64,000 nt of DNA from Paraglaciecola marina (GTDB lineage: Bacteria; Pseudomonadota; Gammaproteobacteria; Enterobacterales; Alteromonadaceae): the NCBI RefSeq assembly GCF_004360155.1, contig NZ_ML178720.1:153078-217077 (forward strand), written 5' to 3'. This document shows, piece by piece, positions 1 to 64,000 of this stretch. The notes beneath the pieces are model-generated. The model ran no database searches. It was given only the letters and a program-made list of their open reading frames with translations, and had not been told where the DNA came from. Both the position numbers and the translations under genes were made by a program. Every line of letters starts with the position of its first letter. The first letter of the stretch is position 1.

Positions 1-1
1 A

Positions 2-226
2 ATTCTGAGCAACACTGAATTTAAAAAACTCAAAGGATACAATAACCCCAATACTGAGTTACTAGAGTTACTTATGGATAAAGGCGCGCGTATTCTAGTA
101 TGTGGCCAATCAGCCGTAGCCCATGACTTCCTACCAAATATGTTTGAAAAAGGCGTAGAAGTGGAGCTATCTAATATGACCGCCCATGCACACCTAGCCA
201 AACAAGGTTATACGTTAGTTCCTTAA
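2..226 (+). CDS. DsrE-family protein, 3' part only
   Basis: An open frame enters from the left edge and stops at TAA; the start lies outside the window, so only the last 74 codons are visible. The end of the protein has the pattern of the DsrE/DsrF-like sulfur-relay family: a predicted strand (ARILVCGQSA) carrying the single conserved cysteine, an amphipathic helix, then a short strand and a glycine-tyrosine C-terminus. Some family members carry persulfide sulfur on this cysteine, but many are uncharacterised, so no substrate is proposed. No downstream gene follows in the same direction. Confidence 0.7.
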   Translation: MLSNTEFKKLKGYNNPNTELLELLMDKGARILVCGQSAVAHDFLPNMFEKGVEVELSNMTAHAHLAKQGYTLVP

Positions 227-369
227 CAAGTTTAAACAATTAGCGGTGGCATTAGTGAATGCACAAGACTTTAGCATACCTAATGCCGCTGCCCCATTGA
301 GCGTCTCAAACAAACTGTTATATCAAAGTAAGGTGGATGACATTTTTGTTTTTCTTATCTTTCCTTAAT

Positions 370-897
370 TTAACTGGCCATGTAAGAAAGAAAATCATAA
401 GGCTCTAGAAAATTCCAGACCCAATCCCCGTATATCAAAAAATACATGCTCAAGATAAGCCAAACCATCATTAACGTTCTGCATAAAAATGGCACTACCA
501 CTGAGCCATTCTTTGGCAACGAAAAATAAATAATCATCCGACCAAGGAAGACCATTATTGAAGGGAAAGTTAGTAATAATAGAATCCCTACAAACCTTGA
601 TACCATCCCATCTATAAACATTAACTCGACCCAAATACACCACAACCCTAAACAAATAGCTAAAAAATCTGCTACGGCCCGATAACTTATAGGCTCAAAT
701 TTTTCAATCCCAACTAGCCCAAGCTTATCTGAAGGCAAGATGCTATAGGCTATGAAAGAAAATAATTTCAGTAAAAAAACTAAAGTTAACAGGAAAGCCT
801 CCCCATCTTTTAACACATATATATCTGCAAGTAGGTAAATTAGAAAAATACAAGCGATATGCGTTAAAGCACTTCTGTTGAAATAATATTCTTTCAC
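370..897 (-). CDS. Hypothetical inner-membrane protein
   Basis: 175 residues, not recognised. The start is GTG; a good ribosome site (AAGGAG, 6 nt upstream) supports it over later ATGs. The chain is very hydrophobic with about four to five predicted membrane spans (around residues 13-30, 33-52, 75-95, 100-125 and 140-158) joined by short loops, and no enzymatic motif is visible. It lies upstream of nothing obvious: the neighbour on the same strand is another small membrane protein 70 bp away. It could be a species-specific membrane protein. Confidence 0.55.
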   Translation of the reverse strand: MKEYYFNRSALTHIACIFLIYLLADIYVLKDGEAFLLTLVFLLKLFSFIAYSILPSDKLGLVGIEKFEPISYRAVADFLAICLGLWCIWVELMFIDGMVSRFVGILLLLTFPSIMVFLGRMIIYFSLPKNGSVVVPFLCRTLMMVWLILSMYFLIYGDWVWNFLEPYDFLSYMAS

Positions 898-967
898 CCT
901 ACTCTCCTTAGTCTTGGTTTAGTCAGCCTAACCGCACAATCAGAACAGTCAAGCTCCGCTAGCATAG

Positions 968-1426
968 CTACCCCGCTAAACAACTATTGGCAATAATTAT
1001 CAGTAATAACAAAACGTGTGGGTAAGCCATGGTTGGCTTAATTGAGTTTTTTAGGTACTCGAAGACCAAGCCTATGGCTCCTTTCCTCGACTCTTCCCAT
1101 GCTGTGTTAAATTGCATAGCTAAAAGGGATGAGTCGCCATTACCTTCAGCATTTTTCGCAGAAGCATAGTGTTTAATCCCGTGTTCAACCGACTCTAAGC
1201 GCTGTGCTATACGCCCTTGAAATGTTTTCCAAATTCCGTCTTGAAGCCAAACGATTGCACAAATGAAGAGCGTCCAAAGACCACTGTTAATAATAAATAA
1301 TAGTGCACAGCTTATTGCGACATTGAATAGTTTGATAAACAAGGAATGCTTTTCGTAACTATCAAACTGAGTTTGTAGAGTGGTCCATTCTTGCTGTAGA
1401 GCCAACAAATTGCTATCGGGTGTCAT
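968..1426 (-). CDS. Hypothetical membrane protein
   Basis: 152 residues, not recognised. An N-terminal amphipathic/coiled-coil segment (residues 5-28) is followed by two close membrane spans (about 32-48 and 50-63), a charged cytoplasmic or periplasmic stretch (65-125) and a C-terminal span (134-150). The ribosome site AAGGA, 9 nt before the ATG, supports the start. The gene ends about 50 bp upstream of the end of epmA and is transcribed the same way, but nothing links it to EF-P modification. Confidence 0.5.
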   Translation of the reverse strand: MTPDSNLLALQQEWTTLQTQFDSYEKHSLFIKLFNVAISCALLFIINSGLWTLFICAIVWLQDGIWKTFQGRIAQRLESVEHGIKHYASAKNAEGNGDSSLLAMQFNTAWEESRKGAIGLVFEYLKNSIKPTMAYPHVLLLLIIIANSCLAG

Positions 1427-1476
1427 ATGCTTCTGTCCTTCATCATTGCATTGATAATCTGTGTTTAGAACACGGG

Positions 1477-2463
1477 CTAGGCGCGGTTATACTCAAAGGC
1501 GGTAACTTGGTCAATGCTGTCACAATTGAGGGCTAGCATCAGTAATCTATCTATACCTAATGCCACGCCAGCACACTCTGGTAACCCATGTTCTAGCGCC
1601 GCAATTAAGTTTTTGTCTAAGGGCATACTTTGTAGTCCTTGCGATAATCGGGTTTGGTTATCATGCTCAAAACGCCGGCGCTGCTCCTTTGCATCACTTA
1701 ATTCATGAAACCCGTTAGCCAATTCGATCCCTTTAAAATATAACTCAAAACGCTCTGCCACTAGGGGGTTATCTTTACTGATTTTAGCCAAAGCCGCTTG
1801 TGACGCCGGAAACTCATACACCAAACAAGGTCTGTCTTGCCCTATATGTGGCTCTATGTGTTGGCTGAACAACAACATCATCAAAGTATCTTTAGATGAT
1901 TCATTAGCAGCTATGTCTTGATAACCGTAACGACTCGCAAGGGCGCGTAATTCATCTAAACTTGCTGTCAAAGGATCACAATTTAGGTGTTGCAAAAAAG
2001 CCTGTTGATAGGTCATACGCTCCGCTGGTTCTGTCTTAAGTATTAACTGTATAAGTTCATCAACCTCAGTCATCAGCCCATGATGATCATATCCAACGCG
2101 GTACCACTCTAGCATAGTAAATTCGGGGTTATGAAAACGCCCTGCTTCTTCATTTCTAAAAGATTTACATATTTGATAAATAGAACCGCTACCCGCGCAC
2201 AGCAAACGTTTCATGGCAAATTCAGGAGAGGTCTGTAGAAACAGCTCAGTGGTATTTGGCGACATAGGATTGTCGAAACGAGTACAGAATGAATGTAGAT
2301 GTTGATCTGTGACAGTGGCATGACTTAAGGCAGGAGTATCAACTTCTAATACATCTTTTCGATAAAAAAACTCACGAATAGAGCGTATTAATTGCGCTCG
2401 CTTTTTAAGAGTGGCTATTACGGCACTAGGCTGCCAGTTGCTTTGGGAGTTTTGCTCTGTCAT
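1477..2463 (-). CDS. epmA: EF-P-(R)-beta-lysine ligase EpmA
   Basis: 328 residues with the start chosen here. EpmA is a paralogue of the class II lysyl-tRNA synthetase catalytic core without the tRNA anticodon domain; it activates (R)-beta-lysine with ATP and attaches it to Lys34 of elongation factor P. Class II motif 2 ([14 protein letters not shown], about residues 100-115) and motif 3 ([12 protein letters not shown], about 299-310) are both visible. A longer frame begins 54 bp upstream, but it would run through the efp terminator hairpin, so the internal ATG (MTEQNSQ...) is preferred. The gene follows efp on the same strand and lies next to epmB, so the whole modification pathway except the final hydroxylase EpmC is local. 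Confidence 0.93.
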
Positions 2464-2486
2464 TTTAATATCTCTTACTACATGCA

Positions 2487-2515
2487 TAAAAAAAGCCCAC
2501 CAATGTGAGCTTTTC
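2487..2515 (-). terminator. Intrinsic terminator after efp
   Basis: Read on the minus strand the hairpin is AAAAGCTCAC-attg-GTGGGC followed by a run of T. It falls between the efp stop and the epmA start and argues that efp is mostly transcribed alone, with epmA either read through or having its own promoter. Confidence 0.75.
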
Positions 2516-2532
2516 ATTATTCATAACTAGAA

Positions 2533-3102
2533 TTACTTTTGAGCGCGGCCTACATACTCACCGTTACGGGTATCAACTCGTACTACTTCGCCTCTTTGTA
2601 CAAACAAAGGCACACGTACGACTGCACCTGTAGCTAAAGTAGCTGGTTTTCCGCCCGTTCCTGCGGTATCACCTTTAAGGCCTGGATCCGTATCAGTAAT
2701 CTCAAGCTCTACAAAGTTGGCAGGTTGAACAACAATAGGCGTACCATTCCATAGAGTAATAGTGCAGGTGTCATTCTCTACTAACCATTTCACGTTTTCG
2801 CCCACAGCTTTTTCATCTGCAGCAATTTGCTCAAAGGTTTCGTTATTCATGAAATGCCAAAATTCACCATCTGTATACAAATAATCTAATTCGGTGTCGA
2901 TTACATCAGCACCTTCAACAGATTCGCCTGACTTAAAGGTTTTCTCTAAAACTTTACCCGTAATAAGCTTACGAATTTTAACTCGGCTAAAGGCTTGGCC
3001 TTTTCCTGGTTTAACAAATTCATTCTCAAGAATGTTGCAAGGTTCGCCGTCGAGCATTATCTTTAGGCCCGCTTTAAACTCATTTGTGCTGAAATTAGCC
3101 AT
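2533..3102 (-). CDS. efp: Elongation factor P
   Basis: 189 residues, the normal length. EF-P binds between the P and E sites of stalled ribosomes and helps form peptide bonds at consecutive prolines. The three-domain beta-barrel protein is complete. The acceptor loop reads VKPGKGQAF, with Lys34 in the place beta-lysylated by EpmA, which fits the presence of epmA and epmB on either side. The start ATG follows GGGGAC closely. Only 35 bp separate it from the divergent epmB start, so the promoters of both genes must overlap. Confidence 0.97.
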
Positions 3103-3137
3103 GTGTCCCCGTAAATATAACTATGTTGAGTCAGTAA

Positions 3138-4163
3138 TTGTCGCAAATAATACCTAAAAAACCGCTGTCTGTAGAGAGTAACTGGCAAAAAGAACTGGCA
3201 ACGGCATATACAGACCCAGTTTCTTTACTAAATTACCTTAACTTGCCCGTGGATAATTTCACTAAGGACATAGCTGCCAGGCGACTTTTCCCCATGCGCG
3301 TGCCACGCCCTTTTGCTAGGCGAATGAAAAAAGGGGATGCGCTTGACCCATTATTTTTACAGATATTTACTAGTAAATATGAGTTTAATACGTCGGCTGG
3401 TTATTCAACGGACCCACTAGATGAACAGAAAAACAACCAGCCTGGAATATTACATAAATACCAAAATAGGCTGTTACTACTAGTAAGAGGAGGTTGCGCC
3501 GTTAATTGTCGTTATTGTTTTCGCCGACATTTTCCTTATAGCGACAATCACTTAAACAAACATCAATGGCAAGAAGCCCTACAATATATTGCAGATAACC
3601 CGCAAATTAATGAGGTGATTTATTCTGGGGGCGACCCCTTAATGGCAAAAGATGACTTTTTAGCATGGCTCACACAAGAAATAGAACAAATTCCCCATGT
3701 CACAAGATTACGTATCCATACTCGCCTACCTGTGGTGATCCCATCAAGAATTACGACAGAGTTAATATCATGGTTTAGTAAATCTCGTTTAAAGCCCGTC
3801 ATGGTGGTACATGTGAACCATGCTAACGAGATTGACACAGAATTTGCTTTGGCAATGAATAAATTAAAGCAGGCAGGCGTAACCTTACTAAACCAAGCAG
3901 TACTATTAAAAGGCGTTAATGACTCAGTGGCACAACAGGTCGCATTGAGCGAAAGGTTATTTCAAGTGGGCGTTATGCCTTATTATTTGCACGTGTTAGA
4001 TAAAGTCTCTGGGGCTGAACACTTTGACTTACCAGACAGCACTGCAACCGAGTTGATGCAAGATGTAATCAAACACCTTCCTGGATACTTGGTTCCTAAA
4101 TTGGTACGTGAGATAGGTGGCCAGCCTGGCAAAACCCCTCTTGATTTGAATCTGCATCCATAG
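3138..4163 (+). CDS. epmB: EF-P beta-lysylation protein EpmB (lysine 2,3-aminomutase-like)
   Basis: 341 residues. EpmB is a radical-SAM, PLP-dependent aminomutase that converts (S)-alpha-lysine to (R)-beta-lysine, the donor for EF-P modification. The [4Fe-4S] motif CAVNCRYC is at residues 120-127, followed by RRHFPY, and the SAM-binding SGGDPL motif follows. The length fits EpmB rather than the longer catabolic clostridial aminomutase. The start is TTG, the first plausible initiation codon in frame; it lies divergently from efp in a very small shared intergenic region. Confidence 0.93.
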   Translation: MSQIIPKKPLSVESNWQKELATAYTDPVSLLNYLNLPVDNFTKDIAARRLFPMRVPRPFARRMKKGDALDPLFLQIFTSKYEFNTSAGYSTDPLDEQKNNQPGILHKYQNRLLLLVRGGCAVNCRYCFRRHFPYSDNHLNKHQWQEALQYIADNPQINEVIYSGGDPLMAKDDFLAWLTQEIEQIPHVTRLRIHTRLPVVIPSRITTELISWFSKSRLKPVMVVHVNHANEIDTEFALAMNKLKQAGVTLLNQAVLLKGVNDSVAQQVALSERLFQVGVMPYYLHVLDKVSGAEHFDLPDSTATELMQDVIKHLPGYLVPKLVREIGGQPGKTPLDLNLHP

Positions 4164-4191
4164 AGGTCCTCGAGCTTTTGTGACAGAAAGC

Positions 4192-4476
4192 TTAGTTTAT
4201 GCAGTTAGCATCGATTAATTTCGTCTGTCTTTTAATTTCACGCTTATCTTCATTGGCTTTCGCAACAGCTAAGTCCACCTTCGCTGCTGAGCATTTGTCA
4301 GAAAGTTCTTTTTTAGCGAGGTAATTTTGATCTTTTTGATATTGAGCCATACCTTTTGCACCTACATAAGTATCGCGATCTTCTGGGTCTCGGTCAGCTT
4401 GATAACTTGGCGGCTGTGTTGCATTACATGCCGCTAAAAAGCAGACTAAGGGTATAAATTTGAATGTATTTCTCAA
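4192..4476 (-). CDS. Small putative lipoprotein
   Basis: 94 residues, function unknown. The N-terminus has a short basic region, a hydrophobic core and the lipobox FLAAC (Cys at about residue 17), so the protein is predicted to be lipid-anchored. The mature part is charged and lysine-rich, probably helical, with two further cysteines (in DKCSAA and DANCIN) that could form a disulfide in the periplasm. It is convergent with epmB, with a weak AGCTTT/AAAGCT hairpin between the two genes. Confidence 0.65.
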   Translation of the reverse strand: MRNTFKFIPLVCFLAACNATQPPSYQADRDPEDRDTYVGAKGMAQYQKDQNYLAKKELSDKCSAAKVDLAVAKANEDKREIKRQTKLIDANCIN

Positions 4477-4735
4477 CTTTGACTCTCCATTTCAATTGGT
4501 AACAAGAAGTGGACCAATATAATTTTGCAAAGTTGCAATTTTTAGCACAAATTTGAACTATTTCCAGTCCAGATTAGCTTAGAAAAACAAGGTAAAATAA
4601 AAATTGATAAAACGATTACCAAGTTACCTGACACCTAAACTTCTAAGAGAAGTCGGCGCAAGATAACCTGGCAATACGCTACTTAATAGACATCTGCGAC
4701 CATTTGCATATACAAAAATGTTTAGCCTAAATAAT

Positions 4736-4912
4736 CTAAGCAAAGGTGTCGATATTCGACCCTATTGCAGGATTGGCAGATGTAACTTTAGGTGTTTCAG
4801 CAGCTTCCAGTAACTCTAGTGTTGCTTGGCCTTCCACTTTTTGCTGTGATTTAGCAAGTTGCAGAGACTTAATCTCAAGACTAGAACTAGCAGCTGAGCC
4901 TGAAATATCCAT
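4736..4912 (-). CDS. YjfB-family putative motility protein
   Basis: A 58-residue frame, too short for usual cut-offs. It starts MDISGSAASS, continues as an amphipathic helix (LEIKSLQLAKSQQKVEGQ) and ends SNIDTFA, which is the layout I know for the YjfB/'putative motility protein' family (Pfam PF14070): N-terminal MDI, central helix, C-terminal G-x-N-I-[DN]-T. A strong ribosome site (AAGGAG, 6 nt before ATG) supports it. Some family members are tied to flagellar regulons, but no flagellar gene lies in the window, so the role is open. An overlapping plus-strand frame over the same bases is its antisense shadow. Confidence 0.7.
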   Translation of the reverse strand: MDISGSAASSSLEIKSLQLAKSQQKVEGQATLELLEAAETPKVTSANPAIGSNIDTFA

Positions 4913-5007
4913 ACAGTGCTCCTTATTGCTTGTAGCAAAGTATAAAAACGGGCAAAATCGCCCGCATCAAAAATTTATCGGCAAGCTGAAGTCAAACTTT
5001 AATTTCT

Positions 5008-5316
5008 ATGCAATCTATTATTCAAACTCTTAGTGAAAATGTTCAAGTAATTTATCGTAAATCTATCGATGCAGATCAAACTATTACCCGTTTACAACAA
5101 AGCGGAAAGGGTAAGTTTAGTGCAGTTTTTACAGCAGATTCTGGGTTTGAAACCAGTAGTAAATTTTTCAAACCTTATGTTGAAGAGTTAGCGAAAGAAG
5201 TGCTTGAGCTTGAAAGCCAATCACCTGAATCAGTTAAAGCTGCACTGCCTGTTTTAGTAAAAAAGATTGAGATGCTATTAACCACACTTAATCAATTTCA
5301 GAAAAACGCCCGTTAA
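5008..5316 (+). CDS. Conserved small hypothetical protein
   Basis: 102 residues, predicted almost entirely helical, soluble, without signal peptide or recognised motif. The sequence shows a charged middle (SGKGKFSAVFTADSGF) flanked by two long amphipathic helices, the last (VKAALPVLVKKIEMLLTTLNQF) with heptad-like leucines that could form a coiled coil. The ribosome site is weak. It is convergent with the next gene. I do not assign a function. Confidence 0.5.
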   Translation: MQSIIQTLSENVQVIYRKSIDADQTITRLQQSGKGKFSAVFTADSGFETSSKFFKPYVEELAKEVLELESQSPESVKAALPVLVKKIEMLLTTLNQFQKNAR

Positions 5317-5335
5317 ATTTAAGGTATCCAGCAAA

Positions 5336-6628
5336 CTAGTTAGGCTGGTTGTGAATTTGCAGCGCATCAATACGGGCATTTATTTTGGCAATCATTTGTT
5401 TATATTTGGGGCTGTCAACACGGATAAATCTGCGTTCAAATTCAGCTTTCTTCAAGCCTTCGGGTAAGCCTGTAATATTTGGAAAGAATGCTTTCTCATC
5501 TAAGTTTCCTGCGAGTATATCTTGAACGTATAGAGCTGAGTCTGGGTTTGTTGCAGATTCAGCAAATTTAATACCTGAAAAATCAGCGGCTAAATCAATA
5601 AAGCTGTAACCACTGCCATCGTGGCTTCGATCCATCAACTCTTTAAATTCACCTATCGCTACACTAATACCTTGCTCAGAGAAAATTTTAATGGCCGCTG
5701 AAAAAATAAAGTGTTGGTTTAAATCTACTCGAGACTTTAGAACCGTTCTAGAATTAGGAGATACTACCCGTGGACTATTAGGCTGAACATCACCCACTAA
5801 ATTGGCAAACCTATGATGACCAACATATATAGCCAAAGCCATGATCGCGGCTTTATTCTCCAATGCTGCCGATTCATCTGAGCTAGAACGCTCTTTAGCT
5901 AAGCTAAATACTGGGCCAATATATTTTGCTAAGGACTGGGGAGTATAACGCTTTGCAATACTAAACTCTGATATTTCTTTCAAGTAAAAGGCTGTTTTCA
6001 AACGCAACTCTTCATCCTTTTCCCCCCCTACTCCCTGCTTAATTGCATTCAAGTTTTTTAAAAATTGCTGTAGGGGTAATACCGACAACACCATGTGTTT
6101 ATCTCTCATGGCAATGTTATCTATTTGCTCAATAAATTGGCTGGCAATGTCGCTGCTGGTGTACCAATTAGCTAAAGTCACTAAACTTGATAAAGCAAAA
6201 TCTCCAGAAAGAGAAATTGGCCCTACTTTCACATATTCCACTGCAACACCGGCTGCCGGTAATAAGGATGCTTCTACATTGATAAATTGCCCAATAGGAT
6301 TACTAGGAAGCTGATAACTCACAAAAATTTTAGAAGACTGAGACCGAATAATAGCTTTACCTTGAAACTGATTATGGGCTCTTTGGACAAATCCAACCAG
6401 ACTATTGAACTGGTCTTCACTAATAGTGATATCTTGCTTGGTAGACCTGAGTTTTACAGTATCTTGAAGCTGATGCATTAAGGCTTTTACAGACTCTGCT
6501 TGGTCCACCTGAGTAGCACTAGAGGTATCAACTAATGGTTGTGATTCAAGAGTAAACAGAAACAAACCTGTTGCTAACAATATTGTGACTAATAACAATA
6601 TAACTAGGTACTTCAACAAGCTAAACAA
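5336..6628 (-). CDS. Membrane-anchored periplasmic hypothetical protein
   Basis: 430 residues, not recognised. A single N-terminal membrane span (residues 5-27, LLKYLVILLLVTILLATGLF) is followed by a long polar domain, so the protein is probably an inner-membrane anchored periplasmic one. The mature part mixes beta-rich and helical regions with no cysteine and no enzyme motif that I can see. It follows parE and a 116-residue gene on the same strand, separated by 29 bp, so the three are likely co-transcribed. Confidence 0.6.
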   Translation of the reverse strand: MFSLLKYLVILLLVTILLATGLFLFTLESQPLVDTSSATQVDQAESVKALMHQLQDTVKLRSTKQDITISEDQFNSLVGFVQRAHNQFQGKAIIRSQSSKIFVSYQLPSNPIGQFINVEASLLPAAGVAVEYVKVGPISLSGDFALSSLVTLANWYTSSDIASQFIEQIDNIAMRDKHMVLSVLPLQQFLKNLNAIKQGVGGEKDEELRLKTAFYLKEISEFSIAKRYTPQSLAKYIGPVFSLAKERSSSDESAALENKAAIMALAIYVGHHRFANLVGDVQPNSPRVVSPNSRTVLKSRVDLNQHFIFSAAIKIFSEQGISVAIGEFKELMDRSHDGSGYSFIDLAADFSGIKFAESATNPDSALYVQDILAGNLDEKAFFPNITGLPEGLKKAEFERRFIRVDSPKYKQMIAKINARIDALQIHNQPN

Positions 6629-6657
6629 ATAGATTTCCTTTTATCAATAATAAAACT

Positions 6658-7008
6658 CTAGAGGTTAACTTCAGACAAAATAGACGGTGAAATTAAGGCA
6701 AGGACTATAGATACATTATTTTTGTATGCCTCTATATACTCGCTTTCTTGGTCACTATTGAAATGCTTTTCTATAGACCTTTCTTTTGAGGATTTCAGCT
6801 GTTGTAAATACTTAGATATAAACTCCGCTTCATTTAAAGCTCGAGAATCTAGCAACATATTTTCTAAGGCCTGATACTCCCCTTTATCTTCAATCGTCAT
6901 TTCATCAGGGTTATCTAGAGCGACCCTCTCATAAAAATAAAGAGAGTCAATTTTTCTTTGGACAGCATTAGCCAAGTTTCTATACCCAAGAGCTTCTTTA
7001 GCACTCAT
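6658..7008 (-). CDS. Hypothetical protein coupled to parE
   Basis: 116 residues, soluble, highly charged and mostly helical; not recognised. Its ATG follows the parE stop codon with no base between (TAA then ATG), so translation is probably coupled to parE by re-initiation. A link to topoisomerase IV is therefore possible from position but nothing in the sequence demonstrates it. Confidence 0.55.
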   Translation of the reverse strand: MSAKEALGYRNLANAVQRKIDSLYFYERVALDNPDEMTIEDKGEYQALENMLLDSRALNEAEFISKYLQQLKSSKERSIEKHFNSDQESEYIEAYKNNVSIVLALISPSILSEVNL

Positions 7009-8898
7009 TTAAACTTCAGCCATATTACCTTTAGACTCTAACCATTCTTTTCTATCTGGTGCCCGCTTTTTAGCTAATAACATGTCCATAATTTCTAGCA
7101 TTTGCTCACCATCTCCCACAGTAAGCTGCACTAACCTACGAGTGTTAGGGTCCATTGTGGTTTCACGTAATTGCAGAGGATTCATCTCACCCAAACCTTT
7201 AAAGCGCTGTACGTTGACTTTGCCACGCTTTTTCTCGGCAACAATTCGATTTAAAATGCCTTCTTTTTCACCCTCATCTAAGGCGTAATAGACTTCTTTA
7301 CCAATATCGATTCTAAACAAAGGCGGCATGGCCACATATACGTGGCCCGTGTTCACTAAAGTTCTAAAATGCTTAACAAACAAAGCACATAAAAGAGTCG
7401 CTATGTGTAATCCGTCGGAGTCAGCGTCCGCCAAGATACAAATTTTATCGTAACGTAGGCCACTTAAGTCTTCAGAGTCTGGGTCAATCCCTAAGGCAAC
7501 TGAAATATCGTGAATTTCGTTAGATGCCAGAACTTGAGATGAGTCCACTTCCCAGCTGTTCAGAATTTTGCCACGTAAAGGCATGATAGCCTGAAACTCT
7601 CTATCTCTAGCTTGTTTAGCAGAACCACCTGCTGAGTCCCCTTCCACTAAAAATAACTCTGAGCGAGAAGTATCCTGAGTAGAGCAATCTGTTAATTTTC
7701 CAGGCAAAGCTGGGCCTTGGGTGACTTTTTTACGAGCCACTTTTTTACTTGCCCGTAAACGAGACTGGGCATTGTTAATACACATTTCAGCTAATAACTC
7801 AGCCACATCTGTATGCTGATTTAACCACAAGCTAAAGGCGTCCTTTACCACACCCGATACGAAAGCTGCAGCTTGGCGAGACGACAAACGCTCTTTAATT
7901 TGCCCGGCAAATTGAGGGTCTTGCATCTTGGTAGATAACACGTAACTGCAACGATCCCAGATATCTTCTGGGCTCAGTTTTACGCCTCTAGGCATTAAGT
8001 TTCTAAATTCACAAAACTCACGCATAGACTCCAACAAGCCTTGACGTAAACCATTTACGTGAGTACCGCCTTGTGCGGTAGGAATAAGATTCACGTAACT
8101 TTCGGTGATCATCTCACCACCTTCTGGCAGCCACATTACCGCCCAATCAGCGGCTTCAGTATTACCAGAAATAGAACCAACAAATGGCGCATCTTCAGGC
8201 AGGGTGACATATTCTTTTACCGATTGATAAAGGTAATCCCGCAGGCCATCTTCGAAATACCATTCTTTGGTTTCACTAGTGATTTTATTATCAAATCGAA
8301 TTCGTAAGCCTGGACATAGGACCGCTTTAGCCTGCAACACGTGTAGTAGCTTAGAAACCGAAAATTTAGCTGAGTCAAAATATTGCGGGTCTGGCCAAAA
8401 ATGAACTTTAGTACCAGTATTGCGCTTACCACAGGTATCAACTATTTCTAACTCTTGTACTTTATCGCCATTCTCGAACGCAATTTGATGTACATTACCA
8501 TCCCGGCGAATGTTGACTTCAACTCGCTTTGACAAGGCATTCACCACTGAAATACCCACACCGTGCAAACCACCAGAAAACTGGTAGTTCTTGTTAGAAA
8601 ACTTACCACCAGCGTGTAATTTAGTCATAATCAATTCAACACCAGAAATACCTTCTTCTGGGTGAATATCCACAGGCATACCACGACCGTCATCAGTGAC
8701 TTCTAAAGATTGATCGGTATGTAATACAATTTTTATTGAGGTTGCATGGCCACCTAAAGCTTCATCCACACTGTTATCTATCACTTCCTGACTCAAATGG
8801 TTAGGGCGAGTAGTATCTGTGTACATGCCTGGGCGACGTTGCACGGGTTCAAGGCCGTTTAAAACCTCAATGGCTTCTGCGTTATATTGATTTGACAT
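7009..8898 (-). CDS. parE: DNA topoisomerase IV subunit B
   Basis: 629 residues, the usual length for ParE and clearly shorter than GyrB of proteobacteria. It is the ATPase subunit of topoisomerase IV, which decatenates daughter chromosomes with ParC. Visible parts are the GHKL ATPase with the Asn in QEVIDNSVDEAL and the DDGRGMP and GGLHGVGISVVNALS loops, the transducer domain, and the TOPRIM domain with EGDSAGGSAKQARDR and the acidic DADSDG metal site. The gene leads a short minus-strand group; yqiA lies about 100 bp upstream in the same direction, as in Escherichia coli. Confidence 0.97.
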   Translation of the reverse strand: MSNQYNAEAIEVLNGLEPVQRRPGMYTDTTRPNHLSQEVIDNSVDEALGGHATSIKIVLHTDQSLEVTDDGRGMPVDIHPEEGISGVELIMTKLHAGGKFSNKNYQFSGGLHGVGISVVNALSKRVEVNIRRDGNVHQIAFENGDKVQELEIVDTCGKRNTGTKVHFWPDPQYFDSAKFSVSKLLHVLQAKAVLCPGLRIRFDNKITSETKEWYFEDGLRDYLYQSVKEYVTLPEDAPFVGSISGNTEAADWAVMWLPEGGEMITESYVNLIPTAQGGTHVNGLRQGLLESMREFCEFRNLMPRGVKLSPEDIWDRCSYVLSTKMQDPQFAGQIKERLSSRQAAAFVSGVVKDAFSLWLNQHTDVAELLAEMCINNAQSRLRASKKVARKKVTQGPALPGKLTDCSTQDTSRSELFLVEGDSAGGSAKQARDREFQAIMPLRGKILNSWEVDSSQVLASNEIHDISVALGIDPDSEDLSGLRYDKICILADADSDGLHIATLLCALFVKHFRTLVNTGHVYVAMPPLFRIDIGKEVYYALDEGEKEGILNRIVAEKKRGKVNVQRFKGLGEMNPLQLRETTMDPNTRRLVQLTVGDGEQMLEIMDMLLAKKRAPDRKEWLESKGNMAEV

Positions 8899-8998
8899 AT
8901 TTTTTATTCAGAGCTCTTATTATTCGAAATAGCGGATGAAACACTCACGGCTTACACGCGGGCACTTACATGTATACATATGTTATACCAAGCTTCAT

Positions 8999-9577
8999 TT
9001 AGTCTTGCAGTAGAAACCTAAAAATATCTGGTAAGAATCGCTGAAAATTTTGAAAACTATGATCACCACCTTCCTCAATTGTCATTTTACAGCCTTGGTA
9101 TTTCGATTCTGCTTGGCGATAATCTAATGTTTCATCTTTGGTTTGTAGCAGTACCCAATAATTTTCTTTAGCGTGTACATTTTCACAATCTAATGCGACC
9201 AACTCTTCAATGTGTTTCTTCTCAAGTAAAAACTGCTCGCCAGAATTGGGATTTACATGCTCACCTAAATAGCCCAGCAATAGTTCATATGGCCTTACCG
9301 CAGGGTTAACTAACACAGCTTTACCTGAATACTTCTCTCGCATATAGGTCGATAGATATCCACCAAGTGAGCTTCCAATAAAGCGTAGTTTTTTATCAGG
9401 ATACTGCTTAATAATATCTTCTATTATCTTTGCCGCATCTTGCGGGTAGTTTGCTAACTGGGGCACCTCCATATGTAAATCAGGGTAATGCTTTTTTACA
9501 AAATCTAAAGTCTGTGTAGCTTTTAAAGATTGTGGTGAGCTTAAAAAACCATGTAAATATACGACTAAATAATCCAC
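8999..9577 (-). CDS. yqiA: YqiA-like alpha/beta-fold esterase
   Basis: 192 residues, the typical size of this small esterase family. The nucleophile elbow GSSLGGYL, the oxyanion region YLHGFLSSP at the N-terminus and the C-terminal GGDHSF histidine give a complete Ser-Asp-His triad, with TKDETLD as the likely acid-bearing loop. The E. coli homologue hydrolyses short acyl esters; the natural substrate is unknown. It lies 9 bp from cpdA and precedes parE, matching the conserved tolC-parE neighbourhood. Confidence 0.88.
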   Translation of the reverse strand: MDYLVVYLHGFLSSPQSLKATQTLDFVKKHYPDLHMEVPQLANYPQDAAKIIEDIIKQYPDKKLRFIGSSLGGYLSTYMREKYSGKAVLVNPAVRPYELLLGYLGEHVNPNSGEQFLLEKKHIEELVALDCENVHAKENYWVLLQTKDETLDYRQAESKYQGCKMTIEEGGDHSFQNFQRFLPDIFRFLLQD

Positions 9578-9586
9578 TTGTTAAAC

Positions 9587-10330
9587 CTAATTAATGCGTT
9601 TAATTACGTGATTGAACTGAGCATTGTCATCTAATTCAATCACCCGAAATCCCGGCTTTAAGTCACTTACGCCAAAAGATTCTGTATTGGCCCATTGCCA
9701 GCAAGTTGACGGGCAGGCTAAATACAACACGCCATTTTGTAGCGTTTCTATATCACTATGGATATGTCCATATACAACTAGTTTCACGTTTGGGAAAGAC
9801 TCCACTAACTGCGTAAAGTCTTGACGGTTCACCCATTCGTGTTTATCCATCCAACCATTGCAATCAATTGGATGGTGATGAACCGCAATAACATGATACG
9901 TGTCTGCATCGTTTTGCAATTGTTGCTGTAACTCATCGAGCTCTTTCTTGGAAATATTCCCTAACGTACCTTGAAACTGCGTATTGAGTAGATGGACTTT
10001 CCAATGAATATTGCAAAACTCTAGAGGGGAATTCAGCCATAACATGCCTTCAGAAAAAACAATCAGTAAATGCTGAATTGAATCATGATTACCCGGTAAT
10101 ATTCGCAGTTCACACTCTAGGTTCGACGCGGCAAAAAGCTGTTCAAAATGTTGATAACTAGCTTCTGAGGCATCGCCGCTTAAGTCCCCGGTTACCAACA
10201 ACATATCAATTTTGTATGCACTGATTTCGAGCAGTATTGTTTGCAAGCTTTGATAGGGATTTATGTGGTTATAACCGACTTTTTCTTTGTCTGCGAATAA
10301 ATGGCAGTCTGAAATTTGGATGATGTTCAC
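9587..10330 (-). CDS. cpdA: 3',5'-cyclic-AMP phosphodiesterase CpdA
   Basis: 247 residues. A calcineurin-like binuclear metallophosphoesterase that hydrolyses cAMP to AMP and so tunes CRP-dependent regulation. All metal-binding blocks are present in order: ISDCHLF near the N-terminus, VTGDLSGD, LPGNHD, AVHHHP and YGHIHSD. The protein is somewhat shorter than the E. coli enzyme (275 residues) but intact. It is tightly spaced with yqiB (10 bp) and yqiA (9 bp), so all are likely one transcript starting at nudF. Confidence 0.93.
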   Translation of the reverse strand: MNIIQISDCHLFADKEKVGYNHINPYQSLQTILLEISAYKIDMLLVTGDLSGDASEASYQHFEQLFAASNLECELRILPGNHDSIQHLLIVFSEGMLWLNSPLEFCNIHWKVHLLNTQFQGTLGNISKKELDELQQQLQNDADTYHVIAVHHHPIDCNGWMDKHEWVNRQDFTQLVESFPNVKLVVYGHIHSDIETLQNGVLYLACPSTCWQWANTESFGVSDLKPGFRVIELDDNAQFNHVIKRIN

Positions 10331-10340
10331 AGGTCAAAAA

Positions 10341-10796
10341 CTATCGTGTAATAGCGTGTTTTTGATTATTTTGGCTCAAACAAAATTGTAACCATTCAGC
10401 TAAGAATAAATTAACCATTTCTTTTTCATTCTTTTGATACATTTTAATATTTGGATATTGATAGCTAGGTTTTAGAGAACCGATATTTTGAGCCTGTAAT
10501 ACTTCAGCCATTTGTGCATCATGATATAACCTAACTTGAACCACAGGTTGTAAAAACTCAAACCCAACATGGCTTTTCTGTGACATTTCAATGGTGCTGG
10601 TGTAACGACTACATTCAACAATTTTAATGGTGTATTGCAATGCTTTACTTATTTCAAACTCGTATTCCAAATCTTCAGTATCACAATCAGGCAAGAGCCT
10701 TAAGAGCCGTCCATAGTTAAACTCACACACTTTATGCATGTTAGCTAATTTGGGAACATACTTTTTCTGTAACACATCACTCATTTGACCAAGCAT
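10341..10796 (-). CDS. yqiB: DUF1249 family protein YqiB
   Basis: 151 residues, a conserved gammaproteobacterial protein of unknown biochemical function (DUF1249). Family signature stretches are visible: MHKVCEFNYGRLLRLLPD near the start, VRLYHDAQMAEV in the middle and the C-terminal FLAEWLQFCL. The frame overlaps the end of nudF by 20 bp; if the second in-frame methionine (MSDVLQKKY) is used the overlap falls to 8 bp, still indicating translational coupling. Confidence 0.88.
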   Translation of the reverse strand: MLGQMSDVLQKKYVPKLANMHKVCEFNYGRLLRLLPDCDTEDLEYEFEISKALQYTIKIVECSRYTSTIEMSQKSHVGFEFLQPVVQVRLYHDAQMAEVLQAQNIGSLKPSYQYPNIKMYQKNEKEMVNLFLAEWLQFCLSQNNQKHAITR

Positions 10797-11424
10797 CCAA
10801 TATTTTTTGTTTATTCATCGCAAACCATTGTAAAACAATTATGGTGGCAGAATTGTCAATTTTTCCTTCTTCGAGCCATGCCATGGCATCAACAACTGAT
10901 ACTCTGTGCACTAATATATCTTCACTTTCATATTCTAAGCCATGTACTCCGCCCGCTTGGCTAGCGTCTACCTCTCCCACAAAAAGATGAAGGCGTTCTG
11001 TACAACCTCCGGGGCTAGGCAAATAATTCAAAGCGGGTGTTATTTTCTTTATGGTAACTCCCGCTTCTTCTAGGGCTTCTCGGCGGCATACATTTTCTGG
11101 GGTTTCATCAGGGTCAATAATCCCTGCAACCACCTCTAATAACCAAGGGCTTTGAGGGTTAGACAAGGCTCCAATTCGAAACTGCTCAATCATCACAAAC
11201 TCTTCTAAAGCCGGGTCATAAAGCAATACAGCAACGGCATTGCCGCGCTCAAACACTTCTCGCTCAATGACCTTACTCCATCCCCCCTCGTAAAGCTTGT
11301 GTTTAAAATCATATTTCACCATCTTAAAAAAACCCTCAAAAAGAGATTCTTTTTTAACAATTTCTACATCTTCTGTTGAAAATTGTAAGGTAGATAGTTT
11401 AGATTCTTGATTTATCTTTTTCAC
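10777..11424 (-). CDS. nudF: ADP-ribose pyrophosphatase NudF
   Basis: 215 residues. A Nudix hydrolase that splits ADP-ribose to AMP and ribose 5-phosphate. The Nudix box is intact: G-x5-E-x7-REALEEAG in the run starting at GIIDPDETPENVCR. The N-terminal beta domain used for dimerisation (EGFFKMVKYDFKHKL) is present. The start is GTG; no strong ribosome site precedes it, but alignment of the N-terminus with the family favours it. It is the first gene of the minus-strand group divergent from tolC, as in E. coli. Confidence 0.92.
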   Translation of the reverse strand: MKKINQESKLSTLQFSTEDVEIVKKESLFEGFFKMVKYDFKHKLYEGGWSKVIEREVFERGNAVAVLLYDPALEEFVMIEQFRIGALSNPQSPWLLEVVAGIIDPDETPENVCRREALEEAGVTIKKITPALNYLPSPGGCTERLHLFVGEVDASQAGGVHGLEYESEDILVHRVSVVDAMAWLEEGKIDNSATIIVLQWFAMNKQKILDAWSNE

Positions 11425-11651
11425 GACAGCGCCAATTCAGAAAGCTTAGGGAAATCGTACCATATAATAATTTAGAAGTTCATTTGCTAAATGAAGCAAT
11501 CAATGCCTGCGCTAGCAAATAATATTCTGTTACACTTGAGCCTGTTGTGTTACTACAAAGTATTGTCACTTATCACTTGATTTGCTTAGACTTCTACCAT
11601 ACACAAATATTCGGCAGCTAGATCGGATTAGAAAACCACATAGGACCCCTA

Positions 11652-13001
11652 ATGAAAAAAACATTTTTGTCATTTCTAATAAGCATAAGTATTTCTACTT
11701 CTGCTCTAGCAGATGACCTATATCAAGTCTATCAAATGGCGATAGAAAAAGATCCAACCGTTAATAGAGCTCAAGCGGATAAAGACGAAGCTTTTGAAGG
11801 CATTTCTGTTAGTAGAGCCAGTTTGTTACCGCAAATATCTGGTGCAGTTGGTTATACAGATAGTACCTCTGAGTCTTTTAACTTCACTACCGATGCAAGC
11901 GGAGCTTCGGCTGTAGGAATAGTTGAAAGCGATTCTCAAACTTTAGGTATTGACTTGGACTTAACTCTTTCTTTATACAACCGTCAAAACTGGGTCGCTT
12001 TATCCCGAGCAGAGAAAGTAGCACAAAGAAGTGACATCAACTTCGCTCTGGCCAAGCAAGACTTAATAGTAAGAACAACTAATGCTTACTTAGCAATATT
12101 AAGGGCAAAAGACAGCTTAACTTTTGTACAAGCTGAAAAGCGTGCAATCGAACGCCAGTTAGAGCAAACCAAGCAGCGTTTTAATGTGGGTTTAACAGCA
12201 ATAACTGACGTACATGAAGCACAGGCAAATTTCGACAACACTGTTGCACAAGAAATTTTAGCAGAGAATGTTGTAGAGCTTCGTTTAGAAGAAATGCGAG
12301 AAATTACAGGCAAATATCTAAATACCGTGTCGGTATTAAATACTGAAAGCTTCAGCGCATCACTTCCAACACCCACAGGTGTAGATAACTGGCTGAAAAT
12401 AGCAGAAGAGAAAAACCTCAATCTTATGGTTAGCAATATGACCAAAGAGATTGCTAATGATGATATCGCCTCAGCTAAAGCGGGACATTATCCAACACTT
12501 TCTTTAGGGGCTAACTATAGCCGTGATGATACAAAATTAAACGGTAACAGTAATTTCCCTGTCAGAAATAGTAATTATATCGCTCTAAATCTTGACGTTC
12601 CTATCTATTCTGGTGGTTCAACCACGGCTTTAACAGCCCAAGCGCGTTATCGCTATGTAGCTGCAAGTGAAGATATGGAGCTAACTTATCGCTCTACTGT
12701 TCGCTCTGTACGCTCTGCCTATAATGATGTCATTGCATCAACATCAACCATTCGAGCCTTAGAGCAAGCAGTGGTTTCTGCTGACAGCGCTCTCAAAGCT
12801 ACTGAAGCTGGTTTTGATGTAGGCACCAGAACAATAGTCGACGTATTAAATAGTACTCGAAACCTATTTGATGCACGTCGTAACCTAGCCAGTGCGCGCT
12901 ATGATTTTATTAGTGCTATTTTGCAGTTAAAACGCGCAGCTGGAGAATTAAAAGAACAAGATTTAATCGATATTAACCGTGGCCTTACCGCTGAAAGTTA
13001 A
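11652..13001 (+). CDS. tolC: Outer-membrane channel TolC
   Basis: 449 residues. TolC forms the trimeric outer-membrane duct shared by tripartite efflux pumps and type I secretion systems. A signal peptide (residues 1-20, cleaved after ALA) precedes two internally repeated halves, each with the long helices of the periplasmic tunnel; the end of the second repeat is seen in GTRTIVDVLNSTRNLFDARR. It is divergent from nudF and ends in its own terminator. It could serve both the RND pair at 24-28 kb and the peptide exporter at 35-38 kb, neither of which brings its own outer-membrane partner. Confidence 0.95.
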   Translation: MKKTFLSFLISISISTSALADDLYQVYQMAIEKDPTVNRAQADKDEAFEGISVSRASLLPQISGAVGYTDSTSESFNFTTDASGASAVGIVESDSQTLGIDLDLTLSLYNRQNWVALSRAEKVAQRSDINFALAKQDLIVRTTNAYLAILRAKDSLTFVQAEKRAIERQLEQTKQRFNVGLTAITDVHEAQANFDNTVAQEILAENVVELRLEEMREITGKYLNTVSVLNTESFSASLPTPTGVDNWLKIAEEKNLNLMVSNMTKEIANDDIASAKAGHYPTLSLGANYSRDDTKLNGNSNFPVRNSNYIALNLDVPIYSGGSTTALTAQARYRYVAASEDMELTYRSTVRSVRSAYNDVIASTSTIRALEQAVVSADSALKATEAGFDVGTRTIVDVLNSTRNLFDARRNLASARYDFISAILQLKRAAGELKEQDLIDINRGLTAES

Positions 13002-13039
13002 ATTTAAGTTACTTTAAAACAGATTAAATTTAAACGAAT

Positions 13040-13065
13040 GAAAAGGGCGTGATTGCGCCCTTTTC
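13040..13065 (+). terminator. Intrinsic terminator after tolC
   Basis: Hairpin GAAAAGGGCG-tgatt-GCGCCC followed by TTTTC, about 40 bp after the tolC stop. Confidence 0.85.
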
Positions 13066-13174
13066 AATTGCTCAGAATAAGTGCATCTAAATATTTTGTA
13101 ATTATCATTAAAACATTGACTGTAAAAACCAAAACACTATCCTAACGTCGCTCCCAATAAACAATTAAAGACCA

Positions 13175-13990
13175 ATGAAAGCTTCCATCTTACAAGACAA
13201 ATTTCTACGTATTCGCTCCAACAAATTATTCGAAATATTTGTTGTTACCGTGATTATTTTCTCCGCGCTACTGGTAGGTGCTAAAACTTACGAAATGTCT
13301 AGCACTATGCAAAAAATCACTTTGTTTTTAGATTGGTTTATTAGTGCGTTTTTTCTAACAGAAATAACCATTCGCTTTTTAGCAGAGCCCCGTAAAAGAA
13401 ACTTCTTTAAAAGCTTTTGGAATATATTTGATACCTTAATTGTGATCGTAAGTATGATCCCAGCTGACGATGCCGAACTTGCAGTGATAGCACGTTTAGT
13501 CAGGGTATTTAGAGTATTACGAATGATATCTATCATTCCTGAGCTCAGGATACTGTTGGTTTCCTTGGTTAAAGCCCTGCCACAATTGGGTTATGTAATG
13601 TTATTGATGTTTATCATTTTTTATATTTACGCTGCAATAGGAAGCACTCTATTCGGAGCTATAAACCCAGAATTATGGGGTCATATTACAATTTCTCTGC
13701 TCACTCTATTTAGGGTTATGACCTTTGAAGATTGGACAGATGTAATGTACGAAACCATGGAGGTCTATCCGCTTAGTTGGTTGTTTTATTTAACTTTTAT
13801 ATTCTTCACAGCATTTGCATTCTTAAATATGGTGATAGGCATAGTGGTGGGCGTTATGGAACAAGAGAACGCCAAGGCGAGAGCTGAGAAAATGGAAGAA
13901 GAAGGAGAGCCAAGCCTTAAGGATATATCTAAACAAATAATGGCCCTACAAATCCAAATAAAAGCACTACAAAATACTGATAAATCCTAA
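13175..13990 (+). CDS. Voltage-gated cation (sodium) channel, NaChBac type
   Basis: 271 residues, the usual size of single-domain bacterial sodium channels that assemble as tetramers. S1-S3 occupy roughly residues 15-90. The S4 voltage sensor at about 100-120 has arginines every third position (ARLVRVFRVLR). S5 follows, then the pore loop with FRVMTFEDWTD around residues 178-190; the selectivity filter TFEDW corresponds to TLESW of NaChBac. After S6 (FFTAFAFLNMVIGIVVGVM) comes an acidic neck and a short coiled coil. Ion selectivity is inferred from the Glu of the filter. The gene stands alone between two hairpins. Confidence 0.88.
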   Translation: MKASILQDKFLRIRSNKLFEIFVVTVIIFSALLVGAKTYEMSSTMQKITLFLDWFISAFFLTEITIRFLAEPRKRNFFKSFWNIFDTLIVIVSMIPADDAELAVIARLVRVFRVLRMISIIPELRILLVSLVKALPQLGYVMLLMFIIFYIYAAIGSTLFGAINPELWGHITISLLTLFRVMTFEDWTDVMYETMEVYPLSWLFYLTFIFFTAFAFLNMVIGIVVGVMEQENAKARAEKMEEEGEPSLKDISKQIMALQIQIKALQNTDKS

Positions 13991-14028
13991 CTGTATAGCT
14001 TAGTTAAATCCTGAAATATGTCTGTAAT

Positions 14029-14060
14029 ACTAGCTTTTCTCAATTTTGAGAAAAGCTAGT
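14029..14060. terminator. Perfect 14-bp inverted repeat between convergent genes
   Basis: ACTAGCTTTTCTCA, a four-base loop ATTT and its exact reverse complement. It lies between the channel gene and the convergent TPR lipoprotein gene. There is no long T run on either side, but position and symmetry fit a bidirectional terminator. Confidence 0.6.
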
Positions 14061-14099
14061 GACTATTAGACGTTAAGTTTTAGATTGAATAGCCTCTAA

Positions 14100-16874
14100 C
14101 TATTCAATACCGTACTCTGCAATTAAGGCTTGCACCCTATCCAGAGACTCTTGTAACTTCATGTCTCTTTGCTCAATCTTACGTTTAGCTAGAAATGCAT
14201 CACCAGACACAAGTAAGGTTTCCACATAATTAAGATAGATTTCTTCATTTTCTAGGTCACCTGTTACTACCCGACTATATAACTCTAATGCTTCTTCATA
14301 ATCATTTTCAGCTACGTAAATCTGTGCCAAAGTATCCAAGGTTTCTGCGTTATCAGGGTTTAACTCTGCTGCTTTTTCTGCAAACTGTTTAGCTATATCA
14401 ATTTCACCTTGTTGCAAGTATAAATACGCTAAATTATTGTTGGCAATATAATTATTGGGGTTTTGTTCTAATGCTTTTTTATAGGTCAACATAGCTGCAC
14501 CTATATCCCCACCAATTTGGCGCTCAGCATATAACATTCTAGCAATAAGGTCGTTTGGCTTTTCCTCAAGGTGCGCTTCCAAAAACAACAAAGACTTGTC
14601 GGCTTGCTCCATTAAATCAAGAATATGAATAACCAATAATAAATTGCGACTGTTTTTGGTGGCATCATAAGCAATTTCAGCATTAGCTAATGCCGGTTCA
14701 AGTTCTCTACGACTTAACTGAAACCTAGCTAAAAAACCTTTAGACATTGGCTCTTCTAGCACCTCAGCTGGTAACTTATCGTAAGACTTCTGCGCCGCTT
14801 CAAAATCACTTTTCATAAGTAGAAAATGGGTATCAAGGATTTGCATTTGCACATCATCGCGATTAACCAAAAAAGACTGTGTTAGCTTTGCACCTTCTGC
14901 AAACTTATTTTGACTATCTAGTAAAAATAGCTTCCCAATCACAGCATCTTTATCATTAGGGGCAAAGGCTAGCCACCGATCATAGTGTTGTGTGGCCCCT
15001 TGACGTTGATTATCTCGAATAAGACTTCGACCTAATGTAGCCCAATACTCTTTGGGTAGGCTTTCTTGCGCCTCAAGCGCATCCAATAAAGTAATAACCT
15101 CTGCATACCTCTGCTCCACCAACCAAACTCTTGCAAGTAATAACCTAAGACCAATATTGGTTTGGTTTTTATCAAAGGTACTTTTGATTTTTTCGAGTCC
15201 TGCAGCTTGGTTTCCCTGCTGTTTAGATATCAAATAAAAGGTTGCTAATGCTGTTACATTGGTTGGGTATTCTTGTAACACAGCATCTAACATATCTTTG
15301 GCAGGGTCTAAATTCCCTTGTAATAATTCTAAATTTATTAAGGCTAATTTAGGAATTGCACTTGCACCGCCACTTGATAACTCTTCTGCCTTTGAAAATT
15401 CAATTTTTGCAGCCTTAAAATCTTCCAATTTTACGTATACATCACCGGCTAGCAAATAGGGTCTAGCATCATCAACCGCTGTCTGTTTCCAGCTATTTGC
15501 TAAATCCAAGGCTTTGTCGTACTGCGCTGTAACAATATAGGCTTTTGCTAAGGTTAATTGAGCGCTATCAAGCTCTGGCGCTTTCGCCACCGCTTGCTCA
15601 AGGTTAACAATGCCATCTAAATTATCTAAGGATAATTGCAACAGCCCTAAACGTGTTAAATCTTCTGCCGTACGACTAATGCCTCCCGATTTTTTAATCA
15701 AGGCTTCTGCGTCTTTTTCGTATCCCCCTTTTATTAACTCGTAGCTCGCTTTAGAAAATAAAGGTGCGTCTTGTTCAGTAAGTTTATCTAACCTACTTAG
15801 CACACCACCTAAATCTGTGGTCAACCCAAGTTGTAATTGACTTGCTGCTAATAGCTTTAAACCAGGATGATTATTTGGAAGTGCACCCGCTATATATGAT
15901 AGGTGGCGATTAGCCCCAGTAAAGTCTTGCTCTTGATAGGCCGCATAACCCGCAATCAGCCTAAGTGATAGCTCATCAACGCCGTTACTAATTGCAATTT
16001 CTGCATGTTTAAGTGCATCAGAATAATTTTCTTTAGAGGTAGAAATAGCGGCTTTCAACTGATTCAATAAGCCGTGTTGTTTGTTGATTTTTAGCAAACT
16101 ATCAACATAAGGTTCAGCAGCGCTCATCTCCCCTATATCCACCAATAACTTGGCCAAAACAAAAGTGGTTTGGCTATCTTCTGGGTAAAATTGTACATAA
16201 TCTTTAAAAACGTCAGCCGCTTCTTTAGGCTGGTTCGATGCTAAATGTAATTGCGCTAAAAGTTTCAGCACTTCAGCATTTTGAGGAGATTCATCTTTTA
16301 GTGCTGAAACAGCTACTAAGGCGTTTTCAAAATCTGAATCCAAAACTAAACTATAAGCGGCAGTTAAACCTTTATACACTGAACGAGTATCTAAGCTTCT
16401 GAGATCTTCTATAAGTAATTTAGCCTCAGTGACATTATCTAATCTAGCTAAAGACACCACTTTAAAGTACCCAATCTCTGCTTTTTCTACCGAAGTTAAA
16501 CCAGCTTGCTCGTGCTCTATTTTACTTAACGCAGAGTAAGCGCCAGTATTCTGATAAGCTTGGGTAAGTAAAGGCAGCACCTTTGATGCTTCAAAACCGT
16601 ATTCTAAAGCTCGGTTTAATTCTTTTTCAGCACTTTCATACTGCTTTTGGATAACATAGACTCGCCCTAGTTCATATCTAGCCTGAGCCGACTTTGGCGC
16701 TGTTTTAACGGCATTTTTTAAAGCCACAATTGCAGCTGCAGAATTATCTTCAGCTAGGTATTGTTTAGCTTCTTGAATATATTCGTCGCTACTCTGTTTA
16801 CCACAACCCGCCATTAAACCTAAGACGAATACGGCAGAAACTAAACCTAGTTTTGGCCCAGTTAACCTTTCCAT
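14100..16874 (-). CDS. PEP-CTERM/XrtA-type TPR-repeat lipoprotein (PrsT-like)
   Basis: 924 residues. An N-terminal signal with lipobox GLMAGC marks an outer- or inner-membrane lipoprotein facing the periplasm. The remainder is a continuous array of TPR-like helical pairs, with the first block (IQEAKQYLAEDNSAAAIVALKNAVK...ARYELGRVY) and the last (NNLAYLYLQQGEIDIAKQFAEKAAEL) the most regular. Length and repeat arrangement match the PrsT lipoproteins of exosortase/PEP-CTERM exopolysaccharide loci. No exosortase, PEP-CTERM substrate or polysaccharide gene lies nearby, so either it is an orphan or it has a different job. Close but less specific alternative: a generic TPR lipoprotein. Confidence 0.75.
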   Translation of the reverse strand: MERLTGPKLGLVSAVFVLGLMAGCGKQSSDEYIQEAKQYLAEDNSAAAIVALKNAVKTAPKSAQARYELGRVYVIQKQYESAEKELNRALEYGFEASKVLPLLTQAYQNTGAYSALSKIEHEQAGLTSVEKAEIGYFKVVSLARLDNVTEAKLLIEDLRSLDTRSVYKGLTAAYSLVLDSDFENALVAVSALKDESPQNAEVLKLLAQLHLASNQPKEAADVFKDYVQFYPEDSQTTFVLAKLLVDIGEMSAAEPYVDSLLKINKQHGLLNQLKAAISTSKENYSDALKHAEIAISNGVDELSLRLIAGYAAYQEQDFTGANRHLSYIAGALPNNHPGLKLLAASQLQLGLTTDLGGVLSRLDKLTEQDAPLFSKASYELIKGGYEKDAEALIKKSGGISRTAEDLTRLGLLQLSLDNLDGIVNLEQAVAKAPELDSAQLTLAKAYIVTAQYDKALDLANSWKQTAVDDARPYLLAGDVYVKLEDFKAAKIEFSKAEELSSGGASAIPKLALINLELLQGNLDPAKDMLDAVLQEYPTNVTALATFYLISKQQGNQAAGLEKIKSTFDKNQTNIGLRLLLARVWLVEQRYAEVITLLDALEAQESLPKEYWATLGRSLIRDNQRQGATQHYDRWLAFAPNDKDAVIGKLFLLDSQNKFAEGAKLTQSFLVNRDDVQMQILDTHFLLMKSDFEAAQKSYDKLPAEVLEEPMSKGFLARFQLSRRELEPALANAEIAYDATKNSRNLLLVIHILDLMEQADKSLLFLEAHLEEKPNDLIARMLYAERQIGGDIGAAMLTYKKALEQNPNNYIANNNLAYLYLQQGEIDIAKQFAEKAAELNPDNAETLDTLAQIYVAENDYEEALELYSRVVTGDLENEEIYLNYVETLLVSGDAFLAKRKIEQRDMKLQESLDRVQALIAEYGIE

Positions 16875-16944
16875 TTAACGCTCCTTTTTATCTCTCAATA
16901 CAAATATAATGACACTTGTGGTTATTTAATGCGATACATACCTG

Positions 16945-18189
16945 TTAGCAGTTGAACATGCTATCCCAGCGGCTATCTAATTGCTCCTGTGCGGCCACTA
17001 ATGGTAAAGCATGGTAATAGTGATTTTGTTTAACGACAATGCCAAAACGCAGCAATTTTGATAAAGCATCACTGATTTCAAAGTCCACCTTCATATTAAA
17101 CTTATGCTCAAGCCAAACTTCGACTTTAGTGTCTAATTGTCCGCTTGTCATTGGTCCATCTACGTACAAAAAATAGTACGCCAAAATAGCTTCTTTACAC
17201 TCTTCTTCTTCAGCAGCATCAATCAGATGATGAAACACACCTGCATTGTTATCTAAATTTTTAAAATACAAGTTGTCTGATAAGGCTTTCATAAAGCGTA
17301 ACTTACGATTTTTAAATTTACTCCACTCTTTAAAAATAAACCCACCTAAAACACCTATACCACTACCCAATATAACTAATTGCTGGCTGCTAATAGTGAC
17401 AGATTGATCACTTAACCCTAACCAAAAACTAAACAAACCGGCCAACACCACTAATGACGCACCCAACTTAGTCACCAGCACCACTGCCCCTCCAGCTATC
17501 GCAGAGCCACCAATTATTGCCTTATCTATGGTTCGCATTCGTACTTCGCTGTTTGGAAACAACATTTCTAAATCTGCTTTGGGTACATTTTGGAATAATT
17601 TGATTATGGTAGAACCGGGTTCAAAGTGACTAATTGGTTTTTGATGTTGCTCGAAGTAATCCTTTTCCTTAAATTTGATGTAAACTGCTACCTTATCGTA
17701 ATTGGTAAAGGTTACTGTGTCTTTCTTAAGTCCCCACCATTTTTTAACAGTTTCGGTCTTTTGATACTCACCTCTACGATAAAATACCATCTCTGAAAAA
17801 TCATTGAATTCAACAGATAGCCGTACTTTAAATAGAGACTCCTCTTCTAAGGCATCTCTTAAATCTTGCTCGGTTATTTTTTCAAAATTAGCGGCATTTA
17901 ATACTTGGGAAAACGCTTTCGCAAAAACCTTTTGCTTTGCCTTTAACTCATCTTCACTAAACACTTTTATAGACTGAGTATCTGAATTTGGGTCAAATGG
18001 CGCATAATTGTCTTTTAAAACTTCTAAACTTTGGTGGTAATCAAAGTGTATGGTACTAATGATTAACTGACACAATAGTTGAAACTGTTTTACGCTTTCC
18101 TTTGGCAAATTATCCATTTCAATACAAGCTTGAATAACATCTGTTTTTCTCAGTGGGATAAACCTATCGTCACTCTTTTTTATTTCCAT
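16945..18189 (-). CDS. DUF3754 membrane protein
   Basis: 414 residues. The N-terminal half is soluble with the sequence style of DUF3754 proteins (FSEMVFYRRGEYQ, FKEKDYFEQHQKPISHFEPGS, IKLFQNVPKADLEMLFP). Two close membrane spans follow (about residues 226-262 and 270-290) with small glycine-rich sequences, and the C-terminal 110 residues resemble a winged-helix-like helical domain. Function is unknown throughout the family; a mitochondrial relative exists (TMEM143). The gene is alone, 70 bp downstream of the start region of the TPR lipoprotein gene and divergent from the helicase gene. Confidence 0.7.
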   Translation of the reverse strand: MEIKKSDDRFIPLRKTDVIQACIEMDNLPKESVKQFQLLCQLIISTIHFDYHQSLEVLKDNYAPFDPNSDTQSIKVFSEDELKAKQKVFAKAFSQVLNAANFEKITEQDLRDALEEESLFKVRLSVEFNDFSEMVFYRRGEYQKTETVKKWWGLKKDTVTFTNYDKVAVYIKFKEKDYFEQHQKPISHFEPGSTIIKLFQNVPKADLEMLFPNSEVRMRTIDKAIIGGSAIAGGAVVLVTKLGASLVVLAGLFSFWLGLSDQSVTISSQQLVILGSGIGVLGGFIFKEWSKFKNRKLRFMKALSDNLYFKNLDNNAGVFHHLIDAAEEEECKEAILAYYFLYVDGPMTSGQLDTKVEVWLEHKFNMKVDFEISDALSKLLRFGIVVKQNHYYHALPLVAAQEQLDSRWDSMFNC

Positions 18190-18501
18190 AACACCTCAAA
18201 ATAACACACCATACTTTACCCTTGTTAGCGGAACACCTGCAACTTGTTAACAGCAACTGCAGCTTTAATTACATCAAAATAACAATATTGACAATAAAGT
18301 CTCAAAGTGTTTGCTTAAAAATTAAAAATCATAGAAATATTGCAATTAATCAACTCATTACATGGAGTATATGTCAGTAATCGAATATAATTTAGCCTTT
18401 GAAACCGTGCCGGCTTCGCCTTAGAAAATTGTTTTACCAATTTAGTAATTGTTTTACCGATTCATATAATGCTGTGCCTGCCTGTACCCTGGGAAAACTT
18501 G
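18190..18501. other. Intergenic region, helicase leader
   Basis: 312 bp between two divergent genes. It must hold both promoters. The long distance to the helicase start resembles the long 5' leaders known for cold-inducible deaD/csdA genes, with the element GTAATTGTTTTACC repeated in slightly altered form about 25 bp apart near 18430-18460. No protein-coding frame is convincing here. Confidence 0.4.
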
Positions 18502-20238
18502 ATGACAACCCCATCTGAAATAACATTTAGAGATTTAAACCTACCCGAAGAATTACTGCAAGCACTGGAAAAAGTCGGCTATGAAAAACCTACACCTATC
18601 CAAGCCGAAAGTATTCCAATTATATTAGACGGCCATGACCTTTTAGGTACTGCCCAAACTGGTACCGGTAAAACTGCAGCCTTTGCTTTACCCATGCTGG
18701 CAAATGTTGATGCAAACGACAAGAATACTCAATTGTTGGTACTAGCACCAACACGTGAATTGGCGATTCAAGTTGCAGAAGCGTTCCAAGTTTATGCGAG
18801 CTTTTCTAAGAAAATTAACGTGTTACCTATTTACGGTGGTTCTTCTTATGACAACCAAATCCGTCAACTAAGACGTGGAGCCCAAGTTGTTGTTGGTACA
18901 CCAGGACGTGTCATTGACCACATTAAGAAAGGTACGCTTAAACTTGATAATTTGAAATTCTTAGTACTAGATGAAGCCGACGAAATGTTACGCATGGGCT
19001 TTATTGACGACGTAGAATGGATTTTGAGCCATGCGCCAGAACAACGTCAAACTGCTTTATTCTCAGCGACTATGCCTGACGCTATTCGTAAAATAACTAA
19101 ACGTTACTTAAACGATCCTAAACAAGTAAAAATTGCAGCTAAAGCCGCAACAGCAAGCACTATTCGTCAACGCTATTGTCAAGTAGCGGGCCATCATAAA
19201 ATGGAAGCCCTTACGCGTATAATGGAAGTTGAAAGCTTTGACGCAGCAATAATCTTTGTGCGTACTAAAACGGCAACTATGGAATTAGCTGAAAAGTTAT
19301 CAGCTAGAGGCTATGCCGTTGAACCACTAAACGGTGATATTCCACAAAACTCTCGTGAAAGAACAGTTGATCGTTTGAAGAAAGGCAAAATCGACATTTT
19401 AGTTGCAACCGATGTTGTAGCCCGTGGATTAGATGTTGAGCGTGTAAGTCATGTAATCAACTATGACGTACCTTACGATACTGAGTCTTATGTTCACCGT
19501 ATCGGTCGTACTGGTCGTGCTGGTCGTCAAGGTGATGCAATATTGTTTATCTCTCATCGTGAAAAACGTATGTTATTTTCAATTGAGAGAGCAACCAAGC
19601 AATCAATTGATGCGATGACAATCCCATCTATTTCACAGTTAAACGAAACTCGTTTATCTCGCTTTAAAAGCAGTGTAATTGAAGCTATGAGTGATTCATC
19701 AATTGAAACATTAATTCCAATTGTTGAGTCAATTCAAGAGCAAACAGAAGCAGCTCCAGAAGTAATTATGGCGGCCCTTGCGAAAATAGCTCAAGGTGAC
19801 GAGCCACTTATTCTTAAAGAAAGTGACCGTCCTGATTTGAATGCACGCCCACCTAGAAATGACCGCAATGACAGAAACGATCGTGGTGGTCGTAATGAGC
19901 GTGGCGGCCGTGGCGGAGAGCGTCCACCAAGACGTGAACGTAAATCTGGTCCACCTAGTGAAGGTATGCAACGTTATCGTATCGATGTAGGTCATACCCA
20001 TGGTGTTAAGCCTGGCAACATTGTTGGTGCCATTGCAAATGAAGCCAACATTAGCAGTAAAAATATTGGTTCTATCGAGATTTATGATAATTTCAGCACA
20101 GTAGATTTACCTAAAAACATGCCTAAAAATACTCAAGACGTATTGCAAAAAACCCGTGTTGCTGGCCGCAGCCTTGGTATGCGTGAATGGTCAGATCAAC
20201 CACCTAAGAAACGTGGTAATCCAGCTAACCGAGATTAA
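18502..20238 (+). CDS. deaD: DEAD-box ATP-dependent RNA helicase DeaD/CsdA
   Basis: 578 residues from the ATG chosen here (MTTPSEITF); an in-frame ATG 33 bp upstream adds 11 unusual residues and is less likely. Helicase motifs are complete: Q motif, AQTGTGKT, PTRELA, DEAD, SAT, then HRIGRTGRAGR. The C-terminal third holds the DbpA-type RNA-binding domain (MQRYRIDVGHTHGVKPGNIV), preceded by an Arg/Gly/Asp-rich disordered linker with RGG-like repeats. This is the layout of CsdA, which remodels structured RNA in ribosome assembly and cold adaptation, consistent with the long leader. Confidence 0.93.
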   Translation: MTTPSEITFRDLNLPEELLQALEKVGYEKPTPIQAESIPIILDGHDLLGTAQTGTGKTAAFALPMLANVDANDKNTQLLVLAPTRELAIQVAEAFQVYASFSKKINVLPIYGGSSYDNQIRQLRRGAQVVVGTPGRVIDHIKKGTLKLDNLKFLVLDEADEMLRMGFIDDVEWILSHAPEQRQTALFSATMPDAIRKITKRYLNDPKQVKIAAKAATASTIRQRYCQVAGHHKMEALTRIMEVESFDAAIIFVRTKTATMELAEKLSARGYAVEPLNGDIPQNSRERTVDRLKKGKIDILVATDVVARGLDVERVSHVINYDVPYDTESYVHRIGRTGRAGRQGDAILFISHREKRMLFSIERATKQSIDAMTIPSISQLNETRLSRFKSSVIEAMSDSSIETLIPIVESIQEQTEAAPEVIMAALAKIAQGDEPLILKESDRPDLNARPPRNDRNDRNDRGGRNERGGRGGERPPRRERKSGPPSEGMQRYRIDVGHTHGVKPGNIVGAIANEANISSKNIGSIEIYDNFSTVDLPKNMPKNTQDVLQKTRVAGRSLGMREWSDQPPKKRGNPANRD

Positions 20239-20252
20239 TCACTACACCTACT

Positions 20253-20279
20253 AAAAAAGGGCTTATTAGCCCTTTTTTT
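20253..20279 (+). terminator. Intrinsic terminator after deaD
   Basis: AAAAAAGGGC-ttatta-GCCC followed by seven T, a textbook rho-independent terminator 15 bp after the stop. Confidence 0.9.
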
Positions 20280-20403
20280 ATTTCAACACACTTATAAAAA
20301 ACAAAAACTAATAACCTAATGGAATATTAATTCCAATTAAATTGGTTTGCACTTTAAGGCATTCAAGGCAAACTAATCGGCAGAATGTCACGAGTGCTCA
20401 GAT

Positions 20404-21786
20404 ATGAAATATTTCCCCATCTTTTTAGATACCCAAGATTTAACCTGTTTGGTAGTAGGCGCTGGTGAAGTAGCCGCTCGTAAAATTGAGTTGTTACTTA
20501 AAACTTCAGCAAAAATTACTGTAGTTGCCCCATGGGTATGTGACACAGTAAAGCGATATGCAACAGAGGGAAAAGTCCACTTAATCGAGCGTGTTTTTGT
20601 ATCCGATGATCTTAACGACAAACAAATAGTGTTTGTTGCTACTGACGATAGCCGAATAAACAAAGGCATTCATGATGAAGCTCGAGCCCTAAAAATTCTT
20701 GTCAACGTGGTAGATAACACCCCACTGTGTCAATTCATAACGCCATCTATCGTTGATCGTTCTCCTATTATCATCGCCATGAGTAGTGGCGGTGTAGCTC
20801 CTGTTTTATTGCGCTACATGCGGCAAAAGCTCGAATCATTAATTCCACAAAAAATTAGTTTATTAGGCCAATTCTCAGAGAAGTTTAGAGAGTTAGTAAA
20901 ACAAAAGCTAAAAACAGTTACTGAACGTCGTTATTTTTGGGAAGACGTACTAGATGGCGATATTGCCGAAAATGTCATGCAGGGCAATAACCAAATCGCA
21001 GATCAAAAATTTTTAGAAAAATTAAATGGTGATGATGCAAGCCAAACTCAAGGTGAAGTGTACTTAGTTGGAGCTGGGCCAGGAGACCCTGATTTACTGA
21101 CATTTAGGGCGCTACGTTTAATGCAGAAAGCTGATATTGTAGTTTATGACAGGCTGGTATCGCCTGAAGTATTAGAGTTAGTTAGGCGCGATGCAGAAAA
21201 AATTTATGTGGGTAAAGCCAAAAGCAAACATTCGGTACCTCAGGATGAAATTAATGAACTGTTAGCCAAACAAGCTTTGGCTGGTAATCGTGTGGTTAGA
21301 CTCAAAGGAGGCGACCCATTTATATTTGGCAGAGGAGGAGAAGAGCTCGAAACCCTTATAGAGCACGGAGTGAGCTTTCAGGTTGTACCTGGAATTACCG
21401 CTGCTAATGGAGCTGCGAGTTATGCCGGTATACCACTTACACATAGAGATCATGCTAAATCAGTCGTGTTTGCTACTGGCCACTTGCGAGACAACAGCAT
21501 AAACCTGAACTGGCAAGGGTTAGCCCAACCTGACCAAACCATAGTATTTTATATGGGCTTAACGGGTTTACCGATAATTTGTGAGCAACTAGTTAAACAC
21601 GGAATGCCAGCTAACACGCCTATTGCTATGGTGCAATCTGCGACTACAGAACAACACAAAGTGGTAACAGGTACATTCGAGACTATTCAAGAAATAGCAA
21701 CCAAAGCGAATATACAACCACCCGCTTTAATTATTGTGGGCTCGGTCGTTAGTCTGCATGAGAAATTAAACTGGTTTAAACCGTAA
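20404..21786 (+). CDS. cysG: Siroheme synthase CysG
   Basis: 460 residues, the trifunctional form. The N-terminal 150 residues are the precorrin-2 dehydrogenase/ferrochelatase module with a Rossmann loop (LVVGAGEVAARKIELLL); the C-terminal part is uroporphyrinogen-III methyltransferase, with VYLVGAGPGDPDLLTFRAL and the VVRLKGGDPFIFGRGGEE block. Together they make siroheme from uroporphyrinogen III for sulfite and nitrite reductases. No sulfite reductase gene is adjacent. A strong inverted repeat follows the stop. Confidence 0.95.
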   Translation: MKYFPIFLDTQDLTCLVVGAGEVAARKIELLLKTSAKITVVAPWVCDTVKRYATEGKVHLIERVFVSDDLNDKQIVFVATDDSRINKGIHDEARALKILVNVVDNTPLCQFITPSIVDRSPIIIAMSSGGVAPVLLRYMRQKLESLIPQKISLLGQFSEKFRELVKQKLKTVTERRYFWEDVLDGDIAENVMQGNNQIADQKFLEKLNGDDASQTQGEVYLVGAGPGDPDLLTFRALRLMQKADIVVYDRLVSPEVLELVRRDAEKIYVGKAKSKHSVPQDEINELLAKQALAGNRVVRLKGGDPFIFGRGGEELETLIEHGVSFQVVPGITAANGAASYAGIPLTHRDHAKSVVFATGHLRDNSINLNWQGLAQPDQTIVFYMGLTGLPIICEQLVKHGMPANTPIAMVQSATTEQHKVVTGTFETIQEIATKANIQPPALIIVGSVVSLHEKLNWFKP

Positions 21787-21804
21787 ATTTCTATCTAACT
21801 TACC

Positions 21805-21848
21805 ATTATCGGAGTTGCCACTGGAAACTGTTAGGTAACTCCGATAAT
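21805..21848 (+). terminator. 15-bp hairpin after cysG
   Basis: Arms ATTATCGGAGTTGCC and GGTAACTCCGATAAT pair completely with one G-U, around a 14-base loop. There is no clear T run, so it may be a stabiliser or processing site rather than a classic terminator. The segment GGCAACTCC at 21943-21951 is a perfect alternative partner for the left arm. Confidence 0.55.
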
Positions 21849-22080
21849 AAAGCCCCCGGATAAGATATAAAAACAAGCCTTCTAAACGTGGCAATCTGCG
21901 ACTAATTACTAGATGAAAACTAACTTTTTCTATTTTTTAGGTGGCAACTCCCCTTGTAAACTTATGGGCCGTTGATTTTCGGCTTTCATTTGAGCCAAAA
22001 AATTTCACCTTTAAACACATTTTAAGTTTTTGTCGCTAAATAACTAGGTTAACCTAAGGGGGCAATGGACAAAGCCAATA

Positions 22081-22142
22081 TTTTAATGAAACTAATTGAA
22101 GCAACTTAGTTACGCACACAAGCTAGTGTGGTTTCATTAAAA
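22081..22142 (+). promoter_or_regulatory. Structured element in the leader of the diguanylate cyclase gene
   Basis: TTTTAATGAAAC pairs exactly with GTTTCATTAAAA 38 bases later, and inside it CACAC pairs with GTGTG directly against the outer helix. A further small hairpin (AAGGGT-aaa-ACCTT) lies between this and the gene start about 100 bp downstream. I do not recognise a known riboswitch class. The region from the cysG stop to the cyclase start (about 450 bp) holds no convincing coding frame. Confidence 0.4.
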
Positions 22143-22241
22143 GTAGATTAAAAAGCAAGGGCGCGAAAACAGCCAAGTAAAAGGGTAAAAACCTTATAAA
22201 ATCTGCCAAGAGATCATAAACGTGAGCAAAAAGGCCTCGAT

Positions 22242-23390
22242 GTGAGTATTCCAATTCCAGTAGTTAACCCTACTAAATCCATGACGCTCACCTATGTGGT
22301 GTCCTTATCGATTATCGCGCTGTTATCTATACTAGTGCATTTTATGTTAGATAAAATTATTCACGAACAAAAAGACTCAGCCACCATAGTGAATATAAGT
22401 GGCCAGCAGCGTATGCTTTCACAACGAGTCAGTCTATTTACAATGGAATATCTAGCTGCAAGCCACTTAGATAGTAAGCAAGAAGCGCAAAAATCACTGA
22501 TTAAACTCAATAATAACCACGACTTATTAACCACTCAATACCTTATTTCAGATGAAATACGTGACCTTTATTTTTCTCCACCACATAATATAGATGCCCA
22601 AGTAATTGAATTTACAAAACTCATTAACCAAGCTCTGGAAATAGACCAAGGAACAATTGAAGGCAAACTACCTGATGTAAGTTTAAAATTTTTTGAAATG
22701 GCAAAAGCGCCATTATTAGAAAGTCTCGATTACCTAGTTCAGAAATATGAAGACGAAAGTATCACAAAAGTAAATAAATTAAGACTAGCCCAACAAATCG
22801 TGTCATTTATTATATTACTGACCATTTTACTCGAAGCCCTGTTTATATTCAGGCCTATGGTCAATAAAGTTAAAACCTTCTCTAACAACCTACAAAGGGA
22901 AGCGAATTACGACCATTTAACTGGCTTACTCAATCGCCGTTCTTTCTCCATTTTAATAGATAAAGCACTGGCATTAAGTAAACGGCATAAGTATGAGTTG
23001 GGAGTTTTAAGCTTCGATATAGATCATTTTAAATCAATCAACGACACCTATGGTCATGATGTGGGCGATAAAGTAATTCAACATGTGAGTAACATCCTAA
23101 AAAGTAACACTAGAGCTTCAGACTGCGCGGCTAGATTTGGTGGCGAAGAGTTTGTAATTTTGTTACCACAAACAAAGCAACAAGACTGTTTATTTCTGGC
23201 CAACAAGATACGAGAAATCATTGAAAAGACCCCTTTAACACTAAATGGCCTAATCATTGAAGTTACTGCAAGTGCCGGAGTAAGCGGTTATAAGAAAGAT
23301 GATTCAAACGCAGACGATATACTAAAACGAGCCGATGAAGGCATGTATCAAGCTAAAAACGCTGGCAGAAATCAGGTTTTTTATGGCTAG
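22242..23390 (+). CDS. Membrane diguanylate cyclase with PilJ-like sensor
   Basis: 382 residues with GTG start (AAGG about 6 nt upstream). A first membrane span (residues 14-36) leads to a periplasmic domain resembling the type IV pili methyl-accepting/NarX-like N-terminal sensor: VNISGQQRMLSQRVSLFTMEYL. A second span (about 185-205) precedes the GGDEF domain. The active site is GGEEF, and an RASD inhibitory site stands five residues before it, so the enzyme should make c-di-GMP and be feedback-inhibited. No partner gene is adjacent. Confidence 0.88.
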   Translation: MSIPIPVVNPTKSMTLTYVVSLSIIALLSILVHFMLDKIIHEQKDSATIVNISGQQRMLSQRVSLFTMEYLAASHLDSKQEAQKSLIKLNNNHDLLTTQYLISDEIRDLYFSPPHNIDAQVIEFTKLINQALEIDQGTIEGKLPDVSLKFFEMAKAPLLESLDYLVQKYEDESITKVNKLRLAQQIVSFIILLTILLEALFIFRPMVNKVKTFSNNLQREANYDHLTGLLNRRSFSILIDKALALSKRHKYELGVLSFDIDHFKSINDTYGHDVGDKVIQHVSNILKSNTRASDCAARFGGEEFVILLPQTKQQDCLFLANKIREIIEKTPLTLNGLIIEVTASAGVSGYKKDDSNADDILKRADEGMYQAKNAGRNQVFYG

Positions 23391-23466
23391 TATTCAACTC
23401 CTCCGCTTTCCACCAAAAGCGATATAAGCTAAAGAAATTAATGCATATGTATACCCAAGACAAAAA

Positions 23467-23850
23467 TGGCAGTTCTGAATTGATCGCGGTGGTAAATTTA
23501 CTGATATTGTTGCCCGCAATTCAGTTGCCCAATTACAAACCAAAAAGTTTTGGTCCGAGAACCCCGAGGCTTATTTAGATGCCGCAGTATTTGATATTAA
23601 ATCCATTTTAGAAGTACCACAGTCAGCTCCTGTACCTGACGATCTCATCGATAAAATTAAAATGGGCGCTATTGTTGCCACAGACGCTTTACTTGACCTC
23701 AAAGGTGAGCTTGTTAACTAAAGGCTTTCAAGATGCCTTATAAATTCGATACCAAGCTCGTCCAGATACGTTTGCATTTAAAATTGTTAAGTCCGATATA
23801 CACTATCCTTAGATGATAGAGCTCGAAGAGCGAATTATAGCTAACACACA
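23467..23850 (+). pseudogene. Decayed 5-oxoprolinase/hydantoinase A N-terminal fragment
   Basis: Translating piecewise gives WQF-stop-IDRGGKFTDIVAR, then ENPEAYLDAAVFDI...IDKIKMGAIVATDALLDLKGE, a frameshift at about 23717, then TKGFQDAL-stop-IRYQARPDTFAFKIV and IELEERI. This is the N-terminus of the HyuA/5-oxoprolinase family (RGGTFTD, MGTTVATNALLERKGE, TKGF.D.L.I.YQ.RP in intact members). At least three stops and one frame change, and no continuation into the catalytic ATPase part, show a dead gene remnant lying between the cyclase and the efflux genes. Confidence 0.8.
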
Positions 23851-24011
23851 AGTCAGACTAATATCGAAAATAAAAATGCTCTAAGCTTTATTTTTGAATT
23901 ATTTAAACAATAAATCGTCTAATATTCACACATTTTTACAAATCGAACTTACCTCAAATTCAATCCTAAGTTATTATAAGTTAATAATAAAAAGCAAAAT
24001 GGTTGTTTTTA

Positions 24012-25160
24012 ATGAGAAATAAATGGTTCAAAAGGATATTACCCATAATAGTAGTCATAGTCGGTTACGGTGGTATGGGAGTCATCAGAGCTTCCGGTGA
24101 TAATGACGAAGAAAAGGAGCCTGTTGATACACGCCCTACCGTTAAAATAGAAACTGCCATCGCTGAAGATTATCAAGTCAAGATCACTAGCTATGGTGAA
24201 GTCACCCCCCTTGAAAGTACAATGATTTCAGCTCAAGTTTCAGGTGAGGTCATAAGTTGGCATCCTAACTTTGTGCCCGGCGGTTTAGTATTAAGTGGCA
24301 GCGTTCTTTTCAGTATAGAAAAAGACACCTATGAGGCTGCGTTATTGCAAGCAGAATCTGATTTAACACTCGCAGAAGCAAACCTAATAGAAGAACAAGC
24401 CCGTGCAGATGTGGCCAAACAAGAAGCAAAAGGAACCCAGGTTTCCGATCTATATTTAAGAAAGCCACAACTTTTAAGCGCCGAAGCATCCGTAAAATCT
24501 GCGAAAGCTCGACTTAAAATTGCCCAACGAGACCTAGAAAACTGCGAAATTAAAGCTCCTTATGATGCCTTAGTCATCACTCGCACTTTAGGCAGTGGTC
24601 AATATGTCAATCAAGGGGCTCAAGTAGGAGAACTCTACAATATTGAAACTGCGGAGATATCTTTTCCAATCGCAGGCTTTGACCGAGAATTTTTACCCTC
24701 AAATTTAGCACATAAAAAAGCATGGGTTAGTACCAAAGGGCATTCGAGTATTACTCGTGAAGGCACACTTGATAGGGATTTAGGCATAATTGATCAACAA
24801 ACTAGAATGAGCCAACTAGTGATTAGAGTAGAAGATCCATATAGCTTAAAATCATCTGAGCCTCCTTTAAAATTTGGTAGTTATGTAGAAGTTAATTTTG
24901 CAGGTAAAACACTTAGCCAAGTATACAAATTACCTCAAAAGTTAGTAAATAACCGTATCATTTGGGTGCTTGATGAAGAGCAGCAAATGCAGCCTAAAAA
25001 AGTAGAAGTCGTTCGAGAAGAGGGCGAGTATTTACTGATCGGTCAAGGTTTGAAAAATAAAGACAAATTAGTGATGACGTTACCTGAATATCCGCAAAAG
25101 GGTATGAAAGTCAAAATTGCTGAGCCTAAAAAAGAACTCGCTGCACAGCAATCATTATAA
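24012..25160 (+). CDS. RND efflux periplasmic adaptor
   Basis: 382 residues from the ATG (MRNKWFKRIL); a TTG three codons upstream is possible but less likely. A membrane span or uncleaved signal (residues 5-24) is followed by the lipoyl/hairpin architecture of the AcrA/HlyD-type membrane fusion family: the biotinyl-lipoyl half (SAQVSGEVISW), an alpha hairpin with many Ala/Glu (LLQAESDLTLAEANLIEEQARADVAKQEA), second lipoyl half (ENCEIKAPYDALV) and beta-barrel. It sits 10 bp before the transporter gene. Without an outer-membrane gene here, TolC at 11.6 kb is the likely partner. Confidence 0.88.
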   Translation: MRNKWFKRILPIIVVIVGYGGMGVIRASGDNDEEKEPVDTRPTVKIETAIAEDYQVKITSYGEVTPLESTMISAQVSGEVISWHPNFVPGGLVLSGSVLFSIEKDTYEAALLQAESDLTLAEANLIEEQARADVAKQEAKGTQVSDLYLRKPQLLSAEASVKSAKARLKIAQRDLENCEIKAPYDALVITRTLGSGQYVNQGAQVGELYNIETAEISFPIAGFDREFLPSNLAHKKAWVSTKGHSSITREGTLDRDLGIIDQQTRMSQLVIRVEDPYSLKSSEPPLKFGSYVEVNFAGKTLSQVYKLPQKLVNNRIIWVLDEEQQMQPKKVEVVREEGEYLLIGQGLKNKDKLVMTLPEYPQKGMKVKIAEPKKELAAQQSL

Positions 25161-25170
25161 GGGTTGAGTC

Positions 25171-28100
25171 ATGTCTTCAGATCAACAAGATAATTCAGAA
25201 GTAACGCAAACACTGATAGAGCCAAAACAAACAGGCTTAATAGCCTACTTTGCTAATAATTCGGTGGCTGCAAATCTCATGATGGTTTTTATCATTGTCA
25301 TGGGTCTATTTAGTTATTTCACCATTCAAAAACAAATGTTTCCAAACATTGAAATTAACTATATCAATATAAGTGCAGTATACCGTGGCGCTTCGCCCCA
25401 AGAAATAGAGCAAAGTATTCTCATTAAAATTGAAGAAGCTATAAAAGATATTACTGAAATTAAAAAGGCCACATCTCGTGCACTCAGAGGTAATGGTCAA
25501 ATAACATTAGAAATCCAAAAAGATAAAGAGCTCACAGAAGTATTAGACAAGGTAAAAGCTAGGGTCGACAGTATAGCCACTTTTCCGGGAGAAATGGAGC
25601 CTCCCAATATATCCCAAATTGAATTTAAACAAGACGTAGTAGAAATGGCATTAGTAGGCGATATTCCTATTAAAGAATTAAAACCAGTAGCCAAACAAAT
25701 TGAAGACGAGCTATTACAACTAAATAACGTATCTTTAGTGGAGCTAGAATCGCCAGACGACGAAATTGCAATAGAAATTAATCCCCAAACTTTACGTAAA
25801 TACAACCTAACGATTGACAATGTTTCTCAAGCTATCAGAAGCTACTCGGCTAATATTTCAGCCGGTCAACTACGGACTGATTCAGGCATCATAGCCGTTC
25901 GCGTTGAAAACCAGTTATACGATGGTCATGAATTTAGAAGTATTCCAGTAAAAATTGGCGCTAATGGTGCAAAGGTATTACTTGAAGACGTAGCTGACAT
26001 CAAAGACGGCTTTGTTGAAGGTGAGCGGTATTTTAAATACTCAGGGCAAAATGGTATCTACTTATCAGTAAAAGCAACAAAAGATCAAAACACAGTTGCT
26101 GTAGCAAAGTCGGTCAAAGCATATATAGAAGAGCGAAATAAAACCTTACCTCAAGGGATTGAGATAAAAACACTGGTTGATTTTACATATTATTTGAATG
26201 CTCGCCTGGACATGATGCTCAAAAACCTACTTCAAGGTTCCATATTAGTGGCTTTGATGCTAACAATATTTTTGCGATTTAGGCTGGCATTTTGGGTCAT
26301 GGTTGGCTTACCTATATGCTTTTTAGGTGCCATGATGATGATGCCCCTATTTGGTATTACCATTAATATCATGTCACTGTTTGCCTTCATCATGGTACTT
26401 GGGATAGTTGTTGATGACGCCATAGTCATAGGAGAAAGCGCTTACTCCGAAATAGAACAAAAAGGGGGGGGAGTAGAAAGTGTAGTGCGCGGCGCTAAGC
26501 GTGTTGCAACACCTGCCACCTTTGGAGTATTAACAACAATCGCAATTTTTGCACCTTCGTTATTTTCATCTGGCCCAGAAAGTGCGTTTTTTATAAACAT
26601 CTCTACAGTAGTTATTTTGTGCCTAATATTTAGTTTAATTGAATCTAAGTGGATCTTGCCGGCGCATTTAGCCCACATGAAATTTACCCCCATAAAAGAG
26701 CACAGCTGGCGTGATAAATTTAACAAACGCTTTTTCGGATTTATAAACGGACCATATAAAACATTTATAAGGCTATGTATTCAATGGCGCTGGCTTGCAT
26801 TTTCAATGTTCTTTGCAATATTGTTATTGACGATAGGGTTGATTCAAGGTGATTACGTTAGAGTCGTGCCCTCTCCTAAAGTCCCCCATGACTTTCCATC
26901 TATTACCATTGAAATGAATGAAAACGTTTCGGATTTAACTACCATCGAGGCCTTACAAACCATAGAGTCAACACTTCTAGCAGTAGATTCTAAAATCAAA
27001 GATGACTACGGCAGTCCTATGATTAGAGACATTATGGTATTTAATCAAGAGCGCACTAAAGGTCGTATGATTATTGCATTGGTAGCTGAGGATGAACGCC
27101 ATTTTAATGCATTTGAATTAGCAAGAAGATGGCGTGAGGCGATGCCAGTCATCCCAGGATTGAAGTCAATCTCTATCCAAGACGATATTCTTGGTGGTGG
27201 CAACAACAACGGTGAATTCGGGTACATGTTATTTGGTGCAGATATAGAAGTACTAAATGCTGCAGGTCTAGAGTTTATTGCAATGTTGCAACAGCAAAAG
27301 GGCCTATTCGACATTAGCTCTAGTATAGATCCTGCAACTAAAGAGATTCAAATTGATTTACTGCCTGTGGGCTATGACCTAGGTTTGAGTCTTGCGAGCG
27401 TAGCTACTCAGGTTGGGGCAAGCTTTTTCGGTGGTGAAGCCCAAAGAGTCATCAGAGGAGACGAAGAAGTCAGAGTAATGGTGCGTTATCCTTTGCTCAC
27501 TAGAGAGCGGTTCGCTGATCTAAAATATACAGTCATTACTACACCAAAAGGACGCGAAGTGATGTTAGGGGATGTCGCAACACTTAGCGAAACGTCCGGT
27601 ATTAACTATATTCGCCGAGAAGGTGGTTACAGAACGGTTTATATATACGGCTCTATCGATGAAGAGCTAGTTGAACCAAATGAAGTAATAGCCGAAGTAG
27701 ACGAGCAACTATTACCACAGCTAAAATCTAATTACCCCGGAGTTAAATCTGAATTAGGCGGTAGCATAGAAGAACAACAAGCCCAAGAAAGCCAGCAGAT
27801 GACATTCTTCATTGCTGGTTTGCTAATGATTTATATACTATTAGCAATCCCTTTAAAAAGTTATGGGCAGCCATTAATAATTATGTCTGTGATCCCCTTT
27901 AGTCTGACAGGTGCTGTATGGGGTCACTATTTCTTTGGGGTCGACTTAAGCCTTATGTCTCTATTTGGCATTATTGCTGCTTCGGGTGTTGTCATTAACG
28001 ATAGCTTAGTTATGACAGACTTCGTCAACAAAAGACGCAAACAAGGCTATGCCATAAAAGATGCGGTAACAGAAGCGGGATGTGCACGTTTTCGAGCAAT

Positions 28101-28362
28101 TACTCTCACCTCTATTACGACCTTCGCTGGTGTTTTACCCATAATGTTTGAGACCAGTTCACAGGCAAAATTTGTGGTACCTATGGCTATTTCCCTAGGT
28201 TTTGCAGTGTTATATGCAACACTAGTTACCTTAGTATTAGTACCCTGTTTGTATATGATTTTGGTGGACATCAAAAATTGTTTCAGCTGGATAGGCCGCA
28301 AACTTAGCGGTAAAGATAGAAAAATAGCAAGAGCTGAGCAATCCGCTTCCCTTAACTCATAA
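25171..28362 (+). CDS. RND efflux transporter permease
   Basis: 1063 residues, full length for a resistance-nodulation-division pump: twelve membrane spans with two large periplasmic domains, after TM1 (NSVAANLMMVFIIVMGLFSYF) and TM7. The proton-relay acidic pair is in TM4 (MVLGIVVDDAIVIGES). The periplasmic porter sequences (YRGASPQEIEQSILIKIEE) place it in the hydrophobe/amphiphile efflux (HAE) group rather than heavy-metal pumps. Substrate unknown. The gene forms an operon with the adaptor and is closed by a strong terminator. Confidence 0.92.
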   Translation: MSSDQQDNSEVTQTLIEPKQTGLIAYFANNSVAANLMMVFIIVMGLFSYFTIQKQMFPNIEINYINISAVYRGASPQEIEQSILIKIEEAIKDITEIKKATSRALRGNGQITLEIQKDKELTEVLDKVKARVDSIATFPGEMEPPNISQIEFKQDVVEMALVGDIPIKELKPVAKQIEDELLQLNNVSLVELESPDDEIAIEINPQTLRKYNLTIDNVSQAIRSYSANISAGQLRTDSGIIAVRVENQLYDGHEFRSIPVKIGANGAKVLLEDVADIKDGFVEGERYFKYSGQNGIYLSVKATKDQNTVAVAKSVKAYIEERNKTLPQGIEIKTLVDFTYYLNARLDMMLKNLLQGSILVALMLTIFLRFRLAFWVMVGLPICFLGAMMMMPLFGITINIMSLFAFIMVLGIVVDDAIVIGESAYSEIEQKGGGVESVVRGAKRVATPATFGVLTTIAIFAPSLFSSGPESAFFINISTVVILCLIFSLIESKWILPAHLAHMKFTPIKEHSWRDKFNKRFFGFINGPYKTFIRLCIQWRWLAFSMFFAILLLTIGLIQGDYVRVVPSPKVPHDFPSITIEMNENVSDLTTIEALQTIESTLLAVDSKIKDDYGSPMIRDIMVFNQERTKGRMIIALVAEDERHFNAFELARRWREAMPVIPGLKSISIQDDILGGGNNNGEFGYMLFGADIEVLNAAGLEFIAMLQQQKGLFDISSSIDPATKEIQIDLLPVGYDLGLSLASVATQVGASFFGGEAQRVIRGDEEVRVMVRYPLLTRERFADLKYTVITTPKGREVMLGDVATLSETSGINYIRREGGYRTVYIYGSIDEELVEPNEVIAEVDEQLLPQLKSNYPGVKSELGGSIEEQQAQESQQMTFFIAGLLMIYILLAIPLKSYGQPLIIMSVIPFSLTGAVWGHYFFGVDLSLMSLFGIIAASGVVINDSLVMTDFVNKRRKQGYAIKDAVTEAGCARFRAITLTSITTFAGVLPIMFETSSQAKFVVPMAISLGFAVLYATLVTLVLVPCLYMILVDIKNCFSWIGRKLSGKDRKIARAEQSASLNS

Positions 28363-28381
28363 ACATAAACTTATACTTATT

Positions 28382-28406
28382 AAAAAGCGCCAATTCGGCG
28401 CTTTTT
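28382..28406 (+). terminator. Intrinsic terminator after RND operon
   Basis: AAAAAGCGCC-aattc-GGCGCTTTTT, 20 bp after the stop; symmetric A/T flanks mean it can also serve the convergent acyltransferase gene. Confidence 0.9.
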
Positions 28407-28424
28407 ATTTAAACTTAAATCGAT

Positions 28425-29294
28425 TTAATTGTTATGAACACTAAGTTCAGATAAAGCCTGTACTTGCCCATATAGATATTCGGTAAGCTTTTTACGATCA
28501 CCTTGTTTACTTAATTGTTGCCATGACAAAGGTGTACCTATCTCTACTCTAACTTTCTTATCACGGCGTTTTAACGCTTCGTGCATGAGTAGCGCCATAC
28601 GCAAAGGTTCAGCAATATGAGATGCCACATGAAATTTACGACTGTTGCGGCCATGAAAAAAGCACGGTACAACTGTGGCCTGTGCTTCTTTAATAATTTT
28701 TGCCGCAAATGTAGTCCAGGGGCCGTCTTTAACTTCGCCAAAACCAAATCGAGTTGCTGTGCTTACCATTCCTGAAGGAAAGATAAGTACCGGAAGATCT
28801 TGAGACAAATGCTCCAAAGCCAACTGCTTAGAGCGAATATTAGTACGAATTGCCGACTTAGTATTGGAAAAGTCTATAGGTAAAAAGTACGGCGCTAAAT
28901 CTTTATCTTGAAACAACTGAGAATTGAGCATGATACGTAAATCACCTCTAACCTTAGCCGCAAGATCACATAAAATGAGGCCATCCACCACCCCAAAAGG
29001 ATGATTTGCAACAAACATTAATGGGCCTGTTTTAGGGATGGCTAATAGTTGCTGCTCATCAAAATCAGCAGCTATTTTCATCTCAGTTAACGCATCACCA
29101 AAAAAAGATTCGATGTGGAAAGCATCATCTTTCAGGCGCTTATATACGGCTTCAATTTCTTTACGCCCCATTAGGGCTTCTAAAGAGGAAACGAGCTTAC
29201 GTCTAACCCAGCCATCGTCTTCTTGTGAGTAAGTAAGACGCGGAGGATCGCGTAAATAAGATTGGAATTCAGGATCGATTGATGCACTTTTCAT
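28425..29294 (-). CDS. PlsC-like lysophospholipid acyltransferase
   Basis: 289 residues. The acyltransferase active-site block reads VANHPFGVVDGLILCDL, with His and Asp separated by five residues, as in the ACT14924/hemolysin-like branch, rather than the four of classical PlsC. A second block (PVLIFPSGMVST) corresponds to the substrate-binding FPEG motif. No membrane span is obvious. It probably transfers acyl chains to a lipid or lysophospholipid. It lies just upstream of yigZ in the same direction with a 47-bp gap; the link is positional only. Confidence 0.8.
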   Translation of the reverse strand: MKSASIDPEFQSYLRDPPRLTYSQEDDGWVRRKLVSSLEALMGRKEIEAVYKRLKDDAFHIESFFGDALTEMKIAADFDEQQLLAIPKTGPLMFVANHPFGVVDGLILCDLAAKVRGDLRIMLNSQLFQDKDLAPYFLPIDFSNTKSAIRTNIRSKQLALEHLSQDLPVLIFPSGMVSTATRFGFGEVKDGPWTTFAAKIIKEAQATVVPCFFHGRNSRKFHVASHIAEPLRMALLMHEALKRRDKKVRVEIGTPLSWQQLSKQGDRKKLTEYLYGQVQALSELSVHNN

Positions 29295-29341
29295 GTTGGC
29301 AACTCTACCAACCCTATATGACCGATTTGTGACAAACTAAA

Positions 29342-29965
29342 TCAGTTTTCAGCTCCACCCTTAACAATATTAATATTACCCGCTGTGATGTTGATTAACT
29401 CAGATTTACACATTTCAAGTTCAGACGTAGCCACTGCAAAACTGACTACCACTCTATGTTCATAAGTAGAAACAATGTCTTTTATGTCGTAACGCTCAAG
29501 TAGGCGAGAGATTCCACCGTCATTAGCATAATCATAGGTTAATGTCAGTATAGTGCGATCCACTTTTGTAATAATAGGTAAATCTTTTAAGACTGCAGCT
29601 ACGGCATCAGAATAGGCACGTTGTAAACCTCCAGTACCTAGCTTAGTGCCGCCAAAATAACGCACCACCGCCACGGCAGTCTCGCCTAAGCCACTATACT
29701 CCAATACTTTTAACATTGGCATGCCCGCTGTACCGCTAGGCTCACCATCATCGCTCATAGACCTGACAGTCGTATCGGGAGCGCCAGCAATATAGGCCCA
29801 ACAAACATGATTTGCTTGGGGGTGTTGTTCTCGTAATCCCTTGATAAAAACTTCAGCACTAGCTCGATTTTCAGTATTGGCAGCAAAGGTCAAAAACTTA
29901 CTACGCTTTACTTCTAATTCAACTTGCCACTCATGAGCTGGTACTTGATAACTAGCAATACTCAT
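29342..29965 (-). CDS. yigZ: YigZ/IMPACT family protein
   Basis: 207 residues from ATG (MSIASYQ); a GTG five codons upstream overlaps the preceding gene and is less likely. The N-terminal IMPACT domain is clear: VKRSKFLTFAAN, ANHVCWAYIAG, SDDGEPSGTAGMPML and VVRYFGGTKLGTGGL. A small C-terminal domain (residues about 140-205, DUF1949-like) follows. The family is linked to ribosome or translation regulation but not biochemically settled. It starts 5 bp after the stop of the EamA transporter gene, so the two are co-transcribed. Confidence 0.92.
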   Translation of the reverse strand: MSIASYQVPAHEWQVELEVKRSKFLTFAANTENRASAEVFIKGLREQHPQANHVCWAYIAGAPDTTVRSMSDDGEPSGTAGMPMLKVLEYSGLGETAVAVVRYFGGTKLGTGGLQRAYSDAVAAVLKDLPIITKVDRTILTLTYDYANDGGISRLLERYDIKDIVSTYEHRVVVSFAVATSELEMCKSELINITAGNINIVKGGAEN

Positions 29966-29970
29966 CAATA

Positions 29971-30846
29971 TCAGGCCCACATCACTAATACTGCTGCCGC
30001 AGCAATAAGCAACAGCCCGATAACTTCATGCCTAGCGACCTTATTTTTAAGCCAAAATATAGCAATCAGCATGGTAAACAACACTTCGATCTGGCCCAAG
30101 GTTTTTACATAGGCAACATGATGAAGAGCCATAGCACTAAACCAACAGATAGACCCCAAACAACTCGTCGCACTGGTAGCCAGTGTTTTGCCTGAATTGT
30201 TTTTTAGCGCAATAAAAATAGATCTGTCATTAATGGCGATATAACTGCTCATTAGCAGAGTTTGAATACATAACACCCATAACAACACCCAAGCAGCACT
30301 ATGAGGAAAAGGCACATTTAACATATGACTAGCCTCTCTAACAAACAAAGAGGTTAGCGCAAAACAGGTACCACAAGCCAAACCAATACCTATGGTTTTA
30401 AGGCTAAGCCCACCTTTTTTGCCCCCGCCAGACAATACAAAAACTGCCGCGCCACCCACCAAAATCCCAAGCCAACCAAAAAGGCTCAATTGGCTCCCAA
30501 AAAATAACGTGCCTAACACACCCGCCACTAACGCTTCGCTTTTTGCCAACCCAGCGCCAACAGCAAAATTTTTTTGTTTGAATAAAATGACCATGAAAGA
30601 CGTTGCTGCAATTTGTAGCAAAGACGCAGCCAATACAATCAAGATAAATGCTTGATTAAAGGTAGGGGTGATTTGATCTGATACAGAATAAAGTATTAAC
30701 AAGTAAACCAGTGCAATTGGGGGAGCAAATAAAAAACGGGCTAAGGTCACACCAGATGTACTGACACTAGCACTAAGTTGACTTTGCAATGCATTACGAA
30801 ACGTCTGCATCACAACAGCACCCAAAGTAAAGAATATCCAGGTCAC
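29971..30846 (-). CDS. EamA/DMT-family transporter
   Basis: 291 residues with about ten predicted membrane spans arranged as two five-helix EamA repeats, the drug/metabolite transporter fold. The N-terminus starts directly in a membrane span, with the in-helix sequence TLGAVVMQTFRNALQSQL. The substrate cannot be read from the sequence. The gene is first in a two-gene unit with yigZ. A 169-bp spacer separates it from the TPR gene on the same strand. Confidence 0.85.
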   Translation of the reverse strand: MTWIFFTLGAVVMQTFRNALQSQLSASVSTSGVTLARFLFAPPIALVYLLILYSVSDQITPTFNQAFILIVLAASLLQIAATSFMVILFKQKNFAVGAGLAKSEALVAGVLGTLFFGSQLSLFGWLGILVGGAAVFVLSGGGKKGGLSLKTIGIGLACGTCFALTSLFVREASHMLNVPFPHSAAWVLLWVLCIQTLLMSSYIAINDRSIFIALKNNSGKTLATSATSCLGSICWFSAMALHHVAYVKTLGQIEVLFTMLIAIFWLKNKVARHEVIGLLLIAAAAVLVMWA

Positions 30847-31015
30847 TTGAACTCCCTAAAAATAAAAGATGATTTTACTTACTTCCATCAAAAAAGAGTA
30901 ATCAAATTAATACCTATACATATGCCTAATAGTCCAATCTTCTAGTCAGATTGGCCAAGATATAAAGTAAGTAAAAATTGATGATGAAAATTTATCAACA
31001 AAGCTAGAGGGTATT

Positions 31016-32737
31016 TTATCCTTTTAATGCTTTAGTTTTCATAACTCTCTGAAAATCTTTCATCTTAGTTTCTAACTCAAGTGAATCAGCTCCCGAACTC
31101 GACACATTTTTCAATACAAAATTACACGTTCTTAAAACTGAGCGCCACCGAGGATTTTTAGGTAAGGCATTAACACTTACGTAACGCTCCAACGCTCTAG
31201 CCCGAAGTCGACCATCATCCACAGCAACACTCCATAGCTTACTCTTTTGAGCTAACTCCAATTTACTTGTATTAGTTTCGTCCTCCCATACTTGTATAGC
31301 AAGCAACATTAACTCAACTAACTTTAACCTAAGTTCTTCTTCCTGAACTGCATTTTCACCTTCAGAAGATTTATCTACTTCTTCATGCTCTTCTATCAAG
31401 CCAGAATTTTCGTGCTGATTCATTTTCTCTATCGGCGAGGAGGGTTTTATCACGCTACGGCGCTTTAACATATACACTAGAAAGAGACATATTAAAAAAA
31501 GCCCACTAATACAAAATAGATATATCCTTTGGTATAACTGTGAAGGGCCAGTTTTATTTTCTGGCGTAGTGAATAGAAAGTGGCTTTTTAGCCGATTGGT
31601 ATTAAGGTTATTTTTATTTACAAGCTGAGTATTCAAAATGTCAGAATACAACTTCCAATATCGACTGGCGTCTTCAAACTCCTTACTCTCTTCCTTCATT
31701 GATGCAATTTCATTATAAAGCTCCCCAATGAACAATGTATTGTCTGAATCTGCAATAGAAGCTAGAGATTTTTCTAATGCATCACTGGCCTTGTCATTTA
31801 ATCCTTTAGCCTTCCATATTAAGCCCTGAATAAACCATAGTTTTGCGACGGGGCGATCAGATTGAACTAAATTAAAGGTTTGCTTTGCCATATTTAGCCA
31901 TTCTTGAGCCTTTATTGCGGTTAGTTTTGAAACATGCAATTCGGCCAACAATAAGTAGGTATCTCCTTTAAATTTGTAGGCATTTAACGAATTAAAGATA
32001 TCAGCAGCTTGCTCCAACAATTTACTAGCTTGCTCACTATTGCCTGCAAGGGTAAAGGTTCTAGCCAAACTAGATAAGGTATGAGCTGCTTTAAAATGCT
32101 CTCCGGCTTCAGTATGCAATTCAAAGGCTTGCCGATAAGAAACTATGGCCTCGTCATAGGCTTTTTTATCTCGATATATATTACCTAGGTTAGTAAGTAC
32201 AATCGCTTTACCAACAAGATTATCGTTAGCTTTGTGTATATCGTAACTTTTAAGTAACAATTTACTGCTTGTCTCGAAATCACCAAAAAATTGATAAATA
32301 CTAGCGATATCGCTATAACTAATCGCTATGAAGTTGTCATCGGGTATTTGCTTAGCTATTTGTAAGGCTTGATTAAAAGCATCAAACGCTTCTTCGTAAC
32401 GATGCTCATAAAATAAAGTCGCCCCTAACTGGCGATGTATTAGTATGCTTTCATTTTGTAAAGAACTTGGCAGCACCGAGAGTAATTCAGTAAGTATCTC
32501 TCTTGAAGATCCCAAATCACCCGATTTTCGATACAAAATTGAAAGTTGAAGACTACCCGAGACATAAGCTGTAGAGCCCATATCTAACTCTGATATTGCT
32601 TGCTTGCAACTTAATATGGCTTGACTGAACCCAACTTCATCATTTGACGTTTTTTCACATGTTTGTGCATATAACTCAACTTGATAACTCAAATAAAGCA
32701 GGATGATAGTAAGTAATTGTAACTGCCTGTACTGCAT
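31016..32737 (-). CDS. TPR protein with one membrane span and cytoplasmic tail
   Basis: 573 residues. A signal peptide or anchor (residues 5-24, LLTIILLYLSYQVELYAQ) is followed by about eight TPR units (residues 30-385), clearest at IAISYSDIASIYQFFGDFETSSKLLLKSYDI and IVLTNLGNIYRDKKAYDEAIVSYRQAFEL. A membrane span at about 408-430 and a basic stop-transfer follow, then an acidic linker and a 110-residue C-terminal domain with a tryptophan/arginine-rich block (WSVAVDDGRLRARALERY...LPKNPRWRSVLRTCNFVL) seen, to my recollection, in other Alteromonadales TPR proteins. It is divergent from the peptide gene cluster with 375 bp between and is a candidate membrane sensor for it. Confidence 0.65.
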   Translation of the reverse strand: MQYRQLQLLTIILLYLSYQVELYAQTCEKTSNDEVGFSQAILSCKQAISELDMGSTAYVSGSLQLSILYRKSGDLGSSREILTELLSVLPSSLQNESILIHRQLGATLFYEHRYEEAFDAFNQALQIAKQIPDDNFIAISYSDIASIYQFFGDFETSSKLLLKSYDIHKANDNLVGKAIVLTNLGNIYRDKKAYDEAIVSYRQAFELHTEAGEHFKAAHTLSSLARTFTLAGNSEQASKLLEQAADIFNSLNAYKFKGDTYLLLAELHVSKLTAIKAQEWLNMAKQTFNLVQSDRPVAKLWFIQGLIWKAKGLNDKASDALEKSLASIADSDNTLFIGELYNEIASMKEESKEFEDASRYWKLYSDILNTQLVNKNNLNTNRLKSHFLFTTPENKTGPSQLYQRIYLFCISGLFLICLFLVYMLKRRSVIKPSSPIEKMNQHENSGLIEEHEEVDKSSEGENAVQEEELRLKLVELMLLAIQVWEDETNTSKLELAQKSKLWSVAVDDGRLRARALERYVSVNALPKNPRWRSVLRTCNFVLKNVSSSGADSLELETKMKDFQRVMKTKALKG

Positions 32738-33112
32738 ATTATTTCCTTCTATATCCCAAATTATAAGTAAAAAACTGTTAATAACGTTATCAGGCTAAAA
32801 GTGCCAATATGGGCTTTGGTCATCGCCATTACCAACTATTTGGATTTTTAACATAAGTGACTTGGAGTAATTTTTCAACCCTAACAACCTAAACCATCTC
32901 GAATAAAGCACTTGCAGAATAAAAAATAATTACTATAAAACAAAAGCTTACATATCAAACATACCCAAATGCTGCCAGCTATACCCTTCAACTATCCCTT
33001 AAATAACCTTTATTTTTTTATATTCAAAGACAATCATTAGTTCCGAAGATGTTAGATATTTTCTGTCTGAAACATCGAAATAATCAATTTATAATATTTA
33101 AAGGAATCAAAA
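32738..33112. other. Divergent promoter region of the peptide cluster
   Basis: 375 bp, AT-rich, no coding frame seen. It separates the TPR gene from the first precursor gene. The segment TTCAAAGACAATCATTAG at 33023-33040 and AACATCGAA at 33071-33079 have near-copies upstream of the second precursor gene (34061-34075 and 34119-34127), which may mark shared regulation. Confidence 0.35.
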
Positions 33113-33283
33113 ATGAATAAACTAGAGAAAATAAACCACTTGGAAAATGCTCAAATTGAGTGTGATGACAAGAATAATAAATTTGAAATAATTGAAAGCG
33201 CATTACTAGAAAATGTATCAGGAGCAGACATGACAACAAGCATTTGCATGTGTTGGCAATTTTGCGATATGCCGCCTAACTAA
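33113..33283 (+). CDS. Double-glycine-type precursor peptide 1, three-cysteine core
   Basis: 56 residues, below usual gene-calling limits. ATG with ribosome site AAAGGAA 7 nt upstream. The leader carries the double-glycine signal for C39 peptidases: F at -15, I at -12, L at -7, V at -4, G at -2 and A at -1 in FEIIESALLENVSGA (cut after residue 38). The predicted core is DMTTSICMCWQFCDMPPN, 18 residues with three cysteines. Leader similarity to the second peptide and the C39 exporter downstream make coding very likely. The odd cysteine count suggests dimerisation, a free thiol or modification. It could be a microcin-like antibacterial or a signal. Confidence 0.8.
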   Translation: MNKLEKINHLENAQIECDDKNNKFEIIESALLENVSGADMTTSICMCWQFCDMPPN

Positions 33284-34189
33284 ATTAAGTTTCACCCCGT
33301 TCAAATTAAACTAGTATTTATGGCAGCCTTTCCTATTAAGCTGCCTAAATATATTTAATTATTGATGACTTAAACCTAACCTTACCCATTAAGCTACCTC
33401 TCCATTTTACGTCCCCAAGTTACTTTGCTCTGAATAATTCGAAATCTTATTTGTCCTTGAATTAAATCTATAGTCTTTAGGCACACTATTACTGCTTATG
33501 GCACCAGTTCATAGCCAAGAATAAAAAGCTATTACTTGTATACCCTATATCTAACCAGGCAAACTCGCAGAGAGAGCTCCGCAAAAAGAAACAGGCCTAA
33601 GTGGAAATACTCATCTTGTGTAAACCAATGGCAAGACTAGTCTAAGAGACATATTTCTTTTGGTAAAAACCTTTATGAAAACACCATCAACCAAGTATTT
33701 TTATAAACGTACGACTCTCGCAAATGTAAAAAATGTGCGTATTAAACTGAAAACATTGCTTTAAAAAATAAAACACACCTTTCAGACAACTCAGAAACAC
33801 CCCCAATAAATTTAAAATTAAAACATATACCCAAATTTACTGAAGTTTTTTAAGTAATGACTCCCGAGAAAATAAGTAAAATTAAAAAATGCAGTTGAAA
33901 TGCCTACTTTTATTTAAATAAAACCAACAAAACCTAATAAAAAAGACAGGGAAAACTCGGGTACACATCGATAAAAAAACATTAAATAACAGTTAGATAA
34001 ACCGAATTCATACCTGTAAATACGACCTTTCATATTCCACTATACATCCCTTCTTTTCCCTTCAAATATCATTAGATTTGACCGTAAATATAACCACCTG
34101 CTGAGAAAGAAGAAACATAACATCGAATCTAATTTCTACTTCAGGAAAATTAAACACAACATTTTAACTAACTTTATATAGGTAACATT
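33284..34189. other. Long AT-rich spacer between the two precursor genes
   Basis: 906 bp with no frame above about 20 codons that looks coding; I searched for a third VSGA-type leader and saw none. It may hold a promoter for the second precursor and the export operon, and possibly remnants of duplicated precursors. CCTATTAAGCTGCCT at 33331-33345 recurs imperfectly as CCCATTAAGCTACCT about 55 bp later, the only internal duplication noticed. Confidence 0.4.
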
Positions 34190-34327
34190 ATGAACACTTT
34201 AAACAACGAAAAATTTGATCTAATCGAAGATGCTTTATTAGAAAACGTATCTGGTGCAGCACAAGAAATCGCTTTCTGTGTTTCTTTCTGTATCGAAATT
34301 TGTTTCTCAATTTGCTTTAACGACTAA
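34190..34327 (+). CDS. Double-glycine-type precursor peptide 2, CxxxC-repeat core
   Basis: 45 residues. The leader (FDLIEDALLENVSGA, residues 9-23) matches the first precursor at 11 of 15 positions and has the full double-glycine pattern for C39 cleavage after Ala23. The predicted 22-residue core contains AFCVSFCIEICFSICF with cysteines at 30, 34, 38 and 42, exactly every fourth residue, between bulky hydrophobics, then ends FND. On a helix the four thiols would lie on one face. There are no basic residues in the core, unlike most cationic bacteriocins. It is directly followed by a hairpin terminator and the export operon. Confidence 0.85.
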   Translation: MNTLNNEKFDLIEDALLENVSGAAQEIAFCVSFCIEICFSICFND

Positions 34328-34340
34328 TAAATAATTACAT

Positions 34341-34376
34341 GCCCAGTTACTTAAGTGCTGGGCGTATTTTTTAATA
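34341..34376 (+). terminator. Terminator/attenuator between precursor and export genes
   Basis: GCCCAG, an 11-base loop and CTGGGC followed by GTATTTTTT. It stands between the short precursor gene and the next gene of the same strand, the usual position of a leaky terminator that gives more precursor than exporter mRNA. Confidence 0.7.
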
Positions 34377-34387
34377 GGAGATAAATA

Positions 34388-34942
34388 ATGACTATGCAAA
34401 CAACATTAGAAGATGTCATTTCTTATACAAATGATGATGTAATTGACCGCTTTATAAAAATTTATGGAATAGAAAAAGACCAAGCAACAATCATTTTTAA
34501 CAGCACTAAAAAATGGATATGGCTTTGCTACTACCGCAGAAAAGTGAACGCAGAGCAAAACTTAGTAATTGACTCACCTTTAGTAATAATCGATGAAATG
34601 TGGCATAACTTTGTGTTGTTCACTAAAGGCTATAGTGAGTTTTGTAAACGCTTCTTTGGCCACTACATGCACCACGCTCCGACTTCTTCGGCCATGCAAA
34701 AAGAAGCAATGGAAACCTTTCGTTCCCTGTCACCAGATGCTATTCAAGAAAAGCTAATAGAGCAAAAGCGTTGGCAATATGAATTTGTTTATGACCACCT
34801 AGGTAAGGACGAATTCTTACTTTGGTACAAACAATATCCTAAGCAATATTCTCCACTATCTTTAGCAAAATTAGCTTATGAAAATGAACAAAAGAAGCTC
34901 ATTGATAGAGAAAAAATGATGCAACAAAAAGATGCTGCTTAA
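34388..34942 (+). CDS. GRDP-like (glycine-rich-domain-protein-like) family protein
   Basis: 184 residues, soluble, no signal peptide. Start supported by GGAG 7 nt upstream. The central block DEMWHNFVLFTKGYSEFCKRFFGHYMHHAPT (residues 69-99) carries the pattern I associate with the DUF1399/GRDP-like family: acidic residue, W-H, Y..FC, FG and a His pair before Pro. His73, His92, His95 and His96 could bind metal. Position as first gene after the precursor and before the adaptor and exporter makes it part of the peptide pathway: immunity, tailoring enzyme or chaperone are all possible. Family assignment is from memory of the motif and moderate in certainty. Confidence 0.55.
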   Translation: MTMQTTLEDVISYTNDDVIDRFIKIYGIEKDQATIIFNSTKKWIWLCYYRRKVNAEQNLVIDSPLVIIDEMWHNFVLFTKGYSEFCKRFFGHYMHHAPTSSAMQKEAMETFRSLSPDAIQEKLIEQKRWQYEFVYDHLGKDEFLLWYKQYPKQYSPLSLAKLAYENEQKKLIDREKMMQQKDAA

Positions 34943-34982
34943 TCGCCACTTTTGAAAAGTAACAGTACAAGAGAATGCCAAT

Positions 34983-36242
34983 ATGACGAAACCAAAAGAC
35001 AACCAAACATTATTTCGAGAGGAAGTGCTAAACAAAAAACATAAGGAGAACTTTGGTTCTGTTTTGCTCAAGCAACCTAGGGAATATGTATTTTTCGCGT
35101 TAATAATGTTTGTTTTAGTAGCGTTAGCTGTGAGTCTAATCATAACTGGCACCTATACTCGTTACGCGGAAGTGTTCGGTATGATTACTGTCGATAAAGG
35201 CATTGTAAAAATTACCGCAAGAGCTGAAGGTGAGATTGTTGAGCAACTTAAATCTGAGGGGCAAACAGTCCAAAAAGGTGAATTGCTATATATTATTTCT
35301 ACAGCCAGGCATAGCTCCGCCAAATCCAATCTTGACCAAAGTATTTTAGAACAGCAGATTGCACTTCAAGGCTCAATGGAGCGAGATATATCAGTAGCTA
35401 GAAAGGCATTTGAAATAGAGCAGCAATCTTTACAACAAAATATTTCAGCTAAGAGGTTGGAATTACAGCAACTGTCAGAACAAATGGATATTTATGATTC
35501 TAGGGTATCGATATCTCAGGCAAACCTGGAACGTAATAAGTCTCTATTTACCAAAAAACATATCAATCAAGTTCAATTTGATAAAGTCATGGAAGAGCAC
35601 TTATCTCTACTAACCAACCAAGGCGAACTTGAGACTCGTTTCAGTAAGGTAGACGCCTCAATTAAAGAGCAGGAATTTACTTACAGCCTAAAGCCTCAAG
35701 AATTTAACGAAAAAATAAATAGACTAGATCGCAACCTATTAGAGAACAAACAGAGAATATCAGAGCTTTCTTCTAATATTGATTATCGAATTTTCTCACC
35801 CGTCGATGGAATAATCGGAACTAAGCTGTCCCATACTGGCAGCTATGTACAAAGAGGCACATCTTTACTAACAATTATTCCCACAGATTCGCTGTTACAA
35901 GCAGAGCTATATGTACCAGCTAAATCTATTGGCTTTATTCAAGAAGGGCAAAGTGTATCAATGCGTTATAGCGCCTTCCCATATCAACAGTTTGGCTTAC
36001 AAGATGGGCGAGTTAAAAGTGTCTCTAAGGTTATTTCATTACCAGAAGAAATCGCCACTAGCGTTAGTTTATCGGGGGCAGTATACAAAGTAATTGTTGA
36101 TCTATCGTCACAGTATGTCCATGCAATGGGAGGGCAACGTTCCATACAAGTAGGCATGGAACTAGATGCCAGTATTGCATTAGAACATAGAACCCTTTTT
36201 GAGTGGATTTTAGAACCAATTTATAGCCTAAAGGACAAGTAA
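34983..36242 (+). CDS. HlyD/CvaA-type peptide secretion adaptor
   Basis: 419 residues, close to CvaA (about 413). A short cytoplasmic N-terminus, one membrane span (about 36-58, YVFFALIMFVLVALAVSLIITG), a lipoyl half (GIVKITARAEGEIVEQLKSEGQTVQKGELLYII), a long coiled-coil hairpin (residues 105-255) and a second lipoyl half (DYRIFSPVDGIIGTKLSHTGSYV) define a membrane fusion protein of type I export. It links the inner-membrane ABC exporter to an outer-membrane duct, probably TolC. Its stop is one base before the ABC gene start. Confidence 0.92.
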   Translation: MTKPKDNQTLFREEVLNKKHKENFGSVLLKQPREYVFFALIMFVLVALAVSLIITGTYTRYAEVFGMITVDKGIVKITARAEGEIVEQLKSEGQTVQKGELLYIISTARHSSAKSNLDQSILEQQIALQGSMERDISVARKAFEIEQQSLQQNISAKRLELQQLSEQMDIYDSRVSISQANLERNKSLFTKKHINQVQFDKVMEEHLSLLTNQGELETRFSKVDASIKEQEFTYSLKPQEFNEKINRLDRNLLENKQRISELSSNIDYRIFSPVDGIIGTKLSHTGSYVQRGTSLLTIIPTDSLLQAELYVPAKSIGFIQEGQSVSMRYSAFPYQQFGLQDGRVKSVSKVISLPEEIATSVSLSGAVYKVIVDLSSQYVHAMGGQRSIQVGMELDASIALEHRTLFEWILEPIYSLKDK

Positions 36243-36243
36243 A

Positions 36244-38415
36244 ATGACGTCACTTGTGGAACAACTGAACTTCTATGGTAATAAGCGATTACCAATTATT
36301 CAACAAACTGAATCAGCTGAATGTGGGCTAGCTTGCATGGCGATGGTTGCTAGCTATTATGGGCACAAAACCAACTTGAATATGCTAAGACGTCAACATC
36401 AAGTATCGCTAAAAGGCTCGACACTAAAAGGCTTAACTGAACTAGCCTCAAAATTAGGCTTAAGCTACCGTGCTATTAAATGCGACGTTGAAATGATAAA
36501 AAACTTGGCTACACCATGTATCCTGCATTGGAATATGAATCATTTTGTTGTGCTAAAAAAAGTCAATAAAAATAGTATAACTATTCATGACCCAGCACTA
36601 GGTGAAAGAAAGTTGTCATATACTCAGATATCCGAGAGTTTCACAGGAGTAGCTTTAGAATTATCACCAAGCAATAGTTTTGAAAAAAAATCAGAGCCCG
36701 AAAAAGCTAAATTTTCTAGTTTTTGGTCAGACATTAGCGGCCTTAAAAAATCACTATTTACTATTTTTACATTTTCAATGCTATTGCAGGTTTTTATTTT
36801 AGCGACACCACTTTATATGCAAATAGTGGTAGATGATGTGCTGTTATCAAATGATTACTCCTTGCTAAATATCTTAGCAATGGGCTTTATGATCATACTT
36901 TTATTGCAGGCCGCTAGCACAGCAATGCGTTCTTTAATTATAATGTTGTTAGGGAATCAACTGTCATTACAAATGAATGCCAACCTAGTATCCCATCTTT
37001 TTAAGCTGCCCATTGACTATTTTGAGAAACGTCACATAGGTGATGTTGTTTCAAGGTTTCGCTCTCTAGAAGCATTGAAAAACCTCCTAACATCTACACT
37101 AATTGAAAGTCTAGTAGATGGAATTGTAGTCATAGGGCTACTAGTAATGATGTACATATATAGTATTGAATTGCTCATTGTTGTCTCTCTCGCATCTCTT
37201 TTATATCTCTTGGTAAGGGTAACTATGTATAGTAAATTCAGAGATGTTAGTAGGGAAAACATAGTAGCTGGAGCATCTAAAGACTCTAATTTCATGGAGT
37301 CGGTAAGAGGCATGCAAAGTATAAAATTATTCTCAAAAGAAGCCGATAGACTCAATTTATTTAACAACTTCAATGTAGACACTGCCAATACTTCTATCAA
37401 AGTTGAACGACTTAAGGTGGTATTTACATGGAGTAGCATGCTTATTTTTGGAATAGAGAATATTTTTGTTATTTACCTAGGAGCAGAGATGGTAATGGAA
37501 AATATTCTATCTATTGGAATGTTATTGGCTTTCGTCGCATACAAAATGCAATTTGAAAGCAAAGTTAACAATTTAATCGATAAGTATATAGAGTTCAAAA
37601 TGAGTGCTCTCCACTTGGAGCGATTAGCAGATATTGTGATGGAAGACCAAGAACAACACCTTGGAATACTTGACGAACAGCTAAAAGTTGAAGGCGGGAT
37701 AACAGTAAAAGGAGTCAATTTTAGCTACTCAGAAGAAGAGGATTCAATACTAAAAGATATAGATTTTTCCATAAAACCTGGTGAGTCAGTGGCTATTGTT
37801 GGCCCCTCTGGATGCGGTAAAAGCAGCTTGATAAAAGTAATGCTAGGCTTACTTCAGCCAAATCAAGGTCAAATATTATTAGATGGGCGAGATATTCGCA
37901 AAGTAGGGTTACTGAATTATCGCGCAAATGTCGCTAGTGTCATGCAAAATGACCGCCTATTATCGGGAACAATTTTCGAAAACATCACCTTTTTCTCTCC
38001 TGAGGCCGACAGTCAATGGGTTGAAGAGTGCGCTCGAACTTCTGGGATCCATCAAGATATTTTAAAACTACCTATGGGCTACCAATCACTTATTGGAGAT
38101 ATGGGCAGCTCTTTATCTGGGGGCCAAATTCAAAGACTATTACTTGCTCGAGCTTTATATCGTAAACCAAAAGTTCTATTTTTAGATGAGGCAACCTCTA
38201 GCCTAGATTTACGTCTTGAAAAGCATGTCAATGACGCTATCAAAGACATGAATATTACGCGCATTATCATTGCCCATAGACCTCAAAGTATTATGTCAGC
38301 AGACCGTATTATTAAGTTAGGAAATGGCCAATGCGTAGAACTATCAAAAGAAGAGTTTACCAAAAACAAACGCCCCGAGGCTTTATCATTATTGAAAGTA
38401 CAACAAGCTAACTAG
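36244..38415 (+). CDS. Peptidase-containing ABC exporter (C39, CvaB-like)
   Basis: 723 residues. The N-terminal C39 peptidase is complete: Gln21, catalytic Cys27 in TESAECGLACMAM, His100 in NMNHFVVL and Asp116 in IHDPALGE. Six membrane spans (about 165-425) follow, then the ATPase with Walker A GPSGCGKSS, signature LSGGQIQRL, Walker B VLFLDEATSSLD and H-loop IIAHRPQ. Such proteins cut the leader after a double-glycine motif and export the core in one step. The two VSGA peptides upstream are the obvious substrates. The operon ends in a 21-bp perfect hairpin. Confidence 0.95.
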   Translation: MTSLVEQLNFYGNKRLPIIQQTESAECGLACMAMVASYYGHKTNLNMLRRQHQVSLKGSTLKGLTELASKLGLSYRAIKCDVEMIKNLATPCILHWNMNHFVVLKKVNKNSITIHDPALGERKLSYTQISESFTGVALELSPSNSFEKKSEPEKAKFSSFWSDISGLKKSLFTIFTFSMLLQVFILATPLYMQIVVDDVLLSNDYSLLNILAMGFMIILLLQAASTAMRSLIIMLLGNQLSLQMNANLVSHLFKLPIDYFEKRHIGDVVSRFRSLEALKNLLTSTLIESLVDGIVVIGLLVMMYIYSIELLIVVSLASLLYLLVRVTMYSKFRDVSRENIVAGASKDSNFMESVRGMQSIKLFSKEADRLNLFNNFNVDTANTSIKVERLKVVFTWSSMLIFGIENIFVIYLGAEMVMENILSIGMLLAFVAYKMQFESKVNNLIDKYIEFKMSALHLERLADIVMEDQEQHLGILDEQLKVEGGITVKGVNFSYSEEEDSILKDIDFSIKPGESVAIVGPSGCGKSSLIKVMLGLLQPNQGQILLDGRDIRKVGLLNYRANVASVMQNDRLLSGTIFENITFFSPEADSQWVEECARTSGIHQDILKLPMGYQSLIGDMGSSLSGGQIQRLLLARALYRKPKVLFLDEATSSLDLRLEKHVNDAIKDMNITRIIIAHRPQSIMSADRIIKLGNGQCVELSKEEFTKNKRPEALSLLKVQQAN

Positions 38416-38430
38416 TCAAGGCTACTAAAA

Positions 38431-38476
38431 TAAACTCACACTTGATGATATCTCTATATCATCAAGTGTGAGTTTA
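38431..38476. terminator. 21-bp perfect hairpin closing the export operon
   Basis: The left arm begins TAAACTCACACTTGATG and is followed by loop CTCT and its exact complement. It separates the exporter gene from a convergent alcohol dehydrogenase gene. T-rich flanks are weak, so termination is inferred from position. Confidence 0.65.
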
Positions 38477-38489
38477 AGCCGCTTATGCG

Positions 38490-39641
38490 TTACAACGCTA
38501 TTTCTAAAACCTTGCGGGAATCAGCTAATTCAACCGTGCCGTGCTCGCCAAGCTTGGTCATACCGTGAGCTTCTAAACTAGCCATAACCGTATCAATATC
38601 TGATTCAGTTAAATCTACTTCTGATAAAGATATAGGGGTTTTCATATGAGCAAAAAATTGTTTAGTTTTTGCGATGACAGCATCAATACGTTCATCTTCA
38701 GACCCTTCAGTGATGTTCCAAACGCGCTCTGCATATTGTAGCAATTTAGCTTTTTTGGTTACTCGGCAAACTTCCATAATTGCCGGTAGTATTATGGTTA
38801 AGCTGCGGCCATGGTCTACACCAAAGTTACCGGTAAGCTCATGCCCAATCATATGTGTACCCCAATCTTGCGGAACACCGACCCCAATCAAACCACTTAA
38901 GGCTTGAGTGGCTGCCCACATCACATTGGTACGGGCTTCAAGGTCTTGTAAGTTGACCATCAACTTGGGGCCTTCTTCAAGAAGAGTCAGCAAAATACCT
39001 TCTGCAAAGCGGTCTTGAATTTTGCCATTTACCGGGTATGTCAAGTACTGCTCCATTACGTGGACAAAGGCATCAACTACACCGTTTGAAGTTTGACGTT
39101 CTGATAAACTTAATGTGGTTTGCGGATCAAGCACTGCAAATTGTGGGCGTACTAACGGATTCATAAAGGGTAGTTTTTCTTTACCACGGGTCACAACCGC
39201 GCCTGTGTTAGTTTCTGAACCCGTTGCTGGCAAAGTTAAGATACAACCAAGTGGCAATGCTGATTCAATCTTGCCTTGTTTAGCTAATATATCCCAAGCT
39301 TCTGGTCCTTTAAAATTCACAGCAGCGGCAATGAATTTAGTACCATCTACTACTGAGCCGCCACCTACAGCTAACAGGTAATCAAAACCCTCAGCGCGAA
39401 CACGCTCAACAGCCTTCATCAAAGTATCGTATTGAGGGTTAGGCTCAATACCTGAGAACTCATCCCAGTTATGCTCAGCTAATGCTGCTACAACTTGGTC
39501 ATATACGCCGTTACCTTTGATTGAGCCGCCACCATAAGTAACTAAAATTTTGGCTTCTTTTGGAATGCTAGTGGCTATGGCGCTAATTTGCCCTTCGCCA
39601 AAATGGATTTCGGTAGTATTTTGATATGTAAATTTATTCAT
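38490..39641 (-). CDS. yqhD: Iron-type alcohol dehydrogenase, YqhD-like aldehyde reductase
   Basis: 383 residues. Group III metal-dependent alcohol dehydrogenase: GGGSVVDGTKF for the NADPH-binding loop, VVDAFVHVMEQYL with Asp and His metal ligands, and GHELTGNFGVDHGRSL with the two further histidines. N-terminal TYQNTTEIHFGEGQI is typical of YqhD, an NADPH-dependent reductase of many short aldehydes and glyoxal-like compounds, often tied to lipid peroxide stress. Alternative: butanol dehydrogenase of the same family. Monocistronic in appearance. Confidence 0.88.
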   Translation of the reverse strand: MNKFTYQNTTEIHFGEGQISAIATSIPKEAKILVTYGGGSIKGNGVYDQVVAALAEHNWDEFSGIEPNPQYDTLMKAVERVRAEGFDYLLAVGGGSVVDGTKFIAAAVNFKGPEAWDILAKQGKIESALPLGCILTLPATGSETNTGAVVTRGKEKLPFMNPLVRPQFAVLDPQTTLSLSERQTSNGVVDAFVHVMEQYLTYPVNGKIQDRFAEGILLTLLEEGPKLMVNLQDLEARTNVMWAATQALSGLIGVGVPQDWGTHMIGHELTGNFGVDHGRSLTIILPAIMEVCRVTKKAKLLQYAERVWNITEGSEDERIDAVIAKTKQFFAHMKTPISLSEVDLTESDIDTVMASLEAHGMTKLGEHGTVELADSRKVLEIAL

Positions 39642-39735
39642 CTGTCACTCCTTTAAACGACATTACGACTTAGGTCGTTTATTGATAAAAATTTAACTAA
39701 GGTCTTTATTGCGCCAAATTACTTAACTTTAAAGA

Positions 39736-40149
39736 CTAAAAAGACCAGCCGACTAAACCTATAAGATAAATCTGGCTCAACAACCCAATCATATAGAAGT
39801 AACTTCTGGGGCTAGGATTGGTATTAGTAGCAATCAAATAAAACAACACCATATGGATAAAACGCGCTACAAGAAACACGCTAGATACAATAAATAAATA
39901 CTGTGATTCAATCCCGACTAGTAAGCCAACCAACGCAGTCAATACAAAAATAGGCACATTTTCTAGGGAGTTCATAAATGTACGATGACTTCTAAACACG
40001 AACGAATAATGATCGAGTTGAGAGTCTACCACCCCAGGAACCATATCTTTTTGTTTTCTGTGGGCGACTGTTGCCACTATTTGCTGTAAAACCATCATCG
40101 CCAATAAAGATAGAAGTACAAATAGTACGTTGTGGTATTGCTCAGCCAT
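39736..40149 (-). CDS. MAPEG family membrane protein
   Basis: 137 residues with four predicted membrane spans (about 7-26, 60-80, 83-105, 114-134). The loop between the first two contains the MAPEG-style run QLDHYSFVFRSHRTFMNSLENVPIFV. The superfamily includes glutathione S-transferases and peroxidases acting on lipids; bacterial members are mostly uncharacterised. It is divergent from a MarR regulator, and the palindromes between suggest control by it. Confidence 0.82.
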   Translation of the reverse strand: MAEQYHNVLFVLLSLLAMMVLQQIVATVAHRKQKDMVPGVVDSQLDHYSFVFRSHRTFMNSLENVPIFVLTALVGLLVGIESQYLFIVSSVFLVARFIHMVLFYLIATNTNPSPRSYFYMIGLLSQIYLIGLVGWSF

Positions 40150-40162
40150 TGAAAAACTCTGT

Positions 40163-40190
40163 TAATATAGTTTGCATGCAAAATATATTA
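40163..40190. promoter_or_regulatory. Putative MarR operator 1
   Basis: A 28-bp palindrome with a perfect TTTGCATGCAAA centre flanked by TAATATA and TATATTA; only the G170/A183 pair breaks symmetry. It lies 14 bp upstream of the MAPEG start and 45 bp before the MarR start, ideal for control of both. Confidence 0.65.
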
Positions 40191-40217
40191 GTGGGAATAT
40201 AAAGACATGTCAATTAA

Positions 40218-40229
40218 TTTGCATACAAA
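40218..40229. promoter_or_regulatory. Putative MarR operator 2
   Basis: TTTGCATACAAA, differing from the centre of operator 1 by one base, placed 5 bp before the regulator's ATG. A repressor bound here would block its own translation start region, consistent with autoregulation. Confidence 0.6.
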
Positions 40230-40234
40230 CTAAT

Positions 40235-40666
40235 ATGGACCAACTAAAGTTATCAAATCAAATATGTCATCGTTATTATGTTGCCTCGAATGCCATCACC
40301 CGAGCATATCGACCGCTTCTAGATAAGTTGGGGATCACCTACCCTCAATATGTGGTATTGATGGCATTATGGGAAACAGACAATGTAGATGTGAAATTCA
40401 TCAAACAAAAAACTCAGATTGATGGTGGAGCTTTGTCTCTAATTTTAAAAAAACTATGCGATAAAACCTTGATAGAGGTAGCGGCATCAGAGCAAGATAA
40501 ACGTATAAAACACGTTAAACTAACGGCAAATGGTTGGCAAATGCAACAAGACGCAAGCTCTATCCCTGATCAATTGGCCTGCCAAGTCAAAAATATATCT
40601 GAAGAAGAATTTGCTTTATTGAAAGTACTCACCGATAAAGTAATCGCTAACTTGCCCAAAACATAA
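40235..40666 (+). CDS. MarR-family transcriptional regulator
   Basis: 143 residues from the ATG chosen here (MDQLKLSNQI); the frame stays open 63 bp upstream but that part covers the operators and gives no MarR-like sequence. Winged helix: YPQYVVLMALWE, KTQIDGGALSLILKKLCDKTLIE and the beta wing with DKRIKHVKLTANGW. The general layout resembles OhrR-type MarR proteins, but no cysteine is found near the start where OhrR senses peroxides, only one at Cys9 (NQICHRYY); sensing by that cysteine is possible. It likely controls the divergent MAPEG gene. Confidence 0.88.
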   Translation: MDQLKLSNQICHRYYVASNAITRAYRPLLDKLGITYPQYVVLMALWETDNVDVKFIKQKTQIDGGALSLILKKLCDKTLIEVAASEQDKRIKHVKLTANGWQMQQDASSIPDQLACQVKNISEEEFALLKVLTDKVIANLPKT

Positions 40667-41087
40667 CTGAGGTTTGTTTATCTCCAATATCTCACTTTCA
40701 ATAGAAACACCACTCCCAAATAGCGTCAGCTTCATCAAAATGGTCAAAGTCCAAAAAAATAAACCAGACCAATACTCGATAATTCCGTACATTTCTAGAT
40801 TGAAGCCAACTAGATATAACCTAGAACCACGCATTTTATATATCTGATGAACAAGCCCTATGATGTTTTAAGTGGCTTCTTTGTTCATAAATGCACCACA
40901 CATGCACAATATTCTTCACTTAAAAGACCTCTAAAAAACACCACTTTAATATAACCCCTTAAAAAATATCAAGAATATAGCCTATCGCCTAAATGGTCTA
41001 AATTTTGCTCGATTTAATAGGTCTGTATGTTGCTGATGTTTATCACTACCGATACTTTTTATATAGCAAAACCAAAGGATGGTATTA
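40667..41087. other. Intergenic region without clear gene
   Basis: About 420 bp. A minus-strand frame of 72 codons (40616-40834) encodes a hydrophobic stretch but overlaps the MarR gene end and has no strong ribosome site, so it is not called. The last 100 bp must hold the promoter of the PhoD-like gene. Confidence 0.3.
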
Positions 41088-42425
41088 ATGTTATTAACGA
41101 AAAAGCAGTCTATTCAAAATATAACCCTTTCTCTATTATTTATGATTAACTCATTGCAATTATCGGCCGCCACAGTAACAGACGGGCCACTGATTGGGGG
41201 AGTCACAGATAATTCAGCACGTGTTTTCATGCGTACCGATGAAGTCGCGAATGTAATGGTTAGATACGACACCGACCCTCTTTTTACTAATCCACTATTT
41301 TCCGAGGATTTTGTTACTCAAGCCCGTGACGACTTTACCCGAATTATCTCTATTCGAGAGCTTCAAGAAGACACCAAGTATTACTATCAGGTTATGGTTA
41401 ATGGCAGACCACAACGCACCATTTCTGAATTTCAATTTAAAACTTTCCCTGCTCCTGGTATTGATAAACCCTTCAAATTTGCAGCCTTAGTGGATACAGG
41501 AAATTCACCAGATCGCCCTGCGGCAATCTACGGCAGGGTAGAAGCGGAACAACCAGCCTTTGTTTTGCAATTAGGCGACTGGGATCACCGCGACCCTGAA
41601 ACACTAGATGAGATGCGAACTATGCACCGTGAAGTAAGGGGCCGTTTAACCACTGCAGGACTTTATTTCAGTGACTTCATTGCTCCAAATTTCCCAGTAT
41701 TCCATATGTGGGATGACCATGATTATGGAATGGAAAATGGAGATATAACCTTCTCAGGTAAAAATGATGCCTTAAGGGCGTACCGAGAATACTTCCCTGC
41801 GGCCAATATTGCCAACCCTCAACAAGGCATATGGCAAAGCTTTCAATATGCCAATGTTGAAGTGTTTATGTTGGATACTCGCTCAAACCGAGATCCTAAT
41901 GAAGATATAGACGATGAAAACAAATCTATGTTGGATGGAGGTAATATCGAAAATGGCCAAAAACACTGGTTATTTGAAGGCCTACTCAACTCCTCTGCCA
42001 GATGGAAAATATTAACCTCAGGCTCTCCCTTTAATCCCAGCTGTAAGCCATCAGACGGGTGGGGCGCATTTAACACAGAAAGACAAGAAATTATTGATTT
42101 CATCAATGACAATAACATCAGCAATGTTGTGATATTAACCGGCGATATTCACTCAGGCGGCGGTATAGACAATGGCACTAATTCGGGTATTCCTGAACTA
42201 ACGGTGCCCCATACAAATATGAATATGGATCCAAATAATCCCAACGGTCTAACAACGACGCGAGCTGGAGAATGGAGTGAAGGTTTAGTTAAGGGAATTG
42301 AAGATGGTATCTTAAAGCATGGAATGGGTGTAGTCGAAATAGCCACAAACCCACACCGCCTAACTCTTTCAGCTAAAGGGCAAAACGGTGAAATCCGCGT
42401 AGCTTATACTATAATTGATCAGTAA
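41088..42425 (+). CDS. PhoD-like alkaline phosphatase/phosphodiesterase
   Basis: 445 residues. The start was moved to the second ATG because AAGGA stands 8 nt before it. A signal peptide (residues 1-28, cleaved near LSAATV) is followed by a fibronectin-like N-terminal domain (GPLIGGVTDNSARVFMRT) and the metallophosphatase domain: LQLGDWDHRDP, VFHMWDDHDYG, LDTRSNRDP and VILTGDIHSGG. This is the PhoD family, which hydrolyses phosphomonoesters or diesters in the periplasm or outside the cell. No pho-box was identified. Confidence 0.85.
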   Translation: MLLTKKQSIQNITLSLLFMINSLQLSAATVTDGPLIGGVTDNSARVFMRTDEVANVMVRYDTDPLFTNPLFSEDFVTQARDDFTRIISIRELQEDTKYYYQVMVNGRPQRTISEFQFKTFPAPGIDKPFKFAALVDTGNSPDRPAAIYGRVEAEQPAFVLQLGDWDHRDPETLDEMRTMHREVRGRLTTAGLYFSDFIAPNFPVFHMWDDHDYGMENGDITFSGKNDALRAYREYFPAANIANPQQGIWQSFQYANVEVFMLDTRSNRDPNEDIDDENKSMLDGGNIENGQKHWLFEGLLNSSARWKILTSGSPFNPSCKPSDGWGAFNTERQEIIDFINDNNISNVVILTGDIHSGGGIDNGTNSGIPELTVPHTNMNMDPNNPNGLTTTRAGEWSEGLVKGIEDGILKHGMGVVEIATNPHRLTLSAKGQNGEIRVAYTIIDQ

Positions 42426-42703
42426 ATAGGTCTACACGCAAGTGCTCAAGGTAATACTCTTCAGCTAAGTGATGTAAAAAAAGTACAACCTCACCCTTTG
42501 TTATCAGTCTCAACTTGTCAGAATTTTTATGCTAGATCCGACAAGAGAGTGATACTTGAATATTTATTCTATCCTAGAGCCCTGACTTGCCGTTATTCGA
42601 TGAGTTTCCCAACTCGTAAACGCCATTAAGATATCGAGCAAGCCTTGAAACATACGACAGGTTACTAGAGATAATGATTAAAATTAAAGGTGAAGATAAG
42701 AGA

Positions 42704-43225
42704 TTAGTGGCAATAACAGCCCTTTACATCTGCCACTATCATGTTGGCCGCAAAGCCTTTGATATAATTATCCAATACAGTTTGAGCTAGCCCATCAGTA
42801 TTAGAACAACCAAGCCCTGCTCCATAAGGCCCAAAATACACCACATCACTATTGCTATCGGTAATGACCACAGAAGGTGTGGATGTCACTAATTGAGAGT
42901 TTTTGGGCTGCATATTTAGCACCGACATATTCTGCTTGTTGGCTGTTGTTGCTAAACCATTAATGTGGATTTGAGTGACCTTATTACAACTGCAGTCAGG
43001 TTCAGTAAAATTAATAATAGAGTTGGCTGGGAGTGCTAAACCTGCAAAAAATTCTTGGCTTAGTTGCTTCCTAAATGTATCTACATTCGCCTCGAGTAAT
43101 TGACCATTAACATCAAAATCAATTAATCGTTCATATGTAAAATAACGAAAGGCCAAAATGGTAAAGGCAACCCAAGCTATCAATATACTAAACTGGACCC
43201 CTTTTTTTGACCAAATACCTATCAT
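42704..43225 (-). CDS. DUF6436-like thioredoxin-fold membrane protein
   Basis: 173 residues. One N-terminal membrane span (residues 12-28) then a periplasmic domain. The sequence [16 protein letters not shown] with a CxC motif, [20 protein letters not shown] and a third cysteine after GAGLGC suit a thioredoxin-like domain of the DUF6436 family. It overlaps the chemoreceptor gene by four bases (ATGA), so expression is coupled. The redox role is inferred. Confidence 0.65.
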
Positions 43226-44688
43226 TTAAAGCTAGAGACACTCTCAGCTAATTTATTGGCAGTATCGTTTATCCCATTGGTTTCAATATCAAGAGTCTTA
43301 ACATTATCATTATCAACTTGTGCCGTGGCTCTTAAGGTTTCAGTGCTTTTTGCTATGCTATCTGTAGTCACTGATTGCTCTTCTATCGCAGCTGCTACTG
43401 TCATGGATATATCATTAGCCCTTTCTACAATACCTAGCGCATCTGTAATTTGTTGCTTAGCTTTATCTGCTGACTCACTAACCGAATGCACTATATGCAT
43501 ACTAGCTTCCATTGATTCAGTAGACGACTTTGAATAATTCTGTAATAACAAAATAGTTTCATTAATCTTATCAGTACTTTGCTTAGTACGATTAGCCAAA
43601 GCTCTAACTTCATCAGCAACAACCGCAAAACCGCGACCTTGCTCACCCGCTCGGGCAGCTTCAATGGCTGCGTTTAGCGCTAACAAATTAGTTTGATCTG
43701 CTATACCAGTAATTTCAGTTAACACGGTTGAAATAGTCTCAGTAGAATTTGCTAATTCTCCAACCTCATTGCTAGTGTTCTGTAAAGCATTAGCAAGCGA
43801 CTTATTCTGAGAATTAATCTCAGCCACATCTCTATCAGTAGCTTGAGTAAACTCAGTGGCTTGATTCATTTGGGTGGTTAGCTCAGAGGTTTCTTTAGCA
43901 ATAGAGGCAACTGTCATTGATAATTCTTCAGTTGAAGACGCTATAGTATCGGTTTCGATATGTCGTTGACCAGACGACTCTTCTAACTCGTTTTTCGCAG
44001 CGCCTAAATTTTTGGCATTATTATTTAAATCGTTAACTTGAGCCTTAATTCCCTCGGTTAAATGACTCAACGAATCTAATAGCTCATTAAACGCTGTAAG
44101 CGTTGGATTATTGTCAGCATTCGTTCTTGGTTTAAGATCAATCAAGCCTTTCTCACAAGCTAAGGCTTGCACAACTCTTGCTAACTCATTACCAGTCTTG
44201 CTCTCTGCAAGCATCAGTCGAGCTAAATAGCTACCGACAGCTGCTTCTGCAACTGCATAGGCTGCGTGTATTAACACTGTAGTAAAGGCTAACCTGTCTG
44301 CGTCAAAGATATAAACACCCACACCACCTACTTGAAGGAAATAAAACGATAAATGATGCACCGCAATCACCACAATAGCAGTCAAAAACACTTTCCAATC
44401 TTTAAATACAATCAGCAGTGCGATCAAAATAAATATTTCAAAATGTACTTCAATCAAACCATTGGCTTGATGAATATGCAGAGCTGCAAAAACCATTACC
44501 GCAGCAGCAGTGATATGTTTTGATATCAAAGAGTCAGGTGCTGTACGGTAGAAAAACAACGGAACTAACAAAGCAGGTAAACCTATAACCAAACCAGATA
44601 TTAAAGTGCCAAAAACCAAACCAAACACAACACTTAAGCCTAAAAGTGCAATCAGAACATATAAAAATAGCCTATTTACCTTAGTCAT
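43222..44688 (-). CDS. Methyl-accepting chemotaxis protein, membrane-embedded sensor
   Basis: 488 residues. Instead of a large periplasmic domain, the N-terminal 190 residues form about six membrane spans with little outside, then a cytoplasmic coiled coil. The signalling hairpin tip is intact: [42 protein letters not shown]. It should couple to CheA/CheW; the ligand, if any, would be sensed within the membrane. Coupled by overlap to the DUF6436-like protein. Confidence 0.92.
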
Positions 44689-44996
44689 CTTAAATTTTTC
44701 CTACGTTAGATCATTGCTCTAATCACAATATATCGACATTTCATTGGTTTTGTTAAGTAATATTTATACTTTTAATCTCTATTTAACATATATATAAATC
44801 ACACTTAGTCTTCAGTTTGTAAAGCTATTATAAAGGTTTCTAGCGTACGGCCTAATAAGAACACTCAAGTGCCCTTTAAGTTACTACCTCGATTTACATA
44901 TGATTATTGTCTCGACTCACCACAAAAATGCTCATCTTTAGTTAAACCGAACACTTCAATAAAAGACATAAAAAGCTGCGATAGATAAAGTTAGCT
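44689..44996. other. Intergenic, nothing recognised
   Basis: 308 bp between two minus-strand genes; no coding frame, strong hairpin or repeat was seen. It should contain the chemoreceptor promoter. Confidence 0.3.
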
Positions 44997-46946
44997 CTAA
45001 TTACGTTGCGCTTTAAAAGCCTCATGCCACAACTCTAATTCACCTGTTTTCATTGGTTTGCTAAAGTAAAACCCTTGCAGGCATTCAACCCCCATCTCTG
45101 ACAAAGTATCCGCTTGCTGTTTAGTTTCTACCCCTTCAGCTACCACGCTGTAGCCTAACTCATTAGCCATATATTGAGTGGCTTGAATAATTGCTTTACC
45201 ACCTTCATCAATTGATTTAATAAAACTTTGATCGATCTTAACGACATCAGCGGATAGAGATTGCAATAAGGCTAAAGAAGAAAAACCAGTTCCAAAATCA
45301 TCTACAGAGACTTTAATACCTATCCTTTGTAGAGCTTTCATTTGTTCGAGTACATAACTGATATCTTGAGCAAAAATAGATTCTGTAATTTCAATATGTA
45401 AGTTCTCTGCTGGTAACTGGGAGCCTGCCAAAGCGCTCTTTACTATTGAAACTAAATCACCATGCATTAATTGCGCAACCGACACATTAATCGATAAATC
45501 AACCGTTTCATCAAACGTCCATTTTGAGGCTAGTTTACATGACTCATGAAGCACCCACGCCCCAATAGAGTGAATCAGACCATGTTGTTCAGCCACCGGA
45601 ATAAACTCCATAGGCGAAACAAGCTCACCGTTTAACTTCCATCGTAGCAATGCCTCACAAAACCCGACTTGACCAGACTTACTATCAATAACAGGTTGAA
45701 ATACAACAAATAACTCATCATTTTTAATAGCCTGACTCAACCCCTCTTTTAGCTTTATTTCTCTTTGTAAGGTCTCCCCCATCTGCTCAGTAAAAACACA
45801 AACATCAGATTTAGCCAGCTGCTTTTGCACATACATAGCGGTATCGGCAAGGGTAATCAATTTAGCCTCGTCAGTACCATGCTCTGGATACATAGCAATG
45901 CCTATAGTGGCTCCAACATGCAATTCATGATGTTCTATCGTTATAGGCAGCGATAAATTAAAAATTAAATTATTTGCAAACTCCAAAGCCCTCTCAACAT
46001 CACAATCTTGTAGTGCGATCAAAAACTCATCACCGCCCCAACGACATAAGCATTGCTTCATATCCGCCTGAGCACTTAAACGTGTTGATGTTTCAATTAA
46101 CACTTTGTCACCGATAGCGTGACCATGGGAATCATTTATTGCTTTAAAACCATCTAAATCAATAAATAACACAGCTAGACTCGAGTCATGCAACTCACAG
46201 GAATCTAGTAACAATTTTAGGTTTTCGGAAAAAGCATTACGATTAAAAAGCTTAGTCAGAGGGTCAATATTCGATAACTCGAAAATTTGCTCCGTTCTTT
46301 TTTGAACTTTACTCTCAAGGCTAGCATTGACCTCCAAAATCTCTTTATTCTTTAATTCCATTTGTTGAAGTAAGTCGGAATTTTGATGTTTAGTTAAAAT
46401 CGACTCTATCGTGAATTGGTTAGAATATTTAGCGGAAGAAAACATCACAACAACAAAAATTAGCCCTAATATCCCGAAAATATTTTGATATTCTTCATTC
46501 GCAAATAAACACAGAACAGATAATGGTGTGAGTAAAATAAACGCGTAACTGAGAGCTAGCCCCTTATGCGCGGCCAAAACCGTGGAAGCACCACCAGCCA
46601 TAGCCGATAAAATCACTATGGTACAAGCCAACTCAATTATGTCCATAGACTCAAAGAAAACAATCGAGTAAGCACTAAATGCAAAGGCCGTTAGATATCG
46701 AGCAATAGTAAAGCGCAACATAGGTTTAGAGGCATCATACTCTTTACCCTTGAGGTATTTCCTCCAATGATACATATCCCAATAGCGATACAGAAATAAC
46801 ACACACACCAATGCCAACCAATAAACCTTCAACGAAACTTCAGGGTTATTGTCAAAACCAAATACGAGGGCAATACAAATACAAAAGGTAACAAGTAGAC
46901 TACCCGCATTATTACCATGAAGTAAATTTAGGGCATCTCTTTGCAA
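44997..46946 (-). CDS. Membrane GGDEF/EAL protein
   Basis: 649 residues. About seven N-terminal membrane spans (residues 10-175, MASE-like), a coiled coil (190-225), then a GGDEF domain with active-site GGDEF but no RxxD inhibitory site, then an EAL domain with EALLRW, the metal-binding HIEITES, DDFGTGFSSL, VVKIDQSFI and AEGVET. Both halves look intact, so the protein may make, degrade or switch c-di-GMP turnover; dual-domain proteins often act mainly as phosphodiesterases. It is separate from the chemoreceptor transcript by 308 bp. Confidence 0.92.
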   Translation of the reverse strand: MQRDALNLLHGNNAGSLLVTFCICIALVFGFDNNPEVSLKVYWLALVCVLFLYRYWDMYHWRKYLKGKEYDASKPMLRFTIARYLTAFAFSAYSIVFFESMDIIELACTIVILSAMAGGASTVLAAHKGLALSYAFILLTPLSVLCLFANEEYQNIFGILGLIFVVVMFSSAKYSNQFTIESILTKHQNSDLLQQMELKNKEILEVNASLESKVQKRTEQIFELSNIDPLTKLFNRNAFSENLKLLLDSCELHDSSLAVLFIDLDGFKAINDSHGHAIGDKVLIETSTRLSAQADMKQCLCRWGGDEFLIALQDCDVERALEFANNLIFNLSLPITIEHHELHVGATIGIAMYPEHGTDEAKLITLADTAMYVQKQLAKSDVCVFTEQMGETLQREIKLKEGLSQAIKNDELFVVFQPVIDSKSGQVGFCEALLRWKLNGELVSPMEFIPVAEQHGLIHSIGAWVLHESCKLASKWTFDETVDLSINVSVAQLMHGDLVSIVKSALAGSQLPAENLHIEITESIFAQDISYVLEQMKALQRIGIKVSVDDFGTGFSSLALLQSLSADVVKIDQSFIKSIDEGGKAIIQATQYMANELGYSVVAEGVETKQQADTLSEMGVECLQGFYFSKPMKTGELELWHEAFKAQRN

Positions 46947-47173
46947 ATGTTTGGGTAGAACAGAAGAATGGGTAGTAATAACGAATCCTTTCTTTTACTG
47001 TTTAGCGACGCAAATAAGTTAAATATATAGATTAAATATTCTACAACCCTAGTTGTTGGATATAAAGCTTGTTGAAGGTAACACGTTATATTTTTAAATA
47101 CTAAACGGCCAATGATTTTGTGACGACTAAAGAATCAAATAAAGCATTTTAATAAACTTTAGGTATTTCAGAG

Positions 47174-47830
47174 TCATGACTTAAAAACGAAATGAGCTTC
47201 ATCAAAACTGCCAAGAGTATAATGGCAGCAAGTCAATAACTCTGGCTCGATGTCTGCTAAATCTGGAATAGCCACGGTTTGACAACCTGCCGCTAGTGAA
47301 GCTTTTATGCCGACACTCGAATCTTCAAACACCAACACACGCCCTGGCAATACCGACAACTTTTGACAAGCTAATAAGTAACAATCGGGAGCGGGTTTGG
47401 GGTTAACCACATCATCAAGAGTCACTAATACATCTAAGGCAGGCAACAATTCAGTGTGTTGAAAGCTATCCATCGCCGCAGCATATGATGACGATGTCAC
47501 CACGCCGACAGGAACGTTTGTAGCTTTTAAGGTCTCAAACAAATCTGTAAACCCTTTTTTAATGGGCACGCCTTGCTGTTTACTAACACTCATGCAATGG
47601 CGGTACTCAGCTATAAAGCTATCCATTGGAAACGCTTCACCAAACAGACGCTGCGCTCTTTTAAAGCACTCTGGCGTCGGCACGCCAATAAATGTTTTAT
47701 AAATATCAAGGCTAAAAGCCACACCAAATGTTTTGGCTGTATCCATCCAAGCATTATAGGCCATGCGCTCACTATCGAATATAGTGCCATCTTTATCAAA
47801 TAATATGGCGTCGTACTTGGGGTCTAACAT
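47174..47830 (-). CDS. HAD-superfamily phosphatase (beta-phosphoglucomutase-like)
   Basis: 218 residues. HAD motifs: I, FDKDGTIFDSE; II, VTSS; III, KPAPDCYLLA; IV, VLVFEDSSVGIKAS. A helical cap domain lies after motif I. This class includes sugar-phosphate phosphatases and phosphoglucomutases; the specific substrate is not readable. It follows the DUF2071 gene on the same strand with 34 bp between. Confidence 0.88.
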   Translation of the reverse strand: MLDPKYDAILFDKDGTIFDSERMAYNAWMDTAKTFGVAFSLDIYKTFIGVPTPECFKRAQRLFGEAFPMDSFIAEYRHCMSVSKQQGVPIKKGFTDLFETLKATNVPVGVVTSSSYAAAMDSFQHTELLPALDVLVTLDDVVNPKPAPDCYLLACQKLSVLPGRVLVFEDSSVGIKASLAAGCQTVAIPDLADIEPELLTCCHYTLGSFDEAHFVFKS

Positions 47831-47864
47831 ATAGGCTCGTTTAGAAAAAAAATAGAAGAATGTC

Positions 47865-48713
47865 TCAGCCGTACCTTAAGATGGATGTCCAGTTAAAATA
47901 ATCTCTGAGTAGTTTGTTATATTTCTTCTTCACCACTTTTGGTGGTAAATAAATAGTAAATTCATTAATAGGTTCAATAAGTATACTATGAGCGACTTGT
48001 TGTTCTTCTAGAGTTACTAACCCTAATCGTGATAATAAACCAAAGTTAGCCGATTTGAGGTTTGCAGAAGAAACTTCTAGTTGCTTATGCCACACGCGAT
48101 AAGTACCTAACTGACCATCGCGGCGATGATAAAAACCTGCTAGCGGATGAGTTAAATATACAAGCCCAGTTTCAGTATCAGGAAAACCAGGTAGCTCAAT
48201 TATAGAATCTTTAGTTTGGGTTAACTCAACACTCACAGGAGCCCAAGCGGCATCAGTAGTCATCTTATACTTAAGATATATTTGTTGTGATTCATCAAAG
48301 TCACAATCGAATTTAACGTCACCACTATACCAAGGTAAATTCCAGAGAAGCCTTGGTACTGCCAATGTCCATGAATCCAAGGTTGTACCGAGGAACCAAA
48401 CACAACGTTCATTTTTTTCTTGATCGATAATATAAATTCGATAGTTGGTTTGGCCCATAGTGAATTTTGGAAATGGATAAACAGCAGAAGTAAAATCTAC
48501 ATCGATAAAAGGTACCACTGAAACCAGAGCTTTTTCTTGCCCATCTATTTCTACGGTATCCAATTTAAATCGATTAGGGAAAAGCCCAACGAATCTTGTG
48601 GGGTCAACTGCGTAAGTTATTATGGCAAAGTGCTGCAACTTACATAAAACATCAATCCCTTTAGGGGATGGTCTAGGATGTAGGAAATTGTTTAACTCTA
48701 GTGATTCCAACAC
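47865..48713 (-). CDS. DUF2071 family protein (YqjF-like)
   Basis: 282 residues, soluble. The protein follows the DUF2071 pattern: an N-terminal VDPTRFVGLFPNRFKLDT, VSVVPFIDVDFTSAVYPFPKF, NYRIYIIDQEKNERCVWFLGTTLDSWTLAVPRLLWNLPWY, and a C-terminal half with YHRRDGQLGTYRVWHKQLEVSSA. Function unknown; the fold is thought to be acetoacetate-decarboxylase-like. Its 3' end has a near-identical 27-bp copy at 56.7 kb within a decayed paralogue. Confidence 0.72.
   Translation of the reverse strand: MLESLELNNFLHPRPSPKGIDVLCKLQHFAIITYAVDPTRFVGLFPNRFKLDTVEIDGQEKALVSVVPFIDVDFTSAVYPFPKFTMGQTNYRIYIIDQEKNERCVWFLGTTLDSWTLAVPRLLWNLPWYSGDVKFDCDFDESQQIYLKYKMTTDAAWAPVSVELTQTKDSIIELPGFPDTETGLVYLTHPLAGFYHRRDGQLGTYRVWHKQLEVSSANLKSANFGLLSRLGLVTLEEQQVAHSILIEPINEFTIYLPPKVVKKKYNKLLRDYFNWTSILRYG
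47873..47899. repeat. 27-bp repeat, copy 1
   Basis: ACCTTAAGATGGATGTCCAG plus 7 further bases. It matches 56718-56744 at 26 of 27 positions and encodes the last residues of the DUF2071 protein here. Confidence 0.8.
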
Positions 48714-48815
48714 AAAACCTTACTTGAAATATAACACTTACAACAACGAGAAGAACCGAGTACTTTTTTCACAAAGAAAAAGCGAATTTTATTTACCGCG
48801 CCGTTAGGATGCGAC

Positions 48816-49154
48816 CTACAATCCTGAATAGAACACATCGACTTCATGATACTTATACCTCAGTTCATCGTCTGTATGAATAAAGATTCCAACTGAGCAG
48901 TCATATAAAACATAATTCATACAATTATCCCCATCATTGGCGACTATGGCTTGGTACCTATTCGAAAATTTATCATATTCAAACAATAAGCTGAGTTCCG
49001 ATAAAGCATGCTCAACTTGCTGTTGTGAGTCGCCTACTTTTAAAGCCTTAGTTAATGACTCATCAATATGTGAAGCTGTAATACCACCAATATTTTTCTG
49101 ACAATATGTAAGCAGAAAAACGATTGGTACAAATATAATCAATAGTTTACTCAT
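48816..49154 (-). CDS. Small putative lipoprotein
   Basis: 112 residues from the internal ATG (MSKLLIIFVPIVFLLTYC), chosen because it starts a perfect lipoprotein signal with lipobox LLTYC; the longer frame adds an unlikely 14 residues. The mature part is acidic with two cysteines in the YVLYDCSVGIF and DNCMNYV segments. Not recognised. It lies downstream of a small membrane protein gene on the same strand. Confidence 0.6.
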   Translation of the reverse strand: MSKLLIIFVPIVFLLTYCQKNIGGITASHIDESLTKALKVGDSQQQVEHALSELSLLFEYDKFSNRYQAIVANDGDNCMNYVLYDCSVGIFIHTDDELRYKYHEVDVFYSGL

Positions 49155-49215
49155 AGCTAGCTTACTTCCTACAATGGGCTCAGGAGCAAAAACCAACTGT
49201 AATATGCCATATTAA

Positions 49216-49536
49216 TTAGCTTGCACCCCTACCAAATACTGAAGCTAATTCTGGGTAAAGAACAACACCTAAAATTATTAACCCCAAACCGAGGTAGAAA
49301 ACTACAACAGAAAATAAGCCATGCTGCCAAGTCCCATCAGTTGAAGCCTGCCACAAAAACTTGCGTAAACCACGAAAAATCAAGTTATCTACATTTAAAA
49401 TACTGTCAGGGTAGTTCATACCCCTTAGGTTACTACCCAAACTTTTATTCTCTTTTCTAACCTGATTGTATCGAAGGGCACTTTTAATACCAAAACGTAC
49501 TAACAGACAACCTACTATAAAAAACATCCAAAACAT
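49216..49536 (-). CDS. Small hypothetical membrane protein
   Basis: 106 residues with two predicted membrane spans (residues 1-18 and 75-95) and a charged segment between. Not recognised. It is followed by the lipoprotein gene 61 bp away in the same direction. Its start abuts the CobW fragment on the opposite strand. Confidence 0.5.
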   Translation of the reverse strand: MFWMFFIVGCLLVRFGIKSALRYNQVRKENKSLGSNLRGMNYPDSILNVDNLIFRGLRKFLWQASTDGTWQHGLFSVVVFYLGLGLIILGVVLYPELASVFGRGAS

Positions 49537-49562
49537 TTAGGTATACTCATTCGCTCAAAAGG

Positions 49563-49892
49563 ATTTGCTGGTTAGAGACACGCCCTCAACTTGCAGGAAG
49601 CCGGAGCCAAGCCGGAGGCATGGCGCGATACGGCGCAGCCGGTCTATTTTGGAAAGCCGTTCCCAAACAACAACGGCCTGAAGACCCACACTACCTAAAA
49701 TCAATTGAAAAACAATGGGTTGAACTCTATAGAGATATGCGCCAAGAGCTAGTATTTATCGGTCAAGGCCTAGACAAAAACGATATCACCCAGCGCCTAA
49801 ACCACTGCCTACTAAGTGAAGAAGAAGTATTACTTGGCGGCAAAGAATGTAAGAAATTACCCGACCAATTTCCAGTATGGGAACTTCATTAG
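49563..49892 (+). pseudogene. 3' fragment of a CobW/ZigA-type GTPase gene
   Basis: In one open frame from about 49563 the translation reads ICWLETRPQLAGSRSQAGGM, then RYGAAGLFWKAVP, then DMRQELVFIGQGLDKNDI, then NHCLLSEEEVLLG. This is the C-terminal domain of CobW-family zinc/cobalt chaperone GTPases (R-RQELVFIG is a hallmark). The N-terminal GTPase with its P-loop and CXCC motif is absent, and the upstream bases belong to another gene on the opposite strand. The fragment itself has no stop, so truncation is recent or it is still translated as a 91-residue piece from an internal ATG (49620). Confidence 0.82.
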
Positions 49893-50174
49893 AAAGGGGC
49901 ATAAATATACATTTGCTGCGCACAATGAGTATTCGACAAGCCAAAGATTTGATTGTGAATTTGTATACTCGATAATATCAAAGTCAATGACTAAGTTCAT
50001 AAATGGGTAAGGGCATTTTTATAATTAAAAAGAAAATATTCTGCCCCCTCATTACCTATCCTTTCTAATTTTATGGCGTGATATTTACATTTTTTTATGA
50101 CTGTGTAGTATGGCTTTACTACTTACTTTTAAGATAAGTTCATCACTATTCTCTCTAAACGCATTTTTAACTCA

Positions 50175-50726
50175 ATGAAATCCTTAACACTTTTCGCAAG
50201 CATTTGTTTATGCCTTTGTATTTCTAGTTGCGCGACAAAGGTAACTACAATTAAAAACGATGGTACAGTTCAACTCAAACAAGAAGAAGGGTATTTATTA
50301 ATTGCTATAAAAAGTAATATTAATTTAAATGAAATTTTAATTAATGGAGAAAAATACATTAAGTTGACTGCGGAGGATTTACGCCTTGGTAGCAGCTATA
50401 TTTTAGTGAATTTACCAGCTGGTGATTACACAATTGATGAAATAAAACTAAATCGTTACATACATATCGACGATTTTGAGGATGATATATGGGATTTCAG
50501 TGTTCAAAAAAACACCATAAGCTACGTAGGCCATTTAGATTTTCAAACTAGGCTTTTCAGTAACTATTCACAAATCAAATTGATAAATAAATCTTCAATA
50601 GCGTTAGAGTATCTTGAAGAGGAATTTCCCGAAATGTTAACCAATTATTCTGTTCAATATCAGGGGCCAGGACAAGACAGGTTTTTTGATGTGATTGGTG
50701 TCAGTGGTAATCTCGAAGGAAATTAA
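50175..50726 (+). CDS. Putative lipoprotein partner of the S9 peptidase
   Basis: 183 residues. Signal peptide with lipobox ISSC at about residues 16-19. The mature protein is predicted mostly beta, with a DUF2846-like or carboxypeptidase-regulatory-like style (EEGYLLIAIKSN... LVNLPAGDYTIDEIKLNRY), suggesting a small beta-sandwich. No catalytic motif. It ends two bases before the peptidase gene, so the two are translated together. Confidence 0.65.
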   Translation: MKSLTLFASICLCLCISSCATKVTTIKNDGTVQLKQEEGYLLIAIKSNINLNEILINGEKYIKLTAEDLRLGSSYILVNLPAGDYTIDEIKLNRYIHIDDFEDDIWDFSVQKNTISYVGHLDFQTRLFSNYSQIKLINKSSIALEYLEEEFPEMLTNYSVQYQGPGQDRFFDVIGVSGNLEGN

Positions 50727-50728
50727 CA

Positions 50729-53602
50729 ATGAAGTCTTTATTAATTTTATTATTTTTCATATTAATACCTTTCAAAGCAATGTCAGTCTCTCCAATCCCT
50801 GCGAAACACCTTTTTACTGGGTCTGACCATTATTCAATGAAGTTAAGTCCAAATGGTAAATTTATTGCGACTTATGATTATGGCGAAGAATTTAATACTT
50901 TGGAACTTGTTGATCCAATAAAGAAAGAACAATACCCATTACTTGAACTTGAGCACGACATTAACCTCAAAATAAATCGTTATGTGTGGATCAATAACTC
51001 AATCATTTACGTTGAACTAGGCGATAGAAATGGTTTTGTGCATATCGACTTCTCAGGAAAACACCCCAAAGGGAGCTGGAAAAAAATAAAAAGCAAAGGC
51101 TATTTAGTCGCAGCATTGCCAAATGAAGAAATGATTTTGTATGCCTACATAGAACATTCGAGAACAAATTTTCATAGAATATATAAATCAACCATCGAAG
51201 ATGTTGAAACAAATAAAATAAGTAAACAGCAACGTTTTAGTAAAGAGCTCAACAAAGGGCTTTTTTATCATTATGACCCACAAAGTGATGCCATATTGTC
51301 GGCTACCCTCAAAGATGAGAAATTGCAGTTTTGGTATTTGAAAAACAACGCTACCAATTGGAAAAAATATCTAGAACTAAACCGAGAAATAAAATTTACG
51401 CCTATCGGTTTTTTAAGTGAAAACAAGCTTGCAGTTTTGACCAACAAAGACCTCAATTTAGTTTCTCTATTAGAGTTTGATATTGAAACTCAAACCATGG
51501 GGAAGATTCTATATCAACATCCAATGTATGACTTAACCAACGCGACCCTAAACCCAATTGGTCAAGGTGTGAAGAGTGTTCAATTCATCGATCACGGTAT
51601 ACCAACAAATCATTATTTCAATCAAAGTGATATCTCTCTAGATAAGTCCCTAAAGCATACTTTTGAAGATCAACAAGTCACAACTATTGACGCCAGTTTT
51701 GATAATAATTTTAAAATCATCGCTACTTTTTCATCAGACAACCCTGGTGATTATTACTATTTTGATCAGCAACAAAAAGAAGCGATGTACTTAAAGTCTC
51801 GCTTCAAAAACATGGAAGAATATAGCTTAACTAAGTCTAAAACATTTGAAGTAGCAGTAGATGATGGTACTTCCTTGGAAGCTATATTAACTATTCCTGA
51901 AGACAATAGTAACGGTGTTCTTCTTGTGTATCCACATGGTGGCCCAGTGGGCATAAGAGATTTAGCGACTTTTAATCCTGAAATTCAGTATCTAGCAAGT
52001 CGTGGATATTCAATACTTAATGTCAACTTTCGTGGCTCTTCAGGTTTTGGAAAAGAGTTTTTAGAGCATGGCAAAGAACAATTTGGCCAATTAATTGAAA
52101 AAGACATCACCGCTGTGGTTAATCAAGTAAAGCAGCATCACAAATTTGATAAAATGTGCTCAATAGGGGCCAGCTATGGGGGATATTCAGCGGTAATGTT
52201 AGCAATGTTTCACCCCCAAGATTATCAATGTGTTGTTTCATTATTTGGCATTTACGATTTACCCCATTTATTTAATGCTACAAATTATAAAACGCTTAAT
52301 GAAAACAGAAAAAAAATTGCTGAAATAGTAGGAGAATTCGACTCTTCATTAGAAAAGATATCACCATTCTATTTCGTTGAAAAACTGCAATCACCCATTT
52401 TACTAATGGCGGGCATGCTGGATGAAGTAGCCGATTTCGAACAAGCAAATCGAATGAAATATCGCCTTAAACAGTTAAATAAAGACGTTGAATATTTGTT
52501 TTACCAAAACTCTGGTCACGGTCATAGCCGTTGGTTTGGAGACCAACATCAATTTGCGTTTATAGATGATTATATTCGTCGTAAATTAGATTTATCCTAC
52601 CCTAGTGGAGAGCAAGCAAAAATAGCAAGGCAAGATGATTTAATGGCCATAGCGGATGGATACAACAGTAAAACCTTTGCTAAAGACGATCAAGAAAAAG
52701 CCCTAAAATATTATCAAAAAGCAGCCGAGCTAGGTAATGGACGAGCTTTATTCAATGTTGGCAGTTACTACCATAGAGGCAAAATAGTAGATAAAGATAT
52801 CAGTCAAGCAATCGAATTCTATAAAAGATCTTTGGCGGCCGGTTACGCAAATGCCGGTATTAGATTAGGTAATTTATATCGCGATGACAAAAATATTACC
52901 AAAGACTATTTGTACTCATTTCAAAGCTACCAAAAAAGTAAAGAGCTTGAGAGTAAAGTTGCCAACTTGTACATTGGGCAAGCCCATTGTTTAGGAGAAG
53001 GCGTCGAAAAAGATATGGATATCTGTCTCAATAACTTATTTTTTATAGACACAGTAGGAAATAAAAAATTATGGCTTACCAAGTCTATTGGTAAAGAACG
53101 AGACAAAGTGGTTAAAACGGTTTTGTGGGATAACAAATTTACTAAACAAGAGTTAAATCAATTCAACAAATATGTAATGAAAGAACATGAACTCGATGTT
53201 CAAAAAGTTGAGTTTGACGATGCCGAATACGGTGTTTATAAGGAAGAGTATTATCGAGAGGTATACTCTCAAACCGTTCATAAGAAAACCACCACTATAG
53301 TTCCGCTAGAAAAAAACACTTTATTTGGAGCTGTTATTGAACTTGATGCTGCTGAAGATCATGATGCTAAAAATCCAAAAACAATGATTAAATTCCGCTG
53401 GATAGCACCAGATGAACTTAAACAACATACAGAAGAGCATGTAAGCATAGTTAACCTTAAAAACGATATCACTCTGCGATTTCGATTAAATCAGGAGTAT
53501 GAATTAATCGAAGGAAGTTGGACCTTAGAAGTAGAAGGTATAGATGGTACGCCTCTATTTACTAAAACCTTTGAAGTTGTCGATTTACCTGAAGAAGAAT
53601 AG
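50729..53602 (+). CDS. S9-family prolyl oligopeptidase fused to Sel1 repeats
   Basis: 957 residues. Signal peptide (1-20). Residues about 25-370 fit a beta-propeller and 375-630 the alpha/beta hydrolase: LLVYPHGGPVGIRD, nucleophile GASYGGYSAV, acid in MAGMLDEVADFEQA and histidine in SGHGHSRW. This is the acylaminoacyl/dipeptidyl-peptidase S9 architecture. Unusually it continues with two or three Sel1-like repeats (KALKYYQKAAELGNGRALFN...QAIEFYKRSLAAGYANAGIR) and a C-terminal 150-residue beta-rich region of unknown nature. Secreted peptidase role with a protein-binding tail is inferred. Operon with the lipoprotein. Confidence 0.85.
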   Translation: MKSLLILLFFILIPFKAMSVSPIPAKHLFTGSDHYSMKLSPNGKFIATYDYGEEFNTLELVDPIKKEQYPLLELEHDINLKINRYVWINNSIIYVELGDRNGFVHIDFSGKHPKGSWKKIKSKGYLVAALPNEEMILYAYIEHSRTNFHRIYKSTIEDVETNKISKQQRFSKELNKGLFYHYDPQSDAILSATLKDEKLQFWYLKNNATNWKKYLELNREIKFTPIGFLSENKLAVLTNKDLNLVSLLEFDIETQTMGKILYQHPMYDLTNATLNPIGQGVKSVQFIDHGIPTNHYFNQSDISLDKSLKHTFEDQQVTTIDASFDNNFKIIATFSSDNPGDYYYFDQQQKEAMYLKSRFKNMEEYSLTKSKTFEVAVDDGTSLEAILTIPEDNSNGVLLVYPHGGPVGIRDLATFNPEIQYLASRGYSILNVNFRGSSGFGKEFLEHGKEQFGQLIEKDITAVVNQVKQHHKFDKMCSIGASYGGYSAVMLAMFHPQDYQCVVSLFGIYDLPHLFNATNYKTLNENRKKIAEIVGEFDSSLEKISPFYFVEKLQSPILLMAGMLDEVADFEQANRMKYRLKQLNKDVEYLFYQNSGHGHSRWFGDQHQFAFIDDYIRRKLDLSYPSGEQAKIARQDDLMAIADGYNSKTFAKDDQEKALKYYQKAAELGNGRALFNVGSYYHRGKIVDKDISQAIEFYKRSLAAGYANAGIRLGNLYRDDKNITKDYLYSFQSYQKSKELESKVANLYIGQAHCLGEGVEKDMDICLNNLFFIDTVGNKKLWLTKSIGKERDKVVKTVLWDNKFTKQELNQFNKYVMKEHELDVQKVEFDDAEYGVYKEEYYREVYSQTVHKKTTTIVPLEKNTLFGAVIELDAAEDHDAKNPKTMIKFRWIAPDELKQHTEEHVSIVNLKNDITLRFRLNQEYELIEGSWTLEVEGIDGTPLFTKTFEVVDLPEEE

Positions 53603-53889
53603 GTATTATTCAATACCGTGTGTACAAAGCACTAATTTTTTGACTTCCCTATAACACCAATCCCCCCAAGCAATCTAGACTAATAGAGACTAAAAACTAG
53701 AGCGTTGCCATTGATGCTGGAATGATACTGATCTATACCCTGTAAAGGGTAAGAGAAAAATTTCACAGGCATTTAGATACCAACAATAACCAACTCTTAA
53801 CCAAAGCTTAGTAAATTAACAATCCAATAGTGAATTTTGATATTTTCAGAATGCAATTTGTATGTTCATTAAATAAATGGGAATTAAAA

Positions 53890-54351
53890 ATGACAAATAT
53901 TGTAGAAAAGCGCCATGGAATAGTTACCGCCCTAATATTTTTATTCGTGTTAATAGTCTATTTCATCGCAAATAATACAGAAGGGCAGTCAGTATTATTG
54001 CTTGTTATTCCTATGGGAATGCTAGGAGCCACTGTCAGAGATTATGCTTCTTTCCAGCAAAAAAATAATAAAGCATCACAAAGTATTTATGAACAATTGT
54101 ATCTGATTCTTATTGGCGCAATTATGGCGGTTGTCGCAACAATAATGTTTTCTACGTCAGCGATTGAAGGCGCTATTTTTCCAGAGGTCATTGGCGGAGA
54201 CAAGCCATTTGAAAACATTAAATCTTCCTTAAGGGGCGATGTTACACTCAAATCAAATTCAGATTTCTATAAGCTGATCCTTTGGTGTTTTATCGCTGGT
54301 TTATCAGATAACTTCGTGTATCAAAAACTATCAAAGTGGTTAACTAAATGA
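53890..54351 (+). CDS. Hypothetical inner-membrane protein
   Basis: 153 residues from the ATG preceded by GGGA; an upstream GTG start adds an unlikely N-terminus. Four predicted membrane spans (about 12-28, 32-50, 70-95 and 132-148). Not recognised. Convergent with the hipA-like gene 12 bp further on. Confidence 0.55.
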   Translation: MTNIVEKRHGIVTALIFLFVLIVYFIANNTEGQSVLLLVIPMGMLGATVRDYASFQQKNNKASQSIYEQLYLILIGAIMAVVATIMFSTSAIEGAIFPEVIGGDKPFENIKSSLRGDVTLKSNSDFYKLILWCFIAGLSDNFVYQKLSKWLTK

Positions 54352-54363
54352 ACCATGAAAGAG

Positions 54364-55650
54364 CTAGAGCATAGCCAATACTCTTTGCCTAGACTCTTCT
54401 AGCTGTTTAGCAATCATAGTTATTGTTGCTGGTGAAACGCCAATTGAAGTAGCCAGCTGCGCGAAGTCACCCACGGCATCAAGGGTTTCTTCAACAATGG
54501 GGAGCGCATTTTGCCACTTTGCAAAGCCTGCGGATTGAGCAAGCTTTTGAAGGGCTTTCAAAGGAGGATTTTTACCAAACCCTGCAAATGAAGTTGCCTG
54601 CTCTCCAAATGGGTGCGGGCTAAAAGTAACATCGTAAAAAGGGGCGGGTTGCCACTTGCCAACATCATCTTGTAAAAAGGCCCAGTTTTTACTGTGGTCA
54701 TCTTGGTTTAAAAAAACCAAGTTAAACATAGCCCTTTTAAACTGTAATTGCCCAACAGCAGGTGATTTACATAGTACTCTTGAGGCTCTAATAAGATCAT
54801 CATAATCTAAGCTTGGCGAACGAAAATCAGCATCAAGTAATCCGCAAGCACTATGCATATGCAACCTTCCAGACGTTCCATCAGGTAACCTTGTTACATC
54901 AAATCGTTTTAGGGCCAGCCATTTATTAGCACCTGAATGCTCCGGCGCATTCAGTAATGTCCAATCTGGTGGGTTAAGCTTTAATCGCTCTGCTAATATT
55001 AGATACGCCGCTTCACATAACCCCTCTTCATGGCCCAGTGATAAGTTGCTAGAAGTGAACTTTATAATCCATGCATCATCTCCTTTTTGATAAGCCGTGC
55101 GACACTCATTAAAGGTATCACCCGCTACATATATCTGTGCTTTTGGCCTAGCCCCACCAGAACTACCTGCAGTAACCAGTGCTGACAACACATGTTCAGT
55201 CTGCCCATCAAATATTTGTTGGGCATTGATACCTAACTCATGTAAGCCAACGTGCTTATCATCAATAGTTGCAAACTCTGATGTAGGTGAGAACGACAAT
55301 GCCCCCAAAGCCCTATCACCCACAAAGGCAAGCCTATCCATGGCCGTTAAATTAGCGGGTAAGATCCCCTGTTGTCTAAAAATTCTGTCTTGAAGTAATA
55401 AACCCCATCCGTCAGGAAGCGCATCTGCAAACACACCATGAAGGCCAAGATGAGGGCTTTTTGGTGCGGCTTGAACACTGAGGTTTTCTTGCAAAGAAAA
55501 AGGAGAAAGATTGCCAAACCTAGCTAGGTAACTAGCGTCATATTGAAAAAATACTCCCTCGCTATTTTGAGCCAATACACCCACACCAACCTTGCTTCCA
55601 TCAGACAATTGGCGACTTACATCAAGTTTTTGTATCACCTTAAATGCCAT
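54364..55650 (-). CDS. hipA: HipA-family serine/threonine kinase toxin
   Basis: 428 residues, the normal HipA size. HipA phosphorylates glutamyl-tRNA synthetase in E. coli and induces dormancy; related HipA toxins have other tRNA synthetase targets. Seen here: the N-terminal subdomain (SPHLGLHGVFADALPDGWG), the ATP-loop SSGGARPKAQI, the catalytic FLNQDDHSKNWAF and the metal/activation-side PAPFYDVTFSP. The gene overlaps its antitoxin gene by 11 bp. Two palindromes upstream of the antitoxin gene fit autoregulation. Confidence 0.9.
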   Translation of the reverse strand: MAFKVIQKLDVSRQLSDGSKVGVGVLAQNSEGVFFQYDASYLARFGNLSPFSLQENLSVQAAPKSPHLGLHGVFADALPDGWGLLLQDRIFRQQGILPANLTAMDRLAFVGDRALGALSFSPTSEFATIDDKHVGLHELGINAQQIFDGQTEHVLSALVTAGSSGGARPKAQIYVAGDTFNECRTAYQKGDDAWIIKFTSSNLSLGHEEGLCEAAYLILAERLKLNPPDWTLLNAPEHSGANKWLALKRFDVTRLPDGTSGRLHMHSACGLLDADFRSPSLDYDDLIRASRVLCKSPAVGQLQFKRAMFNLVFLNQDDHSKNWAFLQDDVGKWQPAPFYDVTFSPHPFGEQATSFAGFGKNPPLKALQKLAQSAGFAKWQNALPIVEETLDAVGDFAQLATSIGVSPATITMIAKQLEESRQRVLAML

Positions 55651-55927
55651 GTTTTAGCACCTCTTCAATAGATTTAGGTGCCTGTGACGACTCCCTTACC
55701 TCCAAAGTAAGCTGATAAAGACGCGTTAAGTCGTCTAACGACTGCCAAAGCAATAACAACTGGCGAAAAGATATCTGCCCAGTTAACTCAAACTTCTTAA
55801 TGGTTGCGGCAGGAACAGTGCTACGCAGCGCAAGAGCATCGCGAGACAACTTAGCCTGCTCTCTCAACTTACGAAGGTGACTTGAATAGGCAAGCTGCAC
55901 ATCAGACTCAGTCAAAAGCTTATACAT
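55640..55927 (-). CDS. hipB: HipB-type XRE antitoxin
   Basis: 95 residues. A single helix-turn-helix of the XRE/Cro class: LRKLREQAKLSRDALALRSTVPAATIKKFELTGQISFRQLLLLWQSL (residues 19-65), then a short acidic tail. It should bind HipA and repress the operon. Start codon ATG is directly preceded by the operator region. Confidence 0.87.
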   Translation of the reverse strand: MYKLLTESDVQLAYSSHLRKLREQAKLSRDALALRSTVPAATIKKFELTGQISFRQLLLLWQSLDDLTRLYQLTLEVRESSQAPKSIEEVLKHGI

Positions 55928-55940
55928 AGAAAACCAAAAA

Positions 55941-55958
55941 TAGATACAATAATATCTA
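55941..55958. promoter_or_regulatory. Putative HipB operator 1
   Basis: TAGATA-N6-TATCTA, 13 bp upstream of the antitoxin start. The half-sites resemble those of E. coli HipB (TATCC-N8-GGATA) with order reversed. Confidence 0.6.
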
Positions 55959-55981
55959 ATTTAGCACAAATAACATAATAT

Positions 55982-55999
55982 TGGATACTATAATATCCA
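55982..55999. promoter_or_regulatory. Putative HipB operator 2
   Basis: TGGATA-N6-TATCCA. Its centre is 41 bp, about four helical turns, from that of operator 1, and its half-site GGATA is the same as in the E. coli HipB operator. Confidence 0.6.
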
Positions 56000-56138
56000 T
56001 AACTTAACTGTGCATGATTTAAAAAATAAACAAAGTTAGCGCACAATTAACCTAAGGGCATAATAAAAAGTGAGGTTGTAAAAAGCTTGAAAGGTAAAAA
56101 TTAGGTGGCAATGGAGTACGACCCCTTTTATTCTTTTT

Positions 56139-56630
56139 TTAGAATAAATTGACCATTTTATTAACATGACGATTAAACGGCTTTGACAGGAAAACCTTAG
56201 TTTCGCTAACCCCGTACCCAATATTTACAAAATACTGCCGATACCACTGACCACTATGATAAGTAAAACGACCATTTATATGAAAGCTAGCTGTTTCACC
56301 TTTAGATAGGTTTATAAGATTACGGCGAAAACCTCCCCTATTTGGCGCACCATGCTCGTGGTAACTATAGCTAAAGAATACATGTAACCTATTATCGGAC
56401 TCTGTAAACTCAAACGACCAGTATTTCTTTTGATTTGGAATAACCAAAGTTTCACTTTCAAGGTTAAAACCATTATCTTCGGTTGCCTTGACTTCATGAA
56501 CAAAGATAGCTGCATCATTTTCAATATGAGGTAACTCTAGCACCCTTGGAACAGAGTTCCTTAGCTTTGAGTTTGGCATCCCTCTTGAAGCTTTGGTCCA
56601 ATGTGTTTGTATGTTTTGTACGATAATCAT
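56139..56630 (-). CDS. Hypothetical protein
   Basis: 163 residues, soluble, predicted beta-rich, with aromatic-rich strands (RLHVFFSYSYHEHG, HSGQWYRQYFVNIGYGV). Not recognised, and no ribosome site is visible before the ATG, so the start is uncertain. It lies on the same strand as the neighbouring cassette-like genes but no attC-like site was identified at its end. Confidence 0.45.
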   Translation of the reverse strand: MIIVQNIQTHWTKASRGMPNSKLRNSVPRVLELPHIENDAAIFVHEVKATEDNGFNLESETLVIPNQKKYWSFEFTESDNRLHVFFSYSYHEHGAPNRGGFRRNLINLSKGETASFHINGRFTYHSGQWYRQYFVNIGYGVSETKVFLSKPFNRHVNKMVNLF

Positions 56631-56706
56631 AACTTAATGTGTAATGTTACTTTGTGAACACCCATGTTAATTAGTCTCCATAAAACCCTGCAATCGCATT
56701 TTAAAA

Positions 56707-56780
56707 TCAAAGATTGAACCTTAAGATGGATGTCGAGTTAAAATGTTTTTGCGCATCCGAATATTTCTTTCTTGGATTAC
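56707..56780 (-). pseudogene. 3' scrap of a second DUF2071 gene
   Basis: Read on the minus strand the sequence gives KKYSDAQKHFNSTSILRF followed by two residues and a stop, close to KKYNKLLRDYFNWTSILRYG at the end of the DUF2071 protein at 47.9 kb. Upstream (higher coordinates) the homology stops and in-frame stops appear, so only about 25 codons remain. Confidence 0.6.
56718..56744. repeat. 27-bp repeat, copy 2
   Basis: Matches 47873-47899 at 26 of 27 positions; it is the best-preserved part of the DUF2071 scrap. Confidence 0.75.
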
Positions 56781-56892
56781 TCATCCTTGAAGCATTTCCA
56801 TAATATATGAGACTACCTTGAAGTTATAACGACCCTAGCAAGGAATTTTATAAGCGTTTTTCAACGAGTAAAGCTCCCGGTAACTTAGCTTG

Positions 56893-57345
56893 TTATGTAT
56901 TAATTTTCACCAACTCACTGAACCTACAAAATGACTTTGTAAATCTTTCACTTTCGACCACTTTATTGAAGTAGTAATCTAAGTAAATGATCAACGCTAA
57001 CCTTTTGTCTTCGATAAATATATCACTCATAGGATGAGGTTGTTGAGAATTAAATATAGGATTTTCATATTCTGGGAATTGGTCGATAGTTAGATCAAAA
57101 ATATGACCATCGACTTCTAACCAAAGATGGTAAACATGATCATAAGCTGACTCAGTGAGCCCACGAATTATTTCAAATTTATTATCAGGGAAGCGCAAAA
57201 ATAAATAGTAGCCAAGAAACAATGAAGCTCCTTCACAGCAGTTTTCTGGAAAGCTGAAAAAATGAGGGATATCCAATTCGTCTCTATTATCTAAAAAGAC
57301 ATTTCTAACAATTTTTGCTATTTCGACTATCTCAATAATTTTCAC
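56893..57345 (-). CDS. Cassette gene: possible cysteine peptidase/transglutaminase-like protein
   Basis: 150 residues, GTG start, weak ribosome site. An early cysteine pair (FPENCCEGAS, Cys36/37) at the start of a hydrophobic helix, a histidine in HVYHLWLEVDGH (His73) and an aspartate in IFDLTIDQF (Asp84) are ordered as in papain/transglutaminase-fold enzymes. Similar small Cys-His-Asp proteins occur on mobile DNA. Enzyme activity is inference. It sits directly after an attC-like site in the cassette orientation. Confidence 0.55.
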   Translation of the reverse strand: MKIIEIVEIAKIVRNVFLDNRDELDIPHFFSFPENCCEGASLFLGYYLFLRFPDNKFEIIRGLTESAYDHVYHLWLEVDGHIFDLTIDQFPEYENPIFNSQQPHPMSDIFIEDKRLALIIYLDYYFNKVVESERFTKSFCRFSELVKINT

Positions 57346-57371
57346 CAGACTTTTGGGTTAATACATAAAAC

Positions 57372-57465
57372 GCCTAAATAAGGGACTAAAAACTAGTTTG
57401 CTAAAATGTGTAGCGAGGCGAAACATAGCCAACTGTTTCTGTTCCGTTTAAAGTTCTTTTTAGGC
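57372..57465 (-). other. attC-like recombination site B (diverged)
   Basis: Outer arms GCCTAAA and TTTAGGC are exact complements. Inner arms beginning GGGACTAAAAACTAG and ending AACTGTTTCTGTTCC pair imperfectly. The central loop AAAATGTGTAGCGAGGCGA almost equals that of site A. Compared with site A, the GTT of the core has become TTT, so this site may be weak or inactive. Confidence 0.6.
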
Positions 57466-57483
57466 CCCCCGAACTCGGAGTGC

Positions 57484-57900
57484 TTACCCTAGATCTTTAA
57501 TAGCAAAATCAGGAAATTCAAAGCATTGAGCTGATTCCATTGGTTTTGCTATTTTATTCAATAACCCTAAATTAAACCTAACTTCATCATCTGTAATCCG
57601 AAGCTTTGCATCAGGAGAAAGAAAAATCACAGGAATCTCAGACAGAAATTCAAACAATAAGGCTGTTCTATGGCGTCCATTGATGAACTGAAGTTTACCA
57701 TTGTAAAAAAATAAAATTGGAGGCAAAAACTTATTCTCTACCTCAAACCAGTTTTTATGGTACGCCTGCTCAATACTTAAAGATTTTCGGCAATTAAAAT
57801 CTTCTTTATCAACATACTCATTAAAGTAATCACGATTGAGAACATAATATCTATCTCCACTATCAAGGCAACTACGATTCTTTGAAATAGAGACTCTCAA
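57484..57900 (-). CDS. Cassette gene: protein with GRHR motif
   Basis: 138 residues. TTG start with AGAGGA about 8 nt upstream and only 14 bp from the end of attC site A, the compact arrangement of gene cassettes. The motif LQFINGRHRTALLFEFL resembles the GxHR core of ParB/sulfiredoxin-fold proteins, but the rest is not recognised and the enzyme class is uncertain. No membrane span. Confidence 0.55.
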   Translation of the reverse strand: MRVSISKNRSCLDSGDRYYVLNRDYFNEYVDKEDFNCRKSLSIEQAYHKNWFEVENKFLPPILFFYNGKLQFINGRHRTALLFEFLSEIPVIFLSPDAKLRITDDEVRFNLGLLNKIAKPMESAQCFEFPDFAIKDLG

Positions 57901-57914
57901 TGATTTTTCCTCTT

Positions 57915-58029
57915 GCCTAACACCCCGCTTAGGGGCAATAACACGTGGGCTAAAATTTGGAGCGAAGCGACTGAGCCCACGTGTTATTGTCCCAGGGAGC
58001 TTGCGACCGACTACAGCGGTTTGTTAAGT
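57915..58029 (-). other. attC-type integron recombination site A
   Basis: On the minus strand it begins ACTTAAC (fits RYYYAAC) and ends GTTAGGC (fits GTTRRRY), 115 bp. A 20-bp inner stem, 932-951 against 974-993 of the 57 kb range, has one wobble; the loop is AAAATTTGGAGCGAAGCGAC plus two bases. Outer segments AACAAACCGCT and AGCGGGGTGTT also pair as L boxes do. The stop codon TAA of the preceding gene overlaps the first core site, as in classic cassettes. Confidence 0.85.
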
Positions 58030-58530
58030 CTGAAAACTGACGTATAACAAACGATTAGTTGGTTTATGGTACATTATTACAACGGCGCCCTCTAAATGGT
58101 TTCTCCCTGCATGGATTGACCATATTTTTGACGCAATGTTTTCTGATTCTGCGTTCGTTTCCCCATCAAAGCAATTGGCAATGTCAGCCATTCTCGAGAT
58201 CTCCTTTCTGGCCTCGCTAAATAAAGGGTTGCTTTCTTTACCAAATATCCATTCATTTTCTTTTGGTGATTGGAACTCAAACTTTTCCAGTTGGATACAG
58301 TAAAAATCTAGATGATCTCCATTGAAAACTGGTGGTGATTGTTGGCTGTAAATAACCTCAAAGTTTTGTTCGGTTGTGATGTTGCCGTGGTTGAGTGTAA
58401 ATACTGGATTAGGACTATATGACATCCCTATTGGCGTATAAGAGAAAATAAAAAGGACCAAGATTCCAAATACAAGAACGAATGAAATTCCAGACAGTAT
58501 CAAATAAGTGGTTTTTAAGAATTTGATCAT
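58024..58530 (-). CDS. Cassette gene: membrane-anchored hypothetical protein
   Basis: 168 residues from the internal ATG (MIKFLKTTYLIL). A longer frame starts 54 bp upstream but runs across a GTTAGGC core site, so the internal start is preferred. One membrane span (residues 5-30), then a soluble, probably extracytoplasmic part with two cysteines (DFYCIQ, ANCFDGE). Not recognised. Its stop codon lies inside attC site A. Confidence 0.55.
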   Translation of the reverse strand: MIKFLKTTYLILSGISFVLVFGILVLFIFSYTPIGMSYSPNPVFTLNHGNITTEQNFEVIYSQQSPPVFNGDHLDFYCIQLEKFEFQSPKENEWIFGKESNPLFSEARKEISRMADIANCFDGETNAESENIASKIWSIHAGRNHLEGAVVIMYHKPTNRLLYVSFQT

Positions 58531-58551
58531 CGAAGAGCTATACGTTCCTTC

Positions 58552-58558
58552 GCCTAAC
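58552..58558 (-). other. Lone attC R' core site
   Basis: GTTAGGC on the minus strand, identical to the closing core of site A and placed just before a cassette gene. The rest of this site is not recognisable; a 34-bp palindrome (15 of 17 pairs, 58572-58605, centre GTTTAAAC) lies immediately upstream. Confidence 0.45.
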
Positions 58559-58659
58559 AATATTAATATCCGGAAAAATTCCATGTTTAAACACGGAATC
58601 TTTCCACCTTCCTACATACTCTAGTTCTACCACAGCCTCTAACATATTGTACAGGTTAA

Positions 58660-59153
58660 CTTTCTTGCCTTTGATTTACCCGCGACTCCAAGTTCACCGA
58701 GCAACGCAGTCAAATAGAAGGTAAATGACAGGGATGTCATTTAAGCAATGCCTTGTCGGGAACAAATCATTGCCACAACGGAGTTGCGGCTTTTATTTGG
58801 CAAGTCGCGTAGGTATTAGAACTTGGCCGGAGCGCGGCCCTTTTTGCTTACTTTTTACGGCTGTTGGTAAAAAGTAAGTTGAGCCTCAGGGATGAGGTTT
58901 GAAACCCGCAATGGATTGCGGTGAACGAAGTGAATAATCTAATGTGGCGCAGCCATGCCTTGTGCGCCTTGCGCATGCTCAATATTCTAAGCGGATAAAC
59001 GAGCTACAGATCCTAAGCATGATAAGTGATGTGCAATAGCATTGAGTCTATAACAACGCTTTCGAACTTTGAGACCCATTGAGCTTATATGTTACTAAGT
59101 GATTTGGACGAAAAGTGAGAGTAAGGCAGTTATAGGCTCAAGGATGAAGCTCA
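58660..59153. repeat. Hairpin-rich non-coding region
   Basis: About 490 bp without a coding frame but with successive small palindromes: TAAATGACA-ggga-TGTCATTTA (58722-58743), CTTACTTTTTAC-N8-GTAAAAAGTAAG (58847-58878), CCTCA-ggga-TGAGG (58884-58897) and CCGCAAT-gg-ATTGCGG (58906-58921). Two share a GGGA loop. This looks like an intergenic repeat field of REP/BIME type at the border of the cassette cluster. Confidence 0.55.
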
Positions 59154-60335
59154 TCATACTACTTGCCCAGCCACCCAACCACTTGACCAAGCCCACTGAA
59201 AATTAAACCCGCCTAGCCAACCGGTTACGTCCATAACTTCGCCTACAAAATATAGGCCTTTGACTTTTTTGGCTTCCATGGTTTTTGAAGAAAGTTCGTC
59301 TGTGTCTACTCCGCCTAAGGTCACCTCTGCGGTGCGGTAGCCTTCGGTGCCATTGGGTTTAAGTTGCCATTGGTGAAAGGCAAGGGCTGCTTGTTCTAGC
59401 TGTTTACCTTGGTATTGTTTTAGCGGCTTGTTCTCAACCCCTAGGTAGGGCAATGCAGCTTGTACATAACGTTTAGGGTAATGGCTAGAGAGGGCTGTAC
59501 TTAGCTGTACATCAGGCTGCTTTTGTTGGGCTTTTTGTAGTTCTGCCAATAAGTCCCCATTGGGGAATAAATCAAATTCAACAGTTTCTCCTGGCTCCCA
59601 AAACGACGATATTTGCAGTACGGCTGGGCCACTTAAGCCCCTGTGTGTAAACAGGATGTTTTCGTTAAATGCGGTGTTGTTGCAACTGGCACTGGCGTCT
59701 AAAGAAATACCGCTTAGCTCGGCCAGTACTTTTTTGTCTTGTTCGTGCAGGGTAAAAGGCACTAAGCCGGCCCGTGTAGGTAACACCTTTAAACCAAATT
59801 GTTCTGCTAGTTTGTAACCGTAGGGGCTAGCGCCAAGTTTGGGCATAGACAAGCCGCCCGAGGCCACCACTAATGATTCTGTTTGAAATTGCCCTTTGGC
59901 GGTATTCAGCTCAAACCCAACATCGGATTTTTCAACCGCTAGAATTTCGCATTGATTGGTAATGGTTACCCCTGCTTTTTCGCACTCGGCTAGCAGCATA
60001 TTTAAGATGTCTTTGGCGCTGTCATCACAAAAAAGTTGCCCTAGGGTTTTCTCGTGATAGGCAATGCCATGCTCGCTAACCAGCCCAATAAAATCCCACT
60101 GGGTATAACGGCTTAACGCTGATTTACAAAAATGAGGGTTGTTAGATAAAAAGTTTTCATGGCTGGCGTACATGTTAGTGAAGTTACAGCGGCCGCCACC
60201 GGACATAAGTATTTTGCCACCTAGACGTTTGGCATGGTCAAGCACAGTGACATTGCGCCCACGTTTAGCGGCCTCGATGGCACAAAACAATCCAGCCGCC
60301 CCGGCCCCTATTACGATTACATCTACGTTCTTCAA
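59154..60335 (-). CDS. HI0933-family FAD/NAD(P)-dependent flavoprotein (YhiN-like)
   Basis: 393 residues. The FAD-binding Rossmann motif VIVIGAGAAGLFCAIEAAKRG is at residues 5-25, KILMSGGGRCNFTN follows, and the C-terminus carries GVDTDELSSKTMEAKKVKGLYFVGEVMDVTGWLGGFNFQWAWSSG, the typical end of this family. The oxidoreductase substrate is not established for the family. Alone on its strand; 86 bp separate it from the response regulator gene upstream in the same direction. Confidence 0.92.
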   Translation of the reverse strand: MKNVDVIVIGAGAAGLFCAIEAAKRGRNVTVLDHAKRLGGKILMSGGGRCNFTNMYASHENFLSNNPHFCKSALSRYTQWDFIGLVSEHGIAYHEKTLGQLFCDDSAKDILNMLLAECEKAGVTITNQCEILAVEKSDVGFELNTAKGQFQTESLVVASGGLSMPKLGASPYGYKLAEQFGLKVLPTRAGLVPFTLHEQDKKVLAELSGISLDASASCNNTAFNENILFTHRGLSGPAVLQISSFWEPGETVEFDLFPNGDLLAELQKAQQKQPDVQLSTALSSHYPKRYVQAALPYLGVENKPLKQYQGKQLEQAALAFHQWQLKPNGTEGYRTAEVTLGGVDTDELSSKTMEAKKVKGLYFVGEVMDVTGWLGGFNFQWAWSSGWVAGQVV

Positions 60336-60421
60336 ATTTTTGTCTACTTATGAAAGCCATGAGGATCGGCGCAGATTATAAAGTATCTATCAGGGTTGCA
60401 GGTAGTTAAATTAGTCTAGCC

Positions 60422-61039
60422 TTACAGCCAGCCATTTTGATGGGCAATTCTGGCAGCTTCAACGCGGTTTTTAGCATTTAATTTACTAGATGCCGATGAC
60501 AAGTAATTACGCACTGTACCTGTAGATAAAAATAGTTTTTCGGCAATCTTTTCGGTACTGAGTCCGTCTTTTGCCAAACGCAGTGCGTGGCGTTCTTTGT
60601 CTGATAAGGGGTCTTTTTCCATCCAAGATTCAACCATTAATTCTGGCGCAATAGCCGTGCCTCCTTGATGCACTTTTTGAATAGCGTCGATTAAATCTTG
60701 AGAGGGTGAGTCTTTTAACAGATACCCTTTTACCCCTGCATCCATTGCACGACGTAAGTACCCACTTCTGGCAAAGGTAGTAAGAATAATGGTTTTACAA
60801 TCTGCTTGAGTATCGTGGAGTTGTTGAGCTAATTCTAAGCCTGTCATATCGGGCATTTCGATATCGGTGAGCACAATATCTACCTTTTCAGACTCTGGCG
60901 CTTGCACATAATCAAAGGCTTGCTTACCGTTAGCACAGCTTTGTACCACATGCAGGTTGTCTTCTAAGTCTAAAATAGTGGCTAGCGCATTAAGCAGCAT
61001 GGTTTGGTCTTCAGCCAATAAAATATTAATGGTTTTCAT
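60422..61039 (-). CDS. NarL/LuxR-type response regulator (DesR-like)
   Basis: 205 residues. Receiver domain with the acidic pair in LLAEDQ, the phosphorylated Asp at about 58 in VLTDIEMPD, the Thr in IILTTF and the Lys in YLLKDSPS. A LuxR-type helix-turn-helix closes it (LSDKERHALRLAKDGLSTEKIAEKLFLSTGTVRNYLSSASSKL). Overlaps the kinase gene by four bases. Likely regulates the ABC exporter genes just upstream. Confidence 0.93.
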   Translation of the reverse strand: MKTINILLAEDQTMLLNALATILDLEDNLHVVQSCANGKQAFDYVQAPESEKVDIVLTDIEMPDMTGLELAQQLHDTQADCKTIILTTFARSGYLRRAMDAGVKGYLLKDSPSQDLIDAIQKVHQGGTAIAPELMVESWMEKDPLSDKERHALRLAKDGLSTEKIAEKLFLSTGTVRNYLSSASSKLNAKNRVEAARIAHQNGWL

Positions 61040-62178
61040 CTTAATTCATCCTTATCTACCACAGGTAAACTAACCAGGGTTAGTGTGCCCGCTACCCCGG
61101 CCCCACTTTGAATAGTGACAGAGCCATTTAAATGTTGAATGCGTTCGGCAATGCCTTTTAGGCCATTGCCATGGATTTGAGTACTGTCGATACCCACACC
61201 ATTATCTTGCATACTCAGTATTATTTTACCGCCTTGCTTGCGAAGTTTGGCCGTTACAGAGTCGGCCTTAGCGTGTTTAATAATATTGGTGACGAGTTCT
61301 CGCAGTACAATTGCCAGCTCTTTGTTTGCCGCTACCTCTAACTCAATTTGTTGTTCGTCTATATTTTCAAATTCATAGTCAAAATTAATATTTAAACTGG
61401 CAAACACATTTTTAGCATTAGCAAGCTCACTGAGTAAATCACTGGTGCGATAACCCGATACCACTTCACGTACTTGGCTTAATGCATTGCGAGAGATATC
61501 TTCAAGTTGCTTTATTTCACCGCGGGCTTTTTCAATGTCTTTATCTAACAACCGCCCTGCCAAATCGGCTTTTAGGGTTATCACTGAAAACGTATGGCCA
61601 ATTAAATCATGTAGGTCGCGGGCAATGCGCTCACGCTCGGCAACTTGGGCTAAACGCTGGGTTTCTTTACGGGATAAAATCAGCGCTTGTTTGTTTTCGT
61701 GTAAGGCATATTGATAAATATTAACTAGGCCAACAATTAAGGAAAACACCAAAGCTGGCACATAAAAGTAAAACTGAAACTTAAAAATCCAGCTTATCAA
61801 CACAATCCACACTAAGATGGCAACCAGTACACTAAGTGCATATTTTAATGGCTTTAACCGGCTACAAAATGCTGAGCCGTAAATAAACAAACTGGTAGCA
61901 CTGGCTGAAATAAATGCCGAGAGCGTCGCTATCAATATAATGGCCACAATGTGATAAATAACGCTTTGCCCTTTGACCCAAAACGCATGAAAATAAAGAC
62001 CTAAAAACGCTACTGTGGCGGCCATTATCCACACTAGATCCATTTTATTTTCATTCAACACTGCAACAGGGATAAAAAATAGCGGTAAGTAAACCAGCCA
62101 TATATAAGGTGCATATCGCTCGTCTAATCCCTTAGGCAATAACCTAGCATCTATTTTTTGCAGCAGTTGTTTCATCAC
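61036..62178 (-). CDS. Sensor histidine kinase (DesK-like, HisKA_3)
   Basis: 380 residues. About five to six membrane spans (25-155), a short linker, the HisKA_3 phosphoacceptor box ERIARDLHDLIGHTFSV (His at about 190) and a HATPase with QDNGVGID and GNGLKGIAERI. With no extracellular domain it likely senses the membrane state, like DesK in Bacillus. Coupled to the response regulator gene by an ATGA overlap. Confidence 0.93.
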   Translation of the reverse strand: MMKQLLQKIDARLLPKGLDERYAPYIWLVYLPLFFIPVAVLNENKMDLVWIMAATVAFLGLYFHAFWVKGQSVIYHIVAIILIATLSAFISASATSLFIYGSAFCSRLKPLKYALSVLVAILVWIVLISWIFKFQFYFYVPALVFSLIVGLVNIYQYALHENKQALILSRKETQRLAQVAERERIARDLHDLIGHTFSVITLKADLAGRLLDKDIEKARGEIKQLEDISRNALSQVREVVSGYRTSDLLSELANAKNVFASLNINFDYEFENIDEQQIELEVAANKELAIVLRELVTNIIKHAKADSVTAKLRKQGGKIILSMQDNGVGIDSTQIHGNGLKGIAERIQHLNGSVTIQSGAGVAGTLTLVSLPVVDKDELR

Positions 62179-62233
62179 ATTTACTCTACTATTTATAAAA
62201 TTGCCGTTTTCGTCACTTATCTAAGGTCTTCAA

Positions 62234-63022
62234 TTAATTCGCTTTTTTACGAGAAGCCAAAACAGCAAACACATAAAATATACCACTAAAGAGTGCTAAA
62301 ATAAGCACATGCCCTGCAACCGAACCACCCGCATCTAATCCCACCACTTTTAAAGCCAGTTGCGATAAATGATAAGGCGGTAAAAACTCAGCAAAAGACT
62401 GTAAAAACGAAGGCAGCATAGCAATAGGTATCCACAAGCCAGATAGAAACGACATAGGTAAGTACACCATATTAATCACCACAGGTGCGCTTTCAGCTTT
62501 AAGGGATAAACCTAAAGTAAGGCCCAACAAGCAAAATGGTAAACCGCCTAGCACTAAAATTACAGACAACAAACTCACTTGAGACAGGGTTAAACTAATG
62601 TCCGTAAGGCTTGCTGCTATGCCACCTAGACTTAATAGGATCAATACAGAAAACCCCATAGATACAAAAAGGCGACTGATAACTTGTGCCCCACCTGGCA
62701 TAGGTGACGCCGATTTTATGTCTAACCAACCTTGTCCTCTTTCTATTGCTAAGCCCGCACCAAAAGAAAACAAAGCAGGTCCCATTACACCAAATACACC
62801 ATAGGTACATAGCAAATACGTAGCGGCTTGAGGGTTATGACCATTCATCAAAACCCCAAAAAACACGTAGAACAAACCGGGGAATGTAATGGCTGGCAAA
62901 GCAAAAGCTGGGTTACGGATAGACTTAAGCCATTCGAATTTAGTTTCTTGCCAATATACGTTTACGTTTTTGCTGAAAGTCATTGTTTGCTTATTGTCTG
63001 AATGTGATTGAATAGTGTCCAT
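62234..63022 (-). CDS. ABC-2 type exporter permease
   Basis: 262 residues from the ATG with AAGGAG 7 nt upstream; a longer frame overlaps the ATPase gene and is not used. Six membrane spans (about 38-60, 75-100, 120-145, 150-175, 180-205, 235-255) in ABC-2 permease layout (FLPPYHLSQLALKVVG in the last loop). Together with the ATPase it forms a drug- or lipid-type exporter whose substrate is unknown. Confidence 0.9.
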   Translation of the reverse strand: MDTIQSHSDNKQTMTFSKNVNVYWQETKFEWLKSIRNPAFALPAITFPGLFYVFFGVLMNGHNPQAATYLLCTYGVFGVMGPALFSFGAGLAIERGQGWLDIKSASPMPGGAQVISRLFVSMGFSVLILLSLGGIAASLTDISLTLSQVSLLSVILVLGGLPFCLLGLTLGLSLKAESAPVVINMVYLPMSFLSGLWIPIAMLPSFLQSFAEFLPPYHLSQLALKVVGLDAGGSVAGHVLILALFSGIFYVFAVLASRKKAN

Positions 63023-63044
63023 TGGGTTTCTCCTTAAATATGAT

Positions 63045-63929
63045 TTATTGGCTAAGTTGTTTAAAGGCTTCTTCAAGTCCGGCGCGCTCTACCGTGACAT
63101 CCTCTAAATCAGAGTATTGAGCTAATATTTGTTGCAGGCATTGGCTAGTATTACTGGTTTGAACTTCAATGTACTTACCACTTTTAGAACAGTTCACTAC
63201 GCCTTCAAAACCCTCAAACACGGCGGCGTCTAAGTCTGAACAAAAACGGATAGAGGTATGATTAACACTGGCTTTTATTTCTTCGCTGCTGCCTCTTTTT
63301 ACGACCTTGCCATCTTTTAACAGTAAAATTTCGTCTGCCAAGGAGTCGGCTTCTTGCAAATAGTGGGTGGTGAGCACAATAGATGTACCTGCACGTTTAA
63401 GGTCGCGGATGGCCTGCCACATACTTTGTCTAGACTCCATATCCATACCCACACTTGGTTCATCTAAAAACAGTAATTTGGGGTTACCACAAATACTTAA
63501 TGCAAATAACAAACGCTGCTTTTCACCACCCGAGAGCTTTTTAGAGTATCTGTTTTGCATCTTTTCTAAGCCTGCATAGGCAAGTACTTTTTCGTAAGGC
63601 ATGGGGTTAGGGTAATAACTTTGAAAAAGACGAATATGCTCTTTAATTTTTAAAGTTTCAGGTAAGTTAGCCACTTGCAACATAGCGCCAATTAAGCGCT
63701 TAGCCTCAAGTGAGCCAGCCTTAGCATTGAACAGATTCACATCACCCGAATCATGACTAAGACGCCCCAATAGAATATTGATTAAGGTTGTTTTACCCGC
63801 TCCGTTTGCCCCTAAAATTGCGAGTACTTGACCTGCATGTATTTCAAGATCCAAATCCACCACTGCAGGTTTCCCTGAAAAAGATTTGTTTAACCCTTTA
63901 GCAAAGGCAATCATATTTTGTTGAGACAT
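63045..63929 (-). CDS. ABC exporter ATP-binding protein
   Basis: 294 residues. Walker A GANGAGKTT, signature LSGGEKQRL, Walker B LLFLDEPSVGMD and switch histidine in LTTHYLQEAD are all present. A C-terminal 80-residue extension is typical of ABC-2 (DrrA/CcmA-like) ATPases. First gene of a four-gene operon with permease, kinase and regulator; a GGAG ribosome site stands about 8 nt before its ATG. The remaining 70 bp of the window hold its promoter side. Confidence 0.93.
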   Translation of the reverse strand: MSQQNMIAFAKGLNKSFSGKPAVVDLDLEIHAGQVLAILGANGAGKTTLINILLGRLSHDSGDVNLFNAKAGSLEAKRLIGAMLQVANLPETLKIKEHIRLFQSYYPNPMPYEKVLAYAGLEKMQNRYSKKLSGGEKQRLLFALSICGNPKLLFLDEPSVGMDMESRQSMWQAIRDLKRAGTSIVLTTHYLQEADSLADEILLLKDGKVVKRGSSEEIKASVNHTSIRFCSDLDAAVFEGFEGVVNCSKSGKYIEVQTSNTSQCLQQILAQYSDLEDVTVERAGLEEAFKQLSQ

Positions 63930-64000
63930 GTGTGCACTCCGATTACTGTAATTAAGACGTTGTAAATCATGGGGACACTATGAATCACTTCTGCTCAGAC

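Follow-up and report, generated by a model that had tools for sequence, protein, structure and literature searches.

Our analysis suggests a tie between GRDP-like proteins and short Cys-bearing peptides in very different bacteria, which is the new element reported here. The recurring pair, which would mark a widespread and apparently undescribed class, consists of a GRDP-like protein and a short precursor with late Cys residues whose leader has a hydrophobic motif of helix-like character (LI..L or a close variant). The partnership of the two is well supported, and we infer the chemistry that may go with it. We give roughly even odds (a probability of about 0.5) to the reading that this pair represents a RiPP-like class, apparently unreported, in which the GRDP-like protein recognizes the leader and, perhaps as a metalloenzyme, works on the cysteines of the core ahead of cleavage by C39 and export. 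At the level of titles, no literature on PF07173/DUF1399 and bacterial peptides was found, and papers retrieved with "glycine-rich domain-containing protein" together with bacteria and peptide dealt with plants and nematodes. Titles and abstract openings, among which few subscription papers are covered, contained nothing on a GRDP/Cys-peptide system.

Organization of the Island

The island lies in the window, i.e., the whole stretch of 64,000 nucleotides analyzed here, and all of its frames were found as described, based on ORF calls and translations (table 1). An earlier note on this DNA had pointed to two short genes (56 and 45 codons) with a common leader of the double-glycine type; both frames are present and both leaders end in ALLENVSGA. 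The ends of the leaders are KFEIIESALLENVSGA in P1 and KFDLIEDALLENVSGA in P2, and by analogy with C39 exporters the cut would fall after GA. Three Cys residues are found in the predicted P1 core of 18 amino acids and four in the P2 core of 22 amino acids, the latter with the spacing C-x3-C-x3-C-x3-C. A promoter scan was uninformative (22 sites; 26.4 expected), and nothing reached the gathering threshold in Rfam.

Table 1. Features of the Peptide Export Island (Positions in the Window)
Feature	Position	Strand	Description
TPR protein, 573 aa	31016..32737	-	Divergent from P1
Precursor P1, 56 codons	33113..33283	+	Leader = residues 1-38, ending NVSGA; predicted core DMTTSICMCWQFCDMPPN
P1 predicted core, 18 aa	33227..33280	+	Monoisotopic mass 2121.780, unmodified and reduced
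Precursor P2, 45 codons	34190..34327	+	Leader = residues 1-23, ending NVSGA; predicted core AQEIAFCVSFCIEICFSICFND
P2 predicted core, 22 aa	34259..34324	+	Monoisotopic mass 2501.078, unmodified and reduced
GRDP-like protein, 184 aa	34388..34942	+	Putative cysteine-peptide maturation/handling protein
Conserved D69-x2-W72-H73-...-Y82-x3-C86-...-H95-H96-x-P98 stretch of GRDP-like protein	34592..34681	+	Putative metal/catalytic site
HlyD/CvaA-type periplasmic adaptor, 419 aa	34983..36242	+	PF13437, E 1.6e-16
C39-peptidase ABC exporter, 723 aa	36244..38415	+	Peptidase_C39 E 1.2e-39; ABC membrane and ATPase domains; C27/H100/D116
Terminator-like hairpin, 20 pairs, then T-rich run	38431..38476	.	Island end

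The exporter has the C39, ABC membrane, and ATPase domains of a C39 peptidase exporter. An alignment of its C39 domain with the AMS/PCAT protease 6mpz (E 1.3e-24) places C27, H100, and D116 on Cys, His, and Asp residues of the 6mpz chain which we take to be the catalytic triad, in agreement with the complete triad proposed previously. The CvaA-like adaptor was likewise recognized as a member of the HlyD family (PF13437, E 1.6e-16). When the exporter was searched against its own genome (best 3 of 11 matches), the island exporter alone spanned the C39 domain among the matches listed. NHLP-type export resembles the island in its TIGR03796 exporter and TIGR03794 adaptor matches, but both scores are below the curated cut-offs and P1 and P2 are unmatched, and an NHLP bacteriocin system was rejected. 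TIGR03796 is the best NCBIfam match of the exporter (E 6.3e-150; 500.7 bits vs. a cut-off of 853.3), and TIGR03794 is only the second match of the adaptor (E 1.6e-18; 66.8 bits vs. 156.2) after TIGR01843 (131.6 bits vs. 208.65).

Based on sequence and conservation, P1 and P2 represent encoded precursors with a leader and a core as in RiPPs, cleavage being predicted. The absence of any known modification enzyme, as previously claimed, holds for the six island ORFs, in which no known class-defining RiPP enzyme was found with Pfam and NCBIfam; the claim needs to be qualified in that the GRDP-like protein, found with Cys-bearing short peptides well outside this island, is the leading candidate for such an enzyme. 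Readings as a lanthipeptide, MNIO, or radical-SAM system were discarded, as none of these domains was reported by Pfam or NCBIfam in the six ORFs.

Conservation of the Island in Other Genomes

The genes for TPR, P1-like, P2-like, GRDP-like, HlyD, and C39-ABC proteins are syntenic in Alteromonas and Shewanella, with an exporter identity of 67–76%. Loss of the two small frames in relatives which keep the exporter had been named as the observation that should refute the proposal; both frames are kept alongside the exporter in these two genera, and so this refutation does not apply. A second one, another substrate for the exporter elsewhere in the genome, found no support either: P2 matched only itself and P1 in its own genome at E ≤ 10, and no further precursor was detected with P2 as the query. 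Values of pN/pS were 0.05–0.43 over the precursor pairs tested (0.29–0.43 for P1 and 0.05–0.32 for P2), with synonymous sites close to saturation in the more distant pairs. Judged from the P2 search, the syntenic recurrence, and the low pN/pS, the island is real and beyond chance. The self-consistent set of precursor, cleavage site, exporter, and adaptor noticed earlier is conserved together across islands (the site itself being predicted), which supports precursor, leader, C39 exporter, and adaptor as a single conserved unit.

A homolog that clusters with the TPR protein of the island is present in 5 of 79 GRDP loci (L083–L087). Among the six islands with the TPR gene in common (these five and the one in the window), a P1-like frame occurs in five, and P2-like frames with the exact C-x3-C spacing also occur in five. 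The P1-like frames of L083, L063/L084, L085, and L086 contain QFC(D/E) followed by PP. The sixth island, L087, has related GG-leader precursors with different cores, and in L085 and L086 a third type of precursor immediately precedes a second GRDP gene.

The GRDP-Like Protein

Neither Pfam nor NCBIfam contained a model matching the GRDP-like protein of the window, which did not reach the gathering score of PF07173; the sole Pfam trace of that family was in one homolog (L065, E 0.8). Assignment by Pfam alone thus failed, and the fold match was used in its place. The predicted model is all-helical and confident (pLDDT 96.6, pTM 0.90), and Foldseek relates it to a viral "glycine-rich domain-containing protein-like" protein (probability 1.00, E 3.7e-3, TM 0.52/0.67). 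The label GRDP-like, given in the earlier note, is therefore right by fold. The protein resembles the PF07173 GRDP-like family in the fold of this viral member, assigned by name, but differs in having no Pfam match. Nothing usable was found in PDB by sequence (best E 0.25), nor was there a counterpart of the model by fold (best E 2.5, probability 0.12).

Five residues (D69, W72, H73, Y82, and H96) are invariant in all 68 GRDP-like sequences, and C86, H95, and P98 are present in 67, 61, and 64 of them, respectively. Read off the sequence and helix positions only, this Asp/His/Tyr/Cys/His-His stretch is perhaps a metal or catalytic site.

Many GRDP Genes Are Located Next to Short Cysteine ORFs

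Using seven GRDP-like sequences as queries, we gathered 79 GRDP loci carrying six phylum labels. Examination of the neighborhoods of GRDP homologs, a check suggested in the earlier note, revealed that a short late-Cys ORF adjoins the GRDP gene on the same strand within 450 bp in 58 of the 79 loci, compared with 68 of 505 control genes (leader motif not required). Under a stricter rule, which requires a precursor-like ORF on the same strand within 450 bp, the counts were 52/79 and 22/505 in the same loci; the precursor rules were drafted after inspecting the loci and applied unchanged to the controls, i.e., genes of the same loci lying more than 1.5 kb away from the GRDP gene. The failing loci number 27 under the stricter rule and 21 under the looser one. 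Thinning at 60% identity left 51 GRDP loci, 35 of them with a late-Cys ORF neighbor; thinning at 45% (single linkage) left 12 cluster representatives, of which only 6 had a qualifying ORF.

The LI..L motif is present in 30 of 68 late-Cys ORFs adjacent to GRDP genes, compared with 6 of the 76 controls (Fisher P = 6e-7), and a looser leader motif in 61/68 versus 24/76. A C39 exporter was detected by BLAST in 17 of the 79 loci (12 by regex), some loci being shortened by contig ends. Of the 62 loci lacking a C39 exporter, 28 have LI..L, as do 2 of the 17 in which the exporter is present, and recognition by C39 is therefore not the explanation of the motif. The GRDP/short-peptide system extends beyond C39 islands. 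In some GRDP loci there are also tailoring-type enzymes, including TauD-like, JmjC/cupin, weak MvdD-like ATP-grasp, methyltransferase, and P450 proteins.

Cys-Rich Tails of Distant Homologs

Among 48 more distant GRDP homologs (motif-regex fits among 56 loci, L037–L060 and L163–L194), 28 have at least three Cys residues within the last 35 residues. In L189 the tail (DCWHDCEDRCWHAC) reads C-x3-C-x3-C-x3-C, the spacing of P2. Distant homologs which lack a late-Cys ORF neighbor often have a Cys-rich tail instead. Over 127 proteins, 6 had both tail and adjacent ORF, 25 the tail only, 66 the ORF only, and 30 neither (P = 2e-6). In a relatedness-aware test, which like the tree omits L089, supported branches provided only two independent pairs, and significance was not reached; with so few independent lineages, the exclusion of tail and ORF is to be regarded as a pattern rather than a test. 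Of 22 genomes of the genus, one has a RiPP-type GRDP match over the full length and four others have partial matches, in frames of 220–268 aa; the three partial frames read (G003, G004, and G005) have Cys-rich tails. Small plasmids of E. coli also carry tail-fused GRDP versions, which would offer a minimal system; they were found in 36 of 5,426 complete genomes. Plasmid pHUSEC41-3 appears in a table of one publication (PMC5831011).

Possible Function and Alternative Explanations

In the proposed mechanism, P1 and P2 would be synthesized first and the GRDP-like protein would dock on the leader. The core cysteines may then be acted on via the conserved Asp/His/Tyr/Cys/His-His site, where a metal might be bound. 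Cleavage after the VSGA motif by the C39 domain would follow, and the core would be exported through the ABC exporter, the HlyD adaptor, and an outer-membrane channel supplied by the rest of the cell. The TPR protein may govern expression, and the peptides might serve in competition, signaling, or metal capture. A broader version is tentative and somewhat doubtful: the GRDP-like domain would be the founder of a new family of all-helical metalloenzymes that modify peptides, the RiPP class would extend over several phyla from 22-residue precursors to enzyme-fused cores, including those on E. coli plasmids, and the same chemistry on Cys/Gly-rich tails would be the ancestral GRDP function, perhaps including eukaryotic members.

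Known systems share parts of this arrangement. In MNIO (DUF692) and other Cys-modifying RiPP systems such as methanobactin, too, a putative metalloprotein accompanies a short precursor that has Cys in its C-terminal part, but the GRDP model consists of helices only and is unmatched in PDB, and no DUF692 was found in the six island ORFs. The MvdD-like ATP-grasp (weak), P450, TauD-like, and JmjC genes in subsets of GRDP loci recall graspetides and P450- and Fe/2OG-tailored RiPPs, whereas such enzymes are absent from the six ORFs.

It is possible, if rather unlikely, that the GRDP-like protein is non-catalytic and acts as a leader-binding escort, chaperone, or metal loader which keeps the cysteines reduced or metallated until export. 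Such a role is consistent with a small, single-domain helical protein with no recognized enzyme fold, with the Cys/Gly-rich tails of distant homologs, which by eye resemble metal-binding tails, and with some Bacteroidota loci that pair GRDP and precursor with TonB-receptor-like, DUF4374-like, and ABC-2 genes and would suit metal traffic; on the other hand, the Asp/Trp/His/Tyr/His set is strict in 68 of 68 sequences, beyond the usual needs of binding alone.

An improbable alternative is that the GRDP-like protein confers immunity to a two-peptide bacteriocin resembling class II microcins, with disulfide bonds as the only change to its cores. Class II microcins such as microcin V are exported by CvaA/CvaB-type systems, and the island resembles them in combining short precursors with GG-type leaders, a C39 ABC exporter, and an HlyD-type adaptor; a small gene near the precursors and the lack of a known modification enzyme also fit. 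However, P1 and P2 matched no microcin, leader, or other model in Pfam and NCBIfam at E ≤ 0.1, and the island differs in its cores of 18 and 22 aa with three and four Cys and in its GRDP-like partner. The GRDP/precursor pair also occurs in the 62 of 79 loci in which no C39 exporter was found. Immunity proteins usually follow one core, whereas this single family accompanies very different cores in loci labeled with six phyla, is in some homologs fused to Cys-rich tails, and at times adjoins tailoring-type enzymes.

Finally, that the GRDP-like protein is unrelated to peptides and stands by coincidence near plain exporters of unmodified peptides is very improbable given 52/79 versus 22/505, 58/79 versus 68/505, and 35/51 after 60% thinning, even with many GRDP homologs lying apart from such islands in genomes of the order, class, and genus and a neighbor in only 6/12 representatives at 45%.

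If the GRDP-like protein does modify or load cysteine peptides, this would be the first bacterial function for a family without one, and the pair would offer a genome-mining handle on very short precursors that are easily missed.

TPR Gene and Flanking Genes

The TPR protein, which lies in the span of the earlier note but is not discussed there, is probably a sensor or regulator, a role guessed from its position. A clean empty site was sought in the genus and the flanking genes of the island gave no clear one. We did not find the right-flank dehydrogenase in any of the 20 loci (flanks ≤1.5 kb), and in those relatives for which coordinates were compared by eye its best match maps to another place. 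All 22 genus genomes contain a match to the left-flank EamA-type gene (identity 45–100%), and the next gene, YigZ-type as judged by eye, adjoins the EamA-type gene in 10 of 19 other loci checked.

Organization and Conservation of the Peptide Export Island

The window (G000:C2:153078-217077) comes from a genome of 4.64 Mb in 75 contigs. The minus strand of the island encodes a TPR protein; the plus strand carries the genes of the short precursors P1 and P2, followed by those of the GRDP-like protein, the HlyD-type adaptor, and the C39 exporter (see table). P1 consists of the leader MNKLEKINHLENAQIECDDKNNKFEIIESALLENVSGA and the core DMTTSICMCWQFCDMPPN, and P2 of MNTLNNEKFDLIEDALLENVSGA and AQEIAFCVSFCIEICFSICFND, the cut being placed where a C39 peptidase would be expected to cleave. 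A search of P2 against its own genome returned only P2 itself and P1 at E <= 10.

Whole islands with the same six gene types were detected in Alteromonas ponticola (L083; exporter identity 76%), Shewanella nanhaiensis (L085; 68%), S. hanedai (L086; 68%), and Shewanella sp. NIFS-20-20 (L084, judged to be one and the same locus as L063/G107; 67%). The earlier note had read P1 and P2 as precursors of an exported peptide, and this reading is supported: rather than being lost in relatives that keep the exporter, P1-like and P2-like frames occur together with C39-ABC in L083-L086. The P1-like cores of the window and these islands share IC-x2-(W/H)-QFC-(D/E)-x-(P/D)P, and C-x3-C-x3-C-x3-C is present in 13 of 13 P2-like copies of these five islands. 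In S. corallii (L087), the TPR gene is accompanied by different cores, namely C-x4-C-x4-C-x3-C plus a 50-residue ORF with a GG leader. Comparison of S. nanhaiensis with S. hanedai gave a pN/pS (Nei-Gojobori) of 0.05-0.06 (P2) and 0.29 (P1); comparison of the window with A. ponticola gave 0.32 (P2) and 0.43 (P1), at a pS of about 0.8 and hence near saturation. The small frames P1 and P2 are taken to be genes.

In A. ponticola, 674 bp separate the P1-like frame from the first P2-like frame. In S. nanhaiensis and S. hanedai, a third precursor type immediately precedes a second GRDP gene, which is what would be seen if every copy of GRDP served its own precursor. Homologs of the TPR protein were found in 5 of the 79 GRDP loci described below (L083-L087). 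Inspection of this protein by eye suggested a signal peptide, a single membrane helix, and conservation of a stretch near the C terminus (RARA.ERY.S.N.LP.NPRWRSV.RTCN).

Coordinates of features in the window and in GRDP loci
Location	Feature	Positions	Strand	Remark
Window	EamA-type gene	29971-30846	-	left flank of island; named by eye
Window	TPR protein	31016-32737	-	
Window	906 bp between P1 and P2	33284-34189	+	no plausible gene on this strand
Window	GRDP-like protein	34388-34942	+	184 residues
Window	terminator-like hairpin	38431-38476		20 pairs; closing end of island
Window	iron-type alcohol dehydrogenase	38490-39641	-	right flank of island; named by eye
L085	third precursor type, second GRDP gene	7601-8362		FELIEEQLL..I.GGR...
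L086	third precursor type, second GRDP gene	7594-8356		FELIEEQLL..I.GGR...
L092	two consecutive genes after GRDP gene	7474-8753		
L104, L108, L109, L110, L113, L114	GRDP gene, ...RFCGCVIC... peptide, methyltransferase, P450	~7000-9750		Pseudoalteromonas
L121	Cys peptide, GRDP, TonB-receptor-like, DUF4374-like, ABC-2 (DUF3526-type) genes	6825-14442		Bacteroidota
L140	same gene types as L121	6800-14449		Bacteroidota
L154	same gene types as L121	442-10174		Bacteroidota
L217	GRDP-like gene, small E. coli plasmid	6857-7540	-	annotated only as hypothetical, as in L218
L218	GRDP-like gene, small E. coli plasmid	4896-5594	+	

Distribution and Structure of the GRDP-Like Protein

The GRDP-like protein matched no Pfam or NCBIfam model. 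Of 22 genomes of the genus, 1, that of the window, gave a full-length GRDP match of the RiPP type; homologs of any type were present in 30 of 394 genomes of the order and, by profile search, in 33 of 369 of the class. Scanning a collection of 84,980 species with seven GRDP-like proteins gave 135 encoding stretches, the best 80 of which were kept as 79 loci (L083-L161). By label these belong to Pseudomonadota, Bacteroidota, Cyanobacteriota, Myxococcota, Bdellovibrionota, and Planctomycetota, several being metagenome bins. A literature search lacking most subscription journals found nothing tying GRDP proteins to RiPPs or bacteriocins, which is weak evidence of novelty.

The AlphaFold2 model (68 relatives) is all-helical (pLDDT 96.6, pTM 0.90). 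Foldseek revealed no counterpart in the PDB (best E 2.5, prob 0.12); the top match among viral models was a Harvfovirus "glycine-rich domain-containing protein-like" (E 3.7e-3, prob 1.00, TM 0.52/0.67). D69, W72, H73, F75, Y82, H96, and G139 are invariant in all 68 sequences, C86 is kept in 67 and H95 in 61. In the model, two successive helices carry the pairs D69/H73 and Y82/C86, the members of each pair being four residues apart, and the loop that follows contains H95-H96. Considering this placement, these residues plausibly form a putative metal or catalytic site.

Cysteine-Bearing Short ORFs Adjacent to GRDP Genes

In most of the 79 loci, a short ORF adjoins the GRDP gene and has a charged start, an L-I-x-x-L-like motif, and Cys near its end, for example MTQVSKEALIAQIVAESLVSSSHCSNCGHCTSSL (L121), MNSTTTKNNSKANTEKEQLIQRIIKKNNTLQPTCMTLCASN (L132), the 22-residue MKNLIQELVENTLSTTCCKTQF (L146), and the ending ...CSGCSCSSRCGGKCAQPPCAYCG (L091). 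The counting rules were drawn up with the loci already read, and were then used without change to score control genes from the same loci. The stricter rule asked for an ORF of 28-110 residues on the same strand, no more than 450 bp away, with a leader motif, two or more late Cys, and no Cys in residues 1-12. Under it, 52 of 79 loci qualified versus 22 of 505 control genes; a looser rule (no leader motif, from 20 residues) gave 58/79 versus 68/505. Candidate ORFs visible by eye in several loci failing the stricter rule (e.g., L094, L095, L107, L111, L115, L127, and L148) were left out of the counts. After single-linkage thinning, 35 of 51 cluster representatives qualified at 60% identity and 6 of 12 at 45%.

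The motif LI..L was present in 30 of 68 qualifying ORFs versus 6 of 76 control ORFs (Fisher P = 6e-7), and a looser form of it in 61/68 versus 24/76. BLAST detected a C39 exporter in 17 of the 79 loci. LI..L was found in 2 of these, as against 28 of the 62 where no such exporter was found; thus, in those loci the motif is not accounted for by C39 recognition, and it would point to the shared protein, GRDP.

Neighboring Genes and Possible Function

Neighbors were counted by clustering, window included, with domains assigned on one representative per cluster. ABC genes occurred in 27 loci, 1101-aa-type sensor kinases in 22, HlyD genes in 20, TonB-receptor-like genes (by eye) in 10, S9/alpha-beta hydrolases in 9, DUF4374-like lipoproteins in 8, and TauD-like, cupin/JmjC, and MvdD-like ATP-grasp genes (the last a Pfam match under its cut-off) in 4 each. 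A methyltransferase plus P450 was found in 6 near-identical Pseudoalteromonas loci, which are likely a more heavily tailored relative. Exporters and accessory genes vary; the recurring pair is precursor and GRDP-like protein, and we take the latter as the defining partner of these Cys peptides. It may dock on the leader and hold a metal, with chemistry occurring on the core Cys; the C39 domain would then make the cut, and regulation might pass through the TPR protein. Alternatively, the GRDP-like protein may be an escort or metal loader, or an immunity protein.

The Bacteroidota loci L121, L140, and L154 could be a metal-capture peptide system. In L092, at least one of the two genes after the GRDP gene shares a cluster with TauD-like enzymes from other GRDP loci, and a probable MATE-type transporter (by eye) follows them.

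Cysteine-Rich Tails Fused to Distant Homologs

Among 56 loci from the order, class, and genus searches, 48 more distant homologs fitted a motif regex. At least three Cys lie within the last 35 residues in 28 of them (e.g., GCGGGCGGD, CEGHACHAPSACACRSPGACK, and DCWHDCEDRCWHAC), and 8 of the 20 without such a tail have an adjacent qualifying ORF, such as those ending in ...TCMSNCSGNCQS (L181) and ...ACNGKCSGGVCKS (L179). The fusion itself hints at a domain that acts together with Cys-rich segments. Altogether, 127 proteins comprised 6 with tail and ORF, 25 with tail only, 66 with ORF only, and 30 with neither (Fisher P = 2e-6); the ORF frequency for tailed proteins (6/31) is close to background (68/505). 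A tree of 128 rows requires 7 changes of the tail label, 2 of which are forced by well-supported branches. Because relatedness-aware pairing gave few independent pairs (2 on supported branches, 7 on all branches) and no significance, the mutual exclusion of tail and ORF is suggestive as a pattern only.

The version on small E. coli plasmids is a tractable case of the fused tail. E. coli accounted for 25 of 41 matching plasmid records. Among 5,426 complete E. coli genomes, 36 have the tailed GRDP-like gene, and 40 of its 40 locations are plasmids. In two E. coli plasmid records, the GRDP-like protein has 227 or 232 residues and a C-terminal Cys-rich tail, VCGCSGKGCGAGCSCNSR, and after its gene come those of an ABC exporter and a cupin-domain protein (JmjC_2 domain, assigned on the Kosakonia homolog). 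Kosakonia (L157) also has the stretch CGCSGKGCGAGCSCNSR, as does a beta-proteobacterial bin (L136), in which further sequence follows it; Azotobacter (L151) has a variant of the stretch.
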